From Pseudopyrenochaeta lycopersici (Eukaryota > Ascomycota > Dothideomycetes > Pleosporales > Pseudopyrenochaetaceae), in the NCBI GenBank assembly GCA_003313425.1, contig NHZP01000086.1, forward strand, positions 62,001 to 126,000: a stretch of 64,000 bases of DNA. Reading direction: 5' to 3'. This document shows positions 1 to 64,000 of this stretch, piece after piece. A program made the translations under genes and the position numbers. The notes beneath the pieces were generated by a model that was not told the DNA's origin, ran no database searches, and saw nothing but the letters and a program-made list of their open reading frames with translations. Positions within the stretch are counted from its first letter, which is position 1; every line of letters begins with the position of its first letter.

Positions 1-51
1 ATTTTCGCTGCTCAGTTAACCCTACCGCAGTGCGACATATTCCCACCTTCC

Positions 52-196
52 CCTCCTTACGGGGTGTTGGATTTGCTATTTTCAAACCCCCAATAGGCGG
101 CCGAGCGTCTGTTGGCTTAGGCTTCGCATAGGTGGCATTCAATCGAAAGCCCTCCTTAGGGGTTGTTGAATTTGTTATTTTCACAACCCCCATTAG
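52..196. repeat. Imperfect direct repeat at left edge
   Basis: Two about 46 bp units, at 52-97 and 151-196, begin with cctccttac/agg and end with cccc(c)a(a/t)tag. They differ at a handful of bases and lie 99 bp apart. The shared core starts tgttg(g/a)atttg, which resembles an LTR-type terminus, but no second terminus is visible. The rest of 1-679 holds no gene I recognise; a reading frame on the minus strand at 205-435 has no known family signature. Confidence 0.5.
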
Positions 197-679
197 CTTA
201 TCCTCTACTGACGCCGCTCTCTCTTGCGTGGGCTGAGTTCTCTCCAAGCCTCTGAAGCCGTCAATGCCGCAGCACGCTTGGGACCTTGTCTAGCCACGTC
301 CTGAGACTCAGGAGAATTCTGAGCTTCGACTTGCGCAAATCTCTCTGCGTAGAAAACTTCCATATCTCCAAAGTGATAATTCCATGCCATAGTTGGAGTG
401 CAGGAAGCAAACAGTCCTCGTGTAGCGAGAGCCATGTTCCGTGCTTCAACTAATTAGGGTCGTTTTCCTGTCCTGTCTCGGCCCAAAAGTTGGCCTACCA
501 CACTGGCATTTATAAGCGGACTAGGTACATTTATAAGCAGACTACCTACGGACTCTACACGAGAGCTTGGACGGACAGCTTGAAATATAAATCAACGCTT
601 GACGCCCAGAAAAGATAGACTAGCCAGCACGAATCCTGTCCTACAATTCATTTTCATCTCCAATTTATTGAGAAAAGTC

Positions 680-2104
680 ATGGCTCCCAAATCTATCCTC
701 TTTTTCGGCGCTACTGGCTACGTTGGTGGCTCATTTCTCTCTCAGCTCCACGATAAATATGGTCAATCACTTCAACAGCATTATAGGGTTACATTGGCGA
801 GTCGCAACATCGAGAAAGCCAACAAGATCAAGAGTATTATACCTGGACTAGAGATGGTTCCATTGGATCTCAAAAATACGCAAGCCGTTGAGCATGAGGC
901 TGCACGACATGAGATTATCATCTATCTAGTAAGACTCTGCAGCACCTGCCGAGCTAGGCATTACAATTCTGCTAACCTTAAGAACACAATCAGGCCGACA
1001 GCGATGCGCTTGACGCTACGCAGGCTATATTGAAAGGGATGAAGCTTAGAAAAGAACAGACAGGAGTAGCATCGGTCCTGTATCACACTGTGTGTAGCGG
1101 TAACTGCCTCTTATCCGCGGGAAATAACGCTAATATCAACAGTCTGGTGCTCGTAAGCCAAATTCATTTTCCTAATAGACCATGATGAATAACATATCAG
1201 TTTTCCTCTGTGACTTTGTCAAGGGCCATGCCACGGAAACGACATTCTCGGACCTGGAATCGGATAGGATTAATGCTATCCCACTCGATAAGCCTCGTGA
1301 GTACGACACTGCATCGTAATGATCTATGAACTAAAAAGTCATTGAAGACAGATTGATTGATGATGCGATCGTGAGAGCCGACGAAGCTGGCCATGTCCGA
1401 GCTCACATTATCGTCCCCGCTGCCATTTACGGCACGCCTACTGGTATTGTGCATGAGCACGGACTTGCTAATCCCTTGTCGGCACCTGTTCAGAGCTTGG
1501 TCCATATCGCGGTGCAGCGCAAAGCTGTGGGCCAAATTGGACCAGGAGAGAACTGGCTGCCAGTTGGACACGTCGATGATGGTGAGTGCGACTCTATTGT
1601 CTGTATCAAATTCCGTGATCTAATCTCGGTAGTCGCATCCTTGGTCTTAATGCTTCTCGAAGGGACCGGCCTCAGCCACGGAAAGAAGGGATGGTACTTC
1701 GCCATACACGGCTCTGTGCAAGTGAAGGGTCCGTTGAAAGCGATGGCTATGTCGCTACACTCAATGGGTCTTAGCGAATTCGATTCCCCGACTCCGTTCA
1801 CTGAAGGTGAATTGGACCGTTTCCCAGTAAGTCAACCTGCACCAGTACCTAATGGCCAGGAGCACCCTAATATCTGCATCGAAGCGGCGACTTTGGAGCA
1901 CTAACGGGGGTGTAGGTCCGTTACTGGGGGTGGAGTGTGATTTGCCACAGCGACAAGTCAAGGGCTGCTGGCTGGAAACCGCTTCATGGGGAAGATGAAT
2001 TTGAGCAATTTGTGGCTGATGAGACGAAAAGACTTGCACGAATGCCGTTGGAGAGCTATGGGGTTAGCAATGAAAATCTCGTCGAGGGAATGAATAAACA
2101 GTAG
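680..2104 (+). CDS. NAD(P)-binding Rossmann / NmrA-epimerase-like protein, six exons
   Basis: Probable cytosolic NAD(P)-dependent short-chain epimerase/reductase of the atypical SDR type. Substrate unknown. The start at 680 is followed at once by the nucleotide-binding motif GATGYVGG (residues about 9-16). Exons that keep frame and end in GT-AG introns are 680-928, 994-1099, 1201-1296, 1339-1581, 1633-1826 and 1916-2104, giving 358 residues. Intron 1 has a clear branch site (tgctaacc) and the last intron has cactaac. Downstream blocks HATETTFSD, HIIVPAAIYG, WLPVGHVDD and RAAGWKP are the usual landmarks of this fungal family and lie in the expected order. No stop or frameshift remains after splicing, so the gene looks functional. 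A solo LTR begins 37 bp after the stop. Exon borders are my reading of splice sites, not transcript data. Confidence 0.75.
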
Positions 2105-2140
2105 GATGTTTGGAAGGACTCTGAGATCGGCTAGTAGAAC

Positions 2141-2314
2141 TGTTAGAATTTAATGCATGTTTTGGTCAGAGTGGATGGATGAGAATTGAGTGTCTTGATT
2201 CTTGTTCCCTATTTTTCTCTTTTTATGGAGTGTGTGTGCGCCAAGTGGTTACACCCGAGTTTTGTACTACAATACAGTATTGCGTACCCTCGCTGCTGTG
2301 CTGTAGATCTAACA
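2141..2314 (-). repeat. Solo LTR related to the Copia at 36.8-42 kb
   Basis: A 174 bp block begins tgttagaatt and ends gatctaaca, so it has TG...CA inverted termini. Its right half (about 2215-2290) matches the Copia LTRs at 36762-36935 and 41831-42004, sharing the ccaagtggttacacccgag core. The length is the same as those LTRs. The left half has diverged more. The flanking 5-mers (agaac and gcata) do not match, so no target duplication is visible. No internal element sequence lies beside it. Confidence 0.6.
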
Positions 2315-2764
2315 GCATACTCTTTCGGGGCACGCACCTTGTTTCTGACAATCTGACAAGAACAATGTGAAGCTTGTGTGGAAAAAGTAATCCAGCATTA
2401 AGTTGCTGCGTTTTCTAGTACCGAACAATTTTCTGCTTCTTTCCATATTCCCGAGCTTCCAGTTAAGATTGTTCTGTTAGAGGGTCGTTTTCACATACAC
2501 TTCTTGCTTCACGTTCGTTTTATCCCTTCCACGCAGTGATCTTAATGGATTGGAGCTACTGGATGGAGCAATGTGTCACGACCCCGCTATCGATAACCGC
2601 TGCCGTGGCTAAGACAGGCCTAGAGTAGCGTGGCGTTCCCTACCCCGCTGCGGGGAACCAACCTGCAGACCTTCTTCTCTGCAGGCTTCTGCTTCCTCAG
2701 CAATCAAACACAAGCAGACCATCATTGGGCAATCGCAAACTTCCTCCTCAAGACAGGAAAGGTA

Positions 2765-3185
2765 GATGGTAGACCCGCTCATGGCAATTCCATTCTCGAT
2801 ACTCGTGTCTGGGAGATCTATATGACGAATAACTCCGGCGGGTTCAATGTATCCCACTACAGCAGTCGTACTAGCACTACCTAGTCCAGCTCCGGAGAAA
2901 CCTCCTGTTGTAAACCAAAGGTTTCCACCAGCATCGTATGCCGAGTTGATGATCTGGCTGCTGTTTCCAACGACACTAGATAGATCCATGTCTCGGGCTA
3001 CTTGGAAATATGTTTCCTTGTCAGCATCGATACGAGGGCCTAGGGCTGGTGTGACGTAGCGGCCGTAGTACATGGTGGAATAGGTGAAGAATGGGAAGAT
3101 GGGCGCTGAACCCTTCTCTGTGGGGCCTGTCCACGTTGGTCCGTTACTGCTAGCACTAACGGTAGAAGCAGAAGCGAGGCTAAAT
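2765..3185 (-). pseudogene. Fragment of secreted beta-propeller (SMP-30/NHL-like) protein
   Basis: On the minus strand an open stretch reads through YGRYVTPALGPRIDAD, INSAYDAGGNLWFTTGG, VVGYIEPAGVIRHIDLPD and ENGIAMSGSTIYLSC. This resembles the start of a family of secreted fungal proteins with a predicted six-bladed propeller. Similarity begins at about 3185, without a signal peptide or ATG in a sensible place, and stops at about 2765, where the frame turns into unrelated sequence. Only about 140 of several hundred residues remain. The interval 2315-2764 holds nothing else I recognise. Family assignment comes from remembered motif style and is moderate. Confidence 0.45.
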
Positions 3186-3920
3186 GGTCGAGACGTCTAT
3201 CGAGGCGAATCCATCGTAGCTACGGTACATTTCATAAGTGTGTACCATGTAAACCCAGTCCCGGAACCGGATATGGAAGTTCCACTCGGCCCGACTCGTC
3301 TGCCTCTTTCGTGGCTTCTTAAAACCGACCCTCCGACAAGAGTCCATAACCCGAATGGGAAATATTTCGAAGCATCAGAGGATCGGAACCGGACGGATGG
3401 ATGACGTACGCAATAGACGAGAGGCTATGGCTTACTGCTAATATCGACACTTTGGTATTCCCCCTATTCTGCGAAGCTCTGGCGTGGAATCCCATCTCAA
3501 AAGTATCCGATGACGGAGGAAGCTTTTTCCACTGCCGTTTCCATGACGCTCAGATCACCTGCTTGCAATGTACAAATTTTTTTGGTAATCTTCAGGTTTG
3601 CTAGGAAATGAATGAAAGGCACCTTGCAACGCTAGAGCGACCTGGTGATCGGAAAATCTTGGATAGAACGGGAAAATAAGCGGCAAATTACGAAATTACC
3701 CACTGCTTGGCGTAATAATTACGAGTTATATGGGGGTCGATTTGTTCCCGAGATCACGCGCGTTATTAAGCGAGAACCCCCAACCTCTGGGATAACCTCT
3801 GGTATACCAAAAGTCTTGGCACGCCCGGAGGGCCCCCTTTTTTCACTTTTGCACCATGTTGTGCTTGAAATAGGGGCAAAAATATAGGCGATATAGGAGC
3901 GCATGGGCTTATAGCATTCA
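3186..3920. other. Intergenic, no gene recognised
   Basis: No reading frame with family features on either strand. The last 250 bases lie beyond the 3' end of the Crypton-type gene and may include its terminus, but Cryptons lack terminal inverted repeats, so I could not place a boundary. Confidence 0.4.
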
Positions 3921-6303
3921 CTACGAAGCGCACTTTTTCTGCTTGTTGAGTAGCTGGTACAGCTGATAGAGCGACAATTGACCCCGTTGCCGAACCAGCT
4001 CTACTTCCTCCACTGCGGCGCCTATACTCATGCCCTGTGCCTGCCGTCTCCGAACTTCATCAATGATAACCTTCCGCCGCCCATAGAACACCTGCTCGCT
4101 GTGCTTCTGACGCCAGCGAGAACCGTACAGATCCTCTAATCCTTGCACAGACGGGCCACCTGTAAGACCTACCGTCCACTCCCTCCACAGTTGGGGGACA
4201 GTTGTCACCGCGCGCGAGAGAACGTACGACGGTGGCGGCGCCGGCTGCAGCCGCAGCCGCAGCCGCTCCTGTTCCTATTCTTGCTCCGGCTCTGGCTCCG
4301 GCTCCGGCTGTGGCTGCTCCTGAGAGAAGAGCGCGGCGGCAGCGGCAGGCCTTACCGTCATTGCTGCTGAAGCAGGCGTGGCAGAGCCGGAAGAAGCCGT
4401 TATCGTCGTATGACGCGTAGTAGGATGTAGCGTCAGGGAGATACGGCCCTCAAGCAAGTCCCCCAGCCGTATCTCGATTCTGTTAAGCCGCTCTCTCGTT
4501 TCCGCACCCCAGTCGTTGACCTCTCGCGTAAGGCCCTGCTGTAGGATGCTCAGACGCTCAGCAATAGCAGGAAGCGTCTTCCGAATCTGTACTTCTTCAG
4601 GCTCCTCTACGTCTAGTAGCGAAAGCTCTACTTCCTTTGCGAACGCTAGGTAATCAGCTCGGGCGAAGATAGGGTCAGCCCAGATTGGGTGCGCAGGAAA
4701 CTCTTGCCTCATAACTACCGAGTCTTGGAGGAGGATGACGCGGAGCTGCTGCAGTAAACGGAGAAAGCCCTGAGCCGCGAGGTCGGTGCGGTCGTCGTCG
4801 TCGTCGGCGGCGGCGGCATGGCTACTCTTCTCCTCCTCCCTACCATCCGCGTACGAGTCGAACCACGCCAGCCATTTGTCTACAAAAGGCCACACAGCCT
4901 GCTCAAGTGATCGCGGAGGCAGTACCTTCGCTCGTGGCAGGTAGAAGCTGCCCTGCGCAGACGGGCTAAAGCCAGCCATGCTCCGTATAAACTTGCGCGG
5001 AAGTTGGGTAAGATAGCAGTTCGTTAATGAGTCACTGTTCCACCGCCCCGCGCGGCGGATCTGGCGCTCGCTGACGCCCTTAAGCTCAGCATGCCTCGCC
5101 CCTTGTGATCGGCCCGCGTGCGTTTTCTTCAGCGACATAACGTTCGCTCCAGCAAACATCTTGTTAATCCAACCTAGCTGCGTATCGTACGTCATCATCT
5201 TTGCTGTATGCTCCCCCTTGATTAGGTGCAGGCTGTACCATAGCTCGCGCCGACGGAAGCTAGGAGGCGGCTCGCCTGCAACGTTCCAGCGGTAGAAGAA
5301 GTAAAAGGCTGTGTGTGCCATAGTGCAGAGCAGCGGATTCCGGTGCCTCATGACGGCCCCGTACTCCAGTCGCCCCATTGGGTTCGTCTTGCCATTATCC
5401 ATAATCATAATCATTGGGTAGCAAGGTGTCGGGCCTTCATCCCGTAGCGAGACTGTGAAGAAATCAGGGAGTTCGGCTTGCAGGCGGGCCTCGCTCCGCA
5501 GCAGCATGTTGTGGGCGAGCAGAAAATCGACGGCAGTGCGCAGGTACGGCTCTGTCGACTGCTTCGACTGCTGCTTCCTCTGGCGGTAGCCCTCCCAACA
5601 GAACCGTATAGCATCGATCATCTTCGCCTCTGTATAGCCGTCCTGCAGCGTCCCCGCAGCCCTGTCGGTAAATTCGAGCCGGCGCCGTTTATGCTCGGCG
5701 CGCTGGCGAGCCCTTAGCAGGCCGTTCAGGCCCTCCCCGCGCGGAGTCGGGTGCGTGTTTATGCCTTTACTCTTCTGGAAGGACCACAGGTCGACTGATG
5801 GCAGCTACGTACGACTTGATAGCGCTGGGCCCCAGTGTCTGCCGGACCAGCTCGCCGTCCGTAGTCGTACGGTTCACCTTCTTCGTGTATCGCGAGGTCC
5901 GAAGCTCTCGGTCCAGGACGCGCTCGTTCAGGAACCAGATCAACTTGTTTTCGCACACAAGCTCACCATCTTCGAATCCTTTCTCCGCGCAGAATTGCTG
6001 CCACTCCTTCTGCTTCGGATCGTACGTCTTGTTTGTATTCCTAGGCCGAGTCTCACGCGCCTGCGCGAGCGCGCGCGCGCCCTGCGCAAAGAGCTCGACA
6101 TCAAGGGCCGCGCGATGCTCTACAGCACTAGCAGGGGCAGCAGGGACAGGAAGGAAGGTCGTCACGGCCGTCGCGGCCGTCGCGGCCGCCATCAGGGCCA
6201 CTTCCGAAGCTAAAACTTCCGTTATGGGAGGGGGAAAGCAGAAGGGAGTCGAAGGCATGCTGACGCGGTGGCACGTGATCGCGCGTTCCAAAGCCAAAGT
6301 CAC
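3921..6303 (-). pseudogene. Crypton tyrosine-recombinase transposase (NDC10-like + GCR1_C), broken
   Basis: Reads on the minus strand from 6303 (or the ATG near 6258) to 3921. The N-terminal part (AQARETRPRNTNKTYDPKQ, then SAIKSYVAAI) resembles a core-binding region. The middle is an NDC10-II-like catalytic domain with HAGRSQGA (HxxR), GVSERQIRRAGRWN and the likely nucleophile Tyr in CYLTQLPRKF. The C-terminus (VPQLWREWTVGL, YGSRWR, FYGRRKVIIDE) is a GCR1_C DNA-binding domain. Two lesions are visible. One is an extra base near 5796 that shifts frame between SYVAAI and VDLWSFQKSK. The other is an in-frame TAG at 4275-4277, inside a Pro-Glu/Leu-Arg-rich linker, with the same frame resuming through GCR1_C. 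Otherwise nearly full length, so decay is recent. Confidence 0.8.
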
Positions 6304-6884
6304 GGGGGTCCGTGGATAACTGGGTAATAATCGCGACCGGGGGGGCCTTCAAATAACTATGGGTTCTTGGGGGGGTAGTCGGGCCGTAGAACCAGGGTTC
6401 TTGGTGAGGGGTTGCGAGAGCCAAGCCTCTCGCGAGCTCTCGCGCATCGTTTATAATTTCCCATCTACCACTATTTTTGATACACTACTACACACGTGAC
6501 CTCAGCTCACTGTTTCTGTCCCAAATGCCACCGATTCTGACCCACTAAAATTTAGCGGCCCCGTGCCAACAGGCGGTCGACCCCCGGCTTATGGGCGGTT
6601 GGCCGCCATAAGCTAGGCGGCCGACAGCCCTAACGCGTTCTGACGCGAATAACAAGAGGTCCTATCACCAACACCATAATCAACGACATCATAATACAGA
6701 CCCTGACCTATCCTTTTTTATGTACAACCGCTGCTCTTGTCTACTGCCCGAGAGCGTCTGGAGGAAGCGCGAAGCCCACTAATGAAACGGTGGCATCTGG
6801 GATAGAAACAGTGGCATTTGGGCAATTTTTCGAGCTGACATCACGTGGGTGGTAGTGTATCAAAAACAGTGGTAGATGGGAACC
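6304..6884. other. Region upstream of the Crypton, no gene recognised
   Basis: Contains runs of G (ccgggggggcc, ttgggggggtag) and two short stretches around 6545-6630 rich in cggcgg/ccgcc. No coding signature or transposon terminus is evident. Confidence 0.35.
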
Positions 6885-7490
6885 ATCCGATCGTCTCGCA
6901 ACCTATCGAGTCTTCACACGCAGTCATGCGGAACATGATCAGCATTGCTCGGTCCGAGTCCTGCAATGCCTCCTTTCACTTCAGCACTCCGCGAGATGCT
7001 TGGCGCACACTCGGAGTTCCGAGCATGGCGGTCCAGAGTCACATTAAAGTTACGTCCCACCAGGCAGAGTGGGCCCAGCCTAGATGCGCCGCGCCTTGGC
7101 AATGCCAACATACTTGTGCTTTGCACAAGGGTTGGCAGAACGGACCCTAGCGGCCGGCTATGGTGTATCGGCGCTATGCCTGACATCTAGGATACCGTGC
7201 TAGACGGCAGGTACGTGAGCCAGGGTGTGCACCGCAAGCTTGGGTCGGCGGATCGATGAAACTCGAGTATGCTTGGAGTTCGATACTGTATCCTCGTCGT
7301 GCATTGAGCAAGTAGCCTCTATCATCCAGGGTCCACCAGCTGCGAGTCGGGCACTTTGGCGTTTTGGCAATGCCGACGCCGCCACCCATAACACAAGTCA
7401 TGATACCGCAGGCAGCTCCCAGCAGCACAGCGATTATTTCTCGCCATTCGTGTTCATTTACTTATGTGCGTCTCTCAAGCTCATACCGTT
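6885..7490. repeat. Segmental duplication A, copy 1
   Basis: About 0.6 kb that recurs in inverted orientation at 26627-27110 plus 23345-23475 (copy 3), and partly at 16640-16870 (copy 2). Shared marks include cctatcgagtcttcacacgc, agcatggcggtccagagtc and cttggcaatgccaacatac. This is the only copy in which the hAT target site is still empty: the gccgacgc at about 7376-7383 corresponds to the 8 bp duplication around the element at 23476-26626. No convincing coding frame is conserved among the copies. Confidence 0.7.
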
Positions 7491-8061
7491 GGACTGGGCT
7501 CGGCTGTTAAATATATTTTTTTCTTTTGGTGAACTCTGCGGACTGCTCTATCCTGCTGGCAAGATAACCATCCTCGGATGCCTGGCCAAGTTGGTTTCGA
7601 GACTGCTTGACGCGCCGCGTTTCAAGAAGTCATTTCACAGCTAAGCCACCAAGGATTACCATGGTCGAACGCTTTCAACTTATGCTTCTTGGCGATAATC
7701 TTATTGGTCTTCTGTCAAGGTCCTATCCTTGTTCTCTTCATGATCGAAGAACTTGTCGGAATTCCGAGTCTGACGCCATGGCCATTCCCATTTCGGACAT
7801 CCGATCTCAATGTGCGAGCAGGCGGACCGCCAGGGGCAGCTGGTCGCAACTCTCGGAATAGTGCGGGGCGGAGCCTCCTATTCGAGAAACTGGAGACGCA
7901 TCGGGTGCCTACTGCGTCAGCCGAGCCGAGCATGGCCGCACAGCGGCTAGGAATGTGTCCCTAGTAGGAGGAACCAATCAAATGACTTTACACCAGAATC
8001 GCGCCCACAGAAACGTACATGCTATTTTTAGTGAAACACATGAACAGGAGCTTGGATGAAA
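7491..8061. other. Intergenic, no gene recognised
   Basis: Between duplication A copy 1 and the esterase duplicate. Short frames exist on both strands but none carries a recognisable motif. Confidence 0.35.
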
Positions 8062-9407
8062 TGGCTATGGTACCTAGTAGTCCCAAGCGACATGCTATGT
8101 ACTAAACATTCATATAGCCTCAATAGCTCGATATCTGTTCTGCAAAGCTCTTTGCGACACATTTGCTTTGGGCGCTATGACTTCAAAGCCATGAATGCAA
8201 CCCGCATAGATGTGCAGCTCGCAGCTGATGTGCTTCTTAGCATACGCAAGACACTCATTGCGGAAGATGTCCAGCTCCCCAACATCAATGAATGTAGGTG
8301 GTAGACCAGCAGCATTCTCCATCCTCGCTGGTGCTGCAGATGGTCCAACACTCTCTGTGCCCCGACTGGATCCCAGAATTGAATCCCAGCCGATGCGGTT
8401 GTCTTCTGCCTTCCAGGCAGCTATATCGTTGACTGATGGATATGGATCAATGTTTCAATCGTCTAGACGAGAATTTGCTTGGAAATTCGAGGCCCTCTAT
8501 GCTCAAGATTATAATGCTACCACTGCGTCAGCGATATGGGTTGTATTACGTGCTGGCCTACCTGCCACTAATGCTGCTGCAAGGCTACCTCCACCACTGT
8601 CTCCCATCACCGCTATTCTTCCAGCATCCACACCAAACTCCGAGGCACGGTGAAACATATAGAGCAGTGCTCTATGCGCATCATCAACATTGGTTGGATA
8701 CTGCGCTTCGGGTGCCAGGCGATAATCTGGCGCGAAGAATGGCACACCCGTCTGCGCCACTATCGTGCCCACAATGCCATCGTACACATCGAGTCCACCA
8801 CCAGCGACGTATCCTCCACCATGAAGGTACAGAACACCAGGACCTCCGTTCCGCAAATCTGCTCTCTCGTATAAACGGCAATTGATTTGGTAACCATCGC
8901 TGCCAGCCACCGCAAAGTCCTTTCTTATTATGTCCTTCGGGATAGGGGGTGACATCTTACTCAACATGGTGGCAAACATGAAGCGCCGCCCTTCGATGAC
9001 ATCTAATTTGGGTGGATCTAATGGTTATGGATGCGGCGCTGCAGAGGAGACCTGCTTGAGGATGGCTTGGATATCGGGGTCTAGCGTGAATGACATCGTA
9101 TGGAAACATCAATTGTGAATGTATGGAAGCAGCACAGGGAGGATGAAGTTCGAGAATTGAGAGAGATAGATGAAAAGAAACGGCATTCATAAACGTCCAC
9201 CTGATATATCCTAATCTCCTATTCCGAGATCGGCTAGACCAGGTCCACCATGGACCAATTGCTGAACCTCTCTCTAATCCGATACACAACCCATCGCTTT
9301 AGATAGACAGCAATGGGCCTGTGACGTTTTAAAATATCACCATCCACGATCGGGCGATATCCCTTGCTGGTATAAGTCGCAGAATAAGCCCCTGTCTGAA
9401 GGCACAG
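8062..9407. repeat. Segmental duplication B, copy 1
   Basis: Matches 18434-19797 over about 1.35 kb in the same orientation, roughly 90-95 percent identical by eye. It covers the esterase and its 5' flank. The last 100 bases (gacgttttaaaatatcacc to gaaggcacag) exist a third time, inverted, at about 22425-22525. The copy ends exactly where the hAT element at 9408 begins. Confidence 0.75.
8110..9096 (-). pseudogene. Alpha/beta-hydrolase fold-3 (HSL-type) esterase, copy B1, inactivated
   Basis: Starts at 9096 (MSFTLDPDIQAILK). It shows the oxyanion motif HGGGY, YRLAPEAQYP, the nucleophile motif GDSGGG, the Asp region DVGELDIFRNE and the His region CIHGFE. It is the diverged duplicate of 18477-19485. 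Copy B1 has a TAA stop about 24 codons in (PHP-stop-PLDPP, where B2 has a sense codon) and a 12 bp deletion near 8230 (AYAKKHISCE against AYAKMLFLAGISCE). It also shares the frame problem in the middle described for B2. It is therefore a pseudogene. The duplicated block runs from about 8062 to the hAT terminus at 9408. Confidence 0.75.
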
Positions 9408-9629
9408 CAGACCTGGACATCGTTCGTCTAAACGATCAGTAAACGATGATCGATCGTTCGGCGAACGATCGTCGTTCGGCTATCGTTAGCTTTGTTATTG
9501 TTCTTGTTTATAGACGCGTCGCAAAAGCGGGGAAGCGGAGAAGTCAACAGATGAGATCATGAACGCGTTAATACAGTTTTACTGTAAATTCGTTCCATTT
9601 CTCTTGTTACTCCTTTATCGACTGCCAGC

Positions 9630-12600
9630 ATGAGCTTAAAGAATCGTCGAAAGCGATTAGCTACTCATCTTGACGACACTGGACCGCAACAACGTCGTAG
9701 TAAACGATTATCGCAGCTTATTATCCAGGATGAGGACTCTCCTATCCAGCAAAGGTTTGATCTTAACGATACTAACGACGACGAGCTTTCAGAAGTTATC
9801 GCAGATCCCTCTATACGTACTGAGTTACAGCGTACCAACGATGACTCAATCTGGCTACCAGAAAGTCAGGGTGACGAGCCAGCCACTGCTCTAAAGTTTG
9901 ACTACAGTTGGGTTGATTGGGAGCGTATCTCAAGCTTTGCAACGCCTCTTAGTGATGTTAAAGTCACCCAGTGGGTGTGGAAATATGGGGTTCCTATAGA
10001 GCAGAAAGATCGAATGACTAAGGCGAGATTCTGGTTGTGCAAACCGTGTTACCTAAACGGGAAGGAGATTACCTACAACGTAACGAGAGGTGTCCAAAGC
10101 GTGCGCAAGCACATGGCACAGCACCACCCAAAGCTTGCAGAAGACGAGAGCCTAGAGGACTTTAAGCTTGCTAACTGGTTTCGTTCGTGTGGCCTTGACC
10201 CATCTCGAAGCGATCACCAACGCATTATTGCTCGATTAGTCCGAAATACCGACTTCGAGAGGATTAACCAAGCTCTAAGGAGGTGGGTGGTGAGGCGTAG
10301 GATCCCATTTCAGCGTGTTGATGACCCTGAATTCCTCGAATTTCTGGCCACGTTGCAACCACTAGTTCAAACCCCAAGGGCTATAAACAATAGGCGTACG
10401 ATTGCCCGGCGAGTGCTTGAAGATCTAAAATACCATCAGCGTGAGATAATACAGCTTTTGCAGCAAGCTCCAGGCATGATCCACCTCGCATTCGACTTGT
10501 GGACGTCACCAAACTTACATGCAGGCTTGTAGGTAACTTATATAACATAATTAGAAGGGCAGTTCCAGTTATATAATAACCGCTCGAGGGCAGTTATATT
10601 ATGTTATATAGTTATCTAAAATGCCAAGACTGGATTAGTAAGCCTTCGAAAAAGTGAGATGAGTGCATAAAGCTCAAAATACGTACTAAAAGTTATATAA
10701 TCTTCTTTATTAGGAAGTGTAGAGAGACTTAGGAGGACTTCTAGCACCAACACGGCCACGCTAGCTTCATCTCTCATTGCATTACTCTCCACCAGCACCT
10801 CCCTAGCCAAATCACCTGCCATTGTCCCTCCGTCCCTAGCTGTTAATCTAATCCAGCTCTTCAAACACTCACTCTGTTCAACAACCTCAGCGCCAAGTTG
10901 GTGTCGCTCCCATATTATTGTATGCCTGGCTCCGGAGAATACGCGTTTGCTTTCGGCACGCTGTTGCTGGATGTTAAAGCTAACAGCGAGGCGATTCGAC
11001 TCCTCTTCTACCTTTGGTTCTTTATTCGATATAATATGCAGGCCATGAGTTGTCCGGAGATGCAGGCGGAAGGCAGTTGCACTACTAAGTCCCTTTCTAC
11101 ACCGGTTGCAGTAAAAGATCTCTTGGTTCGAGTTACCACGCTGTGGTTTGCCTTCTGGAGGCTCATCTAATACAATCTAAAGTTTATCTACCTCCCGTGC
11201 TCTCCAGCGCCATTTTGTGGTATACCGACTTGGTGGTGCGTGTCCTTGCGGGCAAGCGTTAAGTCGTCAAAGTCGCGCGAATCAAGCTCGGAGATTGTTG
11301 AGACTTCGTCACTGGCTTCTTCTTGGGCTCGTTGAGAAGTCCTAGTTGTTCTTTGGGTGCTACCTATAGTGTATTTGAAAATACAGGTAGGGGCCAAAAA
11401 GATGTGGATGGCAGAGTGCAGATGTTACCTTTTTGGCAGGCCTCAGGGGTCGTACGGGACATAGAGTCCGCAGGCGACGTGCGCACAGACGGAATATGTG
11501 TAAATTAGCCCCTTTTGCAGGTTAGAATGGGCTCGAGCGTCCTTGACTAACCTGGCAACTTTGATACCTCACATCTCCATGCAGCGGCCAGCAACACCAA
11601 AAGTTACTGTAGAGTTATATAACTGTATAACTTAGGTAACATAACTGCCTGAGGCAGTTACAGTTATGTATTATGTAGTTATCTAACAATATAACTACAT
11701 AATATAACATAATTATTACCTGCATCCCTGCTTACATGCAGTTAATGGAGTAGTTGCTCACTTCGCTAACCGTGAGGGCACCAACTGTAAGCTTCTACTA
11801 GGCCTCTCACCGTTTTACGACTCTCACGAGGGCGTTAATATCGCCCAGGACGTATATCGAATTGCCAAGACATATGGAATTGTGGGCAAGCTTGGCTACT
11901 TTGTCCTTGACAATGCTAGGAACAACGATACAGCTATTGACGCGTTGGCAAAGCTTCTTAACGTTCCAGAGGCTTCATGGGCTCACCAGCGGCGATTACG
12001 TTGTATGGGCCATGTCATCAACTTGGTAGCGAGATCCCTCTTGTTTGGTGATCGAAAGGATATATATGAGGCCGAGAACCAGCTACTAAAGGACTCTCGC
12101 GATGAAGTAATGCTCTGGCAGTGCCAAGGACCTGTTGGAAAGATTCACAATGTTGTAAAATGGGTGCGTAAGAGCCCTCAGAGGCACGAGAGATGGCTGA
12201 AAGTTTGTGAGCGTGAGCGCAAGAAAAAGCTTATAAAGCCTTACCGCTTAGAGCTTGTACAGGACCAGCAGACGCGGTGGAACAGCACTTATCTTATGAT
12301 TGATCGCGCAGTGGAACTTATGGCTGAGGTTGACACATTCATCGACGACGAGAGCAACCGCTACTCTATAGCAGTTAGCAGCGGCAAGCGCGTTCAAAAA
12401 GGCAAAGACTCACTGTCATTGTGGGTATTTAAAAATCGCTTCACACACGACGATTGGGGCGTACTGCAAACTTTTCAAGGCCTCCTCCAGCCACTCTTTG
12501 AAGCAACAATGGCTCTGCAAGGCGACGCCAGCGCTGGCGATTTTGTAGGAGTTGGCTACGTCTTACCTACGCTTGAATGTATCCTCAGTCGTCTTGAGGA

Positions 12601-13399
12601 TGCTAAGGCTGAGTACGCTGGTCGCGATACGAGGATACACGCATTGCTCGAACATGGATGGGCGAAGGCAGATGAGTACTATTGCCTTATGGATCGCTCG
12701 CCAGCACTGGCAGCCGCCATTGTACTCGACCCACGCCGAAAGTGGCACTTTATTAACCGGCAATGGAAGCAGCAAGCAGGTAGAGCTTGGCTAAAGACTG
12801 CGAAGCAATCAGTGAGAGATCTGTGGCAGCGCGAGTATAAAGACTTGCCAGGCGAACTTGAAGCCACATCAACAAGATTACTAAGTAAAAAGCCACCTAT
12901 ATTGGGCGCACTAAGAACCTACCTCGCCGCTGCAATTGATGAGGATGATCCTATTGTTGCTACGACTGCAGATGAGTACGATGAGTGGATAAGTAAGCCG
13001 CGAGTACGCAGTGTTAATCCTATCAAGTACTGGCATTCCGCTGAGGTTCGTGGCCGTTATCCTCGCCTCGCCCGAATGGCGATTGATATCCTCTCTATCC
13101 CACCTATGAGCGACGAGCCAGAGAGGGCCTTCTCCCTTGCTGGTATCCTCCTTGATAAGCGGCGTCAAAGTATGAGTGTAGAGGTAATGGAGGCAAGCGA
13201 ACTGCTTGCAAACTGGGATGCGCAAGGGCTTATTACACTAGGGTCGCCAGCAGGCTTAGGCAACGATAAGAGCAACCGCGAAGTGGAGGATGAGGAGGGT
13301 AGCGAGCAGCTGACACCGAGTGCGACGCAGCTGAGCTTCTCGAGTACTTCGGCAGTAGGGGAGCTGGCTAATAGTCGTTTCTCAACACTAGAACTGTAG
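9630..13399 (+). pseudogene. hAT transposase, intact except for a nested insertion
   Basis: Nuclear cut-and-paste transposase. The first part (9630-10521) carries a BED-type zinc-finger region (FWLCKPCYLN ... VRKHMAQHHP) and leads into the catalytic block HLAFDLWTSPNLHA. The second part (from 11731) resumes with NGVVAHFANREG, GYFVLDNARNNDTA, RRLRCMGHVINL, DQQTRWNSTYLMIDR and the C-terminal dimerisation block YPRLARMAIDILSIPPMSDEPERAFSLAG. If the insertion and one 8 bp duplicate are skipped, the frame is continuous from ATG 9630 to TAG 13399. The insertion is thus the only lesion I see, and it occurred recently. Confidence 0.85.
10522..11730 (-). mobile_element. Non-autonomous hAT derivative inside hAT-3
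   Basis: 1209 bp inserted in the transposase gene and flanked by an 8 bp target duplication cttacatg (10514-10521 and 11731-11738). The termini are imperfect inverted repeats, caggcttgtaggtaac and its counterpart ttacctgcatccctg. On the minus strand, 11175-10616 is free of stops. It reads a zinc-finger segment (FYCNRCRKGLSSATAFRLHL, then RTTHGLH), C-x2-C-x12-H-x4-H, the layout of hAT BED-type N-termini. A short upstream exon-like stretch (from about 11460) starts ATG TCC CGT. The catalytic DLWTS core is absent. I infer an internally deleted copy of a different hAT family. Confidence 0.7.
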
Positions 13400-13715
13400 C
13401 GACAGTTAGCAGCGATTGCGAGCTCTGATTTTTCCTTCAAATAAACTAAGCAATTTTTATATACAGGCGTTAATAGGATAGGAAATCCTATTCAAGAGAG
13501 CTTGGCTTAATAATATATAGTATAGCCTGTGCGCTGCCTATACAACTTTCCTAAAACAGGAATTAGGAATAGCTAAGATTTACGAGATTTTCACAGTTTA
13601 TATAGTAAATACCTAGTCAATAGAACAAGAACCAGTTCTTGGCCATAAACGTCGTTCGGACGATGAACGATCGTTCAAAACGATCGTTCGGGGAAACGAA
13701 CGATGTCCAGGTCTG

Positions 13716-13900
13716 TGGATGAGACAGCTACGGGTCAGGCCTGGAGGTCCTGGTAATGAAATATAACGGGAAGCGATCATTAGAATCGTGGTACAGAGCA
13801 TTGGCGCTTGTGCAATGAGAGTATACTGTGATCTGCGAACTTCACGCTCATTGATCGTGATAGCGGGACAAAATGGGGCGAAATTTCGATAAAACCTGTC
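13716..13900. other. Flank between hAT-3 and the truncated Zn2Cys6 gene
   Basis: No gene recognised. It should have held more of the transcription-factor gene to its right if that gene were whole. Confidence 0.4.
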
Positions 13901-14575
13901 TCACATTAACTTCAGTCTTCGTTCTGCAAAGGATACCAGACTAACGCATCTATATAACTTATTGCTTCTTGCGCAGAAAGCCATCCCTGTCGTACAAATG
14001 GAATTTGGCTCCACGTAGAAATCGTGTCTTTGTTTGCTTGTAACAAATCCAGAGTTCTCCGTGGGTGATAGGATGTCTGACACCGATTGTTTATTTCCGG
14101 ATCCCGCGGGAATCGGAGGAGAGGAAGTGCTAAATGGTCTTTCTATTGGACTGCCTTCGCCATCACTGGCTCGATTGAGAGATTCTCTCGTTCCATCTCG
14201 ACCCAAAGTCTGTTCTAGTAGTGATGGCTGTGCATCACTCACAACCTCGACAGGTGACGTATCGTTAGCAGACACTTGTCGCTGGCTATCGGTCATTTCT
14301 GGCCCGTCATCATTCATTTGCGGTCTTTGTTCTTCTTGGGTTCCATGCTCGGTTGCATACGCATACTGCGCCGGTTGCAACCATCGGGGCGGGACCCGGC
14401 GTTTCCGCTTTTGCTTCAAGCTTTCAAAAATGCACTCCTGGTGCTCCCGCTCGCATTTGGCACAAGGTGGCTCTGTATCAATAACGCACCGTACCTTCTG
14501 TAGCCGGCATGGGACACAAGCTACGTAACCACGCCTGTAACGACGTGCCGGTGTGGAATCGGATATGGTCGGCAT
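13901..14575 (-). pseudogene. Zn2Cys6 transcription factor, N-terminal fragment
   Basis: ATG at 14575 (MPTISDSTPARRYRRGY). Residues about 18-50 form a Zn(II)2Cys6 DNA-binding cluster, CVPCRLQKVRC then CAKCEREHQEC (C-x2-C-x6-C-x7-C-x2-C-x6-C), followed by the basic stretch KQKRKRRVPPRW and a low-complexity acidic/Ser region. The frame ends after about 224 residues with no middle-homology (fungal_trans) domain, although such factors are usually 500-900 residues. The missing part cannot lie downstream, because hAT-3 begins within 190 bases and its other flank is unrelated. Likely a truncated gene. It is divergent from the hydrolase at 15046, with a 470 bp shared upstream region. Confidence 0.7.
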
Positions 14576-15045
14576 TTTGATAAAAAGTAAAAGATTACAA
14601 GACGGTTCGATAAGAGCTGTTGAATATGCTGAAGTACCTAAAGGAGGTATGTTCTGATCCGAGTTCGGACTTTGGGGTTGAGTTAAAAAGCCGAAAAACA
14701 GCAACAGCCGCTCTTATCCGATTTATCCGATGGAGTGAGCCGAATGATCGGCGTACGAAACGCGTCAATTTTCGTAAGGGTATCCCTGTACCTAGTAGTC
14801 CCGAACGCTTTGATTGACCCATTCCACTAAGAGGCCCCCAATTGCAACATTCTGCTCAAGCTACAAATTAGGGAAACACACTTCATGTCCGGTACTGGAC
14901 CGCCCATCAAACAGACGGGGAATTTCTCAAATGCACTGTTCCGGAGATTGGTTTTGATCTACTTGTAAATGCTAAGTAAAAGCATCGTACTACGGTGCCT
15001 GCTGAGATACAGATACTAACGGAATCAGACCACATCCACGTAGAG
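14576..15045. promoter_or_regulatory. Shared upstream region of divergent TF and hydrolase genes
   Basis: 470 bp between two divergent starts. It contains several tccga/tcgga half-sites (for example near 14660 and 14715-14745) of the kind Zn2Cys6 factors often bind. A tacctagtagtccc stretch at about 14790 recurs at about 8070. Regulation by the neighbouring factor is only a guess. Confidence 0.3.
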
Positions 15046-16061
15046 ATGGAGCAACTTTTGGAAATCAAAGTTAACAAATGTCAAGCTTCACAGCTTGTTC
15101 TGCGACAAGAACAGAATACGCTCTATGAGGCAGCTACGAATGCCGAAAAATCTTTTCTTGATTATAGCAAAGTAGATGAATTTCGTGCTGCAATGGACGC
15201 AGCGTATCCTCGGTGGTTTAATCCCACTGTACGAGTGGTCGAAATTCCCTCAAGCCATGCCAATCATAAAATACAATCTCGCTGTATAGCTCCAGATAAT
15301 GCCAAGCCTGAAGGTCTTTGGCTGCATTTCCATGGCGGTACGTCACATAATTGCCTTTTTCTTTAAAGTCGAACAGGTTTTCGTACCTTAAGTCCCTCGA
15401 TTGAACTCTTAATTCGTGGTTTTTACTTACTCTGGATCTAGGTGGCTTTGTCGCTGGGTCTAGTGACACGTGCGACCAGTACCTTACTTTTCTAGCGAAT
15501 AAATTACGACTCATTCTTGTATCTGTTCGCTATCGACTCGCGCCTGAATATCCATGGCCAGCAGGCGGAGATGATTGTGTTGATGCTGCATTATATGTAC
15601 TTTCGGAACAAGGTTCTCGTGTACTTGGCAGCCGACTACGATTTCTCGGCGGGGAAAGTGCAGGCGGGCATCTCACAGTTTGGACCGCAATAGCTCTAAG
15701 GGACAAGGGAATCGACATTAGGAACAGACTAGATGGCTTGATTTGTTCCTATGGCATTTATGACCTAACTTATACCCCGTCTATTCTTACTCATCAAGGG
15801 AATCTTCTTCGTTGGTGCAAGTCACTAATGGGAATGATGGACGCTACATTCCCTAGAAATTCGCAAGACCGGAAAAATGCTAAGTACTCGCCACTTTACG
15901 CAAGTTTGAGAGATTTACCACCAGCGATGTTCTTAGCTGGGAGTGTAGATCCACTACAGGATGATTCAGTATTCATGGCTACTAAATGGCATATGGCTGG
16001 TAATAAAGTAAGGTTAAAAATCGTAGCAGAGGGATTCTGTCAGATTACACAAGTGCTGTAA
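15046..16061 (+). CDS. Alpha/beta-hydrolase fold-3 protein, catalytic His apparently lost
   Basis: Esterase/lipase-like protein of the HSL group. ATG 15046; exon 1 15046-15337, intron 15338-15441, exon 2 15442-16061, which restores the oxyanion motif HFHGGGFVAG across the splice. The product is 303 residues. Visible landmarks are YRLAPEYPWPAGGDD, the nucleophile motif GGESAGGHLT, and the acid region GSVDPLQDDS. At the C-terminus the family's usual His-containing block (CHAF-like) reads GFCQITQVL and then stops, so the catalytic His is Gln or missing. The protein is some 40 residues short of the usual 340-350. It may be inactive or at the start of decay. An ATG further upstream is not supported. 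Confidence 0.6.
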
Positions 16062-16639
16062 GGCCTGTTAGATATAAAAGATAAACTCAGAAGTACTACA
16101 CAGGAAAGGGCGATTAATAGAAGGACCGATACCACGGCCTTCGGAACCTCCGGAAGCAAAGCAGTCATAGAAAGGAGGGGAGAGAACACAGAATCAATCA
16201 ATCACGTTCATCATCAAAATTCATCAAAGATCAAGCCAAATAGTCCTTGAATCTGACAGAGATACACGTGAGCTTGCTCTTGAGGGCTAGGAGAAGATAG
16301 GATAAAGCTTCATTAATAACCATGTTAATTCTATGCTAGATAGGCTGAGAGATTACATTACAATAGATGGTCAAATGACTGGTTGGTAACCTCGCGCAAG
16401 AGCGCTCTGTTTTGACAGCTGCAACACCAAAAAAAGATAGAAATAGCTAAATATACTGCCTCGCCTTGTGAGCAACCCAGCTTGTTACAATCTACTTGAA
16501 AAATGCTCAATTGACCTCCTCTCCATTGTAATTTGTGTGTGTGTGTTGAGGGACGCCAAGGCATTTTGCGGTGCGACCTCTTTTGGCGCCCGCGTGCCTA
16601 GGCAGGTCAGGCCCCAAGTCGGCCGCTAGGCCATTCTGC
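16062..16639. other. Intergenic, no gene recognised
   Basis: Downstream of the hydrolase. It holds a tgtgtgtgtg microsatellite near 16537 and no recognisable frame. Duplication A copy 2 begins at about 16640. Confidence 0.4.
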
Positions 16640-17083
16640 CGACCCTTGTCCAAAGTATGTTGGCATTGCCAAGGCGCGGCGCATCTAGGCTGGGCCCCAC
16701 TCTAGCCGGTGGAACGTAACTTTAATGTGACTCTGGACCGCCATGCTCGGAACTCCGTGTGTGCGCCAAGCGTCTCGCGGAGTGCTGAAGTGAAAGGACG
16801 CATTGCAGGACTCGGACCGAGGGTTGCCGACCATGTTCCGCATGACTGTATGTGAAGACTGGATAGGTTGTGAGACGATCGGATGGGGTCATTGGTAGGA
16901 GCGTCGTGATACTCTCCGAAGGGGCTAGCGCTGTATTTGTCAGCGTGCACCTACCATGGACTTGTCGTCCTGGTGGTGCCCGCTTTCTCTGCCTGCGCTC
17001 CGCTTCCACAATGCTCTTGTCCATGATTGTGAATTTCTCCCCATCAGCTAGAGATCCCCAACTTTTTTTCGGTGTTGGATTTA
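16640..17083. repeat. Segmental duplication A, copy 2
   Basis: Shares with copy 3 (26850-27295) both the part also found in copy 1 and a further 220 bp (gctagcgctgtatttgtcagc to ctagagatccccaac). The match ends at ggtgttggattTA, exactly the TA at which the Tc1 element at 17084 begins. Confidence 0.7.
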
Positions 17084-18433
17084 CAGTGACCCCGCAAAAG
17101 TTTCCGCCGCGCACGCACAAGCCACCCTCTCAAGCACATGTACACCAAACTTCAACTCCATATATCTCAGCCAAAATATTATATAATTAGTTTTTTTTTG
17201 GGCCAAAAGTTGCATAGATGATCAATATTTGGTTTGCCATCCTCGCGCCTTTTTACATGCAGCAATTCGTTGCCGCATACTCAAGATGAGGCGCTTGATG
17301 AGCTTGGCTGGGATGCGCCGCCAGCACTCTTTCAATGCACTGCAAAAGCCATCCCACTCTTCTATAGCTTGGCTGTAATTGTTATATTGTGGATAGAATT
17401 TGTACATGCGCTTCTTCAGGTACCACCAGAGGTGCTCAATTGGGTTGAGATCAGGTGAGTATGCTGGCCATTTGATGGTGGTGATGTGGTGCTCGCGCAG
17501 GAACTCACGCGTCGCTGCAGCTGTGTGTATGCGCGCGTTATCCTGCATAAATAGCTGAGAACGACGCCAAGATGGCAGAAGCCCTTTGGTCAAGGCCTTA
17601 ATGTAACTTTTGGCGGAGTACCCATACTTTGGAGCATCGAAATCACGCTCTATTATGACTAGAGGACTTCTCCGGGCACAACCACGTTCATCCAACCATA
17701 TTGAACCCTATACCATTTGTGACACCTTTTTACCGCAGCCATAGGTTTGGAGCATTATTGTCTTCCATTTCTCTTGTGAATTTCGAAAAACCCACTCTTG
17801 GTTTTGCCCTGAGCCCATCTGAACTAAGCATTCGTCAGAGAACTTGAGCGTGCGCCGATGCCATGGGAATTGAGAGTACTCCTTGCAGAACTTGAGGCGC
17901 CTCAACGCATCCCCGCGATGGAGCTTAGGACGCTTTTTACAAGGAGATTTGGTGAGGCCTTGTCTTTTGAGGTATCGGGATAGTGTGCTAGAGCTGGGCG
18001 GCTTTGAAGAGGTGCCATCTGGATTCACAACCACTGCCACTTCAGCTAGCTCTTTGTACTCAATTTTTGGCTGCGCACGTGCTTTGCGATAGATGATCTT
18101 CTTTTGATGAAGCAATAGTATAGGTGGTCGGCCGCTGCGAGGTTTATCTGCAGTTGTGCCTGTTTGGCGATATTTCTTCCTGAGGTCGCGTATAGCGCGT
18201 TCACTCCGGCCATACGCGTCAGCAACTTGAGCAACTGTAGAACCACCATGCAGCATCCCAATAATTTGATCTCGCTGCTGGACTGTTAAATTAGGGCCTC
18301 TGCGCGCATTTTGGTCTATTTCTTGTAAAATTTGGCGTTGTGGTGGCATAGTTATGATACTTGAAAGTTGAGAAGGAGATGTTGTGAGGGAACGCGTCGC
18401 GCTAGTGCGGCGGAAACTTTTGCGGGGTCACTG
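17084..18433 (-). mobile_element. Tc1/mariner element
   Basis: 1350 bp with terminal inverted repeats (cagtgaccccgcaaaagttt at 17084, complement ending at 18433; about 27 bp match) and a TA on each side (17082-17083, 18434-18435). It contains one transposase gene on the minus strand. It sits exactly between duplication A copy 2 and duplication B copy 2. Confidence 0.9.
17222..18349 (-). pseudogene. Tc1/mariner transposase with one in-frame TAG
   Basis: ATG 18349 (MPPQRQILQEID). An N-terminal helix-turn-helix (LTVQQRDQIIGMLHGGSTVA ...) and basic linker (KPRSGRPP) precede the DDE catalytic domain. Its Asp and Glu residues are seen in KFSDECLVQ, MQDNARIHTA and PDLNPIEHLWW. A single TAG at 17708-17710 interrupts the frame (SQMV-stop-GSIWLDERG), where the family normally has Trp. 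The frame is otherwise open from 18349 to 17222. TGG to TAG is a G-to-A change, that is C-to-T in CpA on the other strand. Confidence 0.85.
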
Positions 18434-19797
18434 TAGTAGTCCCAAGCTGCCAAGCGACATGCTAGGTACTAAACACTCATATAGCCTCAATAGCTCGATA
18501 TCTGTTCTGCAAAGCTCTTTGCGACACATTTGCTTTAGGTGCTATGACTTCGAAGCCGTGAATGCAACCCGCATAGATGTGCAGCTCGCAGCTGATGCCC
18601 GCCAGAAAGAGCATCTTAGCATATGCAAGGCACTCATTGCGGAAGATGTCCAGCTCCCCAACATCAATGAATGTAGGTGGTAGGCCAGCAGCATTCTCCA
18701 TCCTAGCTGGTGCTGCAGATGGCCTAACACTCTCTGTGCCCCGACTGGATCCCAGAATTGAATCCCAGCCGATGCGGTTGTCTTCTGCCTTCCAGGCAGC
18801 TATATCGTTGACCAATGGATCTGGATCGATGTTTCGATCGTCTAGCATAGGATAGACGAGAATTTGCTTGGCAATTCGAGGCCCTCTATGCTCAAGATTA
18901 TAATGCTACCACTGCGTCAGCGATATGGGTTGTATTACGGGCTGGCATACCTGCCACTAATGCTGCTGCAAGGCCACCTCCGCCACTGTCTCCCATCACT
19001 GCTATTCTTCCAGTATCCACACCAAACTCCGAGGCATGGTGAAACATATAGAGCAGTGCTCTATGCGCATCATCAACATTGGTAGGATACTGCGCTTCGG
19101 GTGCCAGGCGATAATCTGGCGCGAAGAATGGTACACCCGTCTGCGCCACTATCGTGCCCACGATGCCATCGTACACATCGAGTCCACCACCAGCGACGTA
19201 TCCTCCACCATGAAGGTACAGAACACCAGGACCTCCGTTCCGCAAATCTGCTCTCTCGTATAAACGGCAATTGATTTGGTAACCATCGCTGCCAGCCACC
19301 GCAACGTCCTTTCTTATTATGTCCTTCGGCAGAGGGGGTGACATCTTACTCAACATGGTGGCAAACATGAAGCGCCGCCCTTCGATGTCATTTAATTTGG
19401 GTGGATCTAATGGTGATGGGTGCGGCGCTGCAGAGGAGCCCTGCTTGAGGATGGCTTGGATATCGGGGTCTAGCGTGAATGACATCGTATGGAAACATCA
19501 ATTGTGAATGTATGGAAGCAGTACAGGGAGGATGAAGTTCGGGAATTAAGAGAGATAGAGGAAAAGGAAACGGCATTTATAAACGTCCACCTGATATATC
19601 CTAATCTCTTATTCCGAGATCCTAGACCAGGTCCACCATAGACCAATTGCTGAACCTCTCTCTAATCCGATGCACAGCCCATCGCTTTAGATAGACAGCA
19701 ATGGGTCTCTGACGTTTTAAAATACCACCATCCACGATCGGGCGATATCCCTTGCTGGTATAAGTCGCAGACTAAAGCCCCTACCTGAAGGCACAGA
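18434..19797. repeat. Segmental duplication B, copy 2
   Basis: Same-orientation duplicate of 8062-9407. It carries the better preserved esterase and its upstream region. Beyond 19797 it continues into sequence that has an inverted partner at 22210-22525. Confidence 0.75.
18477..19485 (-). CDS. Alpha/beta-hydrolase fold-3 esterase, copy B2
   Basis: ATG 19485. The first segment reads to about 18951 with YLHGGGYVAGG, PFFAPDYRLAPEAQYP and MGDSGGGGLAAALVA. The second reads from 18890 to the stop at 18477 with RGPRIAKQILVYPMLDD, FIDVGELDIFRNE and AGCIHGFEV. The catalytic Ser, Asp and His are therefore all present. The 60 bp between the halves (18891-18950) has GT and AG ends and an intron-like length, but splicing there leaves the frame off by one. 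Either an unusual splice is used or the gene is already dead. The same feature exists in copy B1, so it predates the duplication. Total about 310 residues. Confidence 0.6.
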
Positions 19798-19985
19798 GAT
19801 AATCCAGTAGAGAGTCTAGAGGCTTGATCGCCAGAGCCCCAATATTCGCCCCAATGCATGACTATCATCATTCTATGGCATAGGTGTATCCCACAGCCCG
19901 CTGCTCGGTACTCCGAGTCGACAGATGAGTCACTTGACAAACAATATGAATTGGCCGGAAAGGGCCGAGCAACTGATGAATGATG
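19686..19985. repeat. Inverted repeat C, left arm
   Basis: About 300 bp that returns in reverse complement at 22210-22525. Shared marks are gataagtcgcag-type sequence near 19765, gagagtctagaggcttgatc and ggtactccgag(t/c)cgac. The arms differ at perhaps one base in ten. The NmrA-like gene at 20771-21818 lies between them. Confidence 0.65.
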
Positions 19986-20770
19986 GACAACTGCATCACC
20001 AAGGTCCGAAGCTCCATTGACTGTGATAGTATTGGCAGCACAACTGATTGGATGGGCTTTTTCAGAAATTGATAATTCTCTCCAGGCAGCCTTTGTCGGA
20101 CCCTTGCCAGACAAGCCTCACAGTTACGTGATCTTTCTTTCGAGATGGAAACGGTTGCATGCACGGGCCTAGCATGTTCAAGGCGCTATCTTGGCTCCTG
20201 CATTGGTAATCACTTCAACATCGGCGCTATGTCCCCGCGTAACTAGGTGTTAATGGAGCTAGTTGCATTTGCGCATTGATGTCCACTCTGAGACATGGCG
20301 GAGGGAATTGCCAAGCGGAAGAGGGGTTCGGATGATCCGATGGCCCGAAGGCTACATCCCTACTACTACCAAGCTTTGCCCCGTACTACGTTGGTCTCGA
20401 GTACGCAAGCTTGCAGATGCCATCAGGTTTGTTCTAATTTGGTCCATTCCGCGAGTTTGTATTGGCCGAGTAGATCTTGCTGATCAATCGGAGGATCGAA
20501 TGGATCAGTATTGAGTACGGGGCTCTTGCACTTACAGCCCTGGCACGACATTGCTATTTTCATCCGTAGGCCGAGCATTTTTATGTTTTCCTTAGCTTAG
20601 AACTGGAGAAAACATCCGCAATTCCGCGTTGTATTAGCTTGTCGTAAGATAAATAGCGATCAAAGTCGTTGCAGTAGACCATTGCAACAACACAAACCTA
20701 TTTTTTGTGACAAAGCCTCAAAACTCCAAAATAGCATCTGCTGTTCCATACTTGATTTTAATCCATTAAA
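19986..20770. other. Upstream region of the NmrA-like gene
   Basis: No gene recognised. A short frame at 20295-20483 begins MAEGIAKRKRGSDDP and matches nothing I know. The promoter of the gene at 20771 should lie in the last few hundred bases. Confidence 0.4.
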
Positions 20771-21818
20771 ATGTCGTCTATCATTGCTGTAGCTGGCGGA
20801 ACGGGCAAGCTTGGCCGTGTAATTGTCGATGAGCTGGTCGCAGCAGGCAGCTTCAAGGTGATTGTCCTTTCTCGGAAGGTAAATCAAGCGATAAGCATAT
20901 CTCAATTTCTAGGCTCACATGTCACCATAGGCTGATGACGCCCAAGAGAAAGAACTGGGGACGCGGGTAGTCGCTATCAATTATAGCGATCCTGATTCGA
21001 TTGCGAGTGTCCTAGAATCGAATAAAGTCGACACTGTCATTTCAATGCTTGATACTCAGAGTGGACTCGATCCAGAACTGGCTCTCATCAAAGCTGCCGA
21101 AAAGTCAACCACAACCAAAAGGTACATTCCCAGTACCTGGGGCGCTAAATACTCCGCCGAGTAAGTCTGTTCATCCCTTTGTGATAGCGCAGATTTGTTG
21201 ATGCATATTCATGCCAGACTAGCTGAAAGGTTCCCCTGGTTCAAGGTGAAATACGATATCTTGCGCTCCGTCGAAAAGAGCTCGTTGCAGTACACGTATA
21301 TCATCAACGGTTACCTTCTCGATTACTATGTTGCCCCTCACGTCAAGTCATACCTGTCTCCCATGCCTGCAGTGCTTGACATAGCGAACAATGCAGCCGC
21401 CATTCCAGGATCTGGCGATGTCCCGGTCACGTTTACCTACAGTTTTGACGTCGGCCGCTTCGTAGCGAAACTCCTCACCCTAGATAAGTGGGAGCCTGAA
21501 TCATACATTATTGGGGACAAGTTAACTTGGAACCAATTTCTCCAGATCGCAGAGGAAGTAAAGGGGGTCAAGTTCAACGTCACGCATGATTCCTTGGATG
21601 CGTTGAGGAGTGGGCAAGCTACGGAGCTTCCTGCCCATAAAATTGAGAACGACGCCTTCCCGAAAGAAACGTTGCGAAGTGCGATGTCCGCGTTCGGTGT
21701 CTTGTTTGTTGAAGGGGTTATGGATTTCAAGCCTGCTCGTACATTGAACGAAATCTTCCCTGATGTCAAACCCAGGAGTGTCGCGGAACTCGTAAAACAG
21801 GCATGGAAGCGTGATTAG
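20771..21818 (+). CDS. NmrA-like / isoflavone-reductase-family protein
   Basis: NAD(P)H-dependent reductase or redox-sensor protein of the NmrA/IFR family, expected in the cytosol. ATG 20771; exons 20771-20878, 20931-21160 and 21218-21818 splice in frame to 312 residues. The N-terminus MSSIIAVAGGTGKLGRVIVD holds the glycine-rich dinucleotide motif GGTGKLG. Next come RYIPSTWGAKYSAE, a frequent IFR-family block, then YTYIINGYLLDYY and FDVGRFVAKLLTLDKW. The C-terminus ends KPRSVAELVKQAWKRD. No lesion seen. Flanked by inverted repeat C arms about 0.8 kb upstream and 0.4 kb downstream, so the gene may have moved or been duplicated as a unit. Substrate unknown. Confidence 0.85.
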
Positions 21819-22209
21819 AGTTATTACTAGAGAATAGACCTAAGATATCAAGAAATTCGATCTGGTGTCCTCGTTTCATTCACCTTCGGCTTATTGTTTT
21901 ACAAAGCACCGGCTTCAAGCGGAACCAAAGATTGGCTGCAAGGATTCTGCATTATGCAAGCGAGTTGCCCTTGGCGTGCTATTGAATTGCGTTGGCAGCT
22001 GTACAAGGACAGGCTCCATTGGTTTGGGCACCTAGCCAGCCGTATTTAGCGTCCGCGAACCGAAAATGCGCCTGATTGAACATGATCCAAATTCAGAGCG
22101 GGAAAAGCACATAACGCTAACTCTAACTGCTCAAACAGGCGCTCTGCAAGGCTGCCCAGAGCGTTTTATTAACGCCGTTCGGTTGATCAATCAATCCTCC
22201 CCATTGTAA
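21819..22209. other. Downstream of the NmrA-like gene
   Basis: No gene recognised between the stop and the right arm of inverted repeat C. Confidence 0.4.
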
Positions 22210-22525
22210 TCAATTAGGACGACCCCCCGAGCTGTTCAGCACTTTCCGGCCATTCATGTCGTTTGTCAAGTGACTTATCTGTCGACTCGGAGCTCGGAGT
22301 ACCGAGCGGCGGGCTGTAGGATACACCTATGCCCTGGAATGATGATAGTCATGCATCGGCGCGACTGTTGGGGCTCTGTCGATCAAGCCTCTAGACTCTC
22401 TCCTGGATTATCTCTGTGCCTTCAGACAGGGGCTTATTCTGCGACTTATACCAGCAAGGGGTATCACCTGACCGTGGATGGTGATATTTTAAACGTCACA
22501 GGCCCATTGCTGTTTGTCTAAATTG
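22210..22525. repeat. Inverted repeat C, right arm
   Basis: Reverse complement of 19686-19985. Its outer 100 bases also match the ends of duplication B copies 1 and 2, so this small block exists three times in the window. Just beyond it, at about 22546, a short piece (tgtcagaatttaatg) resembles the start of the solo LTR at 2141. Confidence 0.65.
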
Positions 22526-23344
22526 ATAGGCTATGTATCTGTCAGAATTTAATGAATCTTTTGGTTGTGATCGTGTTCATTGTTCTCTTCGTTGGTTCTG
22601 TTCTCTCTCCTTTTTAAACACAGACCTGATACATCGGTGATACATAGGTGATACCGTCCACGATGCAGTATTCGCGTACTTTAGCTTCTTATGCCTCTTA
22701 TCTGACAGTATCGGATTAGGGAGAAGTTCAGCAATTTGGTCCATGGTGTACCTAGTCTAGCTGATCTCCTCATTTCTGCGTCGAGAAGTACTCTGCTGGC
22801 TCCAAACAGGCATATCAGGCATATATGAGAACGGAGTTGTTTTGAGAGAAGATTGACAAGCTAATGTCATACTATGAGCCTGGCACCTGCAATTACTGGG
22901 TAAGATCCAAAGGCATAGTTAATATAGTATGGGCCAAAATAGTTGATTGTCCCACTGAACGGAGTGTGTATAATGGGAATGAGAAAAGTAGATGCAGAAA
23001 TAGCATGAAAACAGCGAGAACTCGAAGCGTTTGAAACCATCACTATTTACCGCACGTAGACGCTCGACGTTAGTGTCGATCCACTCCCCAGAACCTAAAT
23101 GAGTTTCCTAGCGCGACTGAGGCACCGTGGTGATGCAATCGGCCCGTGAGTCACATGTGTTGGCGCATCCCAGTCTGACGCTGTGCCAATCGAGGGGCCT
23201 GTTGCAAGCTGAGCCTCCCATGCTAGAGAGCCGTATGTCTTCAGCTCGCACCATGCCTGATAGTATCTCTCCTCAACCCTTTTTCATCGCGGAGTCTCTT
23301 GAACAAGCACAATAGCTTAGGTGTCGCCTCTCGGGTCCCTCTCC
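22526..23344. other. Intergenic, no gene recognised
   Basis: Apart from the LTR-like snippet near 22546, no coding motif or repeat terminus was seen. Confidence 0.35.
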
Positions 23345-23475
23345 TACCAAGGCCAGCCAACATACAGCTTGAGGGACGCACATAAGTAAATGAGCATGAA
23401 TCGCAAGAAATAATGGCTGTGCTGCTGGGAGTTGCCTGTAGTAACATAATTTGTGTTATGGGTGGCGGCCTCGGC
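23345..23475. repeat. Segmental duplication A, copy 3, left part
   Basis: Reverse complement of about 7376-7490 in copy 1 (for example acgcacataagtaaatgagc and cagctgctgggag-type sequence). It ends in the 8 bp gcctcggc (23468-23475) that is repeated at 26627-26634 on the other side of the hAT element. Confidence 0.75.
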
Positions 23476-26400
23476 CAGTGTGGCCAATGGATGGAACGGA
23501 TCGTCGATCCAATCCAACGCCACAAAATCCAGGCGTATCCAGTCCAATCCAAATCCAATCCGGTTCAATCTCAGCCATAGTGGTCTGAGCGGCTGATCAA
23601 TGTGTATTATGGAACTCTCCACATCGCCCATGGGATAATTTCGTTAGAAAATGGTTGGAATGGATTAATCTAAAGTATGATAGAGAGATCTTGCTACAAA
23701 ATATGACGTCTTTTCTCATTCGACCGGCTTTTGCCTTATGTCGATAATACCGGCCTTGTCCCATGAATACAGACACTGCGCTGCCTGTGCTGTACTACAC
23801 TGTAGATGGTTGTGGCGGTCAGTTATCATCATGCCCAATCTACTAAGTATTCTTTCTGGCTCGTTGCTCATTGCCGGAATACGGAGAATATCGATAGCCA
23901 TCTGCGCAAGCTGCGGATACTGGGCTTTGCCAGTCGTTGTCCACCAGGCGATTGGCTCGTCACACTCGATCTGTCCTTGAGTGCAATAGCGGTCATATTC
24001 ATTCTTTCTCTTCTCACGGTTAGCTGTCTGCGCAGCTTTGATACTTCTCATTCGATACGCTTGAATGCCCGTAGGCTCATCATCGCGCGGGTTCTTCTTT
24101 TGGGGTGAGAGGGTATCTAAAATGGGCTGTTGCTTGTAGCTGTCAAGCTAGAGCCTTTTGACTGCTCTCTGCCCGTCTTTGATCCACTTCGGCTGCTTGT
24201 TCCAGAACGCTTCGAGATAATCCTAGTTTTTCGCAGGATCTAGAACAACGGCGGCGAGGTAGACAGGCGAGTCTCTAAGCCTCTGGTAATACTATTGAGC
24301 TTTGTCGATTGCAAGCTTGATTTGGGCCTTAAAATGCTATTCCCCTTGAATAATCTCTTCTGTAGCAGATTCATATGAAGCATAAGCAGTGGTCAGCTCT
24401 TCGAGAATATACTCGATATCCTGAATGACATTTGTCAGCCCGCCGGATGTACCATCATCTAGTCGACCCTGTAGATCTAGCGCCGCCTTATAACATGGCC
24501 TGAGCAGTCTTTCATACTCGGAGAGTATGTCCTAGTCCTTTTCCGTTAACCTATCTGTGACGATATCCTTGCAGATTGCCTCATGCTTAACTGGCAATTT
24601 TGTGCCCTTAGCATTGTTCCGTTTGATTAGCTTCTCTTCTAATTCAAGCCAATAATCGAGAGCACTGCGGAGTTTATTCGCACGACGGAGCATATTGTAG
24701 ACGCTGTTCCAGCGTGAATTGTTGTCTCGGCAGAGCTCGAAGGTTTTGAGGTCGGCTTTTGCTGCCTCGTCACCGGAGTCTTCGATGTATTTCTGCTGTG
24801 CTACGGTACATTAATAACCGAATTTGTCGGAAGGGCAGTAAACTCACCTGCGATCATCTAGCTCGTCGTTGAGGGCTTGAATACGTCCAGACAGCCAGGT
24901 TGTGAAGTTTGCCGACCGGTCTGTTTTTTCTCCAATGCCTCAAACTCTTTTTGGTGTTTTTTAGCATCTGATCCTCCATTTCGAATAAATCTGGGTCCAC
25001 GCCGAAAAGAAGATGGCGAGCAATGAGATTGATAATATGGCCAGAGCAGCGAAGGCGGCGTTTAATAGCAGCAAAACCATACGTCTCTGCAAGAGCATCC
25101 ATTGCCGTATCGTTGTTCGAAGCGTTATCAAGCACAAAGAATCCAATCTTGTTCATGACCTCAAAGTCGTCGATAACCTTGCTGACCCCATCGGCGATGT
25201 TGATACCTGCGTGTGAGCCCAGTTGCTCTGGAGTCTAGAGAAAGATGCATCGAGCCTTAAAGTCCTCGTTGAGAAAGTGAGCGACAATGCCGTTGAGGGA
25301 TAACAGGTTTCCGGAGGTCCAGAGATCAAATGCGAAGTGGACTTTACTCGAAGCATCTTTCAACTCCTTCTTCACTGTCGCTTTATGAAGCTCCAAACCA
25401 TGAGCTACCCAGGCCGAAATCGTGGTATGGGAAGGCATTGCAGGTTCCGCACGGGAAGAGAGGTATCTAATGAGCTCACGGAACGCTGCACTATCAACTT
25501 GACGAAAGGAGACATTGTCATAGACAATCCAACGAACGAGAAGCCTCTGGAATCGATTCGTATCAAATTCGAGCGCTAAATAGTTCATGATTTTCTGTTC
25601 TCGAGGAATAGATGCGTCGAGGCTAGCAGCATCCGCCGTAGAGGGAGCGGGCTTGCCTTTCATTGTCTAGAGCCACCTCTTTGAGGTATCATTGATAACC
25701 TCTTTGTTGTCTTTATCCCAAGCTAGATGATGGATATCTCGTAAATGTGTATTCACGGCAGAGGTACCATTGTCGGTGTTGTAATGGCCACCTTTCCCAG
25801 CCAGATGACATTCCTTACAGAGCCAGAATCTTTTTTTCTTCGTCCCCTGCTCCTCTGTCGGTGCGCCAAACGCCCAGAACCATCCTCGAATCCTCTTCAT
25901 TGAACGTGACAAAGGGATTGAATGTCCAGGAAGCAACCTCCATTGCACCCATGACCAATCGTGGTCCGAATCGGTATAATGGGACTCATTGGCGACGAAA
26001 GCTCGGCCATCCTATCCAGAGAAAGGTTAGTATAAGTGCAAGAGAATTATTTCAGGGCCCTACCGCGGAGAGTGGTGCAGACAGTGCAGAGCATATTGAA
26101 GGAGCAGATAGAGCAACCTTCTCCCCCTCAAATGACCGTAAAGCGTCAACCGTACGAGGTAATAGTGATGTCATGTGACGCAGTAATAACAGTAGTGATA
26201 ACTGCTGCGGAGAGCAAAACAAGGACAATAATTTAATGAGGCATGTTAGATCCAGAGCTAATTTTTTTTGAAAAGGTGCGACACCTTCAACGCCTTGCAA
26301 CTCAGACTTCGTCACCTTGGGCTCGTTTGATAAGGAAGCAAATAGCTATGATTCCTGTGGCTTATGCGCGGAGTATCTGTCGCCCCGTACTCAGAATTAT

Positions 26401-26626
26401 CTTCACGATAATGCGAAGAAATTCGCTCGGAATCAGCCATTCCTCTTAGCTAGCGAATATGGCTTACGCATTGGCACTATAATGCCTCGTTCTCTAATCT
26501 CCACCACAATGTGGCGGCAGTAATTTCGATTTGGATTCATTGGATTCCTCCATCCAATCCAATCCAATCCAAAACGAAGCGGATTGGATGGACAATCCAA
26601 ATAGCTTCCATCCATTGGCCACACTG
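23476..26626 (-). mobile_element. Decayed hAT transposon (hAT-1)
   Basis: 3151 bp flanked by an exact 8 bp target duplication gcctcggc (23468-23475 and 26627-26634), with inverted termini cagtgtggccaatggatgga and its complement. Both subterminal regions are packed with tccaatccaatcc repeats, also seen in hAT-2. The unoccupied site survives in duplication A copy 1. Confidence 0.95.
23716..26000 (-). pseudogene. hAT transposase with many stops and frameshifts
   Basis: Minus strand. BED-type finger region (KRFWLCKECHLAGKGGHYN ... LRDIHHL), then LLVRWIVYDNVSF, HFAFDLWTSGNLLSLNGIV, IGFFVLDNASNNDTAMD and RRLRCSGHIINLIARHLLFG. The dimerisation block is QLAQMAIDILRIPAMSNEPERI. At least seven in-frame stops fall inside the conserved alignment, for example after RWL, FL, KD, GE, AQ, KN and RL, and all seven are TAG. 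There is at least one frameshift near 25900. The element has long been inactive. Confidence 0.85.
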
Positions 26627-27300
26627 GCCTCGGCATTGACAAAACGCCAAAGTGCCCAACTTGCAGCTGGTGGACTCTGGACGATAGAGACTACTTGCCT
26701 AATGCACGACGAGGGCACTGTATCGAACTCCAAGCATACTCGAGTGCCATAGATCCGCCGACCAAGCTTGCGGTACACACGCTGGCTCACGTACCTGCCG
26801 CCATCTAGCACAGTATCGTAGGTCAGGCACGAGCCGGCCGCTAGGGTCCAGTCTGCCGGCCCTAGTGCAAAGTATGTTGGCATTGCCAAGGCGCGGGGCA
26901 TCTGGGCTGGGCCCCACTCTAGCTAGTGTTAATGTAACTCTGGACTGCCATGCTCGGAATTCCGAGTGTGCGCCAAGCATGTCGCAGAGTGCTGAAGTGA
27001 AAGGAGGCACTGCGGGACTCGGACCGAGGGTTGCCGACCATGTTCCGCATGACTGCATGTGAAGACTCGATAGGTTGCGAGACGATCGAATAGAGTCATT
27101 GGTAGGAGCATCATTGATTGCTGACATGTGTGATACTTTCCGGAGGACTAGCGCTGTATTTGTCAGCGTGCACCTACCATGGACATGTCGTACTGGTGGT
27201 GCCCGCTTCTCTGCCTGCGCTCTGCTTCCACAATGCTCTTGTCCGTGATTGTAAATTTCTCCCCATCAGCTAGAGGTCCCCAACATTTTTCAGTGTTGGA
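26627..27300. repeat. Segmental duplication A, copy 3, right part
   Basis: Continues copy 3 after the hAT insertion. 26634-27110 matches copy 1 (inverted) and copy 2; 27110-27300 matches copy 2 only. Ends near ttttcagtgttgg. Confidence 0.75.
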
Positions 27301-27457
27301 ACTATATGAGTACTTGGATGCTGATCATTTCAGCGCTAGACACAGTAGCCACGTCTATGCTAAGGGGAGAGAGGATCTTCTTCAGCGACCGGAATCCCGA
27401 GTTACCTTTTGACCTATAGCGAACCTGGTTCGCCACCCCAATTCAGCCTCCGCCCAG

Positions 27458-29057
27458 ATGCATCACCGCTGGCAGTGTCAGACCTGTGGGACCGCCTTTA
27501 CCCAAAGTCCGAGACTCCACCAGTAACCAATACTCCCCACGGCGCTTGACTGACCACATGCAGGGTCGTCTCTTGTTCGTCACTCTAAGATATGCATCCC
27601 TGGACCTGTGCCCAGTCTGCGACAGAAGGCATGTCGTCAGTGTACAAATTCTAAGACGAAATGCGACTTGCAACGCCCAAACTGTTCTCGCTGCATGCAG
27701 AGGAATATAAGGTGCGAGTATGTCGTGCCTTTGATTACAAGGGGGCCATGGGCGCATCCTTCGCCTGGACCCCACCGACAAGCGACTGAGAAGCACCACC
27801 GCACACCAAGCCTCGCGATTGTTGCAAGGACTGCACCCACTAGCTCTACAGAGAGTCGGGAATCGGCGAGGTATGCACAAGACCACGACCGATTAGAGGA
27901 CAGAGATTGACTAACCCAGCGGCATGTTGGACCTTAACACCAACGCAACACTCACAGGATTCGGTTTCGGCAGTCCTGCGAACTTTACCGGTTCCAATTC
28001 CTCGTCAGCTGCACAATCATTTACTGGCTTCTCATGGCCATCCCCAGAAAGCCTATGCGCTTCTCTCGATATGTCACGGATACAGCACACCTCTGACTTG
28101 TCTGAAGCTCCGCTCGTTAGTGTTAAAAGTACACCTAACTGCTGTGATATTGACTTTGGCTTTTCTCATTCTTACGATGACAAGTGGTTTCTTTGGGCCC
28201 CGGGCCCCACCGGTAGTACACCTCCGCTAGTGAAGCACAGCATGGAGAACCTCCTACGTGTGATGAAGACGTGGCCAAGTATGCTAGCGAAAGGTCTTCA
28301 ACCCCCTCCAATTTTACATTTCACCCACACATCACCCGACAATCTGCAGAAACCAATGGTGAACTGTATCGTACTTGCAAAGATGTGGGTTAATCAGAGC
28401 GAGGGCGCAAGTCAATGTGTTCAGCAAGCAGTCCTCCAAGAGATGCGCTTCTTATTTGAGACAGTGAGTGGGTTTTGCATCGAAAGTATGTTACAATGCT
28501 AAGCTCTCCAGTACCGTACAATAGACGAATGCTACCTCTTATCAGTTATGCAGACACTGGTCATGTATACTATCATGACTATGTTCCCAGGAAAGACCCA
28601 ATCGGCTGTCTGCCTAGTTGACCCTGCCATCTTTCTGTGTCTTCAAAGGGTAGTCTCCTTTGTAGCCAGTACGGGATTGGTGGTACCAGAAGAGAGGGAC
28701 GGTAAGCGACCGACGTGGGAATGTTGGATTCACGTTACCGCCAAGCGCCGTGCTGTCCTCTCGTTGTATTTCTTGCACTGGTCTTATAGCGTATACCATG
28801 GTCTTGAATCATTTGCGTGTAGCGAATTGGGCTTTATGCCAGCTCCAGCGCCAAAGTATCTCTGGCTTGCGGCAAGCGAAGAGAGATGGGAACATCTATA
28901 CAATTGGTGGCTTGCAGAATGGAAAGATTGCCCATACACTATGCGCGATTTCGCTGCAATTCGAGCAGGCACATGCCTTGATAGACGGACCGAAGCCTGG
29001 CTGGAGGATGCAGATGAATTAGGCATTCTCTTCTTTACTACAGGTTCGATCACCTAG
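27458..29057 (+). CDS. C2H2-type plus Zn2Cys6 dual-finger transcription factor
   Basis: Predicted nuclear DNA-binding regulator. The model is exons 27458-27506, 27564-27870, 27920-28463 and 28512-29057, all frame-consistent, 481 residues. The first splice joins CQTCGTAFTQ to RSSLVRHSKIC, making a finger with C-x2-C-x12-H-x3-C spacing. Next is a Zn2Cys6 cluster, ACRQCTNSKTKC then CSRCMQRNIRC. Introns 2 and 3 have standard donors (gtatgc, gtgagt) and a ctaac branch; intron 1 would use the unusual donor gtccga. The rest (LFETYRTIDECYLLSVMQTL ..., RRAVLSLYFLHWSYSVYHG) resembles the variable C-terminal region of such factors. The 3' end is uncertain, since a gttcga donor just before the stop could lead to one more exon. 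No lesion seen. Confidence 0.65.
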
Positions 29058-29474
29058 CATCGGTTGAGTGGTATTAGTCACTTACATGAACAGTCAATGC
29101 AGGAGATCGAGGTGATCCGCGGTTCAATTACGGCAACGGCATCGCTGTCTTGTCAACAGGAGAGTACCAATACTAACAAGAATAGGGTAAAGTAATACTA
29201 TGTAGGTAAACCGTACCACTAAGGTAGAGTTAGACTGCCCCAAGAGGCAAAGATTAGCTAGTAATACAGCTTTGTAAAGAGTTGCTTACGCTTAGAAGCA
29301 ATGTTTACTTGTAACACAGTTTTATAAAAGGACGCTTGCCCCTAAGAGTAAAGATGTCGCACTTAGGTGTGCTGATGATGATGCATCAGGAAGAATTCAT
29401 GATGAGCAGAAAAGTTGTATTGTGTGTGTATTGTGCCTTGCTCTGGTGAACCTGACCCCGCACGTCTTAGATTA
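29058..29474. other. Intergenic up to the pogo element
   Basis: Contains an imperfect 50-60 bp repetition around 29230-29350 (gccccaagaggcaaag, gcttagaagcaatg, gcccctaagagtaaag with cagctttgtaaa/cagttttataaa). No gene recognised. Confidence 0.35.
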
Positions 29475-30231
29475 ACGTGTTCCACAAGCGAGCCGATCAA
29501 ACAAGCGAACCGATCAGTAGCCCTACAAGTTAAGCAATTGATCCACTTTACCAAACTACAACGCATAGAATAAATAATATATAAACTACTATGCTGTTTT
29601 TCGGTGCTTTGGGCACGTACGAGCAGTGTGTTCAAGCAACTCACACATACTGCACTTGCGTGGGGCGCGTGTTCGAGGCTCACGAGACATTGTACGAGCC
29701 TCGCTCTGAAGGACATCCTCTTCAATTTGCGCCTCCACCTGACGCTCGTGTATCTTGTCCTGGCCATCCTGGATAGTACACATATATCCCCCTTCAATAG
29801 TTGTACGAAACTGAGCTTTCTTCCGCTTTTGTCGTGCATTTTCAGCTCGAAGTGCTGCGTTCTCAACCTCAAGAATTGCCTTCTCATGTACGGCCTTCTC
29901 ATAGCCCTTTAGCAGCTGCTGAAAGGCACGCTCTGTTGGAGAGCGAGAGGTTTTCGCACGACGCCTACGTTGATCTTGAATGTGCTTCGCCTAGCGCTTA
30001 ACCTCAGTAAGGTTCTGAGGTGTTTTTAACTCCCATTCGGAGCCCTCGGTATGTACTGGACTTAGAGTCCGTACGACAGGCAGTAAGCTACTAAGGACTT
30101 GTTCTGGATCGTATGGAACAAGGCCGGTAGCTCGAAAACCACTCTCGATATTTTTTGCCGTAATTGCTTTGCTATGTGCGGAGTAGTAGACGTCAAAGAA
30201 GTCTTCTTTCGTGATGCGATTGATGCCAAGC

Positions 30232-33200
30232 CAGTGATGTTATTGGATTGGATTGGAGCTGGATCCGAGGTTCGATCCAATCCAGTCCAGAAGGTAAGGC
30301 CTATAGGCTCCTGGTTCTCCAATATGGATCCAATAGCATTATTTCCCTTTTCGGCGATTAGTAAGCAGATTCAAGTGTAAGAGATGCATGCTGTATATTT
30401 AAATTCTATAGGGAAAACCTATCAAATTCGCCAGTAGTACTTTTCTCTTCCATTATACAGGGCTCTTCCTCACTGCTACCCGCCTCGCTGCCACCCTCCT
30501 CAACGCCCTCTCCCCTTTCTGCACCCTGGCCACCAGACGTCACTTCACCACCTGTCTCGCCTTCCATCGAACCTCTCTCAGAGTTATCGAAAGCGTGGCG
30601 CTCAGGGCGTCCATACCAAGCCCGCAGGCATTCGCTCGCCTCAATTATATCCATCTGGAGTCGTGAACGACGATCCGTAAGGAGGAGCTTAGCACTGCTG
30701 AATAGGCGTTCGCAATCATCTGACATGGGAGGCACGGCCAATATGTCAAGGGCCATACGGGCTAAGTCCGTTTGCGAGTGATAACGCTCGTTCCAGTACT
30801 GAATAAGGTCGAATTCTTCGTCGTCGTTGAGGCGTATAACATCAGTACTGATAAACTCGTTGTAGTGGTTAATTGCAGGTACATCAAGATCGGATTCCAG
30901 TTCTAGGTGACATAGTTTTAGACGCTTGTGATTCCTAATAGAACTGAACGATTTCTCCTTCAAAACTGGGGCCTTGGATACGTGGTTAGGAGTAGGGACG
31001 TCTCCAGCGAACTTGCCTCTATATTCGTCAACCCAGAACTCCCTGACAGCATCAACGGCTGTTTGAATCCAGGGCTGCTTATCGTTGTTCCCATTCCAGA
31101 CTTGATGGTACCATTGGTTCTTGAGAGTTGGATTTAACGAAATAGCGGCGTAGTAAGCCGGTGATTCGTCGGCCTTGTTGTAGTACTGCTCGCATTTCTG
31201 CCATGCAACTTCAGCAGCAGCGGCAAGCCAATTGTAGTCGTCAGCTTCGTTCAGCTTATCCTGACTATGGCCACGCTTTCGAAGGGCGTCTTTGGCAAGC
31301 TGTTCGAATTTCTGTCGGGCAATTTGGATTTCATCAATTAGCCAGTGCAACGACTGAAAATGATCCGCAAGAGTCCACTGCTTCCCTTCATTCATTAGGG
31401 TAGCCTCGTAGAACGTCTCAAGTTGGTCATGGAGGTGGCCGAGTTCGTCCCATTGCCGTGGGGTTAGGCGGTCGTCTAGGACATCTTTTGTGCCTGACGG
31501 AGGCTCGTATTGATCACAAAAGAGCTGAATACGTTCTTTAACGTTAAGGGCGCGTCCGATAGACAGAAAGTATGAGTTCCAACGCGTGGACTGGCTCTGA
31601 ATAACCTATAAAGAAAGTAGCATTAGTACCTTACTAACATCCTTAACTGCGGGTTGTGGCCGAAGGAACTCACCTCTAATCCATCAAATGCAGCTAGATC
31701 ACCGCCAATCTCAATTGATCTAAAGAACTGACGACGTTGAGGACTGGCCCGAATATATCATACGACATTGTGGAGCCTTCCTATGGCACCGCGCTTCCTC
31801 CAGAGCTCACCAATTCGCTTCAAATCCCCTTCGCGATATGCAGCTTCAAGGTCCCTGCAAATCTTCTCTGCGTCCTTTCCGATGATAAAAGCCTGCGCGC
31901 AGAGGTTGGCAATATGGCCAAAACACCGAAGACGTCGTCGTAGGCGCTGCTTTTTACTCATATTTGGATAAAGAGCTTGAAGGACCAGGTCAACGCAGGT
32001 ATCATTTGAACTCGCGTTATCTGCCATAAAGTACCCAATTCGGCCACTAATCTTATAGTCGTCGAATATATGGAGGAGGACATCCGCCATATTCTCGCCT
32101 GAATGTTCGCCAGCGAGTTCACGAAGCGCAAGAACAGCTGTTCGTCGCTTGCCCTTTTTGTCGATGAAGTGAGCGACACAACCGAGTATGGCCAGATAAT
32201 TAGGTGACGTCCATAAGTCAAACGAAATCGACACATTGCTGTGGGCCTCTTCCATGTCCAGACGCAGCCTCTCCTTCCGTGCGTCAAACGCCTCTTTAAT
32301 CCACCTGCGAATTACCAGCCTGGCCTTTAGGAGGAGCTTTGTTAGGCCAGGAAAGATGTAAAAGAGGAGTTCGCGGAAGTAGGCATTCTTAATCTGAAAG
32401 AAGGCGATATGGCAATAGACGATCCACTGAATGAGAAGTTCCTTAAATTCGTCAAACCGGCGTCTGAATACAAGGGTGGATATATTATTGAAGTCAATGA
32501 TTGATGGCTGTGACGAACCCTTCTTTCTCGGGTTGAATTCACCAGTCTTCCTATCAATTTGGTGTTTTGATTCGAGGTGGTCTAGGGCAGTAGTATTACC
32601 GTTTCCGGATGTTGGAAGCTCCTGCTGGTGATGTTTTTGTTCGCATAAGTAACAGTACCAGAACCTCTTCGTCGGATCCTGCTTGAACTGGATATCCTCG
32701 CCATACATCCAAACAATGGACGTCCTCTTCCTATTATGCTTCTGGGGCTTCGCCAAAACGCGGCAGCGGACATACTGCTTCCCATTCAGTTTAAACTCGT
32801 CGGGCTCGATCAACGTGTTATCGGCGACGTCATTTCGGCGAGGGCTGATAGATGATGGGGCAAGAATAATTCTGTCGGTATCTGTGGCCTTAGAGCAGCC
32901 GCTGAAGTAGCTTTTGATCGTCATGGTGTTACTGATAAGTGGACCGTATGGGCATGTCTGCCATATCGAGAGTACTTCAATAGATGTGCGTGACGCGTTT
33001 TCCCAAAGAATTTTATTAGGAAACATCGTCCTTGTAGCATTACGCGGTATGACAGACGCGTGTATTGGTGCTTGGTGCTGCTACAACAAATTCGCTTGAG
33101 TCGCTACCTGTCTAATCGAGTTTAGCCTTTGCCCAGTTGGGTTAAGTCATTGGAGCTCCAGGAGCCTACAGCGAATCGATCCAATCCAATCCAAATATTT

Positions 33201-33278
33201 GAGGCACCGGATCCACCCCATCCAAATACGATCCACGCCAGTCCAATCCAAATGCCCTCCAATCCAATAACATCACTG
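30232..33278 (-). mobile_element. hAT transposon (hAT-2) inside the pogo element
   Basis: 3047 bp with an 8 bp target duplication tgccaagc (30224-30231 and 33279-33286) and inverted termini cagtgatgttattggattgg and complement. The subterminal ccaatccaatcc arrays are shared with hAT-1, so the two belong to related families, but this copy is far better preserved. Confidence 0.95.
30406..32924 (-). pseudogene. hAT transposase, near-intact, one TGA stop
   Basis: Likely start ATG 32924 (MTIKSYFSGCSKATD). The BED-type finger (FWYCYLCEQKHHQQ ... LDHLESKH) comes first. SISFDLWTSPNYLAILGCV, IGYFMADNASSNDTC, RRRLRCFGHIANLCAQAF and SQSTRWNSYF follow. The C-terminal dimerisation block is TDLARMALDILAVPPMSDDC. 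An intron fits at 31606-31673 (GTGAGT...TATAG). The only lesion is a TGA at 31758-31760 (HNVV-stop-YIRASPQRR), where Arg is expected, so CGA to TGA. The acidic Gly/Glu-rich tail ends at 30406. Possibly silenced only recently. Confidence 0.85.
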
Positions 33279-34621
33279 TGCCAAGCCTCATCTTCCCCTC
33301 TACCTCTTTACCGTACGAGACCTTAAGTGGGCTAAAACAGCCTACATCAAGTGGCTGGAGTAGATGGGAGGAATGTGCAGGCATACAGTGCGCAATAATA
33401 CAGTTCCGCTTACAGTAGTCTTCAAATTGCCCAGTAAGGTGGCTCCCATGCCCATCAAGAACAAGAAGCCGATATTTCCCCTTCGTACGAGACTCGGTGT
33501 GCTTATTGAAGTGCTGAATCCATGCATACCCAATCTCATCGTCTGTCCATCCCTTATCGCTAACTGAGATTGCCCAATTAGCTGGCACAGGGTTATTAGC
33601 ACACCAAGTCGCCTGATAGAGCTTTGCCTTCAGGATAACAAGCGGGGGGATCTCCCGCCCTTGCGAATTAACCCCATGTACAACAGTGACCCATTCCCGA
33701 TTTTCTGGCTGTGTAGTCCTCGGACGACCCTTTCGTCCGCTCGAGTGACTACTCTTGAGGTTGAAATAACACCCATCTGGAAGCCAGTCTCATCAAAATT
33801 GTATATATCCTCGTTGAGTATCCCATACTTGTTAATCGTGTTTCGTACGAGGTTAAACCAGCCTTGTATAATAGTAGGGTCTTCGCATTGCTTTCGGTCG
33901 TCGTTGTACTTGCGATTGTACTTCGAACGGAGCATATCGTGCTGGTTAACAAAGTTTCTAACCCAGTTCTGGCCGACAGTTTGGGGTGGTGTCTCGCCGC
34001 GCGTTGCAAGGAATATCTGCGATTTCTTGTACGACAGAGATTTAGGGAGGAAACCCTTGAGCATCAAGGTCGAGAACACGTTGAAGGAGGACTTGTTCTT
34101 CAGGAGAAGTAAGTTTACACGTTACTGGTCGAGAATCGTGTCGTGAAGGGGTACCATGAAGGCGGTCGTAGAGGGTTGTGTAAGGAATATCGTGCGAGCG
34201 AGATGCTGCGCGTAAAGATTTAGTTCGACCTGAATTATATGCTTGAATTGCTAAACAAAGTCTGCCTTCAATTGCAGAAGAAGAGGACTTAGGCATAGCT
34301 TGTTATGCTTGTTGAAAGCTGGAGACGCGTTGTACGCGCTAGAGCTGATCGGCTCGCTTGTTTGATCGGCTCGCTTGTGGAACACGTTATATGGCAAGAT
34401 TACTAATGCAGTTTCTTCCTCAGGCTCCCTGAGATGACTAGTCTAGTTATCACGTGCCCTCTGAAAGAGGTTAGTGGCCCTGCGCAAGCGCCGAGACGGG
34501 ACAATCCTCGACAGAGGGTCTAGTACCCGGTTTGCCGAAAACACGCGCCAGGACACTTCACTAAAAACAAACTCGTGATAGTTCGTCTATATACCTATGA
34601 ATCGCGCGTTTCTTCGCAGAA

Positions 34622-36043
34622 ATGGGATCTACACCCCTGATTTACGATACAAATGTCGACTACGATATTTTCAGTGACCCCATTGATGACGTTGCCGTCG
34701 ACCCATGTCCCGCCCAAACCCCGCATACCCACACCCCCCTCACAAACCCCGACTGGTCTTTGGATGACGGTATAACAAGTCTAGAAGCGCTCACAGGGCA
34801 TGAATTGAGGCCTCAGCAACGTGAGGCCTTAGTAGATTTGTATAACCGCAATGATGTAGTGCTGGTGGCTACTACTGGGTTTGGGAAGACGCTGGTTATA
34901 ACTGGTTTCCACAACCTTATATCACCGTCTCGTCAACCTATCACATTGATTATTAGCCCCCTCAAGGCTATCCAGAACAATCAAAGTACTACTCTGAATT
35001 CGGTCTCTTCAAGCTATCGTGGATTCGTGCTCGACGGAGACACTAATACACTTACCAACCGCCATGCTATCGCTCGTGGAGACTACACGCATATTTGGGT
35101 ATCTGCCGAAATTGCATTGGGAGAGCTGTTAGAGAGAAATAGAGAAGAGTTACCCGAGAAGGACCAGGGGCGATCAAGGAAGACGAAGCCTAGGGCCGAG
35201 GGCAAGGCCACTGCCGGTGGACCCATTCGGCGGGTGCGACACGTCTTCCCTACTGGATACGAGGACAATGGAACGTTTACCTCCGTGCTACAATACCCTG
35301 AGTTTCAAAAGCGTCTATGTTTAATTGCTATCGACGAACTCCATTTATGCAGTGAGAGGAGTTGGGGTGGGTCCTTCCGGCCAGCCATGGGCCAACTCCA
35401 TAAGATTCGAGAGCAACTCCTTAATCATACACGTCTATTTGGAACTACTGCGACGCTTAAGCCTTCTGATTGGGATAAACTTAAGGATCGGGCTGGATTC
35501 AGGAACCCAGTCTGCTTTATCCGCGCTAATATATATAGGCACGATGTGTACATGCATATTATGCCTTGTCCTGATCCCCTAGGTATAATTAAGCGTATTA
35601 TCTATACTGCCCTTAGTCAAGCTGGGAACGTAGATTCCACCGTTGAGAATCGCATCCCAAAGATTATCATCTTCCTAGCAGAGATTGCCCACTGCGTGGA
35701 TCTTCGAGACAAGATCATCCAATGGCTCCAACAGCGGCTGCAGCGAAGACTCGATAAGAGGATTATCAAGACGTACCACGGGGATTTGACGAAGGTTTCC
35801 CGACAGGATATTGAAGAGAGATTCTCCAGGGGTGAAGTACGGATTCTTTGTGCCACCATCGCGTACGCTATAGGGGTTAATCCGGTCGGTGTCCAGTACG
35901 TCATCCAACGGGGACTATGTTGGTTGGTTGGTTGGTATTCATTTTACGTCTGTTTGATGAGGATTAAGTCCACCATCTCGCCTCCCGAAGGGCATATACG
36001 ACGTGCTAAGCTATGGAATTATAGTACAGGCGCACTACCTTAG
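34622..36043 (+). pseudogene. RecQ-like DEAH helicase, C-terminally truncated
   Basis: Superfamily 2 DNA helicase. Residues about 55-75 carry a Q-motif-like block (LRPQQREALVDLYNRNDVVL). ATTGFGKTLVI is motif I, ISPLKAIQNNQ motif Ia, LIAIDELHLCSERSWG motif II (DELH) and LFGTTATL motif III. IIKTYHGDLTKVSRQDIEERF with RILCATIAYAIGVN covers motifs IV-V. After VQYVIQRG the expected motif VI (QxxGRxGR) is missing: the frame runs into ttggttggttggt and loses similarity, then meets TAG at 36041-36043. It is a different lineage from the helicase at 58-62 kb. I read it as the remains of a mobile-element or telomere-linked helicase. The 34390-34621 interval is plain flank. Confidence 0.65.
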
Positions 36044-36446
36044 AAGCATTTCTTGCCTACGCAGGTATTGCTACCATGTCAAGCTGCAGCTCCCCTTCCA
36101 GTCAGGGAGACTGAGCCGTGTGGGTACATTAGGGAAGAACCCCTTATACTCTATGGCATAATGTGCCATTACGGTAGAAAGAGAAACAAGAGTGTATGAG
36201 GAGATTGTAAGGAAGGAGGTAGAAGGGTGAGAAGTGTCGCAGCCGTTGTGCTGCTGGTGCTGGTGTCGCTGGGTGCTACACTGGAGCCTGGCGCAGTAGC
36301 GTCTTTTACTACTGTGCCATTGCACGGCAGGAAGAGCTACCGTGGACAAATCTTACTATAGTACTGTGTGAGCTGGGTGAATGCCTCAAAGGCCTCTGGA
36401 TCATCTATCAGCACTGCAGTATACGCGAGGCCGTCGGCCCGGCTAG
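36044..36446. other. Between helicase fragment and hAT-4 remnant
   Basis: No gene confidently recognised. On the minus strand 36446-36340 reads ADGLAYTAVLIDDPEAFEAF, protein-like but unidentified and short. It is cut by the hAT terminus at 36447. Confidence 0.3.
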
Positions 36447-36760
36447 CATACATGGCTATATGAATATTCACGCTGATTTTCTTATATTAATATTATATTC
36501 AACTTATCTAGCAAAACACATATTCATATAACATATTCATGCATATTCATATAAGGGCTCACGTGATGCCAAGCCACTGCAGTGAAGTAAGGAAGTCAAT
36601 TGATGTACCTGTATAGCCCAAAAATTACCTCAATTACTCCTATCTGACCCGTATGCTATTAGATATCACCCTCTATAGCCTCTGGATCACACGGGAGGCC
36701 TATTCCGCCCTCGGCTGAGGGCCTAATATGACCCTCTCGCAGCCAGTTGCCGATACACTC
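36447..36760 (-). repeat. Partial hAT-4 copy (terminus plus 3' coding end)
   Basis: 314 bp identical by eye to 42009-42322, from the hAT terminus (catacatggctatatgaat) to gatacactc inside the transposase C-terminus. Together with the full copy it formed a direct junction (gatacactc|catacatgg) before the Copia inserted there. Confidence 0.85.
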
Positions 36761-36761
36761 C

Positions 36762-36935
36762 TGTCAGATAGAATGCTCAAATGCGATGAGGTATGTTGAT
36801 AGGTTTTTCATTGTATTCATCATTAAGTTCTTTGCTATTTTTTTCCTTTTTATGTAGTGTGTGTGTGCCAAGTGGTTACACCCGAGCTTTGTGCTACAAT
36901 GCTGTATCGCGTACGATCGCTGCTTGTATCTGACA
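36762..36935 (-). repeat. Copia 3' LTR
   Basis: 174 bp, TG...CA. On the plus strand it includes the core ccaagtggttacacccgag, shared with the solo LTR at 2141-2314. Identical by eye to 41831-42004. Confidence 0.95.
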
Positions 36936-37038
36936 CACCCCCTCAGCTTGGAAACCATTTCAAGCTGGACAAGAACCACTTCCGTTGTCTTCTAGTGAAT
37001 CTCGAGGTCGTGTACAAGGAGCATTGATCGCCGTCTAG

Positions 37039-40000
37039 CTACGCCTGTTCGATCTCTAGCTTCTCAATTTGGCTTTGGATCTCTTCAAGGCGTGCTGCTG
37101 TTATTTCTCTGCTTCCTGTGAGTTCTACCAGGCCCATTTGGCTTAGAAACTGTGTCCATTTGTTGGCTGGCAACGCCTTTGTAAAGCCATCAGCTAGCAT
37201 GTCAGCCGATTGGACATGGATGACCCGAATACTTCTTCTTGACACCTCCTGTCTCAGCCAATGATTGTGAATGTCCACATGCCGGAGCTTGGTTTGCAGC
37301 CGTGAGACTTCATTATTGATTAGCCGGATGGTTTGAGTGTTATCGCATTGTATCGTGATTGTGTCCTCAGGCAGATTGATTTGCAGTTCCTTAAGTAGTC
37401 GTGATATGAATATAGCTTCTTTTGCCACTTGTGATAGCGCAAGAAGCTCAGCTTCTGTAGTCGATGTTGTGACTGTATCTTGCTTACTTGCTTTCCAAGC
37501 AATCAAACCGCCGAATAACTTGATTGTGTATCCCTGCGAGCTCTTTCTATCGATTGTGTTGTCTGCAAACGAGGCATCGCTCGCTACTTCAAGACAGTCA
37601 TCTCCACCAAGCTCAAGGGCTCTTGATTTGGTGCTTTGGAGGTAAAGGAGAACTCGGTCAGCTGCTGTATGGTGCTCAGTGCCAGGGTTCATAAGGAATC
37701 GGGCCAGTCTTGATGTTGCAAAGGCGATGTCCGGTCGGGTTGTAACAGCTGCATATAGCAGAGATCCAATCTTGCGTTGGTACTTGTTGATTTCTGATGG
37801 AGTAGCTAGGCCGTCTCGGGGCTTTAGTTCAATGGCTGCCATTGGAGTGTCATGTCGGATGTCTTTTCTGCCGACTAAGCGGCTGATCTTGTCCGCGTAT
37901 GCTGCTTGTGATAGCTGGATCTTGCGCTGCTCTCGGTTCCTAATGACTTCAACTCCAAGAAACCATTGAAGATCATCTCCACCTGTGATAGAGTACTTGT
38001 CTCTAAGATGTTGAATCGCTTGCTGGGCTTCAGTCTCCTTCTGCTTGCTGTATGCAAGAATGATATCGTCGACATAGAAGAATATGATAATTCCGTCTTT
38101 AATTAGGCAGCATGGCTCGTGAGGGACGTTCTGAAAGCCAAGTTTCTTGAGGGTTGATGTGAATTCCTTTTGCCAGAGGAGAGGGGAGATTCGGAGACCG
38201 TATAAAGCCTTGTTTACCTGGAGTATCGTTCCGGGCTTTCGGTAGCCGTGGGGCATTCTCATGTATACTTCTTGATCCATGGTTGCGTGGACAAAGGCGT
38301 TCGTGACATCGTATTGCTTGAGCTCCAGATTGTAGTGAGCTGCTATTGCCATCAGCATTCGGAATGAACGGCTGGCGAGAGTAGCTGCGTAAGTGTCTTG
38401 TGAGGTAATATTCCTTTGTTGGTCACCTCGGACGACGAGTCGCGCCTTACACTTCAGCAAGTGATGGTTCTTGTCTAGTTTGTAGGTATACACCCACATA
38501 CAATCGAGGATCTGTTGTCTTGTCAGTTTGATCTTCTTTATTGGCACTTCGGACCATGATTTCATCTTGTGATGGCTTTTAAGGTGCTCTTTCTCAGCTT
38601 CCTTGAACCATTCGCAGAGAGGATGTTTCTCAATTCCTGTGTGAGAAGTTGGCAGCGGCGGTAACTCGCTTTGATGTGGCTTTAATCCTTGGGCCAACAT
38701 TCGCTTCATCTGGGCCTTGTCGATTATCTTCCCATTGTGGGTTCCAACGTGCCCTGCTTGGGTGCCCGCTATAAAGGCCGCTTCCCAAGGAATCGTTTTT
38801 GATGAGCCAGATGTTGTTTGGCTATCTCCTTGATGCTCGCCAGATAAAAGTTGCGTAAGCAGAGCTACTGGCGGCGGAGTAGTTGGCGGAGAGGGGTAGG
38901 TGTAGTTGATCCTCCTCCCTTGATAGTAACCCGGTTGGTTACCTTGCTGGGTCGTTTCAGAGTCTTGAATGGTGTCGTCTTCATAAAACGTTTGGGTCTC
39001 TGGTTCCTCATGGGTTGGTTCTGGCAGTTCAACTGTCCTCATCCATGCAGCTATCTCGTTTAGCGTGCTGTGCATAAGGTTGTCCATAAGGTCTTCCGTC
39101 TTCCCGTCAAATATTAATTCTTCATCAAACACTACATCTCGAGTGCTGATTACTTTGGCCATGGATGGAATCCAGATTCTGTAGATATTGGAGGATCGGT
39201 ATCCAACGAGGTATCCTATCCATGCTCTGGGGTCGAGACGTTGGAGTCGCGATTTGCCTCGAAGTGTATCGTCGGTAAGGGCGAATGCCTTACAACCGTA
39301 TGCCTTAAGATGGGCTTGATTCGGTTTCCGCGGGGAGGTAATTATGCCATCGTACAGGGCTGCCGTAGTGAAGAAAACTTCGTAGGGTGATTTCCAGGCG
39401 TTTGAGTAGTTTGGCGTTCGATTGTATAGGTACACTGCTGCTCGTACGATCTCTGGCCACAGTTCCCATGGTAGGTTTGCGTCTAATCGTATCGTGCGCG
39501 ATTTGTCTTTTACCACACCCCCTGAGCGTTCAGCTCCACCGTTCTGGGATTGAGTGTCTGGGGCGGAAGGCTCCAATCGAATTGAGCGCGCGGTACACCA
39601 TCTTGAAACTTCGGGTTTAGTAGTCGCGATCTCTCCGTCGCATTCGATGACCTTGACTGTAATGTTGTACTGCTTCTTCAGGAAGCGGACGATGATATCC
39701 AGGAACCCGATAATGGACTTTCCGAGTCGATTGTCCTTGAAGTAGAAATCCCACATGAAACCAGAGTACCGATCAGTAACTAGCATCTGACTCTTCTCTT
39801 TTGTTGAACTTCCTTCCTCGTACGTGTGGAAGTCAATAGCGAGTCTTTCCCCAGGCCCTTGGTCGTGTACTCGGGGTGTGCGTCTTATCTGGCGTTTAGT
39901 CTTGGCTCTTCCACATGCGTTGCATTGTACAGTGGTGATTCCTTTGATGCGCACCCCCTCAGATTGTTGGACTAAGTGCTCGATTGCTGCTGGTCCTGGG

Positions 40001-40548
40001 TGTCCCATTCGCCTATGCCACCGCATGGCGTCGGCCTTCTGTGCTGATCGCTTGGTGCGGGAGTTGATTGCTTTCGTGAAGAAGGCGGCTTCGCCCTTGT
40101 CCTGGTGTTCGAGTATCCATTGGCCATGTGCCTCCTTCAGGTGTGTGATTGTAGTGTTATCCCGTCTCTTCAGAGCAGTAGGGTCACTCTGGTTGTCCCA
40201 CCACATCCCTTGCTGTCTGAGTAGTCTAAAAGAGACCAAATTACACAGGATGTCTGGACACCAGGCTACGTTGCGCAGTTCGAGTTTAGTCGGCCCGTTC
40301 GGTCCGATGAGGTCGAGTAGGACTGATCCGTATCCTTGTATCCAGATCCGTGTATTTCCGGCCCAAATACAGTCTGCAGCCGTAGGCGGACTGAGGTCTC
40401 GGACTCGGTTACGATCGTTCGTGATGTGTATCGTGGATCCTGAGTCCAAAATAAACGAGTGCCTCAGTGGATAGTCTGAAGCTTCTGCTCGAAATGATGC
40501 AGCAGTTAAGGCAGCATTAATCGTTGAAATCTTCCGTCCCTCTAGTCA
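37039..40548 (-). CDS. pol: Copia Pol: protease, integrase, RT, RNase H
   Basis: Open from the Gag stop (40546) to 37039 in the same frame as Gag. There is no ATG at the start of the Pol part, which fits synthesis as a Gag-Pol fusion. The protease motif DSGSTIH is at about 40446. It is followed by the GAG-pre-integrase HHCC finger (WHRRMGHPGP ... CNACGRAKTKR). The integrase DDE shows LAIDFHTYEEG, ECDGEIA and SQNGGAERSGG. The reverse transcriptase has DVTNAFVHA and FFYVDDIILAY. RNase H shows EVASDASFAD, TSTTEAELLALS and IQCDNTQTI. About 1136 residues after the protease start, normal for Copia. No internal stop. Confidence 0.9.
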
Positions 40549-41793
40549 CTCCGTAGACATTTCGGGTGTCTGAGACGTTGACGTTTTGATGGTTGGTGTT
40601 TTTGTGCGAGCTCTTTTCCCGCTCCTAAGCTGTTCTTGCAGGTCAGCGTCATGTTCCAGTCGGTGCCTTACCATCGCTGCGATTCCTGAGCGAGGTGTGA
40701 ACCACTCTGGTGCTTTATTTGTGTGGACATAGTAACAATTCTCTAGTCCATGGCGTTGTTCACAAGCAGGGCATTTTACTCCTTCAGCTGCCGCTGTATC
40801 CCCTGTTGAGGACTGCTTGGATATGGTATTTTGACCAAAAGTTCGTTTTTGACGAGGTCTTCCCCGACTCCCCTGTGTGGTTGGAGTGGATGGTGCGCTA
40901 TCGGCAACGTGAGAGGCGTCCCTGTCAGTGCCCGGGGTGGATTCACCACCAGCAGCGAGAAATGAGGTGTTCCCTACAGTAAAGGCGCCCCTCTGCTGCT
41001 TCCCCTTTAAAGGGTGGTACTTGCTCATGTGTTCTCGGAAGCGTTTCATCATTTCTTTGCGAGTCATATTTTGTTCTCGCCGACCATAGTCCTGGAATGT
41101 CGTTGCCCAGGTTGGTGCTATCTTCATGACTGAGTCAAGAAAGTCTTGTACGATATCTTGTATATTCTGTATTTCAGCGACCCCTTCGGTCTCCGCGTTC
41201 GTTGCGGCGTGGTCGTATTCCGAGAGCCAGGTGTCCCAACTCCCGGGCTGTCTCATTGGTTTGAGGGCGGCTAGGTATCGGTGACGTGCTCGCAACCGTT
41301 CTTCTTCGGCGTCTATTCCGACGGTTTGTTTCAGGCTGATGAGCCACGTTCGAATTGGTTCACCTGGCTTACAGCAGTTCTTCATGAGGTGGGGTGATAC
41401 TGATTGTTGGATATATACCACCACTTTGTCCATATTCGCCCGTTCTTCGCGATAGTCTCTGTCTGCTATCTTGTATGACTCAAGGCGGAGTTTGTAGAAG
41501 TCGGTGTCCTCCTTCCACGCCTTGAGGCCGTTTGTTGAGAGCTCGGACGGGGCCTCTGGTCGCAGAGGTGCTCCATTGTCGTCGATACCAAGCGTCGTCT
41601 TTCTCTCGTACTTCGTGATGTCTGGCTCGGTTGGGATTCTTGGTTTCGTTTTCAGAGGAGTATTTTGAGTAGGATCTATCTGTTCCCACACGTCAAGGGA
41701 GACGCATCGCGTTTCTAGCTGTTGCAGCCATGGCGTGTACGTCGTGTAGTCCATTAGGAGTACGGTTGGTTCTCGCATTGTCGACAGCGACAT
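40546..41793 (-). CDS. gag: Copia Gag
   Basis: ATG 41793 (MSLSTMREPTVLLMDYTTY), 415 residues. The nucleocapsid zinc knuckle CPACEQRHGLENC (C-x2-C-x4-H-x4-C) lies near residue 345, preceded by a basic stretch. The capsid region resembles UBN2/Copia Gag (YIQQSVSPHLMKNC). The stop codon is TGA at 40546-40548 followed at once by CTA GAG; Pol continues in the same frame without another stop. The 5' LTR ends 37 bp upstream of the ATG. Confidence 0.9.
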   Translation of the reverse strand: MSLSTMREPTVLLMDYTTYTPWLQQLETRCVSLDVWEQIDPTQNTPLKTKPRIPTEPDITKYERKTTLGIDDNGAPLRPEAPSELSTNGLKAWKEDTDFYKLRLESYKIADRDYREERANMDKVVVYIQQSVSPHLMKNCCKPGEPIRTWLISLKQTVGIDAEEERLRARHRYLAALKPMRQPGSWDTWLSEYDHAATNAETEGVAEIQNIQDIVQDFLDSVMKIAPTWATTFQDYGRREQNMTRKEMMKRFREHMSKYHPLKGKQQRGAFTVGNTSFLAAGGESTPGTDRDASHVADSAPSTPTTQGSRGRPRQKRTFGQNTISKQSSTGDTAAAEGVKCPACEQRHGLENCYYVHTNKAPEWFTPRSGIAAMVRHRLEHDADLQEQLRSGKRARTKTPTIKTSTSQTPEMSTE

Positions 41794-41830
41794 TGTTTCA
41801 GAGTGTAATTGAGACAGTGAGACTCTTAAT

Positions 41831-42004
41831 TGTCAGATAGAATGCTCAAATGCGATGAGGTATGTTGATAGGTTTTTCATTGTATTCATCATTAAGTTCT
41901 TTGCTATTTTTTTCCTTTTTATGTAGTGTGTGTGTGCCAAGTGGTTACACCCGAGCTTTGTGCTACAATGCTGTATCGCGTACGATCGCTGCTTGTATCT
42001 GACA
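41831..42004 (-). repeat. Copia 5' LTR
   Basis: 174 bp, identical by eye to 36762-36935. In element orientation it is followed by attaagagtctcac, where the primer-binding site should lie; I do not recognise the matching tRNA. Confidence 0.95.
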
Positions 42005-42220
42005 ACTCCATACATGGCTATATGAATATTCACGCTGATTTTCTTATATTAATATTATATTCAACTTATCTAGCAAAACACATATTCATATAACATATTC
42101 ATGCATATTCATATAAGGGCTCACGTGATGCCAAGCCACTGCAGTGAAGTAAGGAAGTCAATTGATGTACCTGTATAGCCCAAAAATTACCTCAATTACT
42201 CCTATCTGACCCGTATGCTA

Positions 42221-44645
42221 TTAGATATCACCCTCTATAGCCTCTGGATCACACGGGAGGCCTATTCCGCCCTCGGCTGAGGGCCTAATATGACCCTCTC
42301 GCAGCCAGTTGCCGATACACTCAATCTTCTCAATGCTCTCAATCCGTAATCGTAGCCTATCCCACCTAGCTGTGCGCCTAGCTCCTGAAAAGGTCCGCTC
42401 TGGCTCCGCTGACTCTGCTGGTATAGAGAGGATATCGATAGCCATGCGGCTAAGCCGTGGGTAAGCTATACGAACGTCCTCACTACACCACCATTGAAGA
42501 GGCGTAGTGCCCTCAGCAAGCGCGATAGGAGCCTCTGAGATAAAGTTATCCAAACCGTCCTTGCCACGTGTATTCGCCATAGTCTTATTCCGCACCTCTA
42601 AGCGCATCTTTGAGAGCATCGTGTCCTTTCGCTTTAATGAAGCAGGTACAGCTAAGGATTGCTCCGATAGCTGTGTCTCGACATCGCGATTATACTCGTT
42701 CTCCCAAAGTCCACGGGCGGCGGCAATCGCGCTCTCGTGCCATTCCTCGGGCCAGCATTCTTCGATGTAGCTCTTGCGTTTAGAAGGATCGAGAAGGAGA
42801 GCAGCGGCGTATACAGGGACATCCTCAGTCATAGTATAATACTTATCGAGTATAAACCAGCACATATCGATAGAGTGAACTATGCGATCATCGCGAGTGC
42901 TCGGCTGCGAGTAGTGGGCCTAATTAGCTAATTAGCATGCCATATAAGCTACGGATAAGTAGGAAGATGTGAAATTAGCCGTATACCTTCCACTTCTCGC
43001 AGTGTCCTAGGAGAAGGTCCAGCAGCTCAAGGGACTGTGAGATTGATGCCATATCGCCTTCAGCTTCCAACGTAGCCTCATGGAAAGGTTGGAGGAATTC
43101 TAGCGTTCTGCCTAGCATCTCCCAATCCCTACTAGTAAGAGTATTACCCTCGAGATCCTTATCATGCTCAGCAGTAAACTGGATGATCTGTGTCTTCTCC
43201 TTTAACGCAATAGCGATAACCCTGTACCATGAGGACCATCTCGTGATATTGTCGACACCTAGCTGCTTACCTACAGTATCGTACCATTGATCGTTATGTA
43301 GAGCTGAGCTACGTACGTAGACTGCAAGCATATGAAGCTTTGCTAGCGCTGGAATGCCTTGCCAGCCAGCGAAGCGCTCGTCGCTGTTGCTGGCTTGCTG
43401 CTGCGTAATTGCGGCTCGCTTGCCCCTCACCTTTGCAGATCTTCTCGTAGGCTGCTCCCTCCGCTCTTCCTGCTGTATTGTGGTATCCAAACGTGCCGCA
43501 ATCTCCGCCGGATCCAGCTCATGTAATTGCTGTGAGAACTCCTCTAGCATAGTTGAACCGGGTTCATCAGCAGTAGCTTCGAGTGCAGCTCTAAGTGCTT
43601 CTTTTGAGCGAGCGAGAAGGAAGGCTTGTAAGGCGAGATTGATAATATGGCCGATGCAGCGGATTCTGCGGCATTTGTGAGGGTACTCGACCTATATAAT
43701 AATTTAGCATAGTGTACAGCAGCATTAGCAGCTTAGTATGAGTTAGACTTACACCTAATTCCGCCTCTAAAATCTTTGCTAGCTCCTCTAAGCAGGTGTC
43801 GTTTGATGTAGCATTATCGCCTGTATAATAACCAAGGTTTTGAGCAGTGATATTGAACTTCTGTAGCGTACTGGCAATCAACCTAGCCTGCACAGCGCCA
43901 GAATGGCTGTATTTACACTCTAGAAGTCCTAGTAGTGCTTTCTGAAGCTAAAGTCCTCATTAACCCATTGAGCGCATATAGCGAGTACGCCATGTCGATG
44001 TGGTGATGTCCAGAGATCAGAAGACATGTGTATCTTCGACTGCGCTGTTTGAAGGCTCTCAGCAAGCTGTGAGCTATATAACGAGTAGTTCGAGTTAATA
44101 TAGCCCATAGCCTGCTTTCGGTCGCTGATGAGAAGGTCTCCAATAGCTGGATTGCATGCCAGAGCTAGGTCTCGTAGCTCAGAGTACTCAACTGCCGAAA
44201 ACGGCAGTCTGCGCCTTGTTAGAAGCCCCACAACTGCCTCAATGTAGACTTGCTTATTAAAACAGTTGCGGAGAGCAGCCTGAGAAGGACGAGAGATGAT
44301 ATACGAATCGATAGCGCCAGACGAAACGCCCGAGGTAGATATACCAGATAGAGTATCATTTGCAGCCTCGCTCGCTCGTATAAGGGCTCGGTGGGCCGTT
44401 TCTGCATGGTGTATAGCGTTGCCAGGCACTCGGTTCGACCATGGAGGATTCTGACAGTGAAGACAAACGTAAGCACGATGTCCCTTCGTCCTTCTGCGCT
44501 TTAGGCCAGATTCAACTTGGAAGTGTTCGTCGGGATAATCTACATAGAAAAAAGCGTTGAAATTCCATGAAAGTTTCGATGCAAACGAGCCAATAGAAGG
44601 GTTATTAGTCCATGAGGTTGATATCTCAGAAGCCTGAGAAGCCAT
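42221..44645 (-). pseudogene. hAT transposase of hAT-4, one frameshift
   Basis: ATG 44645 (MASQASEISTSWTNNPSIG). BED-type finger (RAYVCLHCQNPPWSN ... AIHHAETAH), then MSSDLWTSPHRHGVLAICA, LGYYTGDNATSNDTC, CRRIRCIGHIINLALQAF and VDNITRWSSWY. The C-terminal block is YPRLSRMAIDILSIPAESAEP. Two introns fit: 43692-43752 (GTAAGT...TATAG) and 42920-42986 (GTATAC...ATTAG). The frame is lost once, near 43945, between EDFSFRK and LLGLLECKYSHSG, where one base appears to be missing. Apart from that about 750 residues are preserved. The N-terminal 165 or so codons are repeated identically in hAT-6 at 50183-50679. Confidence 0.85.
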
Positions 44646-44759
44646 AGATGCTAATAAGCAGTATGTTAATCCCGGAGTGGATGCCGGTAGTAGTAGGCAG
44701 GGAAGGAGATAAGAACTGAGTTTTTCTTGTAACAGGTTTCTAGCTACATGTATATACAA

Positions 44760-45147
44760 AGGAGTGAACTATCCAACGTAGTGCCAAGTAGGCTGCAGGT
44801 AGGCAGTAGCCGAGCTAGCGCAGGCAGTAGCAGGCAGCATGTTCGGTAACATCTGAACTCACGTGAGAGGTCAATAGTTCATGGGTTAGATGCTCTAATT
44901 GACGAGTTTTCTTTATGATCTAACTAAGAGATCAGATGTTATATGAGCCAATTAGAACCACCCCTCTTATACGAATATGCATGAATATAGAGACGTAAGT
45001 ACATATTATATGCATATATTATATGAATATGCATGAATATAGATACGTCAGTACATATTATATTCATATGTTATATGAATATGAATATGAATATATTCAT
45101 GCATATGCATATAAGACGTTATTTGAATATTCATATAGCCATGTATG
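44760..45147. repeat. hAT-4 right subterminal AT-rich repeats
   Basis: Within the element but outside its gene. 44975-45147 consists largely of tattcatgcatat-type repeats, including two near copies of atgaatatgcatgaatatag at about 44979 and 45027, and ends in the terminal repeat. Inverted and near-identical at 49681-49870. Confidence 0.7.
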
Positions 45148-45524
45148 GTATACGAACAGCGTACTTCACAACTGATTACCTCTACCGCAAACTTCAACAC
45201 AGCCAACATCCCTCTTCGCACATACGCTCTTCATTCGATCATCCTCACGTACCTGATTCTTTCGTCATCAATCCTTACCTGGAAGAGCAGCTCAAGCATC
45301 CTGAGCACGCTCACTGCCTCGCTGCAGGCCACGTAAAGCACTGCTTTGAGTATCTTAGACAGGCGCTGATGTGTGCTGCAGACACGAACCTTGAAGATAT
45401 CAGCGTGGAGGATGGAGAGGAGGGTGCGCCTGGGTGGGGGAGGAAGAGGGTGTGCAGGGATTTTGAGAGCGTGAAGGGGTGGAGTGCGAAGTGGAGGAAT
45501 GGAGATGGCGTGGGGATAGTGTAG
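45148..45524 (+). pseudogene. UstYa-like (DUF3328) protein, 3' half
   Basis: The family acts as membrane-bound oxidases in fungal ribosomal-peptide and other mycotoxin pathways. The remaining frame reads IRTAYFTTDYLYRKLQ, then the second catalytic-type motif HVKHCFEYLRQALMC (HxxHC followed by the usual LRQ..MC..D) and ends at TAG 45522-45524. The N-terminal membrane segment and first HxxHC motif are absent, because the hAT-4 terminus lies directly before IRTAYF, the position that normally follows the first HC motif. The 5' half is not found on the far side of the hAT/Copia complex. A dead remnant of a biosynthetic gene. Confidence 0.65.
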
Positions 45525-45656
45525 GTTTGTGGATATCGAGGCAGATGAGAGGGCCTAATAGTTTCTGTTGATGCAAATACATGGCTGGAAATGTTAGAAA
45601 AAAATTCTACTCTACCCATTCTATCTATGTTTTAGTTCTATAAACCCACAACCCAA

Positions 45657-46748
45657 TTATTGCCCTTCCACCTGACCCTTCCATTGACCTTTTCCGTCTT
45701 TCCCCCTCCTAATTTCCCAAACTTCTACTCTCTTTCCAAGCCCTTCCACTACCTCGCCGCTCCCCTTTCCCTTCAACTCCGTTCCCCACCCCCGAATCCC
45801 CTTCTTCTCTTCCTCTGTAAATTTTATATCAAACCACTTCTCCAGCGCCCTCAACCGCTCTTCTTCGGTCTTACAATCCTCTACAACACTCGTCTTGCCT
45901 CCCAGGTTCTCCTTGACCACACCGTTGATAAGCATGCGTTTTCCGTAAATCTCTTCGTCCCCCTCCTGATAGCTGCTTGTGCGTGAAGTAACAGGCCGCC
46001 GCAGGAACTTGACAACGAGCGCGGTAAACGTTTGAAAACTCTCTGGATGACTCCCAGTGTACCAATTCAAGTTGTGGAAATCCGGTTCCATGGCCTCTGT
46101 TCGATCGTCAAATGCGTAGAAAGCGTTCCAGCTCTGCTCTTCAGTATTTCTGTACTCATAAATCCACAGCTTCGTCGCTTCTGTGCGGTTCAATTGGTTG
46201 GGAATCCAGTCACTCACTAGGCGAATCTGCTGGGTCCCAAGATTCGTCTGCGGCCGGTTATGCACAAGCGCGATGGGAGTTGTGGGGCCGTCACCGCCGA
46301 AGCCGATATCGATAGAATATTTTGTTCCATTAGAGAGCGTGACAATGTTGACGAGGTGTACCCATCCGCTGTACTCGCCTTGTGGAACACCGTCGACGCG
46401 GTGCCGTATCCGGATTGGGCTTAGATACGCCGGAAACCCAAGTGCGCGCAAGATGTGATTAAAGAAGATAGAGACTTGAAAACAGTAACCGCCTCGCCCG
46501 CGGCCGTTGGAGACGATATTGGTGAATGTGTTCTGTGGCAGGATGCTGTTTGTATGCGTGGGTGAATAATGTAGCCAGAGATTCTCGTAAGGGACGGTCG
46601 AGATTGTGTGCGTGTGGAGCTGCGTTAGGAAATGCAGGTCAGTGCATGCATTTTCGGAGTAACGGTATTGTTGCAAGGATTGATGGAGGCCTATGTATTG
46701 AAGGAAAGTGGAGACCTGGTCCTCATTGAAGGTCGATGGGATGGTCAT
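45657..46748 (-). CDS. Arylamine N-acetyltransferase
   Basis: Transfers an acetyl or malonyl group from CoA to arylamines, hydrazines or related xenobiotics; fungal members can detoxify plant aryl compounds. Cytosolic, single exon, ATG 46748 (MTIPSTFNEDQVSTFL), 363 residues. The Cys-His-Asp triad is visible in order: RGRGGYCFQVSIFF (Cys about residue 88), YSGWVHLVNIV (His about 126) and KYSIDIGFGGDGP (Asp about 146). VPYENLWLHYS near residue 55 is also typical. The long C-terminal part with FTEEEKKGIRGWGTEL is the usual fungal extension. No lesion. It converges with the UstYa remnant (132 bp gap). Likely one of the few original, functional genes in this part of the window. Confidence 0.9.
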   Translation of the reverse strand: MTIPSTFNEDQVSTFLQYIGLHQSLQQYRYSENACTDLHFLTQLHTHTISTVPYENLWLHYSPTHTNSILPQNTFTNIVSNGRGRGGYCFQVSIFFNHILRALGFPAYLSPIRIRHRVDGVPQGEYSGWVHLVNIVTLSNGTKYSIDIGFGGDGPTTPIALVHNRPQTNLGTQQIRLVSDWIPNQLNRTEATKLWIYEYRNTEEQSWNAFYAFDDRTEAMEPDFHNLNWYTGSHPESFQTFTALVVKFLRRPVTSRTSSYQEGDEEIYGKRMLINGVVKENLGGKTSVVEDCKTEEERLRALEKWFDIKFTEEEKKGIRGWGTELKGKGSGEVVEGLGKRVEVWEIRRGKDGKGQWKGQVEGQ

Positions 46749-46922
46749 GGTGGAAGATAGATTTTTTGAAGCCTCGCATACAGGCAGAAATGCTAAAGTA
46801 TGAGATGAAAGAATTACAGAATAAGAGCTCTCTTTGTACTTGATGTGGGTGTCTGAGAAGTCTCTGTGGATTGTGACTCAGGTACTCGGCCCCAATGGCT
46901 GATTCTCAGTTTTTCTCCGAAA

Positions 46923-46945
46923 AAGGCCGTGCGAAGCACGGCCTT
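46923..46945. other. Perfect 10 bp hairpin
   Basis: aaggccgtgc, loop gaa, gcacggcctt. Lies upstream of the NAT gene and a few bases outside the repeated gctcaatgaacaaa motif (46950-46980) that may be the terminus of the pogo remnant. Function unknown. Confidence 0.6.
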
Positions 46946-47053
46946 ACTAGCTCAATGAACAAACACGCTCAATGAACAAAACGACGTAAAATGGCTTTTA
47001 TATAGTAATTATATCGTTAAACGCTTAATTTATCACTCGCAGCCCTAGTCTAG

Positions 47054-47845
47054 CTATTCTGGCGAGTTACAGTCATAAAATTCCATAATAGGAGATGAGT
47101 AGCCCTCGTCATCGCTGCTAATAGGGCTATTTTCGAGCTGCGTCTTAGGGACATGAAACTGACTATCCTGTACTTGTATTATTGCTTGTTTTTCTTTAGA
47201 GAAGGATAGCAGCGTAGGTGCGTCTCCTTTTCGTTGCAGGTGCCGCGTGTAAGGATCTATGCCGCTACAGTTGACGTACGCGACTTCAAGTGCTAAAATC
47301 GAGCTCTCCATAATAGAACGCCTTGCTATAAACTTGCCTCTCTGTTCTAATATTTGTATAGAGTTCTCATATAAATCCTGGAAGCGCTTAGCCAGCGCTG
47401 GGTCGTTAACTCTGTACTCCCAACGCGTTAGTTCATCTGGCAAAGTTTTAATAACAGGGCCGTTAAATACAGTTATATGAGACCTGCTGCGCGTAATAAG
47501 TAGGCCCTCACGGTGACGCCGACTTGACTTTCTGCCCCAATTACGTACGTTTGATAGTATTTTCTTCCAAGTATTGAATCGTTTGACGAGCGCCTTTTGG
47601 TGGCGCGCGGCGACGGCGGCTTCCTGTTTAGCGGCCTCGTTCACGACCCTCTCTGCAGCCATCCTACGGCAATCTCCAGCATAAACAGGACCTCCGCCGA
47701 CGTCAACTACACGTTGATTACGCCTACGACGCTCAGCGCGGGCGTGCTCGGCAGCCTTTGTTTGGTAGAGAGCTTGCTCCAGCCTTGCTGCGTTGCGGGC
47801 GATTGCCGCAGTGTTCGAAACGGATGGAGGTAAATCCACCTCCAT
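47054..47845 (-). pseudogene. Probable pogo-type transposase C-terminal part
   Basis: Minus-strand frame of about 260 residues. The segment AERRRRNQRVVDVGGGPVYA followed by GDCRRM resembles the basic C-terminal region of fungal Fot1/pogo transposases (RxxRRxVQxGGxLTxxxxR-like). No DDE motif is present: the 5' part is cut at about 47825, where the flank of the next hAT begins. Below its stop, 46950-46980 has gctcaatgaacaaa twice, the doubled-motif style of a pogo terminal repeat. The assignment rests on this weak resemblance. It could instead be an unrelated basic protein. Confidence 0.4.
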
Positions 47846-48071
47846 GGACCTCCATCCATTTCCAGAGAGCCATGGAGGTTTGGAAGGACCTCTTGGCGTA
47901 TGAGAGACGTTTCAGCTATCCTTTTTGGGAATACTGAAGCTATAGTCGCCGCAGTGAAGTGGATAGTTGGCCTGTGCTCAGCGGTGATTCTTACGTTGTC
48001 TCATCCATCTCATCAGCGATTCTCTCCATTCCCTCACTCACTGACTTCTATTTCGCCCAGTACCTAATCAA
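47846..48071. other. Probable 5' terminal region of hAT-5
   Basis: Contains several tggaggt/acctcca copies in both orientations between 47825 and 47890, compatible with hAT terminal and subterminal repeats. The matching other end is missing. Confidence 0.4.
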
Positions 48072-49680
48072 ATGCCGCCAGAGGGGTCGCAATCGTCTTA
48101 TCAGGCTGCTAGCCAGTCGAGAAAGCGAACTCGATCATCCCTTGACGCTCCTTCGCCCTCTGCACAACCGCCATCTGATGGAGCTGACTTGACCTCGGAT
48201 GAAGAGTCACTCACAGAGCTGGAGTCTGAGAACGTTCTGGTCCCTACTAGGCTGCAGCGCACCAATAAGGATAGTAGACCTGTTTTTCAATCGCCTTTCG
48301 ACTACTCCTGGGTGGATTTTGATGATCCGGCGCTTGACGGCCTCACTCTGCCATCAAAGGCTATCAAGACTCGCGCATGGTGGTGGAAGTATGGAGTGCC
48401 TCTCGAGGCTCGAGTGGATCAAGGCAACGGCCGGAGGGCTATTCTAACCTATTTCTTATGCCATACGTGTTATACGATTGGCCGGAGGTCAACCTGCAAG
48501 CTTAATATCACCAAAGGCCGCTGCAGTGCCCGAGATCACTTTAGAAACCTCCATCATACGACCTTCGAAATAGAGAAAGACCTTCCTCACGACGCCCAAT
48601 TTGACGACGAAACTCTCCTAGATAGGCTAGATAGAAACGACCCTGTGCAGCGCCGGATCCTGAACGAGCTCACCCAGTTATTTAATCAAGATATCTCTAA
48701 CAAGGACCTCCTAAGATGGGTGGTTTTCGACAACATCCCCTTCTATAAGCTTCAGAGCCCCTATTTTCGAACACTACTCTCTCGCCTAACGCCCTTTTCG
48801 AATCGATCAAGATTGCCAACTGATCGCACAGTCCAGAGGTGGGTTATGCAAGAGTTTAAGCAGCATAAGGCGGATATTAGGAAGCTTCTTACAAGCTCTT
48901 GCAGCCAAATCCACCTGTCCTTTGACGTCTGGACTTCCCGAAGGATAAAGGCTCTTAATGGTGTTGTCGCTCACTGGGTTGACAAAGATGGCAAGTGCCA
49001 ATCAGCTCTTTTAGCTCTTACAGAGTTAGCTGATACTCATGGTGGAAAAGAGCTCTGCACTGACGTTCTAAGAGTTATCAACGACTACGGGATTCAAGAG
49101 AGGATTGGTTACTTTGTACTAGATAACGCCACAAATAACGATAAGGCAGTAGAGCTTATTTGCAAGGAGCTCTGCTTGAATCCTCGCTGGCGCCGCCTCC
49201 GTTGTTCTGGCCATATAATTAATATTGTCGCCAAAGAGGTCCTCTGGGGAGCAGACTACGAGATGTTTGAGAACGTTGTCGCCAATATTAATAACCTAAA
49301 ATATGAGGTTACCGCATGGCGAAAGAAGGGCCCAATTGGCCATCTCGCGACTATTGTTCGATGGATTCGAAGGTCTCCAGGACGACTTCAACGGTTCAAT
49401 AACGCCCAAAAGACTATATGGGAAGAGAATCACCCAAATGCTTCTGGCGATTCCCAGATTCTTAGCCTTATTATGAATAACTCGACTCGATGGAATTCAA
49501 CCTACGACATGATAGTACGCGCCCTAAGGCTCCGTAGAGCAATTGAGCACTTCCTAGACCTTGAGACACTCCGTCTTAAATACCTGGTAAAAGAGCGGGT
49601 CGAAAAACCCCTCTCTGAGCGGCCTGAGGACTCAGTGACGAGGATCATTCTCCAGAATCGTATGAAGCCTGACGACTGGG
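48072..49680 (+). pseudogene. hAT transposase (hAT-5), truncated by hAT-6
   Basis: ATG 48072 (MPPEGSQSSYQAASQSRKRT). Related to the hAT-3 enzyme (FDYSWVDFDDPAL and WWWKYGVPLEARV against FDYSWVDWERIS and WVWKYGVPIEQK). The BED finger YFLCHTCYTIGRRSTC, then LRWVVFDNIPF, IHLSFDVWTSRRIKALNGV, IGYFVLDNATNNDKAV, RRLRCSGHIINIVAKEVLWG and NNSTRWNSTYDMIVRAL are all open. At MKPDDW the gene is cut by the terminus of hAT-6 (49681). The C-terminal dimerisation domain is not found anywhere beyond, so about 200 residues are lost. No internal stops before the cut. Confidence 0.85.
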
Positions 49681-50679
49681 CATACATGGCTATATGAATA
49701 TTCAAATAACGTCTTATATGCATATGCATGAATATATTCATATTCATATTCATATAACATATGAATATAATATGTACTGACGTATCTATATTCATGCATA
49801 TTCATATAATATATGCATATAATATGTACTTACGTCTCTATATTCATGCATATTCGTATAAGAGGGGTGGTTCTAATTGGCTCATATAACATCTGATCTC
49901 TTAGTTAGATCATAAAGAAAACTCGTCAATTAGAGCATCTAACCCATGAACTATTGACCTCTCACGTGAGTTCAGATGTTACCGAACATGCTGCCTGCTA
50001 CTGCCTGCGCTAGCTCGGCTACTGCCTACCTGCAGCCTACTTGGCACTACGTTGGATAGTTCACTCCTTTGTATATACATGTAGCTAGAAACCTGTTACA
50101 AGAAAAACTCAGTTCTTATCTCCTTCCCTGCCTACTACTACCGGCATCCACTCCGGGATTAACATACTGCTTATTAGCATCTATGGCTTCTCAGGCTTCT
50201 GAGATATCAACCTCATGGACTAATAACCCTTCTATTGGCTCGTTTGCATCGAAACTTTCATGGAATTTCAACGCTTTTTTCTATGTAGATTATCCCGACG
50301 AACACTTCCAAGTTGAATCTGGCCTAAAGCGCAGAAGGACGAAGGGACATCGTGCTTACGTTTGTCTTCACTGTCAGAATCCTCCATGGTCGAACCGAGT
50401 GCCTGGCAACGCTATACACCATGCAGAAACGGCCCACCGAGCCCTTATACGAGCGAGCGAGGCTGCAAATGATACTCTATCTGGTATATCTACCTCGGGC
50501 GTTTCGTCTGGCGCTATCGATTCGTATATCATCTCTCGTCCTTCTCAGGCTGCTCTCCGCAACTGTTTTAATAAGCAAGTCTACATTGAGGCAGTTGTGG
50601 GGCTTCTAACAAGGCGCAGACTGCCGTTTTCGGCAGTTGAGTACTCTGAGCTACGAGACCTAGCTCTGGCATGCAATCC
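49681..50679 (+). mobile_element. Truncated hAT-4-family copy (hAT-6)
   Basis: Begins with the same terminal repeat catacatggctatatgaat and runs inverted and near-identical to 45147-44150 of hAT-4, including the AT-rich subterminal part. It carries the first 165 or so codons of the transposase (ATG 50183, MASQASEISTSW to LALACNP). The match stops abruptly after atgcaatcc (50679). The following sequence belongs to the large-gene region. The second terminus is absent. Confidence 0.9.
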
Positions 50680-50919
50680 TACATGGCAGCGAACCGACAG
50701 GATCCAACTCAATCATGCCTCTTTGCGGCTTAGTCCCGGTTCCGGTTGAGCCGCTAACCGTAGTTGGTTAGATTCCGCGTCCCCTGAACCAGAAGTCAGG
50801 GGCGACCCCTTCCCCTACAACACAGCACTGCAGAAAGTTACAACTGACTGACTGACGACTACTACTTCTTACCAGCTGTTGTATTCTTGCTAGTGATAAG
50901 CGACTTTGATATTATTCTT
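50680..50919. other. Upstream region of the first large tandem gene
   Basis: No gene seen. Includes a short inverted pair cccggttccggttg / ggttagattcc and ttcccctacaac; may hold the promoter. Confidence 0.3.
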
Positions 50920-53900
50920 ATGCGCTCTACACGACCATGGACTATCTATACTGGCAACCCAGTCGATCAAGGATGCGTCCTGCAACACGGCTCTACCAAC
51001 TCAACTCAAGCTCTAACTACAGCTACAGATACGGTAAATCTAGCTTGCCTTTATCCTCGATATTGGTAATCCCTTCAGCCTTTATATAATGCTAACGTGC
51101 GAGTTCTCTATAAAAGGAGAAGAACAATAATGCACCAGAGATTATAACCTACCTACAGGGCTACGGTTACCTGCTCTGCATTTCCTGCAAAAGTGTGATT
51201 CCTTTCAAGCTGTTATACCATCACCTGCGACACTACCACAATATCAGCTATGGGGTGTGTCAGGCGATAGTTGGCCAGTACGACGGCTTGCCTGTAGCGC
51301 AGAAAGATGCAGATGTCACGCCATTACCTAGCGGCAGTTTGCAGCTGCCATTCCTCGCTGCTCCGGTCCGTGGATATAGCTGCTTGCATTGCACCTGGCT
51401 CGCGGTCAATTGGGGCGATTTCCGGAAGCATTTAACCGAAGCTCATAATCTGAGAAAGGAAAAAGTTCAGAGAGAGGATGTCTCATGCTTCCTTCAACAA
51501 TGGATCTCGTACAGGAAGATAGGGCGATATTGGCGCGTAGACATGACCCAGGCAAACACTATTAACTCTCTAAAATCAGGAACAGAACAAGAGCGAGCAG
51601 AAGAACGGCTAGCACCGGGGGGAGAAGAAGATTGCTGTGACCCAGATATGGGTGAGCTTCTCCGCATGGAGGACGAGGAAGAGCAAAGGCTCGCAAATGA
51701 AGTCCAAGTAAACTCATCTCTCCCAGTCGAACTAGAGCACGATGAGAATACACCCTGGCTTCGTCAGTCTGGGTGGCCGCGTTGGTTCGCATGCAGACCG
51801 CTTCATGTAATTGCAGCTACATCACAGCTTCCCTCGCCCAAACACGAAGATCTCTATCTTGGATCGTGGAACGGCACTGAATGGATTAGCTGCTCATCTA
51901 CAGAGAGAAAGCTCTTGAGCCTTGTTGAGCTTGCTACTTGCGTGTTGGATAGATGCGAGGAGACCATATCGTCTACATCGCGTGTTCTTCGCTGCTGGTT
52001 ACGTAGTTGGGGTCCGCACTACTGTCCCATCCCATTCGAGCTTCCAAAGCGACAAGCTACCCAAAAGAAGTACCGCTCGTACTGCTACCGCTTTCTTTGT
52101 TATGTCTTTCGAGCGAGGCAGGTTTGCCTAGCACAGGGCCAGGACGTGTACGATGTCTACGGCCTTACACTTACTGCACCCCAAGCAGAGATAGTAGATA
52201 CTATCTGGGCGGAGTTGGGCGAGTTCCTGCCAAATAGAGCGGGGGGAGACCTGTCCGATCCCTTGTTACCATTGCCTCAACCATCGCCTTGCATCCTCGA
52301 AACAACATTTCGGCTGCTCGTTCTCTTCTGGACGGACACTTCAATAGACGGCGATTCAGGAGTGAAAGCGGTCGCTCACTTCTCTGGCGTGCTAGGAATC
52401 CACCCGTATAAGCTAACTCTCCGCACCGCATACGACTATACTCCGTATCTTTCAGCCTTAATCTGGGTAGGAAGGCTAGTCCTCCTTGAATATGCACTCC
52501 CATTGCGAGCTTATAGTTCGCTGAAACCTCCTCTCCAGGCACGCGTGGCATATCCAGATCAGGAGTTAAGGCTGCTCCGAGAGATCCGGCCAAAGTACCT
52601 CCAACGCGGAACCTTCGCGCCTCTTGGGTATTTGGTCGAGCGCCTCCAACATGGCAGAGCTATAGCAAAGCGGGAAGGTGCGAGGACCAATATCTCCTGG
52701 TCGCCTGATGGCCAGATGCTCGAGGTCAACGGATCTCATGTCACTTTAGGGGAGCTGCGCTATACAGTCCACTCCCTTCTGGATAGAATTAATCACGAAG
52801 CTCGCGAGTTGATGTTTCACTGGTGGCCTGATGTCAATCTGCATAAAATTAAGGACAACCTTGTAAGCTATCGACCAGGCTATTCATTCTTAGAGGAGCC
52901 TGAGAATGACCTGCGAATGAGCTTTAAGCATCTTAGCCGCCGAGCCTTCTCACATCAGGGGGGGAGGCTAGCCCTGCAAGGCTGTGGGCGCGGACGAGCG
53001 CTTGATTATCTACGGAGACGTGACAATCTGGTCAGACTCCTCTTTGCGGGAATTCATATGACCATCGGCATGCCCGCGAGGGGTGAAGAGATCCGCATTA
53101 TTCGCTGGGCGAACACTATCGCTGTACAACGCAACATAATTATTCATAAAGGACGAATAATGATAATATTCTCGTATAATAAAGTATCTACGACAGCGAA
53201 TCACTCGTTCTATATTGTTCGGGTGCCATGCCCAACAGTAGAGCGAGCCTTATTTCTATACTTAGCCTATATCAGGCCATTTAGCGACTTACTCACCCGA
53301 CAATTAAAGCTCGTTAACGAAAAAACAAAGACTAATCCACATCTCTTTTCTATTAGCAACCGTCCTACAGTCTGCTTCAGCGCAACTGATTGCTCGAAGA
53401 GCCTAGAGCAGGCTACGGCAGCCTGCCCTATTCGGCTTCAGCTGAGCATCTATCGTCACATCGCTGTTGCCATTAGCAAGAGGCATATACCAACTCTGCT
53501 AGAGCCATTCGATCCGAATATTCCAAAGGACCACGATGGCTTCCTTCATCTGTTAGCTTTCCAGACAGGCCACACCCCGTCGATTCATGCAAGCGCGTAC
53601 GCTCTCGAACGAGGATACCCAGCTAGACTACAGCCAGAGCTAATCGACCGTTACTTTGAAAATAGCTTTGTCTGGCATCGATTTTTAGAGATTACTGCGG
53701 AGAGATATATAGACAACGGATTAGATAGAGGCCAATTAGATCAACAGATGCTACGAGCACTGGCGCCAACGACGACACCAGCACGTCAAGCAGCAGATAC
53801 TAGCGCATCAGACAAGGATCTTCCCGTGCTAGATACTGGAGATGAGGAGATGGTAGAGGTAAGAAGGCTTGAAGAGAGGCAGCTGCAATTAGGGAAGCGC

Positions 53901-54098
53901 AGCCTGAATAGCGAATCGCGCTCCTTCAGGCGGGAACAGAGCGTATCACGTCCAAGCAGAAGGAGCAGCAGCGACAGCAGCAGCAGCAGCAGCAGTAGTA
54001 GTCTAATGACCACAAAAATCGTTGATATGCAGCAGCAGCTTGACGCTCTCCTCCAGGAAAGGGCTACGAAGCGTCGAAAGCGCCACTTACGCCCTTGA
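50920..54098 (+). CDS. OrsD-like zinc finger + tyrosine-recombinase-like protein 1
   Basis: Large protein (about 1017 residues) of unknown function, not in itself a helicase. The main exon is open from 51159 to TGA/TAG at 54098 but has no early ATG. An intron 51034-51158 (gtaaat...ctacag) joining an exon from ATG 50920 keeps frame; this start is tentative. Zinc-finger-like blocks are CISCKSVIPFKLLYHHLRHYH and GYSCLHCTWL...RKHLTEAH, as in OrsD (DUF3505). The core carries MPARGEEIRIIRW (Arg at 53079), FSYNK, IYRHIAVAI (Arg at 53454) and QTGHTPSIHASAYAL (Tyr at 53598). This matches tyrosine-recombinase boxes in order and spacing. The C-terminus is Ser-rich, then ends with MQQQLDALLQERAT and basic residues. 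Paralogous to the next two genes. Confidence 0.65.
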
Positions 54099-54472
54099 TA
54101 TCTAGGTGCGGAGCGAAGTCAATCTAGTTGGGGCTCCCAGCTAGTCTTCCTTAAATCTGGAGTTATTACTCTGAATATAGTTACTCAATGCAAAAGATGG
54201 CAAGAAACTTGATAGTATCAACACCAGTGTCTGTAGCCAACAATCTTGTACTTAATGTTGATTACTAGAATATAGTTACTTATAACTAATATTTATAACT
54301 AATATTTAAATCCTACATTATATAGCAAGATAATTCTATTGCATTAAACTATGTTATATTCGTCGCAAACGAGAGAGTAATTATCTGTACCCCCTGCTGC
54401 ACCGCAGTACCTGTTACAGGCTTAGATACTCACCTGCGAACCTGCCACCGCGTACCTCTCAAGCTGCGGCGA
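54099..54472. other. Spacer between large genes 1 and 2
   Basis: AT-rich. The frame of gene 2 is open upstream of its ATG from about 54334 and encodes IICTPCC...DTHLRTCH, a finger-like block, so the 5' end of gene 2 probably lies here behind an intron (acceptor ttatatag at about 54331). Confidence 0.45.
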
Positions 54473-57352
54473 ATGACGATAGCACGATTTGATAACCTGC
54501 CTGCTGCACAATCCTTTAATGATCTAGCGCCTCGAAAGGATGGATCGACGCTACTCTCTTACCTTCCTCCACCTGCACCCGGATTTTATTGTCCATGCTG
54601 TACAGATTTTAGGACTATTAACTGGCGTCAGATGAAAAGACATGCGAAGGTGGAACATGAGATCAGCGCTCCTGAGTGCGATCAAGATCAATCCAGATAC
54701 AAATGTTACCTGCAGAGCTGGACGAAGAACTGGCCAAAATACTGGGTAGTAACCCTGGACAACAGCTCTAGCCAGCAAGAGATCCATACACAACCGCAAT
54801 CTACAAGGGAAAAGGAGTACCTAACGCGAATGGATGATGATGAAGAAGAAGAACAGCGGTTTGATGGGGAGCTCGGCACGATCGCTCTAGACGCAGAGCT
54901 AGAGCACGACGAGAACACCGAGTGGCTTCGGGGCTGTGAATGGCCGACATGGTTTGCTCACAAGCCTGTTCATCTTATCGTCGCAGCTGCAGCATTGCCC
55001 TCCGCGAAAACATTAGAGGATCTCCAACTAGGCCTTTGGAATGGTTTCGAGTGCGTAAGCCCAGCATCGACAGAGAGGATTATTTGGAAAATACTAGAGG
55101 CCAGCAAGATCGTGTTTCAGCGATGCGAGATGACACTCCAGCAGACTCCGCGTGGTTTGCGTTGCTGGCTTCGGAGCTGGACCCCTTCTTTCCTTCCCTA
55201 CCCATTCGAGCTGCCTCAACGCGAACAGACCCGACGAAGATATTACATCATCCACGAGCGGTTCCTGTGCTACATATTCCGAATCCTAGCACTGTCGCGT
55301 AGCATAAGAGAGCCCACAAGCGTAATCTCTGGGTTGCAGCTGACTACAGCTCAGCTAGCTATGATGAACCATATCTGGGACCATCTTTCTGTTGTCAGCC
55401 AGCAGGCAGACTGCGGGGTATTGCTCCAACCATCACTAGATGGTGTCCACGAGAATCTATTCCAGCTTCTTGTCATGTTTTGGACGGACCAGTCGCACGA
55501 TGGAAACATGAGCCGTAGTGCTATCATACATTTTTCTGGGGTTTTAGGAATTCATCCTATAGAACTATGTTTCCGTAAACCCTATGATTATACGCCATTC
55601 ATATCAGCGCTCTTGTGGGTGGGACGTCTAATCATACTCGAGTACGCCCTCCCGCTTGCACCATATAATCATCTCAAAGTTCCTTGGCCTGAGCGCACTA
55701 CCTACGCCGACCAAGCACAGCGATTGCGTGAGCACATCCGACCTAGATATCTTCAACGAGGAAGCCTTGCACCAGCCGGTTACCTCATTGAACGGCTCCA
55801 GCATGGACGAGCGATTGCTAGGCGCGAGGGCCCTCGAACGAACATATCCTGGTCTCCGGATGGCTTAACGCTACATATTGCCGACATCAAGGTTCACATG
55901 CGACAATTTCGAGAAACGATCCACAGCGTTATAGCAGGTTTGCAGAGTCTTGCACAAGAGCTCCTTTTCGATTGGTGGCCAGACATCCAGCTCGATTCCG
56001 TGCAAGATAATCTTGCGACTCACCGCCCTGGGTTCTCGTTTCTAACACACCCCTCTAACAAACTCCAGGGGTCTTTCCGCGCTGTGGATAGACTGGCATT
56101 CTCAGAGCAAGGCGGGTGTTCACTAGAGACAAACAGAGGAAGGCTTAAGCTGAAGCAGTACCTAAAGAAATGCGACAAGTTTGTTCGTCTACTTTACGCA
56201 GCAATGCACATGACGGATGGCATGCCAGCGCGTGGGGAAGAGTTTAGGGTGTTACGCTGGGCCGATACAGTCTCCGTGCGCCGAAATATCTTTATCTACA
56301 AAGGAAGGATAATACTTGTTTTTGCGTACAATAAAGCAAACACGAACACTAACAATTCCTTTTACATTGTGCGCTCTCCCTGTCCTTTAGTCCAAAGGAT
56401 CCTTTACGTGTACCTCGTATATATACGCCCGTTCTGCAGGCTTGTTAGCCGAAATCTAAGGCCCTGTTCTAAAAGTTCGACAAACCCTTACTTATTCAGC
56501 ACGCACGAGAGCGCAACAGCATGCCTTACCTCGGATCAGGCTCACTCGAGCCTAAAAAGTTCAACAGCTGGATGTTCCACTCCCATGACTACTAGTCTAT
56601 ACAGGCAAATAGCGGTCAGCATCGCCAAGAAGCACCTCCCAGCTCTTGTTACACCATTTGACCCTAACACGCCTAAAGATTATAATGGCTTCCTCCAGCT
56701 TCTTTCTTTTCAAACAGGTCACAGACCAGTCACCCATGCCAGTGCATATGCGCTTGAGCATGGATTTCCGACCAAACTCCAACCAGATCTTATCGACCGA
56801 TACCTCGTGAACAGTCACATGTGGCACGAGTTTACATTAACCCGAGAAGAGGACGTTCTAGATTATAGTCTAGCAGCTGCACACTATGACCCAAGCAGTA
56901 CCTCGCGAGTCAGCTATTGCCCAGACAACGTCACTCTAAGGACGCCAGAGTGTGTCACACCTGAGACGAGCGATGTAGATTCATCAGATAGAGCCTCGCC
57001 TACACGGACCCGAGATCAAAGACAAAAAAGAGGGAAGAAGCGACAAAGAGAAATTGAGAGTTGTAGTCCTCTAACAAGAAAGATTCATATTATGCAGCGA
57101 CAATTGCACAATCTTGTCCAAGAACGCGCTACGTCAAAGAGAAAACGAGCTTCATACCAACATACCAGCCGAGATTACGGAGGGCCTAATTCAGTAACCG
57201 AGCTAGAGAACAGTGATTTGGAAGATAGAAGAGTGCTTCAGGCAGGGAGTGGAGTTCTATATGTACATAAAAAGGGTGTGAAGCGCAAAGTCTACAATTC
57301 AGAAGCGCACAGTACTCGCCCTTCAAGATCTAATAAGCGGAGGAAAGGTTAG
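54473..57352 (+). CDS. OrsD-like zinc finger + tyrosine-recombinase-like protein 2
   Basis: Paralogue of gene 1. First ATG 54473 (MTIARFDNLPAAQSFNDLA) gives 959 residues, but the conserved finger upstream (see 54334-54472) suggests a missing first exon. GFYCPCCTDFRTINWRQMKRH is the second finger-like block. Shared blocks with gene 1 are ELEHDENTEWLRGCEWPTWF, GVLGIHPIELCFRKPYDYTP, YLQRGSLAPAGYLIERLQHG and RTNISWSPDG. The recombinase-like core has MPARGEEFRVLRW (Arg at 56231), FAYNK, LYRQIAVSIAKKHL (Arg at 56603) and QTGHRPVTHASAYAL (Tyr at 56747). The basic C-terminus has IMQRQLHNLVQERAT and a nuclear-type KKRQRE stretch. No stops or frameshifts within, so it looks maintained. Confidence 0.7.
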   Translation: MTIARFDNLPAAQSFNDLAPRKDGSTLLSYLPPPAPGFYCPCCTDFRTINWRQMKRHAKVEHEISAPECDQDQSRYKCYLQSWTKNWPKYWVVTLDNSSSQQEIHTQPQSTREKEYLTRMDDDEEEEQRFDGELGTIALDAELEHDENTEWLRGCEWPTWFAHKPVHLIVAAAALPSAKTLEDLQLGLWNGFECVSPASTERIIWKILEASKIVFQRCEMTLQQTPRGLRCWLRSWTPSFLPYPFELPQREQTRRRYYIIHERFLCYIFRILALSRSIREPTSVISGLQLTTAQLAMMNHIWDHLSVVSQQADCGVLLQPSLDGVHENLFQLLVMFWTDQSHDGNMSRSAIIHFSGVLGIHPIELCFRKPYDYTPFISALLWVGRLIILEYALPLAPYNHLKVPWPERTTYADQAQRLREHIRPRYLQRGSLAPAGYLIERLQHGRAIARREGPRTNISWSPDGLTLHIADIKVHMRQFRETIHSVIAGLQSLAQELLFDWWPDIQLDSVQDNLATHRPGFSFLTHPSNKLQGSFRAVDRLAFSEQGGCSLETNRGRLKLKQYLKKCDKFVRLLYAAMHMTDGMPARGEEFRVLRWADTVSVRRNIFIYKGRIILVFAYNKANTNTNNSFYIVRSPCPLVQRILYVYLVYIRPFCRLVSRNLRPCSKSSTNPYLFSTHESATACLTSDQAHSSLKSSTAGCSTPMTTSLYRQIAVSIAKKHLPALVTPFDPNTPKDYNGFLQLLSFQTGHRPVTHASAYALEHGFPTKLQPDLIDRYLVNSHMWHEFTLTREEDVLDYSLAAAHYDPSSTSRVSYCPDNVTLRTPECVTPETSDVDSSDRASPTRTRDQRQKRGKKRQREIESCSPLTRKIHIMQRQLHNLVQERATSKRKRASYQHTSRDYGGPNSVTELENSDLEDRRVLQAGSGVLYVHKKGVKRKVYNSEAHSTRPSRSNKRRKG

Positions 57353-57642
57353 TATATAGATCCTATAACGCTACTCTGCTCTAAACCTAGTACCAAGATA
57401 AGGCCAGGGGTGAGGCCTTCCTGAGAGGATAGGGGTTTCCGTACCCGAATGGTGCCCGAATAGGCTTAAAGAATGGAATATTCAGGGGCTCTATTTTTAC
57501 GGCGAAAGTTGTACACTACAGTCACTTTTTTTTATTAAACTTTTTATACAAAAACTACTTACTAGCATCTAGAGATTCTTATTTTATAACTTGCAGCCCT
57601 AAACAGTAACGTGTATACTAAGATAGGGTTAGGGTTTACCCC
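57353..57642. other. Spacer between large genes 2 and 3
   Basis: Holds a 15 bp telomere-like piece, tagggttagggttta (57624-57638), directly before the open frame of gene 3. Otherwise AT-rich and without a gene. Confidence 0.5.
57624..57638 (+). repeat. Interstitial telomere-like repeat
   Basis: Two TTAGGG-type units plus a partial one. Short enough to occur by chance, but it sits at the 5' edge of a telomere-linked-helicase-like gene. Confidence 0.4.
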
Positions 57643-60600
57643 TAAATATAGAGTTCTGCTGGGACGCACGGATCCCAGTCGCTCGATCAACAACAACATC
57701 ACAGACAGAGAGCAGCGCAGAAAATCAGCCTACACGCTTATCGCAGTCAATCGAAGACTCTATATGTTTTCTTGAAGAGTATGGCGTTATTATCTGCAAG
57801 CAGCATGCGACTGCCGTACAAAATCTTGATGTACATCTACAGAAGCATCACACTGTAGAACGCGAGACGCGCAAAGCAATCGTTGAACGCTATCAGGACA
57901 AGCAGATTAAGAGCCCGCAGGATGTCGAGTTACCGGGACCGCTGGGGCCGCCGATTCAAGAACTTGGGGAGCCGCTTGATGGCTTCCGCTGTGAAGAAGA
58001 ATATTGTGGTGACATAACTACTAATTTGAATGTACTAAAGATACATCTAAAAAAATCCACCAGCAATCATGGAAAGGCGAGACAAGTTCGCTATATGAAA
58101 AAGTAAAAGTTCAGACGTTCTTTCGTAATGGAGGACAGCAGCGATATTTTATTGTTAATGTAGGAGGTAGTACTGGCGGTTTGGTGGTTTCCCGTGAAGT
58201 GGCAGATGTGGTAGAGCATCGGCTCGCGCAATGGAACGCAACGAAACAGATTCTCAAGGAAAGAGCGCAGGTTATGGAAGAGGAAATAGCAAAGACAGAC
58301 AGGACTGGCTGGTTCAGTCGGACAGGGTGGCCGGAACATTTTGCGAATCGTAATCTGGTACATCTTGCTCATCAGATCCGACTACCCGACCGAGGTGATA
58401 CGAAGCTTAAGCTTGCAGCAGAGCTAGTCGAGCGACTAATAGAAAGAAGCGTAAAGGGGCTATCAACACTTGCACGAGAGACAAGACGATGGCTGAAGAG
58501 CGCGCAGCGGAAAGGGCCCGACCCGCGACCGCTCGCTCGACTGCAAAACCCGGAGAGTCAGGCACGATATGCGAGCTACATGGTTAAGTTTATCTGCTAC
58601 ATGCTGCGTATCATCGCCGACGAAGAGAGGATGGTTCAGCGTGGCTATGGTATAGATAATGGCCGCGATGATGATAGTGATGGCGATAGCGTCGTGTCTG
58701 ACAGTAGTGTGGATTTCAAGTCCCAGTCAGATCGAACGGGAAGCGACGCCGAAAGCGATGACAATGACCGCCCGCGCCGTAGCAAGAAGAAGAAGAAGAA
58801 TGGCATAGATATGATGAAGGATGCACGCGAGCTATTCTGTTGGCACGGCGAGCAGAAGGAACTGGCGATACGGCTGTGGGACTGGCTAGACAAGGACCCC
58901 GAGGAGAATAGAGAAGCTCAGCTTGACGCACTGCTAGAGGTATTTGCATCGTTTATATTTCACAACTCAGGCGACCGGCCGCTTAGTAGTGGGTTGATTC
59001 ATTTTCTAGCCGTTATGGGTATTGACGCGGATATGGGGCGCTTACGCACTGCGAAGAACTATTCGTACATGCTGGCTGGAGTCGTATACTGCATACGCGT
59101 GCTTGGCGTAGAAAAGCTACTGCCGTCAGCACTCCGCGAAGAAAATTCAGACAGAGAGCGTAAACGCTTCTTAAAGATGAGAAAGCAGTATCTTGCCGAC
59201 GGCGCGTATAGCCTGATGAGCGAGGCTATCAACATGTTGGCGTATGGGAAGTTTGTTGCGCTCGCAGCGGGCAATTCTGGCAATGCGTACTGGTCAGAGG
59301 ATAAGACGATTTTTTATCTCAACGGCCGACCGATTTATATCAGCCGCTTTCGCACTATGGCACAGAACATTGTCGCCGAGGCAGAGAGTATGCTGTGGCA
59401 AGAGCTGCTCTGGGTTGCGGGGGAGAGCGATCGATTTACTATCGCACTTGAGCGACTCGTTGACGATGTTACGTTTACTCGGCGAGGGGAGTCTTTTATT
59501 AATAATGCTGAGAATCAGCTGAATAACGGACTCAAGTGGATGCTCACACAGGCTGAGCAGAGCGGAGAGGGCCGTAGGCTTCAGTCGAGCGACGGGAAGT
59601 GGAAGGTAAAGCAGGTAAAGCGGTATCTGCGTTTGCTCAATCGCTTCTTGGAGCTACTGCTGCTGTGTGTGCATGTGACATCTGGGCAACCGGGCCGTGG
59701 ATCTGAGGTAACGACAATGCGGCATCGGAACGGGTCGCTGCAGGACCGCAATATCTTCATTATGGACGGACAGGTGATGACTGTGGTCCGCTATCACAAG
59801 TCGCAGTCACAGTGGGACAAGCCGAAGATCGTGCCGCGCTTTCTTCCGCCGCGGTTGGGGCAAATTATGGTGGTGTACTTGGTATACTTGCAGCCGTTTC
59901 AGGAATATCTTACTGTAGAGGTGCTGGGCGGCAATATGAACGACTATGTATGGGCGGATGAGCAGGGACCGTGGGGGACGGATCGACTCACGCGTGTGCT
60001 CAAGCGAGAGACAGGTAAGAGGCTGGGCGTAGAATTGCATACGCTAGACTATCGACACACGGCAGTTGGCATCGGCAGAGTTGTTGTAGGAGAGTCGTTT
60101 AGCAGAGGGTATCAAGACGAGGTCGGGGAAATTGAGGAGGCAGAGGTAGACGAGGCGGACGAAGACATCATCGAGCTACAGAACGCGCGGTCGACCGTAA
60201 TAGGGGTAGGGAACTACAGCGTGCCGATCGATATTATCAAGCATCTCAGCATACGCTCGATCGAGGCGTTCCGGCCGCTGAGTACGCTGTGGCATCGCTT
60301 CTTGGGGCTTAAAGGGCGGAAGGATGATCAAGAGGTATGGTCAGGCGGCACCGGTACGGCAAAAAAGCGGCTAGAGCGGAGTGACGAGGATGAAGGTCGA
60401 GACGAAGGGCTTGTTATGCGGCCGAAAGAGACGCGAATGGAAGATGAGAGAAAAGATGCGGTCCGCAGGGCGATGCAGCAGGTGCTAGGTCGAGAAGACG
60501 TAGGGTTTCGATCTGTACAGCAGGAGCAGGCAATACATGCTGTGCTCGATGGGCAGACACCGCTGGTAGTCGTGCTCCCGACGGGCGGGGGCAAGAGCTT

Positions 60601-62125
60601 GCTGTTTACTGTGCCGGCTTGTATAGAGAAAAATGGAGTAACGGTAGTTGTAGTACCGTATCGAGCGCTTATCACGGACTTGGTAGAACGCATACAAGCG
60701 TGCGGAATTGACTGTATAGAGTGGAAGCACGGCGAGAGCAACCCGGCATCGATTGTAGTCGTCAGCGCAGACGTGGCAGGCGACATAACAAGCAACGGGA
60801 ATTTTGTCAGCTACGCAGAGATGTTGAACAGCAAAGGAATACTGCGGCGGGTCGTTGTGGACGAGTGTCATCTTATCTTTACAGCAAGTGACTGGCGACA
60901 GAAGCTGGCGATGCTGAAGAATTTGCGGTTGTTGCCGTGCCCGCTGGTACTGCTCACAGCAACACTACCGCCGACGCGAGAGGGAGAGCTGGACAGAAGC
61001 ATGATGATTCGGTGCGCGAGGTATATTCGAGCAAGCACGGTACGGCCGAATACGCGCTACTTTGTGTCATGGTGCGAGCGCGAGAAGCTGGACGAGACGG
61101 CGCTTATTATGTGCAAGCGACAACAGCGACTGCTACTGCATCGAGGGGAAAAGGGGGTGGTATACTGTCGGAGCAAACAGCAGTGTGACGATATGGCAGA
61201 GGCGCTAGGGTGTCTAAGCTATCACGCCGACGTACTTGACCGTGCAGGGCGGTTAGCAGAGTGGCTCGAGAAGGGCGGACTTATTGTAGCTACGTCGGCG
61301 CTGGGAACAGGGGTTGATTACCCCGGGATTCTGTATATACTACACGTAGGGATGCCGTGGAGCATGATTGACTACGCGCAAGAGAGTGGACGTGGAGGGC
61401 GAGGCGGGGAACGGGTTGACTCGGTGGTGCTGGTGGCGCAGGGTGAGGTAGAGGAGACGATGAAACAAAAGAGCGAGGACTTGGACGTGCAGGCAGTAGG
61501 CTTATTTTTAATAGGCAGCGGGTGTCGACGGGGGCTGATGAGCAGCTATCTTGACAGACAGCAGGTCAGCTGTAACGATATCGAGTCGGCTGGGTGCGAC
61601 CGTTGTGGAGAGGGGCTGAGAGAGTGGCTGGATGAGCAAGAGAAGGCGAGCAGGGAGTGGCAGACGGTGCGAGAGAAGATGGATGAGCTTCGGCATGGGT
61701 GTGTTATATGCTGGGTGCTTGGACAAGGGATAGAGGAACAAGAGGGTGTATGGACAGAGCACCGTACGATGCAGTGTACTGCGTACGATGGAGCAAGTGG
61801 GAGAGAAGTAGATGCGTTTCGGCGGAAGATTTGGGATAAGGGAGGTATTCACAGCTGCAGGCGGTACTAGGTAAGTCAAAAGTACTGCGCAACAGGGGAA
61901 GATGATAAGGCGAAATGTCAATGGCCGAATGTAATTATACCGATGGTATTTACAGCGATAGGATTCGGCGACGGAGTAGAGGTTATACGAAAGTGTGGGT
62001 ATACCGGTGATAGTACCGAGGAGTATGCGAAGTGGCTTGGGGGGCGGTATAAAGCGCGAGTTTGGGGAGAGTTTTTTAGCAACGCGATGGTAACGGCGAT
62101 ACAGATTGTACTACGATTTAAGTAA
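57643..62125 (+). CDS. OrsD-like / recombinase-like / RecQ-helicase fusion (telomere-linked-helicase type)
   Basis: Third paralogue, about 1450 residues if whole. 57643-58055 reads YGVIICKQHATAVQNLDVHL and RCEEEYCGD...KIHLKK, OrsD-type fingers. After a seven-A run (58049-58055) the frame shifts by one and continues open to 61870 (KVQTFFRNGGQQRYFIV ...). The recombinase-like core is GQPGRGSEVTTMR (Arg about 59695), RYHKSQ, LDYRHTAVGIGR (Arg about 60051) and ARSTVIGVGNYSVP (Tyr about 60214). The RecQ helicase follows: PTGGGKSL (I), VVVDECHLI (II), LTATLPP (III), GVVYCRSKQQC (IV), VATSALGTGVDYPG (V) and YAQESGRGGRGG (VI). TAG at 61868-61870 precedes an in-frame tail (KYCATGEDDKAKCQWPNV ... RVWGEFFSNAM) to 62125 that is typical of the family. 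No early ATG is visible. It may be a recent pseudogene. Confidence 0.7.
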
Positions 62126-62333
62126 GAAGAAGAAGTAGAGAGCTAGAAATAGAAAAGTAAGGGAAATTAGAGATTCGTTTCTGTTAGGGACGGAAGTTTT
62201 ATTTAAGCAAAGATAGTGATTCAAGTTGAGAGAAGGGCTTACGTGAGAGAAAAAGGGTCGGGGGTAGGCCCGTCCGGTGCAGAAAAAGAAGCAGAGCTTT
62301 GTAGAGAAGTAGAAAGAAAGAAGAGAAAGAAAA

Positions 62334-62470
62334 ACCCGGCCGAACCGCTTAGGTCAGGGAGAGAAGAGGTAGCAAGGAGAGAAGGAAGAAACCCGGCCGA
62401 ACCGCTTAGGTTAGGGAGAAAGAGGGGAAAGAAGAGAAAGAAGAAACCCGGCCGAACCGCTTAGGTCAGG
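62334..62470 (+). repeat. 56-57 bp tandem repeat, three units
   Basis: Cores acccggccgaaccgcttagg at about 62334, 62391 and 62447, separated by variable purine-rich spacers (gagagaagaggtagcaagga and similar). Shorter relatives of the core (ccgctta(a/g)g) occur at about 62672, 63128 and 63168. Confidence 0.8.
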
Positions 62471-62723
62471 AGAAGGAAGAGAGAGCGCCCGCAAACCGCG
62501 AAACAGCAGAGAGAGGGGAGAGGATTTGGGTTCGGGCCGGATCGAAAGTTAGAAAGGCGGAAACTGACTTGCGTCCCTGTTGGAACAGAAGTCAGAGGCT
62601 GTAAGGTGTTAGAAGATAAAAAACAAACGTAGGAAGATAATTACTAGGTTTAAGAGATAGTTTAATAATTAGATAACCGCTTAAGGCTAGAAAGAGCGCG
62701 TACCTGGGTTCCTGTTATCTGTA

Positions 62724-62801
62724 ACCCGTAACGGCGACCCGTAACGGCGACCCGTAACAGTGACCTGTAACAGTAACCCGTAATGGCAGTCTATAACTGT
62801 A
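62724..62801 (+). repeat. 13 bp minisatellite, six units
   Basis: Units starting at 62724, 62737, 62750, 62763, 62776 and 62789 follow acccgtaacggcg with increasing decay (acccgtaacagtg, acctgtaacagta, acccgtaatggca, gtctataactgta). Confidence 0.85.
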
Positions 62802-64000
62802 ACCTGTTTTTTAGCAGAGAGGAAGGAATAAGAGGCAGGGAAAGCGTCTGATTTAGGAGAAGAGGAGGGTAGGTAGACTCGTTAGTGCAGAAAAGAAGTT
62901 GAGCGCAGCAGGACGAGAGGGCAAGGGCAAGGAAGAAAGAGTAGGTGGAGGGCCCGTTAGGTGTTATAAAGAGAAGAGAGGGCGGCTGTAAAGCGTAGAA
63001 GAAGGGGACGTAGCATAAAGTTCCGTTAGAGTTAGAACCGAAATCAGAAAGATAACACTGTAGAAGAAGAGAGATACGCGTAAGGTATCACACGAAGAAG
63101 TATTACAAGAAAGAGAGAAGTATATAGAGAACTGCTTAGGTTAGGAGATAAATAAGATAGTAAAAGGCAACCGCTTAGATTAAAAGAAGAAGACAAGAAA
63201 GAAGAAGAATAGTAGGAAGATAAAATTATAGACAAAGAAAATATATAAGAAAAGAGAAAGAGAAAGAGAAAGAGAAAGAAGTAGATAAATATATTAGTAG
63301 AGTTATTAGTATAGTAAATTAGTAAAAGTAAAAGTAAATAGAAATAAAAATAATAAATTAATAAAATAGTACAAGGGTTAGAGATAAGGTAAAACGTGTT
63401 AGATTTAAATAGAGAGAAAGGCATAAATAGTATAGTAGTGATAGAGTAGGTAGAGATAAGGGTAAGTAGGAGGAAAATAAGAATAAAAAAAAATATAAGA
63501 ATAAGGTAGAATTTAGAGAATAAAAGTAGATAGAGAAGAGATTATTATATAGGATAGGGAGTTATTAAAGAAGAAGAAGAGTGCGTAGAAAGAAATTATA
63601 TAAGAATTAGAGTTTAATAGATTAAAAGTTAGTAAAGAGTAATTTTTAAGGTAGAGGTATAGTATTTTAAAGTAGAAGAAGAGAGTAGAAAAGTGTATAG
63701 AGAAAAGAAGTAGAGAGTTAGTAGAAGTTAGAAGGAGAAGAAAAAGAGTTATTAAAGAAAAAAGAAAAGTAGGATTAAGGATTTTAATTTATTTAGGTTT
63801 AGTGTTAAAAGTATTTAGAGTTAAGAATAAGGTAGAAGAGGAAAAGGGTTAGAGTAAGAGAAGTTTAGTAGTATAAAGAGGAGTAAAAAGAGGAGAGGAG
63901 GGGAAGATTAGGTTTTAGAGGAAGTAAAGAGTAAAGAAGAAGAGAGTAGAATTTAAGGTTATCAGGGTAGTAAGAGTAAAAAGAAGAAGTAGAGGATAGT

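Follow-up and report, generated by a model that had tools for sequence, protein, structure and literature searches.

Genes at the chromosome ends of a fungus, among them telomere-linked-type helicases, appear to bear a tyrosine-recombinase-type domain and to begin sharp-edged mobile elements

Introduction

Three adjacent genes of Pseudopyrenochaeta lycopersici raise the question of what kind of enzyme they encode, and whether that enzyme could explain the spread of helicase genes among fungal chromosome ends. Telomere-linked helicases (TLHs) at these ends have been described since the 1990s, among others in a 1998 paper on Ustilago. To our knowledge, there is no agreed account of how they spread. 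In the portions of the papers available to us, multicopy genes for RecQ-type helicases at chromosome ends are described for the TLH regions of Fusarium oxysporum (PMC12857005), for UTASa and UTASb of Ustilago (PMC10532341) and for the subtelomeric RecQ genes of Mycosphaerella graminicola (PMC4522978), and an OrsD domain is mentioned for UTASb (PMC10532341). A text search of the available portions of PMC12857005 and PMC10532341 returned no mention of "recombinase", and the available text of PMC8381367 names a telomere-linked helicase and an integrase in unrelated places. In the part of the literature searched, no paper combined a telomere-linked helicase, or OrsD, with a tyrosine recombinase.

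The DNA analysed here, called the window, comprises 64,000 nt of assembly GCA_003313425.1 (contig NHZP01000086.1, 62,001 to 126,000, forward strand), and all coordinates refer to it. An earlier note on this DNA had claimed that three adjacent paralogues carry recombinase-like motifs in the same order, and every motif that it quoted was confirmed.

Results

The three genes and their parts are as follows.

51144..54098, + strand: gene 1, OrsD zinc fingers and a tyrosine-recombinase-like domain (open reading frame, OrsD match, residues)
53079 (R), 53181 (K), 53454 (R), 53571 (H), 53598 (Y), + strand: codon starts in gene 1
54362..57352, + strand: gene 2, OrsD and a tyrosine-recombinase-like domain (open reading frame, OrsD match, structure model, fold match, residues)
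56231 (R), 56333 (K), 56603 (R), 56720 (H), 56747 (Y), + strand: codon starts in gene 2
57768..58058, + strand: OrsD part of gene 3, in a frame different from that of the helicase ORF, with a stop near 58104
58181..61870, + strand: gene 3, a tyrosine-recombinase-like domain fused to a RecQ-type helicase
59696 (R), 59798 (K), 60053 (R), 60188 (Arg at the His place), 60215 (Y), + strand: codon starts in gene 3

When whole open frames were searched, OrsD scored above the Pfam cut-off of 26.6 bits in genes 1, 2 and 3 (36.7, 37.4 and 51.8 bits); among the listed ORFs only, gene 1 alone matched, at 18.8 bits, which is under that cut-off. The C-terminus of gene 3 is a helicase (DEAD and Helicase_C in Pfam), which was absent from the earlier note. 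The window copy of gene 3 is broken, with its OrsD part and helicase ORF in separate frames, and by eye its ORF stops short of a C-terminus conserved in relatives. The helicase motif was found in only one of three clades, that of gene 3; among 83 proteins sampled from the remaining two clades, none has it.

The recombinase-like residues are R629, K663, R754, H793 and Y802 in gene 1; R587, K621, R711, H750 and Y759 in gene 2; and R506, K540, R625, R670 (occupying the His place) and Y679 in gene 3. That gene 3 keeps the spacing to the Tyr, as had been proposed, holds: the distance from the His or Arg to the Tyr is nine in all three genes, as it is in Escherichia coli XerD. Conservation was counted in three alignments, excluding gapped rows. 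In the gene 1/2 family, whose 49 rows are the two window genes and 47 of 68 matches, R is present in 46/47, K in 44/45, R in 42/42, H in 40/40 and Y in 41/42. For the family of gene 3, aligned in 93 rows (gene 3 itself with 92 proteins longer than 1100 aa among the 120 matches listed of 226), the counts are 92/92, 92/92 and 93/93 for R, K and R, 92/93 for the Arg at the His place and 93/93 for Y. A third clade, whose 64 rows include many with gaps, has R 41/42, K 37/37, R 33/34, H 31/32 and Y 30/33. Loss of the Arg and Tyr among homologues had been named in advance as grounds for rejecting a recombinase; Arg, Lys, Arg and Tyr are instead kept in all three clades. Only 12 of 341 catalytic-domain columns hold a single residue at 90% or more across the clades, and R, K, R and Y are all included. 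The chance of four chosen columns all falling among these 12 is 9e-7, a flattering figure because the four were chosen beforehand from three of these sequences.

Judged by sequence, then, R, K, R and a putative nucleophilic Tyr appear in the order and with the conservation expected of the superfamily. The first His of the box II HxxR motif is not conserved: genes 1 and 2 have Ser three residues before the Arg, and gene 3 has Leu there. Superfamily members vary at this position; in Starship captains, according to the available part of PMC12506042, a Tyr replaces this His. The second His (or Trp), nine before the Tyr, is present in the gene 1/2 and third clades and is replaced by Arg in 92 of 93 proteins of the gene 3 clade. 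For gene 1, dN is well under dS. Near-identical copies of gene 2 have no excess of silent changes (silent versus not, 3 versus 2 and 1 versus 4), and the C86 and C56 copies differ by only 2 bases within the compared stretch.

Searches at the sequence level returned no known recombinase. The window's three genes matched no Pfam recombinase family at E up to 10, and neither they nor six divergent relatives matched PF11917 (DUF3435) at the same limit, a limit to be read with the HMMER filters in mind, which discard most matches above E 0.1. Pfam showed no recombinase in the six divergent relatives, nor for 49 relatives among 25 of the 54 families listed, and PF00589 had no match in the whole genome at E up to 1. 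No known recombinase was found for five proteins in PHROGs or for gene 2 and profiles in a PDB sequence search (in one search, among the best 60 of 205 rows). HHalign against an 81-sequence XerD profile was not significant and no better than a reversed control. The recombinase likeness may have been missed earlier since Pfam and the XerD profile show nothing.

The predicted structures point to the superfamily. In a second structural comparison, which covered 567 chains for gene 2 and 415 for gene 3 as ranked by Foldseek, the top 28 rows for the gene 2 AlphaFold model and the top 32 for the gene 3 N-terminal model were all tyrosine recombinases or topoisomerases, and rows of the tyrosine recombinase superfamily headed both lists well above others. 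The recombinase catalytic-domain fold that had been suggested is thus borne out in the models, both of which align best with tyrosine recombinases. The Foldseek E-values themselves were weak (best 0.07 for gene 3; for gene 2, a sole recombinase row listed at E 9.1, rank 41): no row reached E ≤0.001 in the PDB for either model, or in the viral library for that of gene 2. The Tyr lies in low-confidence stretches of both models (749-766 in gene 2, 645-688 in gene 3). These comparisons support a predicted tyrosine-recombinase catalytic-domain fold in these proteins.

The DNA ahead of the genes gives a separate line of evidence, for which four features are needed.

50678..50701, + strand: left terminus of the gene 1 element, a 24-bp pattern whose first two bases, CC, also occur in the empty target
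57416..57440 (end approximate), + strand: left terminus of the gene 3 type, beginning CCTTCC[CT]GAGA
49681..50679, + strand: interrupted transposon-like repeat, 100% identical to 45147-44149 up to the junction
44149..45147, - strand: corresponding stretch of a copy of that repeat without interruption; this copy continues past 44149 and displays the empty site

A sharp left edge, 170-500 bp ahead of the OrsD start, marks each of four subfamilies, and the preceding DNA differs. The 24-bp terminus of gene 1 occurs in the genome as 11 exact and 4 near copies (at most 3 mismatches), with 14 distinct flanks among the 15; a reversed-pattern control gave 0. The gene 3-type terminus is common to four other places, each behind a different flank, and three matches start at 57416-57419. 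The copy of the repeat at 49681..50679 ends at the junction and other copies read through this site; the window element interrupts the repeat, and the intact copies represent the empty site. A whole-genome search for the missing distal half of this repeat found nothing, so the data fit either insertion or end replacement. A hAT label for this repeat was set aside, as it came from inspection of the translation by eye only, and neither the repeat nor the ORF at 48072-49697 matched a transposase in Pfam.

Some copies excepted, the recombinase gene comes first, close to the element's 5' edge. Among the 31 termini that belong to the 1481-aa type, 15 are not followed by an OrsD match, and no recombinase match was found in the 4 kb read from the gene 1/2 termini C5 and C28. 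The termini C36 and C62 are alike for 91 bp and then continue into different sequence (four other termini lie outside this inward reading). A search for a right terminus found none. A candidate right edge at 2477 bp, where the match between C28 and C5 ends, was rejected: an ORF of C5 crosses that point, and the C28 side continues into a transposase-like ORF (by eye). Copies also interrupt other repeats, and some are situated far from chromosome ends. The proposal of an "unnamed mobile or telomere-maintenance system" gains independent support from the sharp edges and the empty site.

Other copies reach the chromosome ends themselves. In one subfamily some 13.2 kb separate the edge from the telomere repeats at two chromosome ends, and identical sequence abuts the repeats. 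Helicase-less relatives extend to telomere repeats. No telomere repeat run was seen in the 2.7 kb between the window and the end of its contig. Near-identical blocks occur on several contigs, and many copies are full of stops.

Discussion

We consider it probable that this divergent tyrosine recombinase family mobilises fungal elements concentrated at chromosome ends, and that the RecQ-type fusion in one clade is the TLH architecture. The support is computational: the fold, residue conservation, sharp left edges whose flanks differ, a single empty site, and units extending to telomere repeats. Each element would open with a family-specific left terminus, followed 170-500 bp inside by a first gene, encoding OrsD and the recombinase, that would be transcribed inward. 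The OrsD fingers and an N-terminal helical domain may bind this terminus; at an R-K-R-[H/R]-Y centre the tyrosine would cut, and the terminus would be rejoined to a short target, which may be CC, as in the one empty site, or CTAAC, as repeats suggest. The helicase could open or process DNA at the junction or at the chromosome end, and exchange of chromosome tips is a conceivable step.

The same fold and chemistry could instead serve the host. A nicking-closing enzyme of the recombinase/topoisomerase IB kind might work with the RecQ helicase to resolve recombining chromosome ends, in parallel to BLM, which pairs with topoisomerase III, with the elements spread passively by subtelomere recombination. 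We regard this as unlikely: passive exchange should vary the breakpoints, whereas the edges are exact and family-specific, the sampled proteins of two clades lack the helicase motif, and copies lie within other repeats, in some cases far from the ends. It is likewise improbable that the elements are passive subtelomeric repeats like Y', with old edges from one ancestral rearrangement spread by ectopic recombination and the recombinase domain as a relic. Gene conversion among ends fits the near-identical blocks and the identical telomere junction on two ends, and the stop-filled copies agree with a relic, but a single 24-bp edge meets 14 distinct flanks, the active-site columns are nearly invariant across clades, and gene 1 has a dN well under its dS. 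Finally, the motif order could have arisen by chance in an unrelated helical DNA-binding protein. The failure of known recombinases to match at the sequence level suits this idea, to which we give very little credence, as two separately predicted models concur, with recombinase-superfamily rows topping each list, and the residues are conserved across clades.

Among known systems, the proteins resemble Xer and Cre recombinases and type IB topoisomerases in predicted catalytic-domain fold and in the order R, K, R, H, Y, although significant sequence similarity to XerD is absent. Cryptons are recombinase-encoding DNA transposons of fungi. The likeness to them is one of kind, by description alone. 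Starships, which have DUF3435 captains, are alike in the R, K, R, Y core and in having the recombinase gene lead the element, a few hundred bp in from its left edge (for Sanctuary the available part of PMC12506042 gives about 350 bp). They differ in that the genes described here have no DUF3435 match (separate DUF3435 copies exist elsewhere in the P. lycopersici genome) and have OrsD fingers, a helicase fusion and a chromosome-end bias. Starships are marked by two edges with short direct repeats and by an empty site; here a left edge and an empty site were seen, and a right edge was not found. Published TLHs, likened by description rather than sequence, share multicopy RecQ-type helicase genes at chromosome ends and, for UTASb of Ustilago, an OrsD domain; here a recombinase-like domain lies between OrsD and helicase, and element edges are defined. 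On our best reading, these are mobile elements of a new tyrosine-recombinase family in fungi, concentrated at chromosome ends, and TLHs are recombinase-helicase fusions.

More tentatively, and with considerable doubt, these may be chromosome-tip elements, in which the recombinase, with a built-in RecQ helicase in one clade, would attach the left terminus at an internal site and supply an end of its own, including the telomere, in place of the distal arm. If true, this would be a recombinase route to ready-made chromosome ends, with telomere-linked helicases as its enzymes.

The left termini can already serve to search for insertions that differ between strains. The family would add a group of tyrosine-recombinase elements in fungi alongside Cryptons and Starships, and we know of no other such group with a recombinase-helicase fusion. 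The recombinase domain and defined left edges offer a direct, testable answer to how telomere-linked helicases spread, namely as the enzymes of mobile elements.

Domain content and conservation

The window covers positions 62001-126000 of contig C86 (128,749 bp) in a 62.7-Mb genome of 188 contigs, whose telomere repeat is TTAGGG. Its three adjacent genes have the following open reading frames.

51195-54098, gene 1 ORF
54473-57352, gene 2 ORF
58181-61870, gene 3 ORF

The ORFs of genes 1 and 2, as listed, contain no Pfam domain above cut-off. Because a whole-frame search placed OrsD, above cut-off, from 51144 in gene 1 and from 54362 in gene 2, 5' of both ORF starts, the true starts of these genes are probably upstream. 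Gene 3 has Pfam DEAD and Helicase_C domains, and its family profile matched BLM best and RECQ5 second. Its OrsD part (57768-58058) is in a different frame from the ORF, with a stop near 58104, and by eye the ORF ends short of the C-terminus kept in relatives; on these grounds we consider the window copy to be broken. Longer open frames of this kind occur in other places, for example 1497 aa at C28:53800.

We found at least 68 relatives of gene 2, at least 226 of gene 3 (120 listed) and, in a third search, at least 64, two of them already known; these are lower bounds, as scoring was confined in each case to the nearly 8000 candidates richest in shared words. All organism-named relatives among the matches listed are fungi. 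Between the gene 1/2 clade, the gene 3 (helicase) clade and a third clade, HHalign probability was 100 over nearly the whole catalytic domain. An earlier note had recognized a recombinase-like Arg, Lys, Arg and Tyr in the window genes, and their conservation across homologues bears this out: when the clades are merged into one alignment (139 sequences), a shared residue reaches at least 90% within each clade in 12 of 341 columns, four of which are R587, K621, R711 and Y759. Nine residues before the Tyr, two clades have an invariant or almost invariant His, and the helicase clade has Arg. Among the helicase-clade proteins sampled, 45 of 53 carry a Walker-A-type motif (42 of the 43 longer than 1100 aa); none of 39 third-clade or 44 gene 1/2-clade proteins does.

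Left edges of the elements

Similarity between copies of the gene 1/2 type starts abruptly at window 50678. The 24 bp from this position occur 15 times in the genome (up to 3 mismatches), compared to 0 in the control, and 14 of the 15 begin with CC. Their flanks comprise 14 distinct sequences, one being common to C57 and C121. The flank in the window is a repeated, transposon-like sequence, and this copy ends at the element junction; the same repeat runs uninterrupted across the site in seven other copies, six of them 99-100% identical (including the one at window 44149) and the last 87%. Since CC forms both the end of the shared repeat part and the start of the terminus pattern, the gene 1 element proper begins at TAC. 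A 541-aa ORF 5' of the interrupted repeat (window 48072-49697) looks hAT transposase-like by eye, with no Pfam match at E up to 1. Two gene 1-type left termini, on C28 and C5, are followed by a long opposite-strand ORF instead of a recombinase; these are possibly elements carrying other cargo, or non-autonomous ones.

The 1481-aa subfamily begins TACTCAGGTATG (31 copies when 2 mismatches are allowed). With a single exception, the mismatches fall in the two bases preceding TAC, which are CC in 15, CT in 6, AC in 5, TC in 3 and TT in 2; the three flanks examined all differ. The telomere-linked helicase (TLH) type, with a 1604-aa frame, begins CTAACAGCAAAG in 24 exact copies, and the nine flanks examined comprise eight distinct sequences; its recombinase residues are known from related proteins rather than from this genome's copies. 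Some TLH-type flanks are subtelomeric repeats in which, elsewhere, GATTCG is followed by CTAACC, and one resembles a retroelement integrase by eye. The gene 3 type begins CCTTCC[CT]GAGA at window 57416 and in four other examined places. An OrsD frame lies at a near-constant distance behind 23 of 24 TLH-type, 16 of 31 1481-aa and 7 of 15 gene 1/2-type termini.

Two further observations concern individual copies. In the C130 copy, the gene 3 leader (window 57847) contains a 2.8-kb insertion (C130 about 7044-9819) with a 10-bp overlap that has the appearance of a target duplication. Copies of the 1481-aa type on C3, C5, C13, C15, C18, C31, C69, C71, C112 and C177 each have 12 TAG and 8 TAA stops, a pattern suggestive of repeat-induced point mutation in a single ancestor.

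Position relative to chromosome ends

From the edge of the 1481-aa type to the contig end, C17 and C62 extend 13,331 bp and 13,274 bp, respectively. Both end in TTAGGG repeats preceded by identical sequence, and the units agree in the parts compared, on C17 all but about 7 kb. The ends of C14, C29, C45, C10 (start), C67, C90 and C135 lie inside this stretch, to which they are 99% identical. The telomeres of C5 and C18 adjoin different sequences, and the C17/C62 terminal stretch has no match at the far end of C4, C56 or C10. On contigs of known size of at least 50 kb, the termini face the nearer contig end in 19 of 20 cases for the 1481-aa type (of 31 in all), 10 of 11 for the TLH type (of 24) and 10 of 13 for the gene 1/2 type (of 15), the last often lying further inside.

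The stretch that separates gene 3 from the following gene (window 62125-64000, continuing to contig position about 66180) is purine-rich and C-poor on the plus strand (GC skew 0.55 and AT skew 0.35 over 62001-64000) and resembles subtelomeric repeats that adjoin other element edges. About 450-2749 past the window (by eye), a fourth OrsD and recombinase-type relative with stops, its OrsD at C86:126474, is truncated by the contig end.

Probable mobile elements at chromosome ends

Fungal chromosome ends are already known to carry RecQ-type helicase genes, in Ustilago together with OrsD (PMC12857005, PMC10532341, PMC4522978); the available excerpts of these accounts make no mention of a recombinase. 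The captains of Starship elements, as described in PMC12506042, have layout and core residues in common with the genes here, but the window genes have no match to DUF3435, the captain recombinase domain. DUF3435 genes do occur in this genome (29 matches, on C5, C46, C51, C63 and others).

A search for the right edge of the element gave none. The absence of the other half of the interrupted repeat would be consistent with either a right side missing from the assembly or a lost distal arm. Enzyme-free recombination between chromosome ends should not yield exact edges, which favors mobility. Given the predicted fold, the conserved active-site signature, and an enzyme gene beside a sharp, family-specific edge with differing DNA in front, the likeliest reading, in which we have considerable confidence, is that these genes belong to recombinase-driven mobile elements. 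Such a unit may either insert, leaving the host's own end distal to it, or replace the chromosome end.
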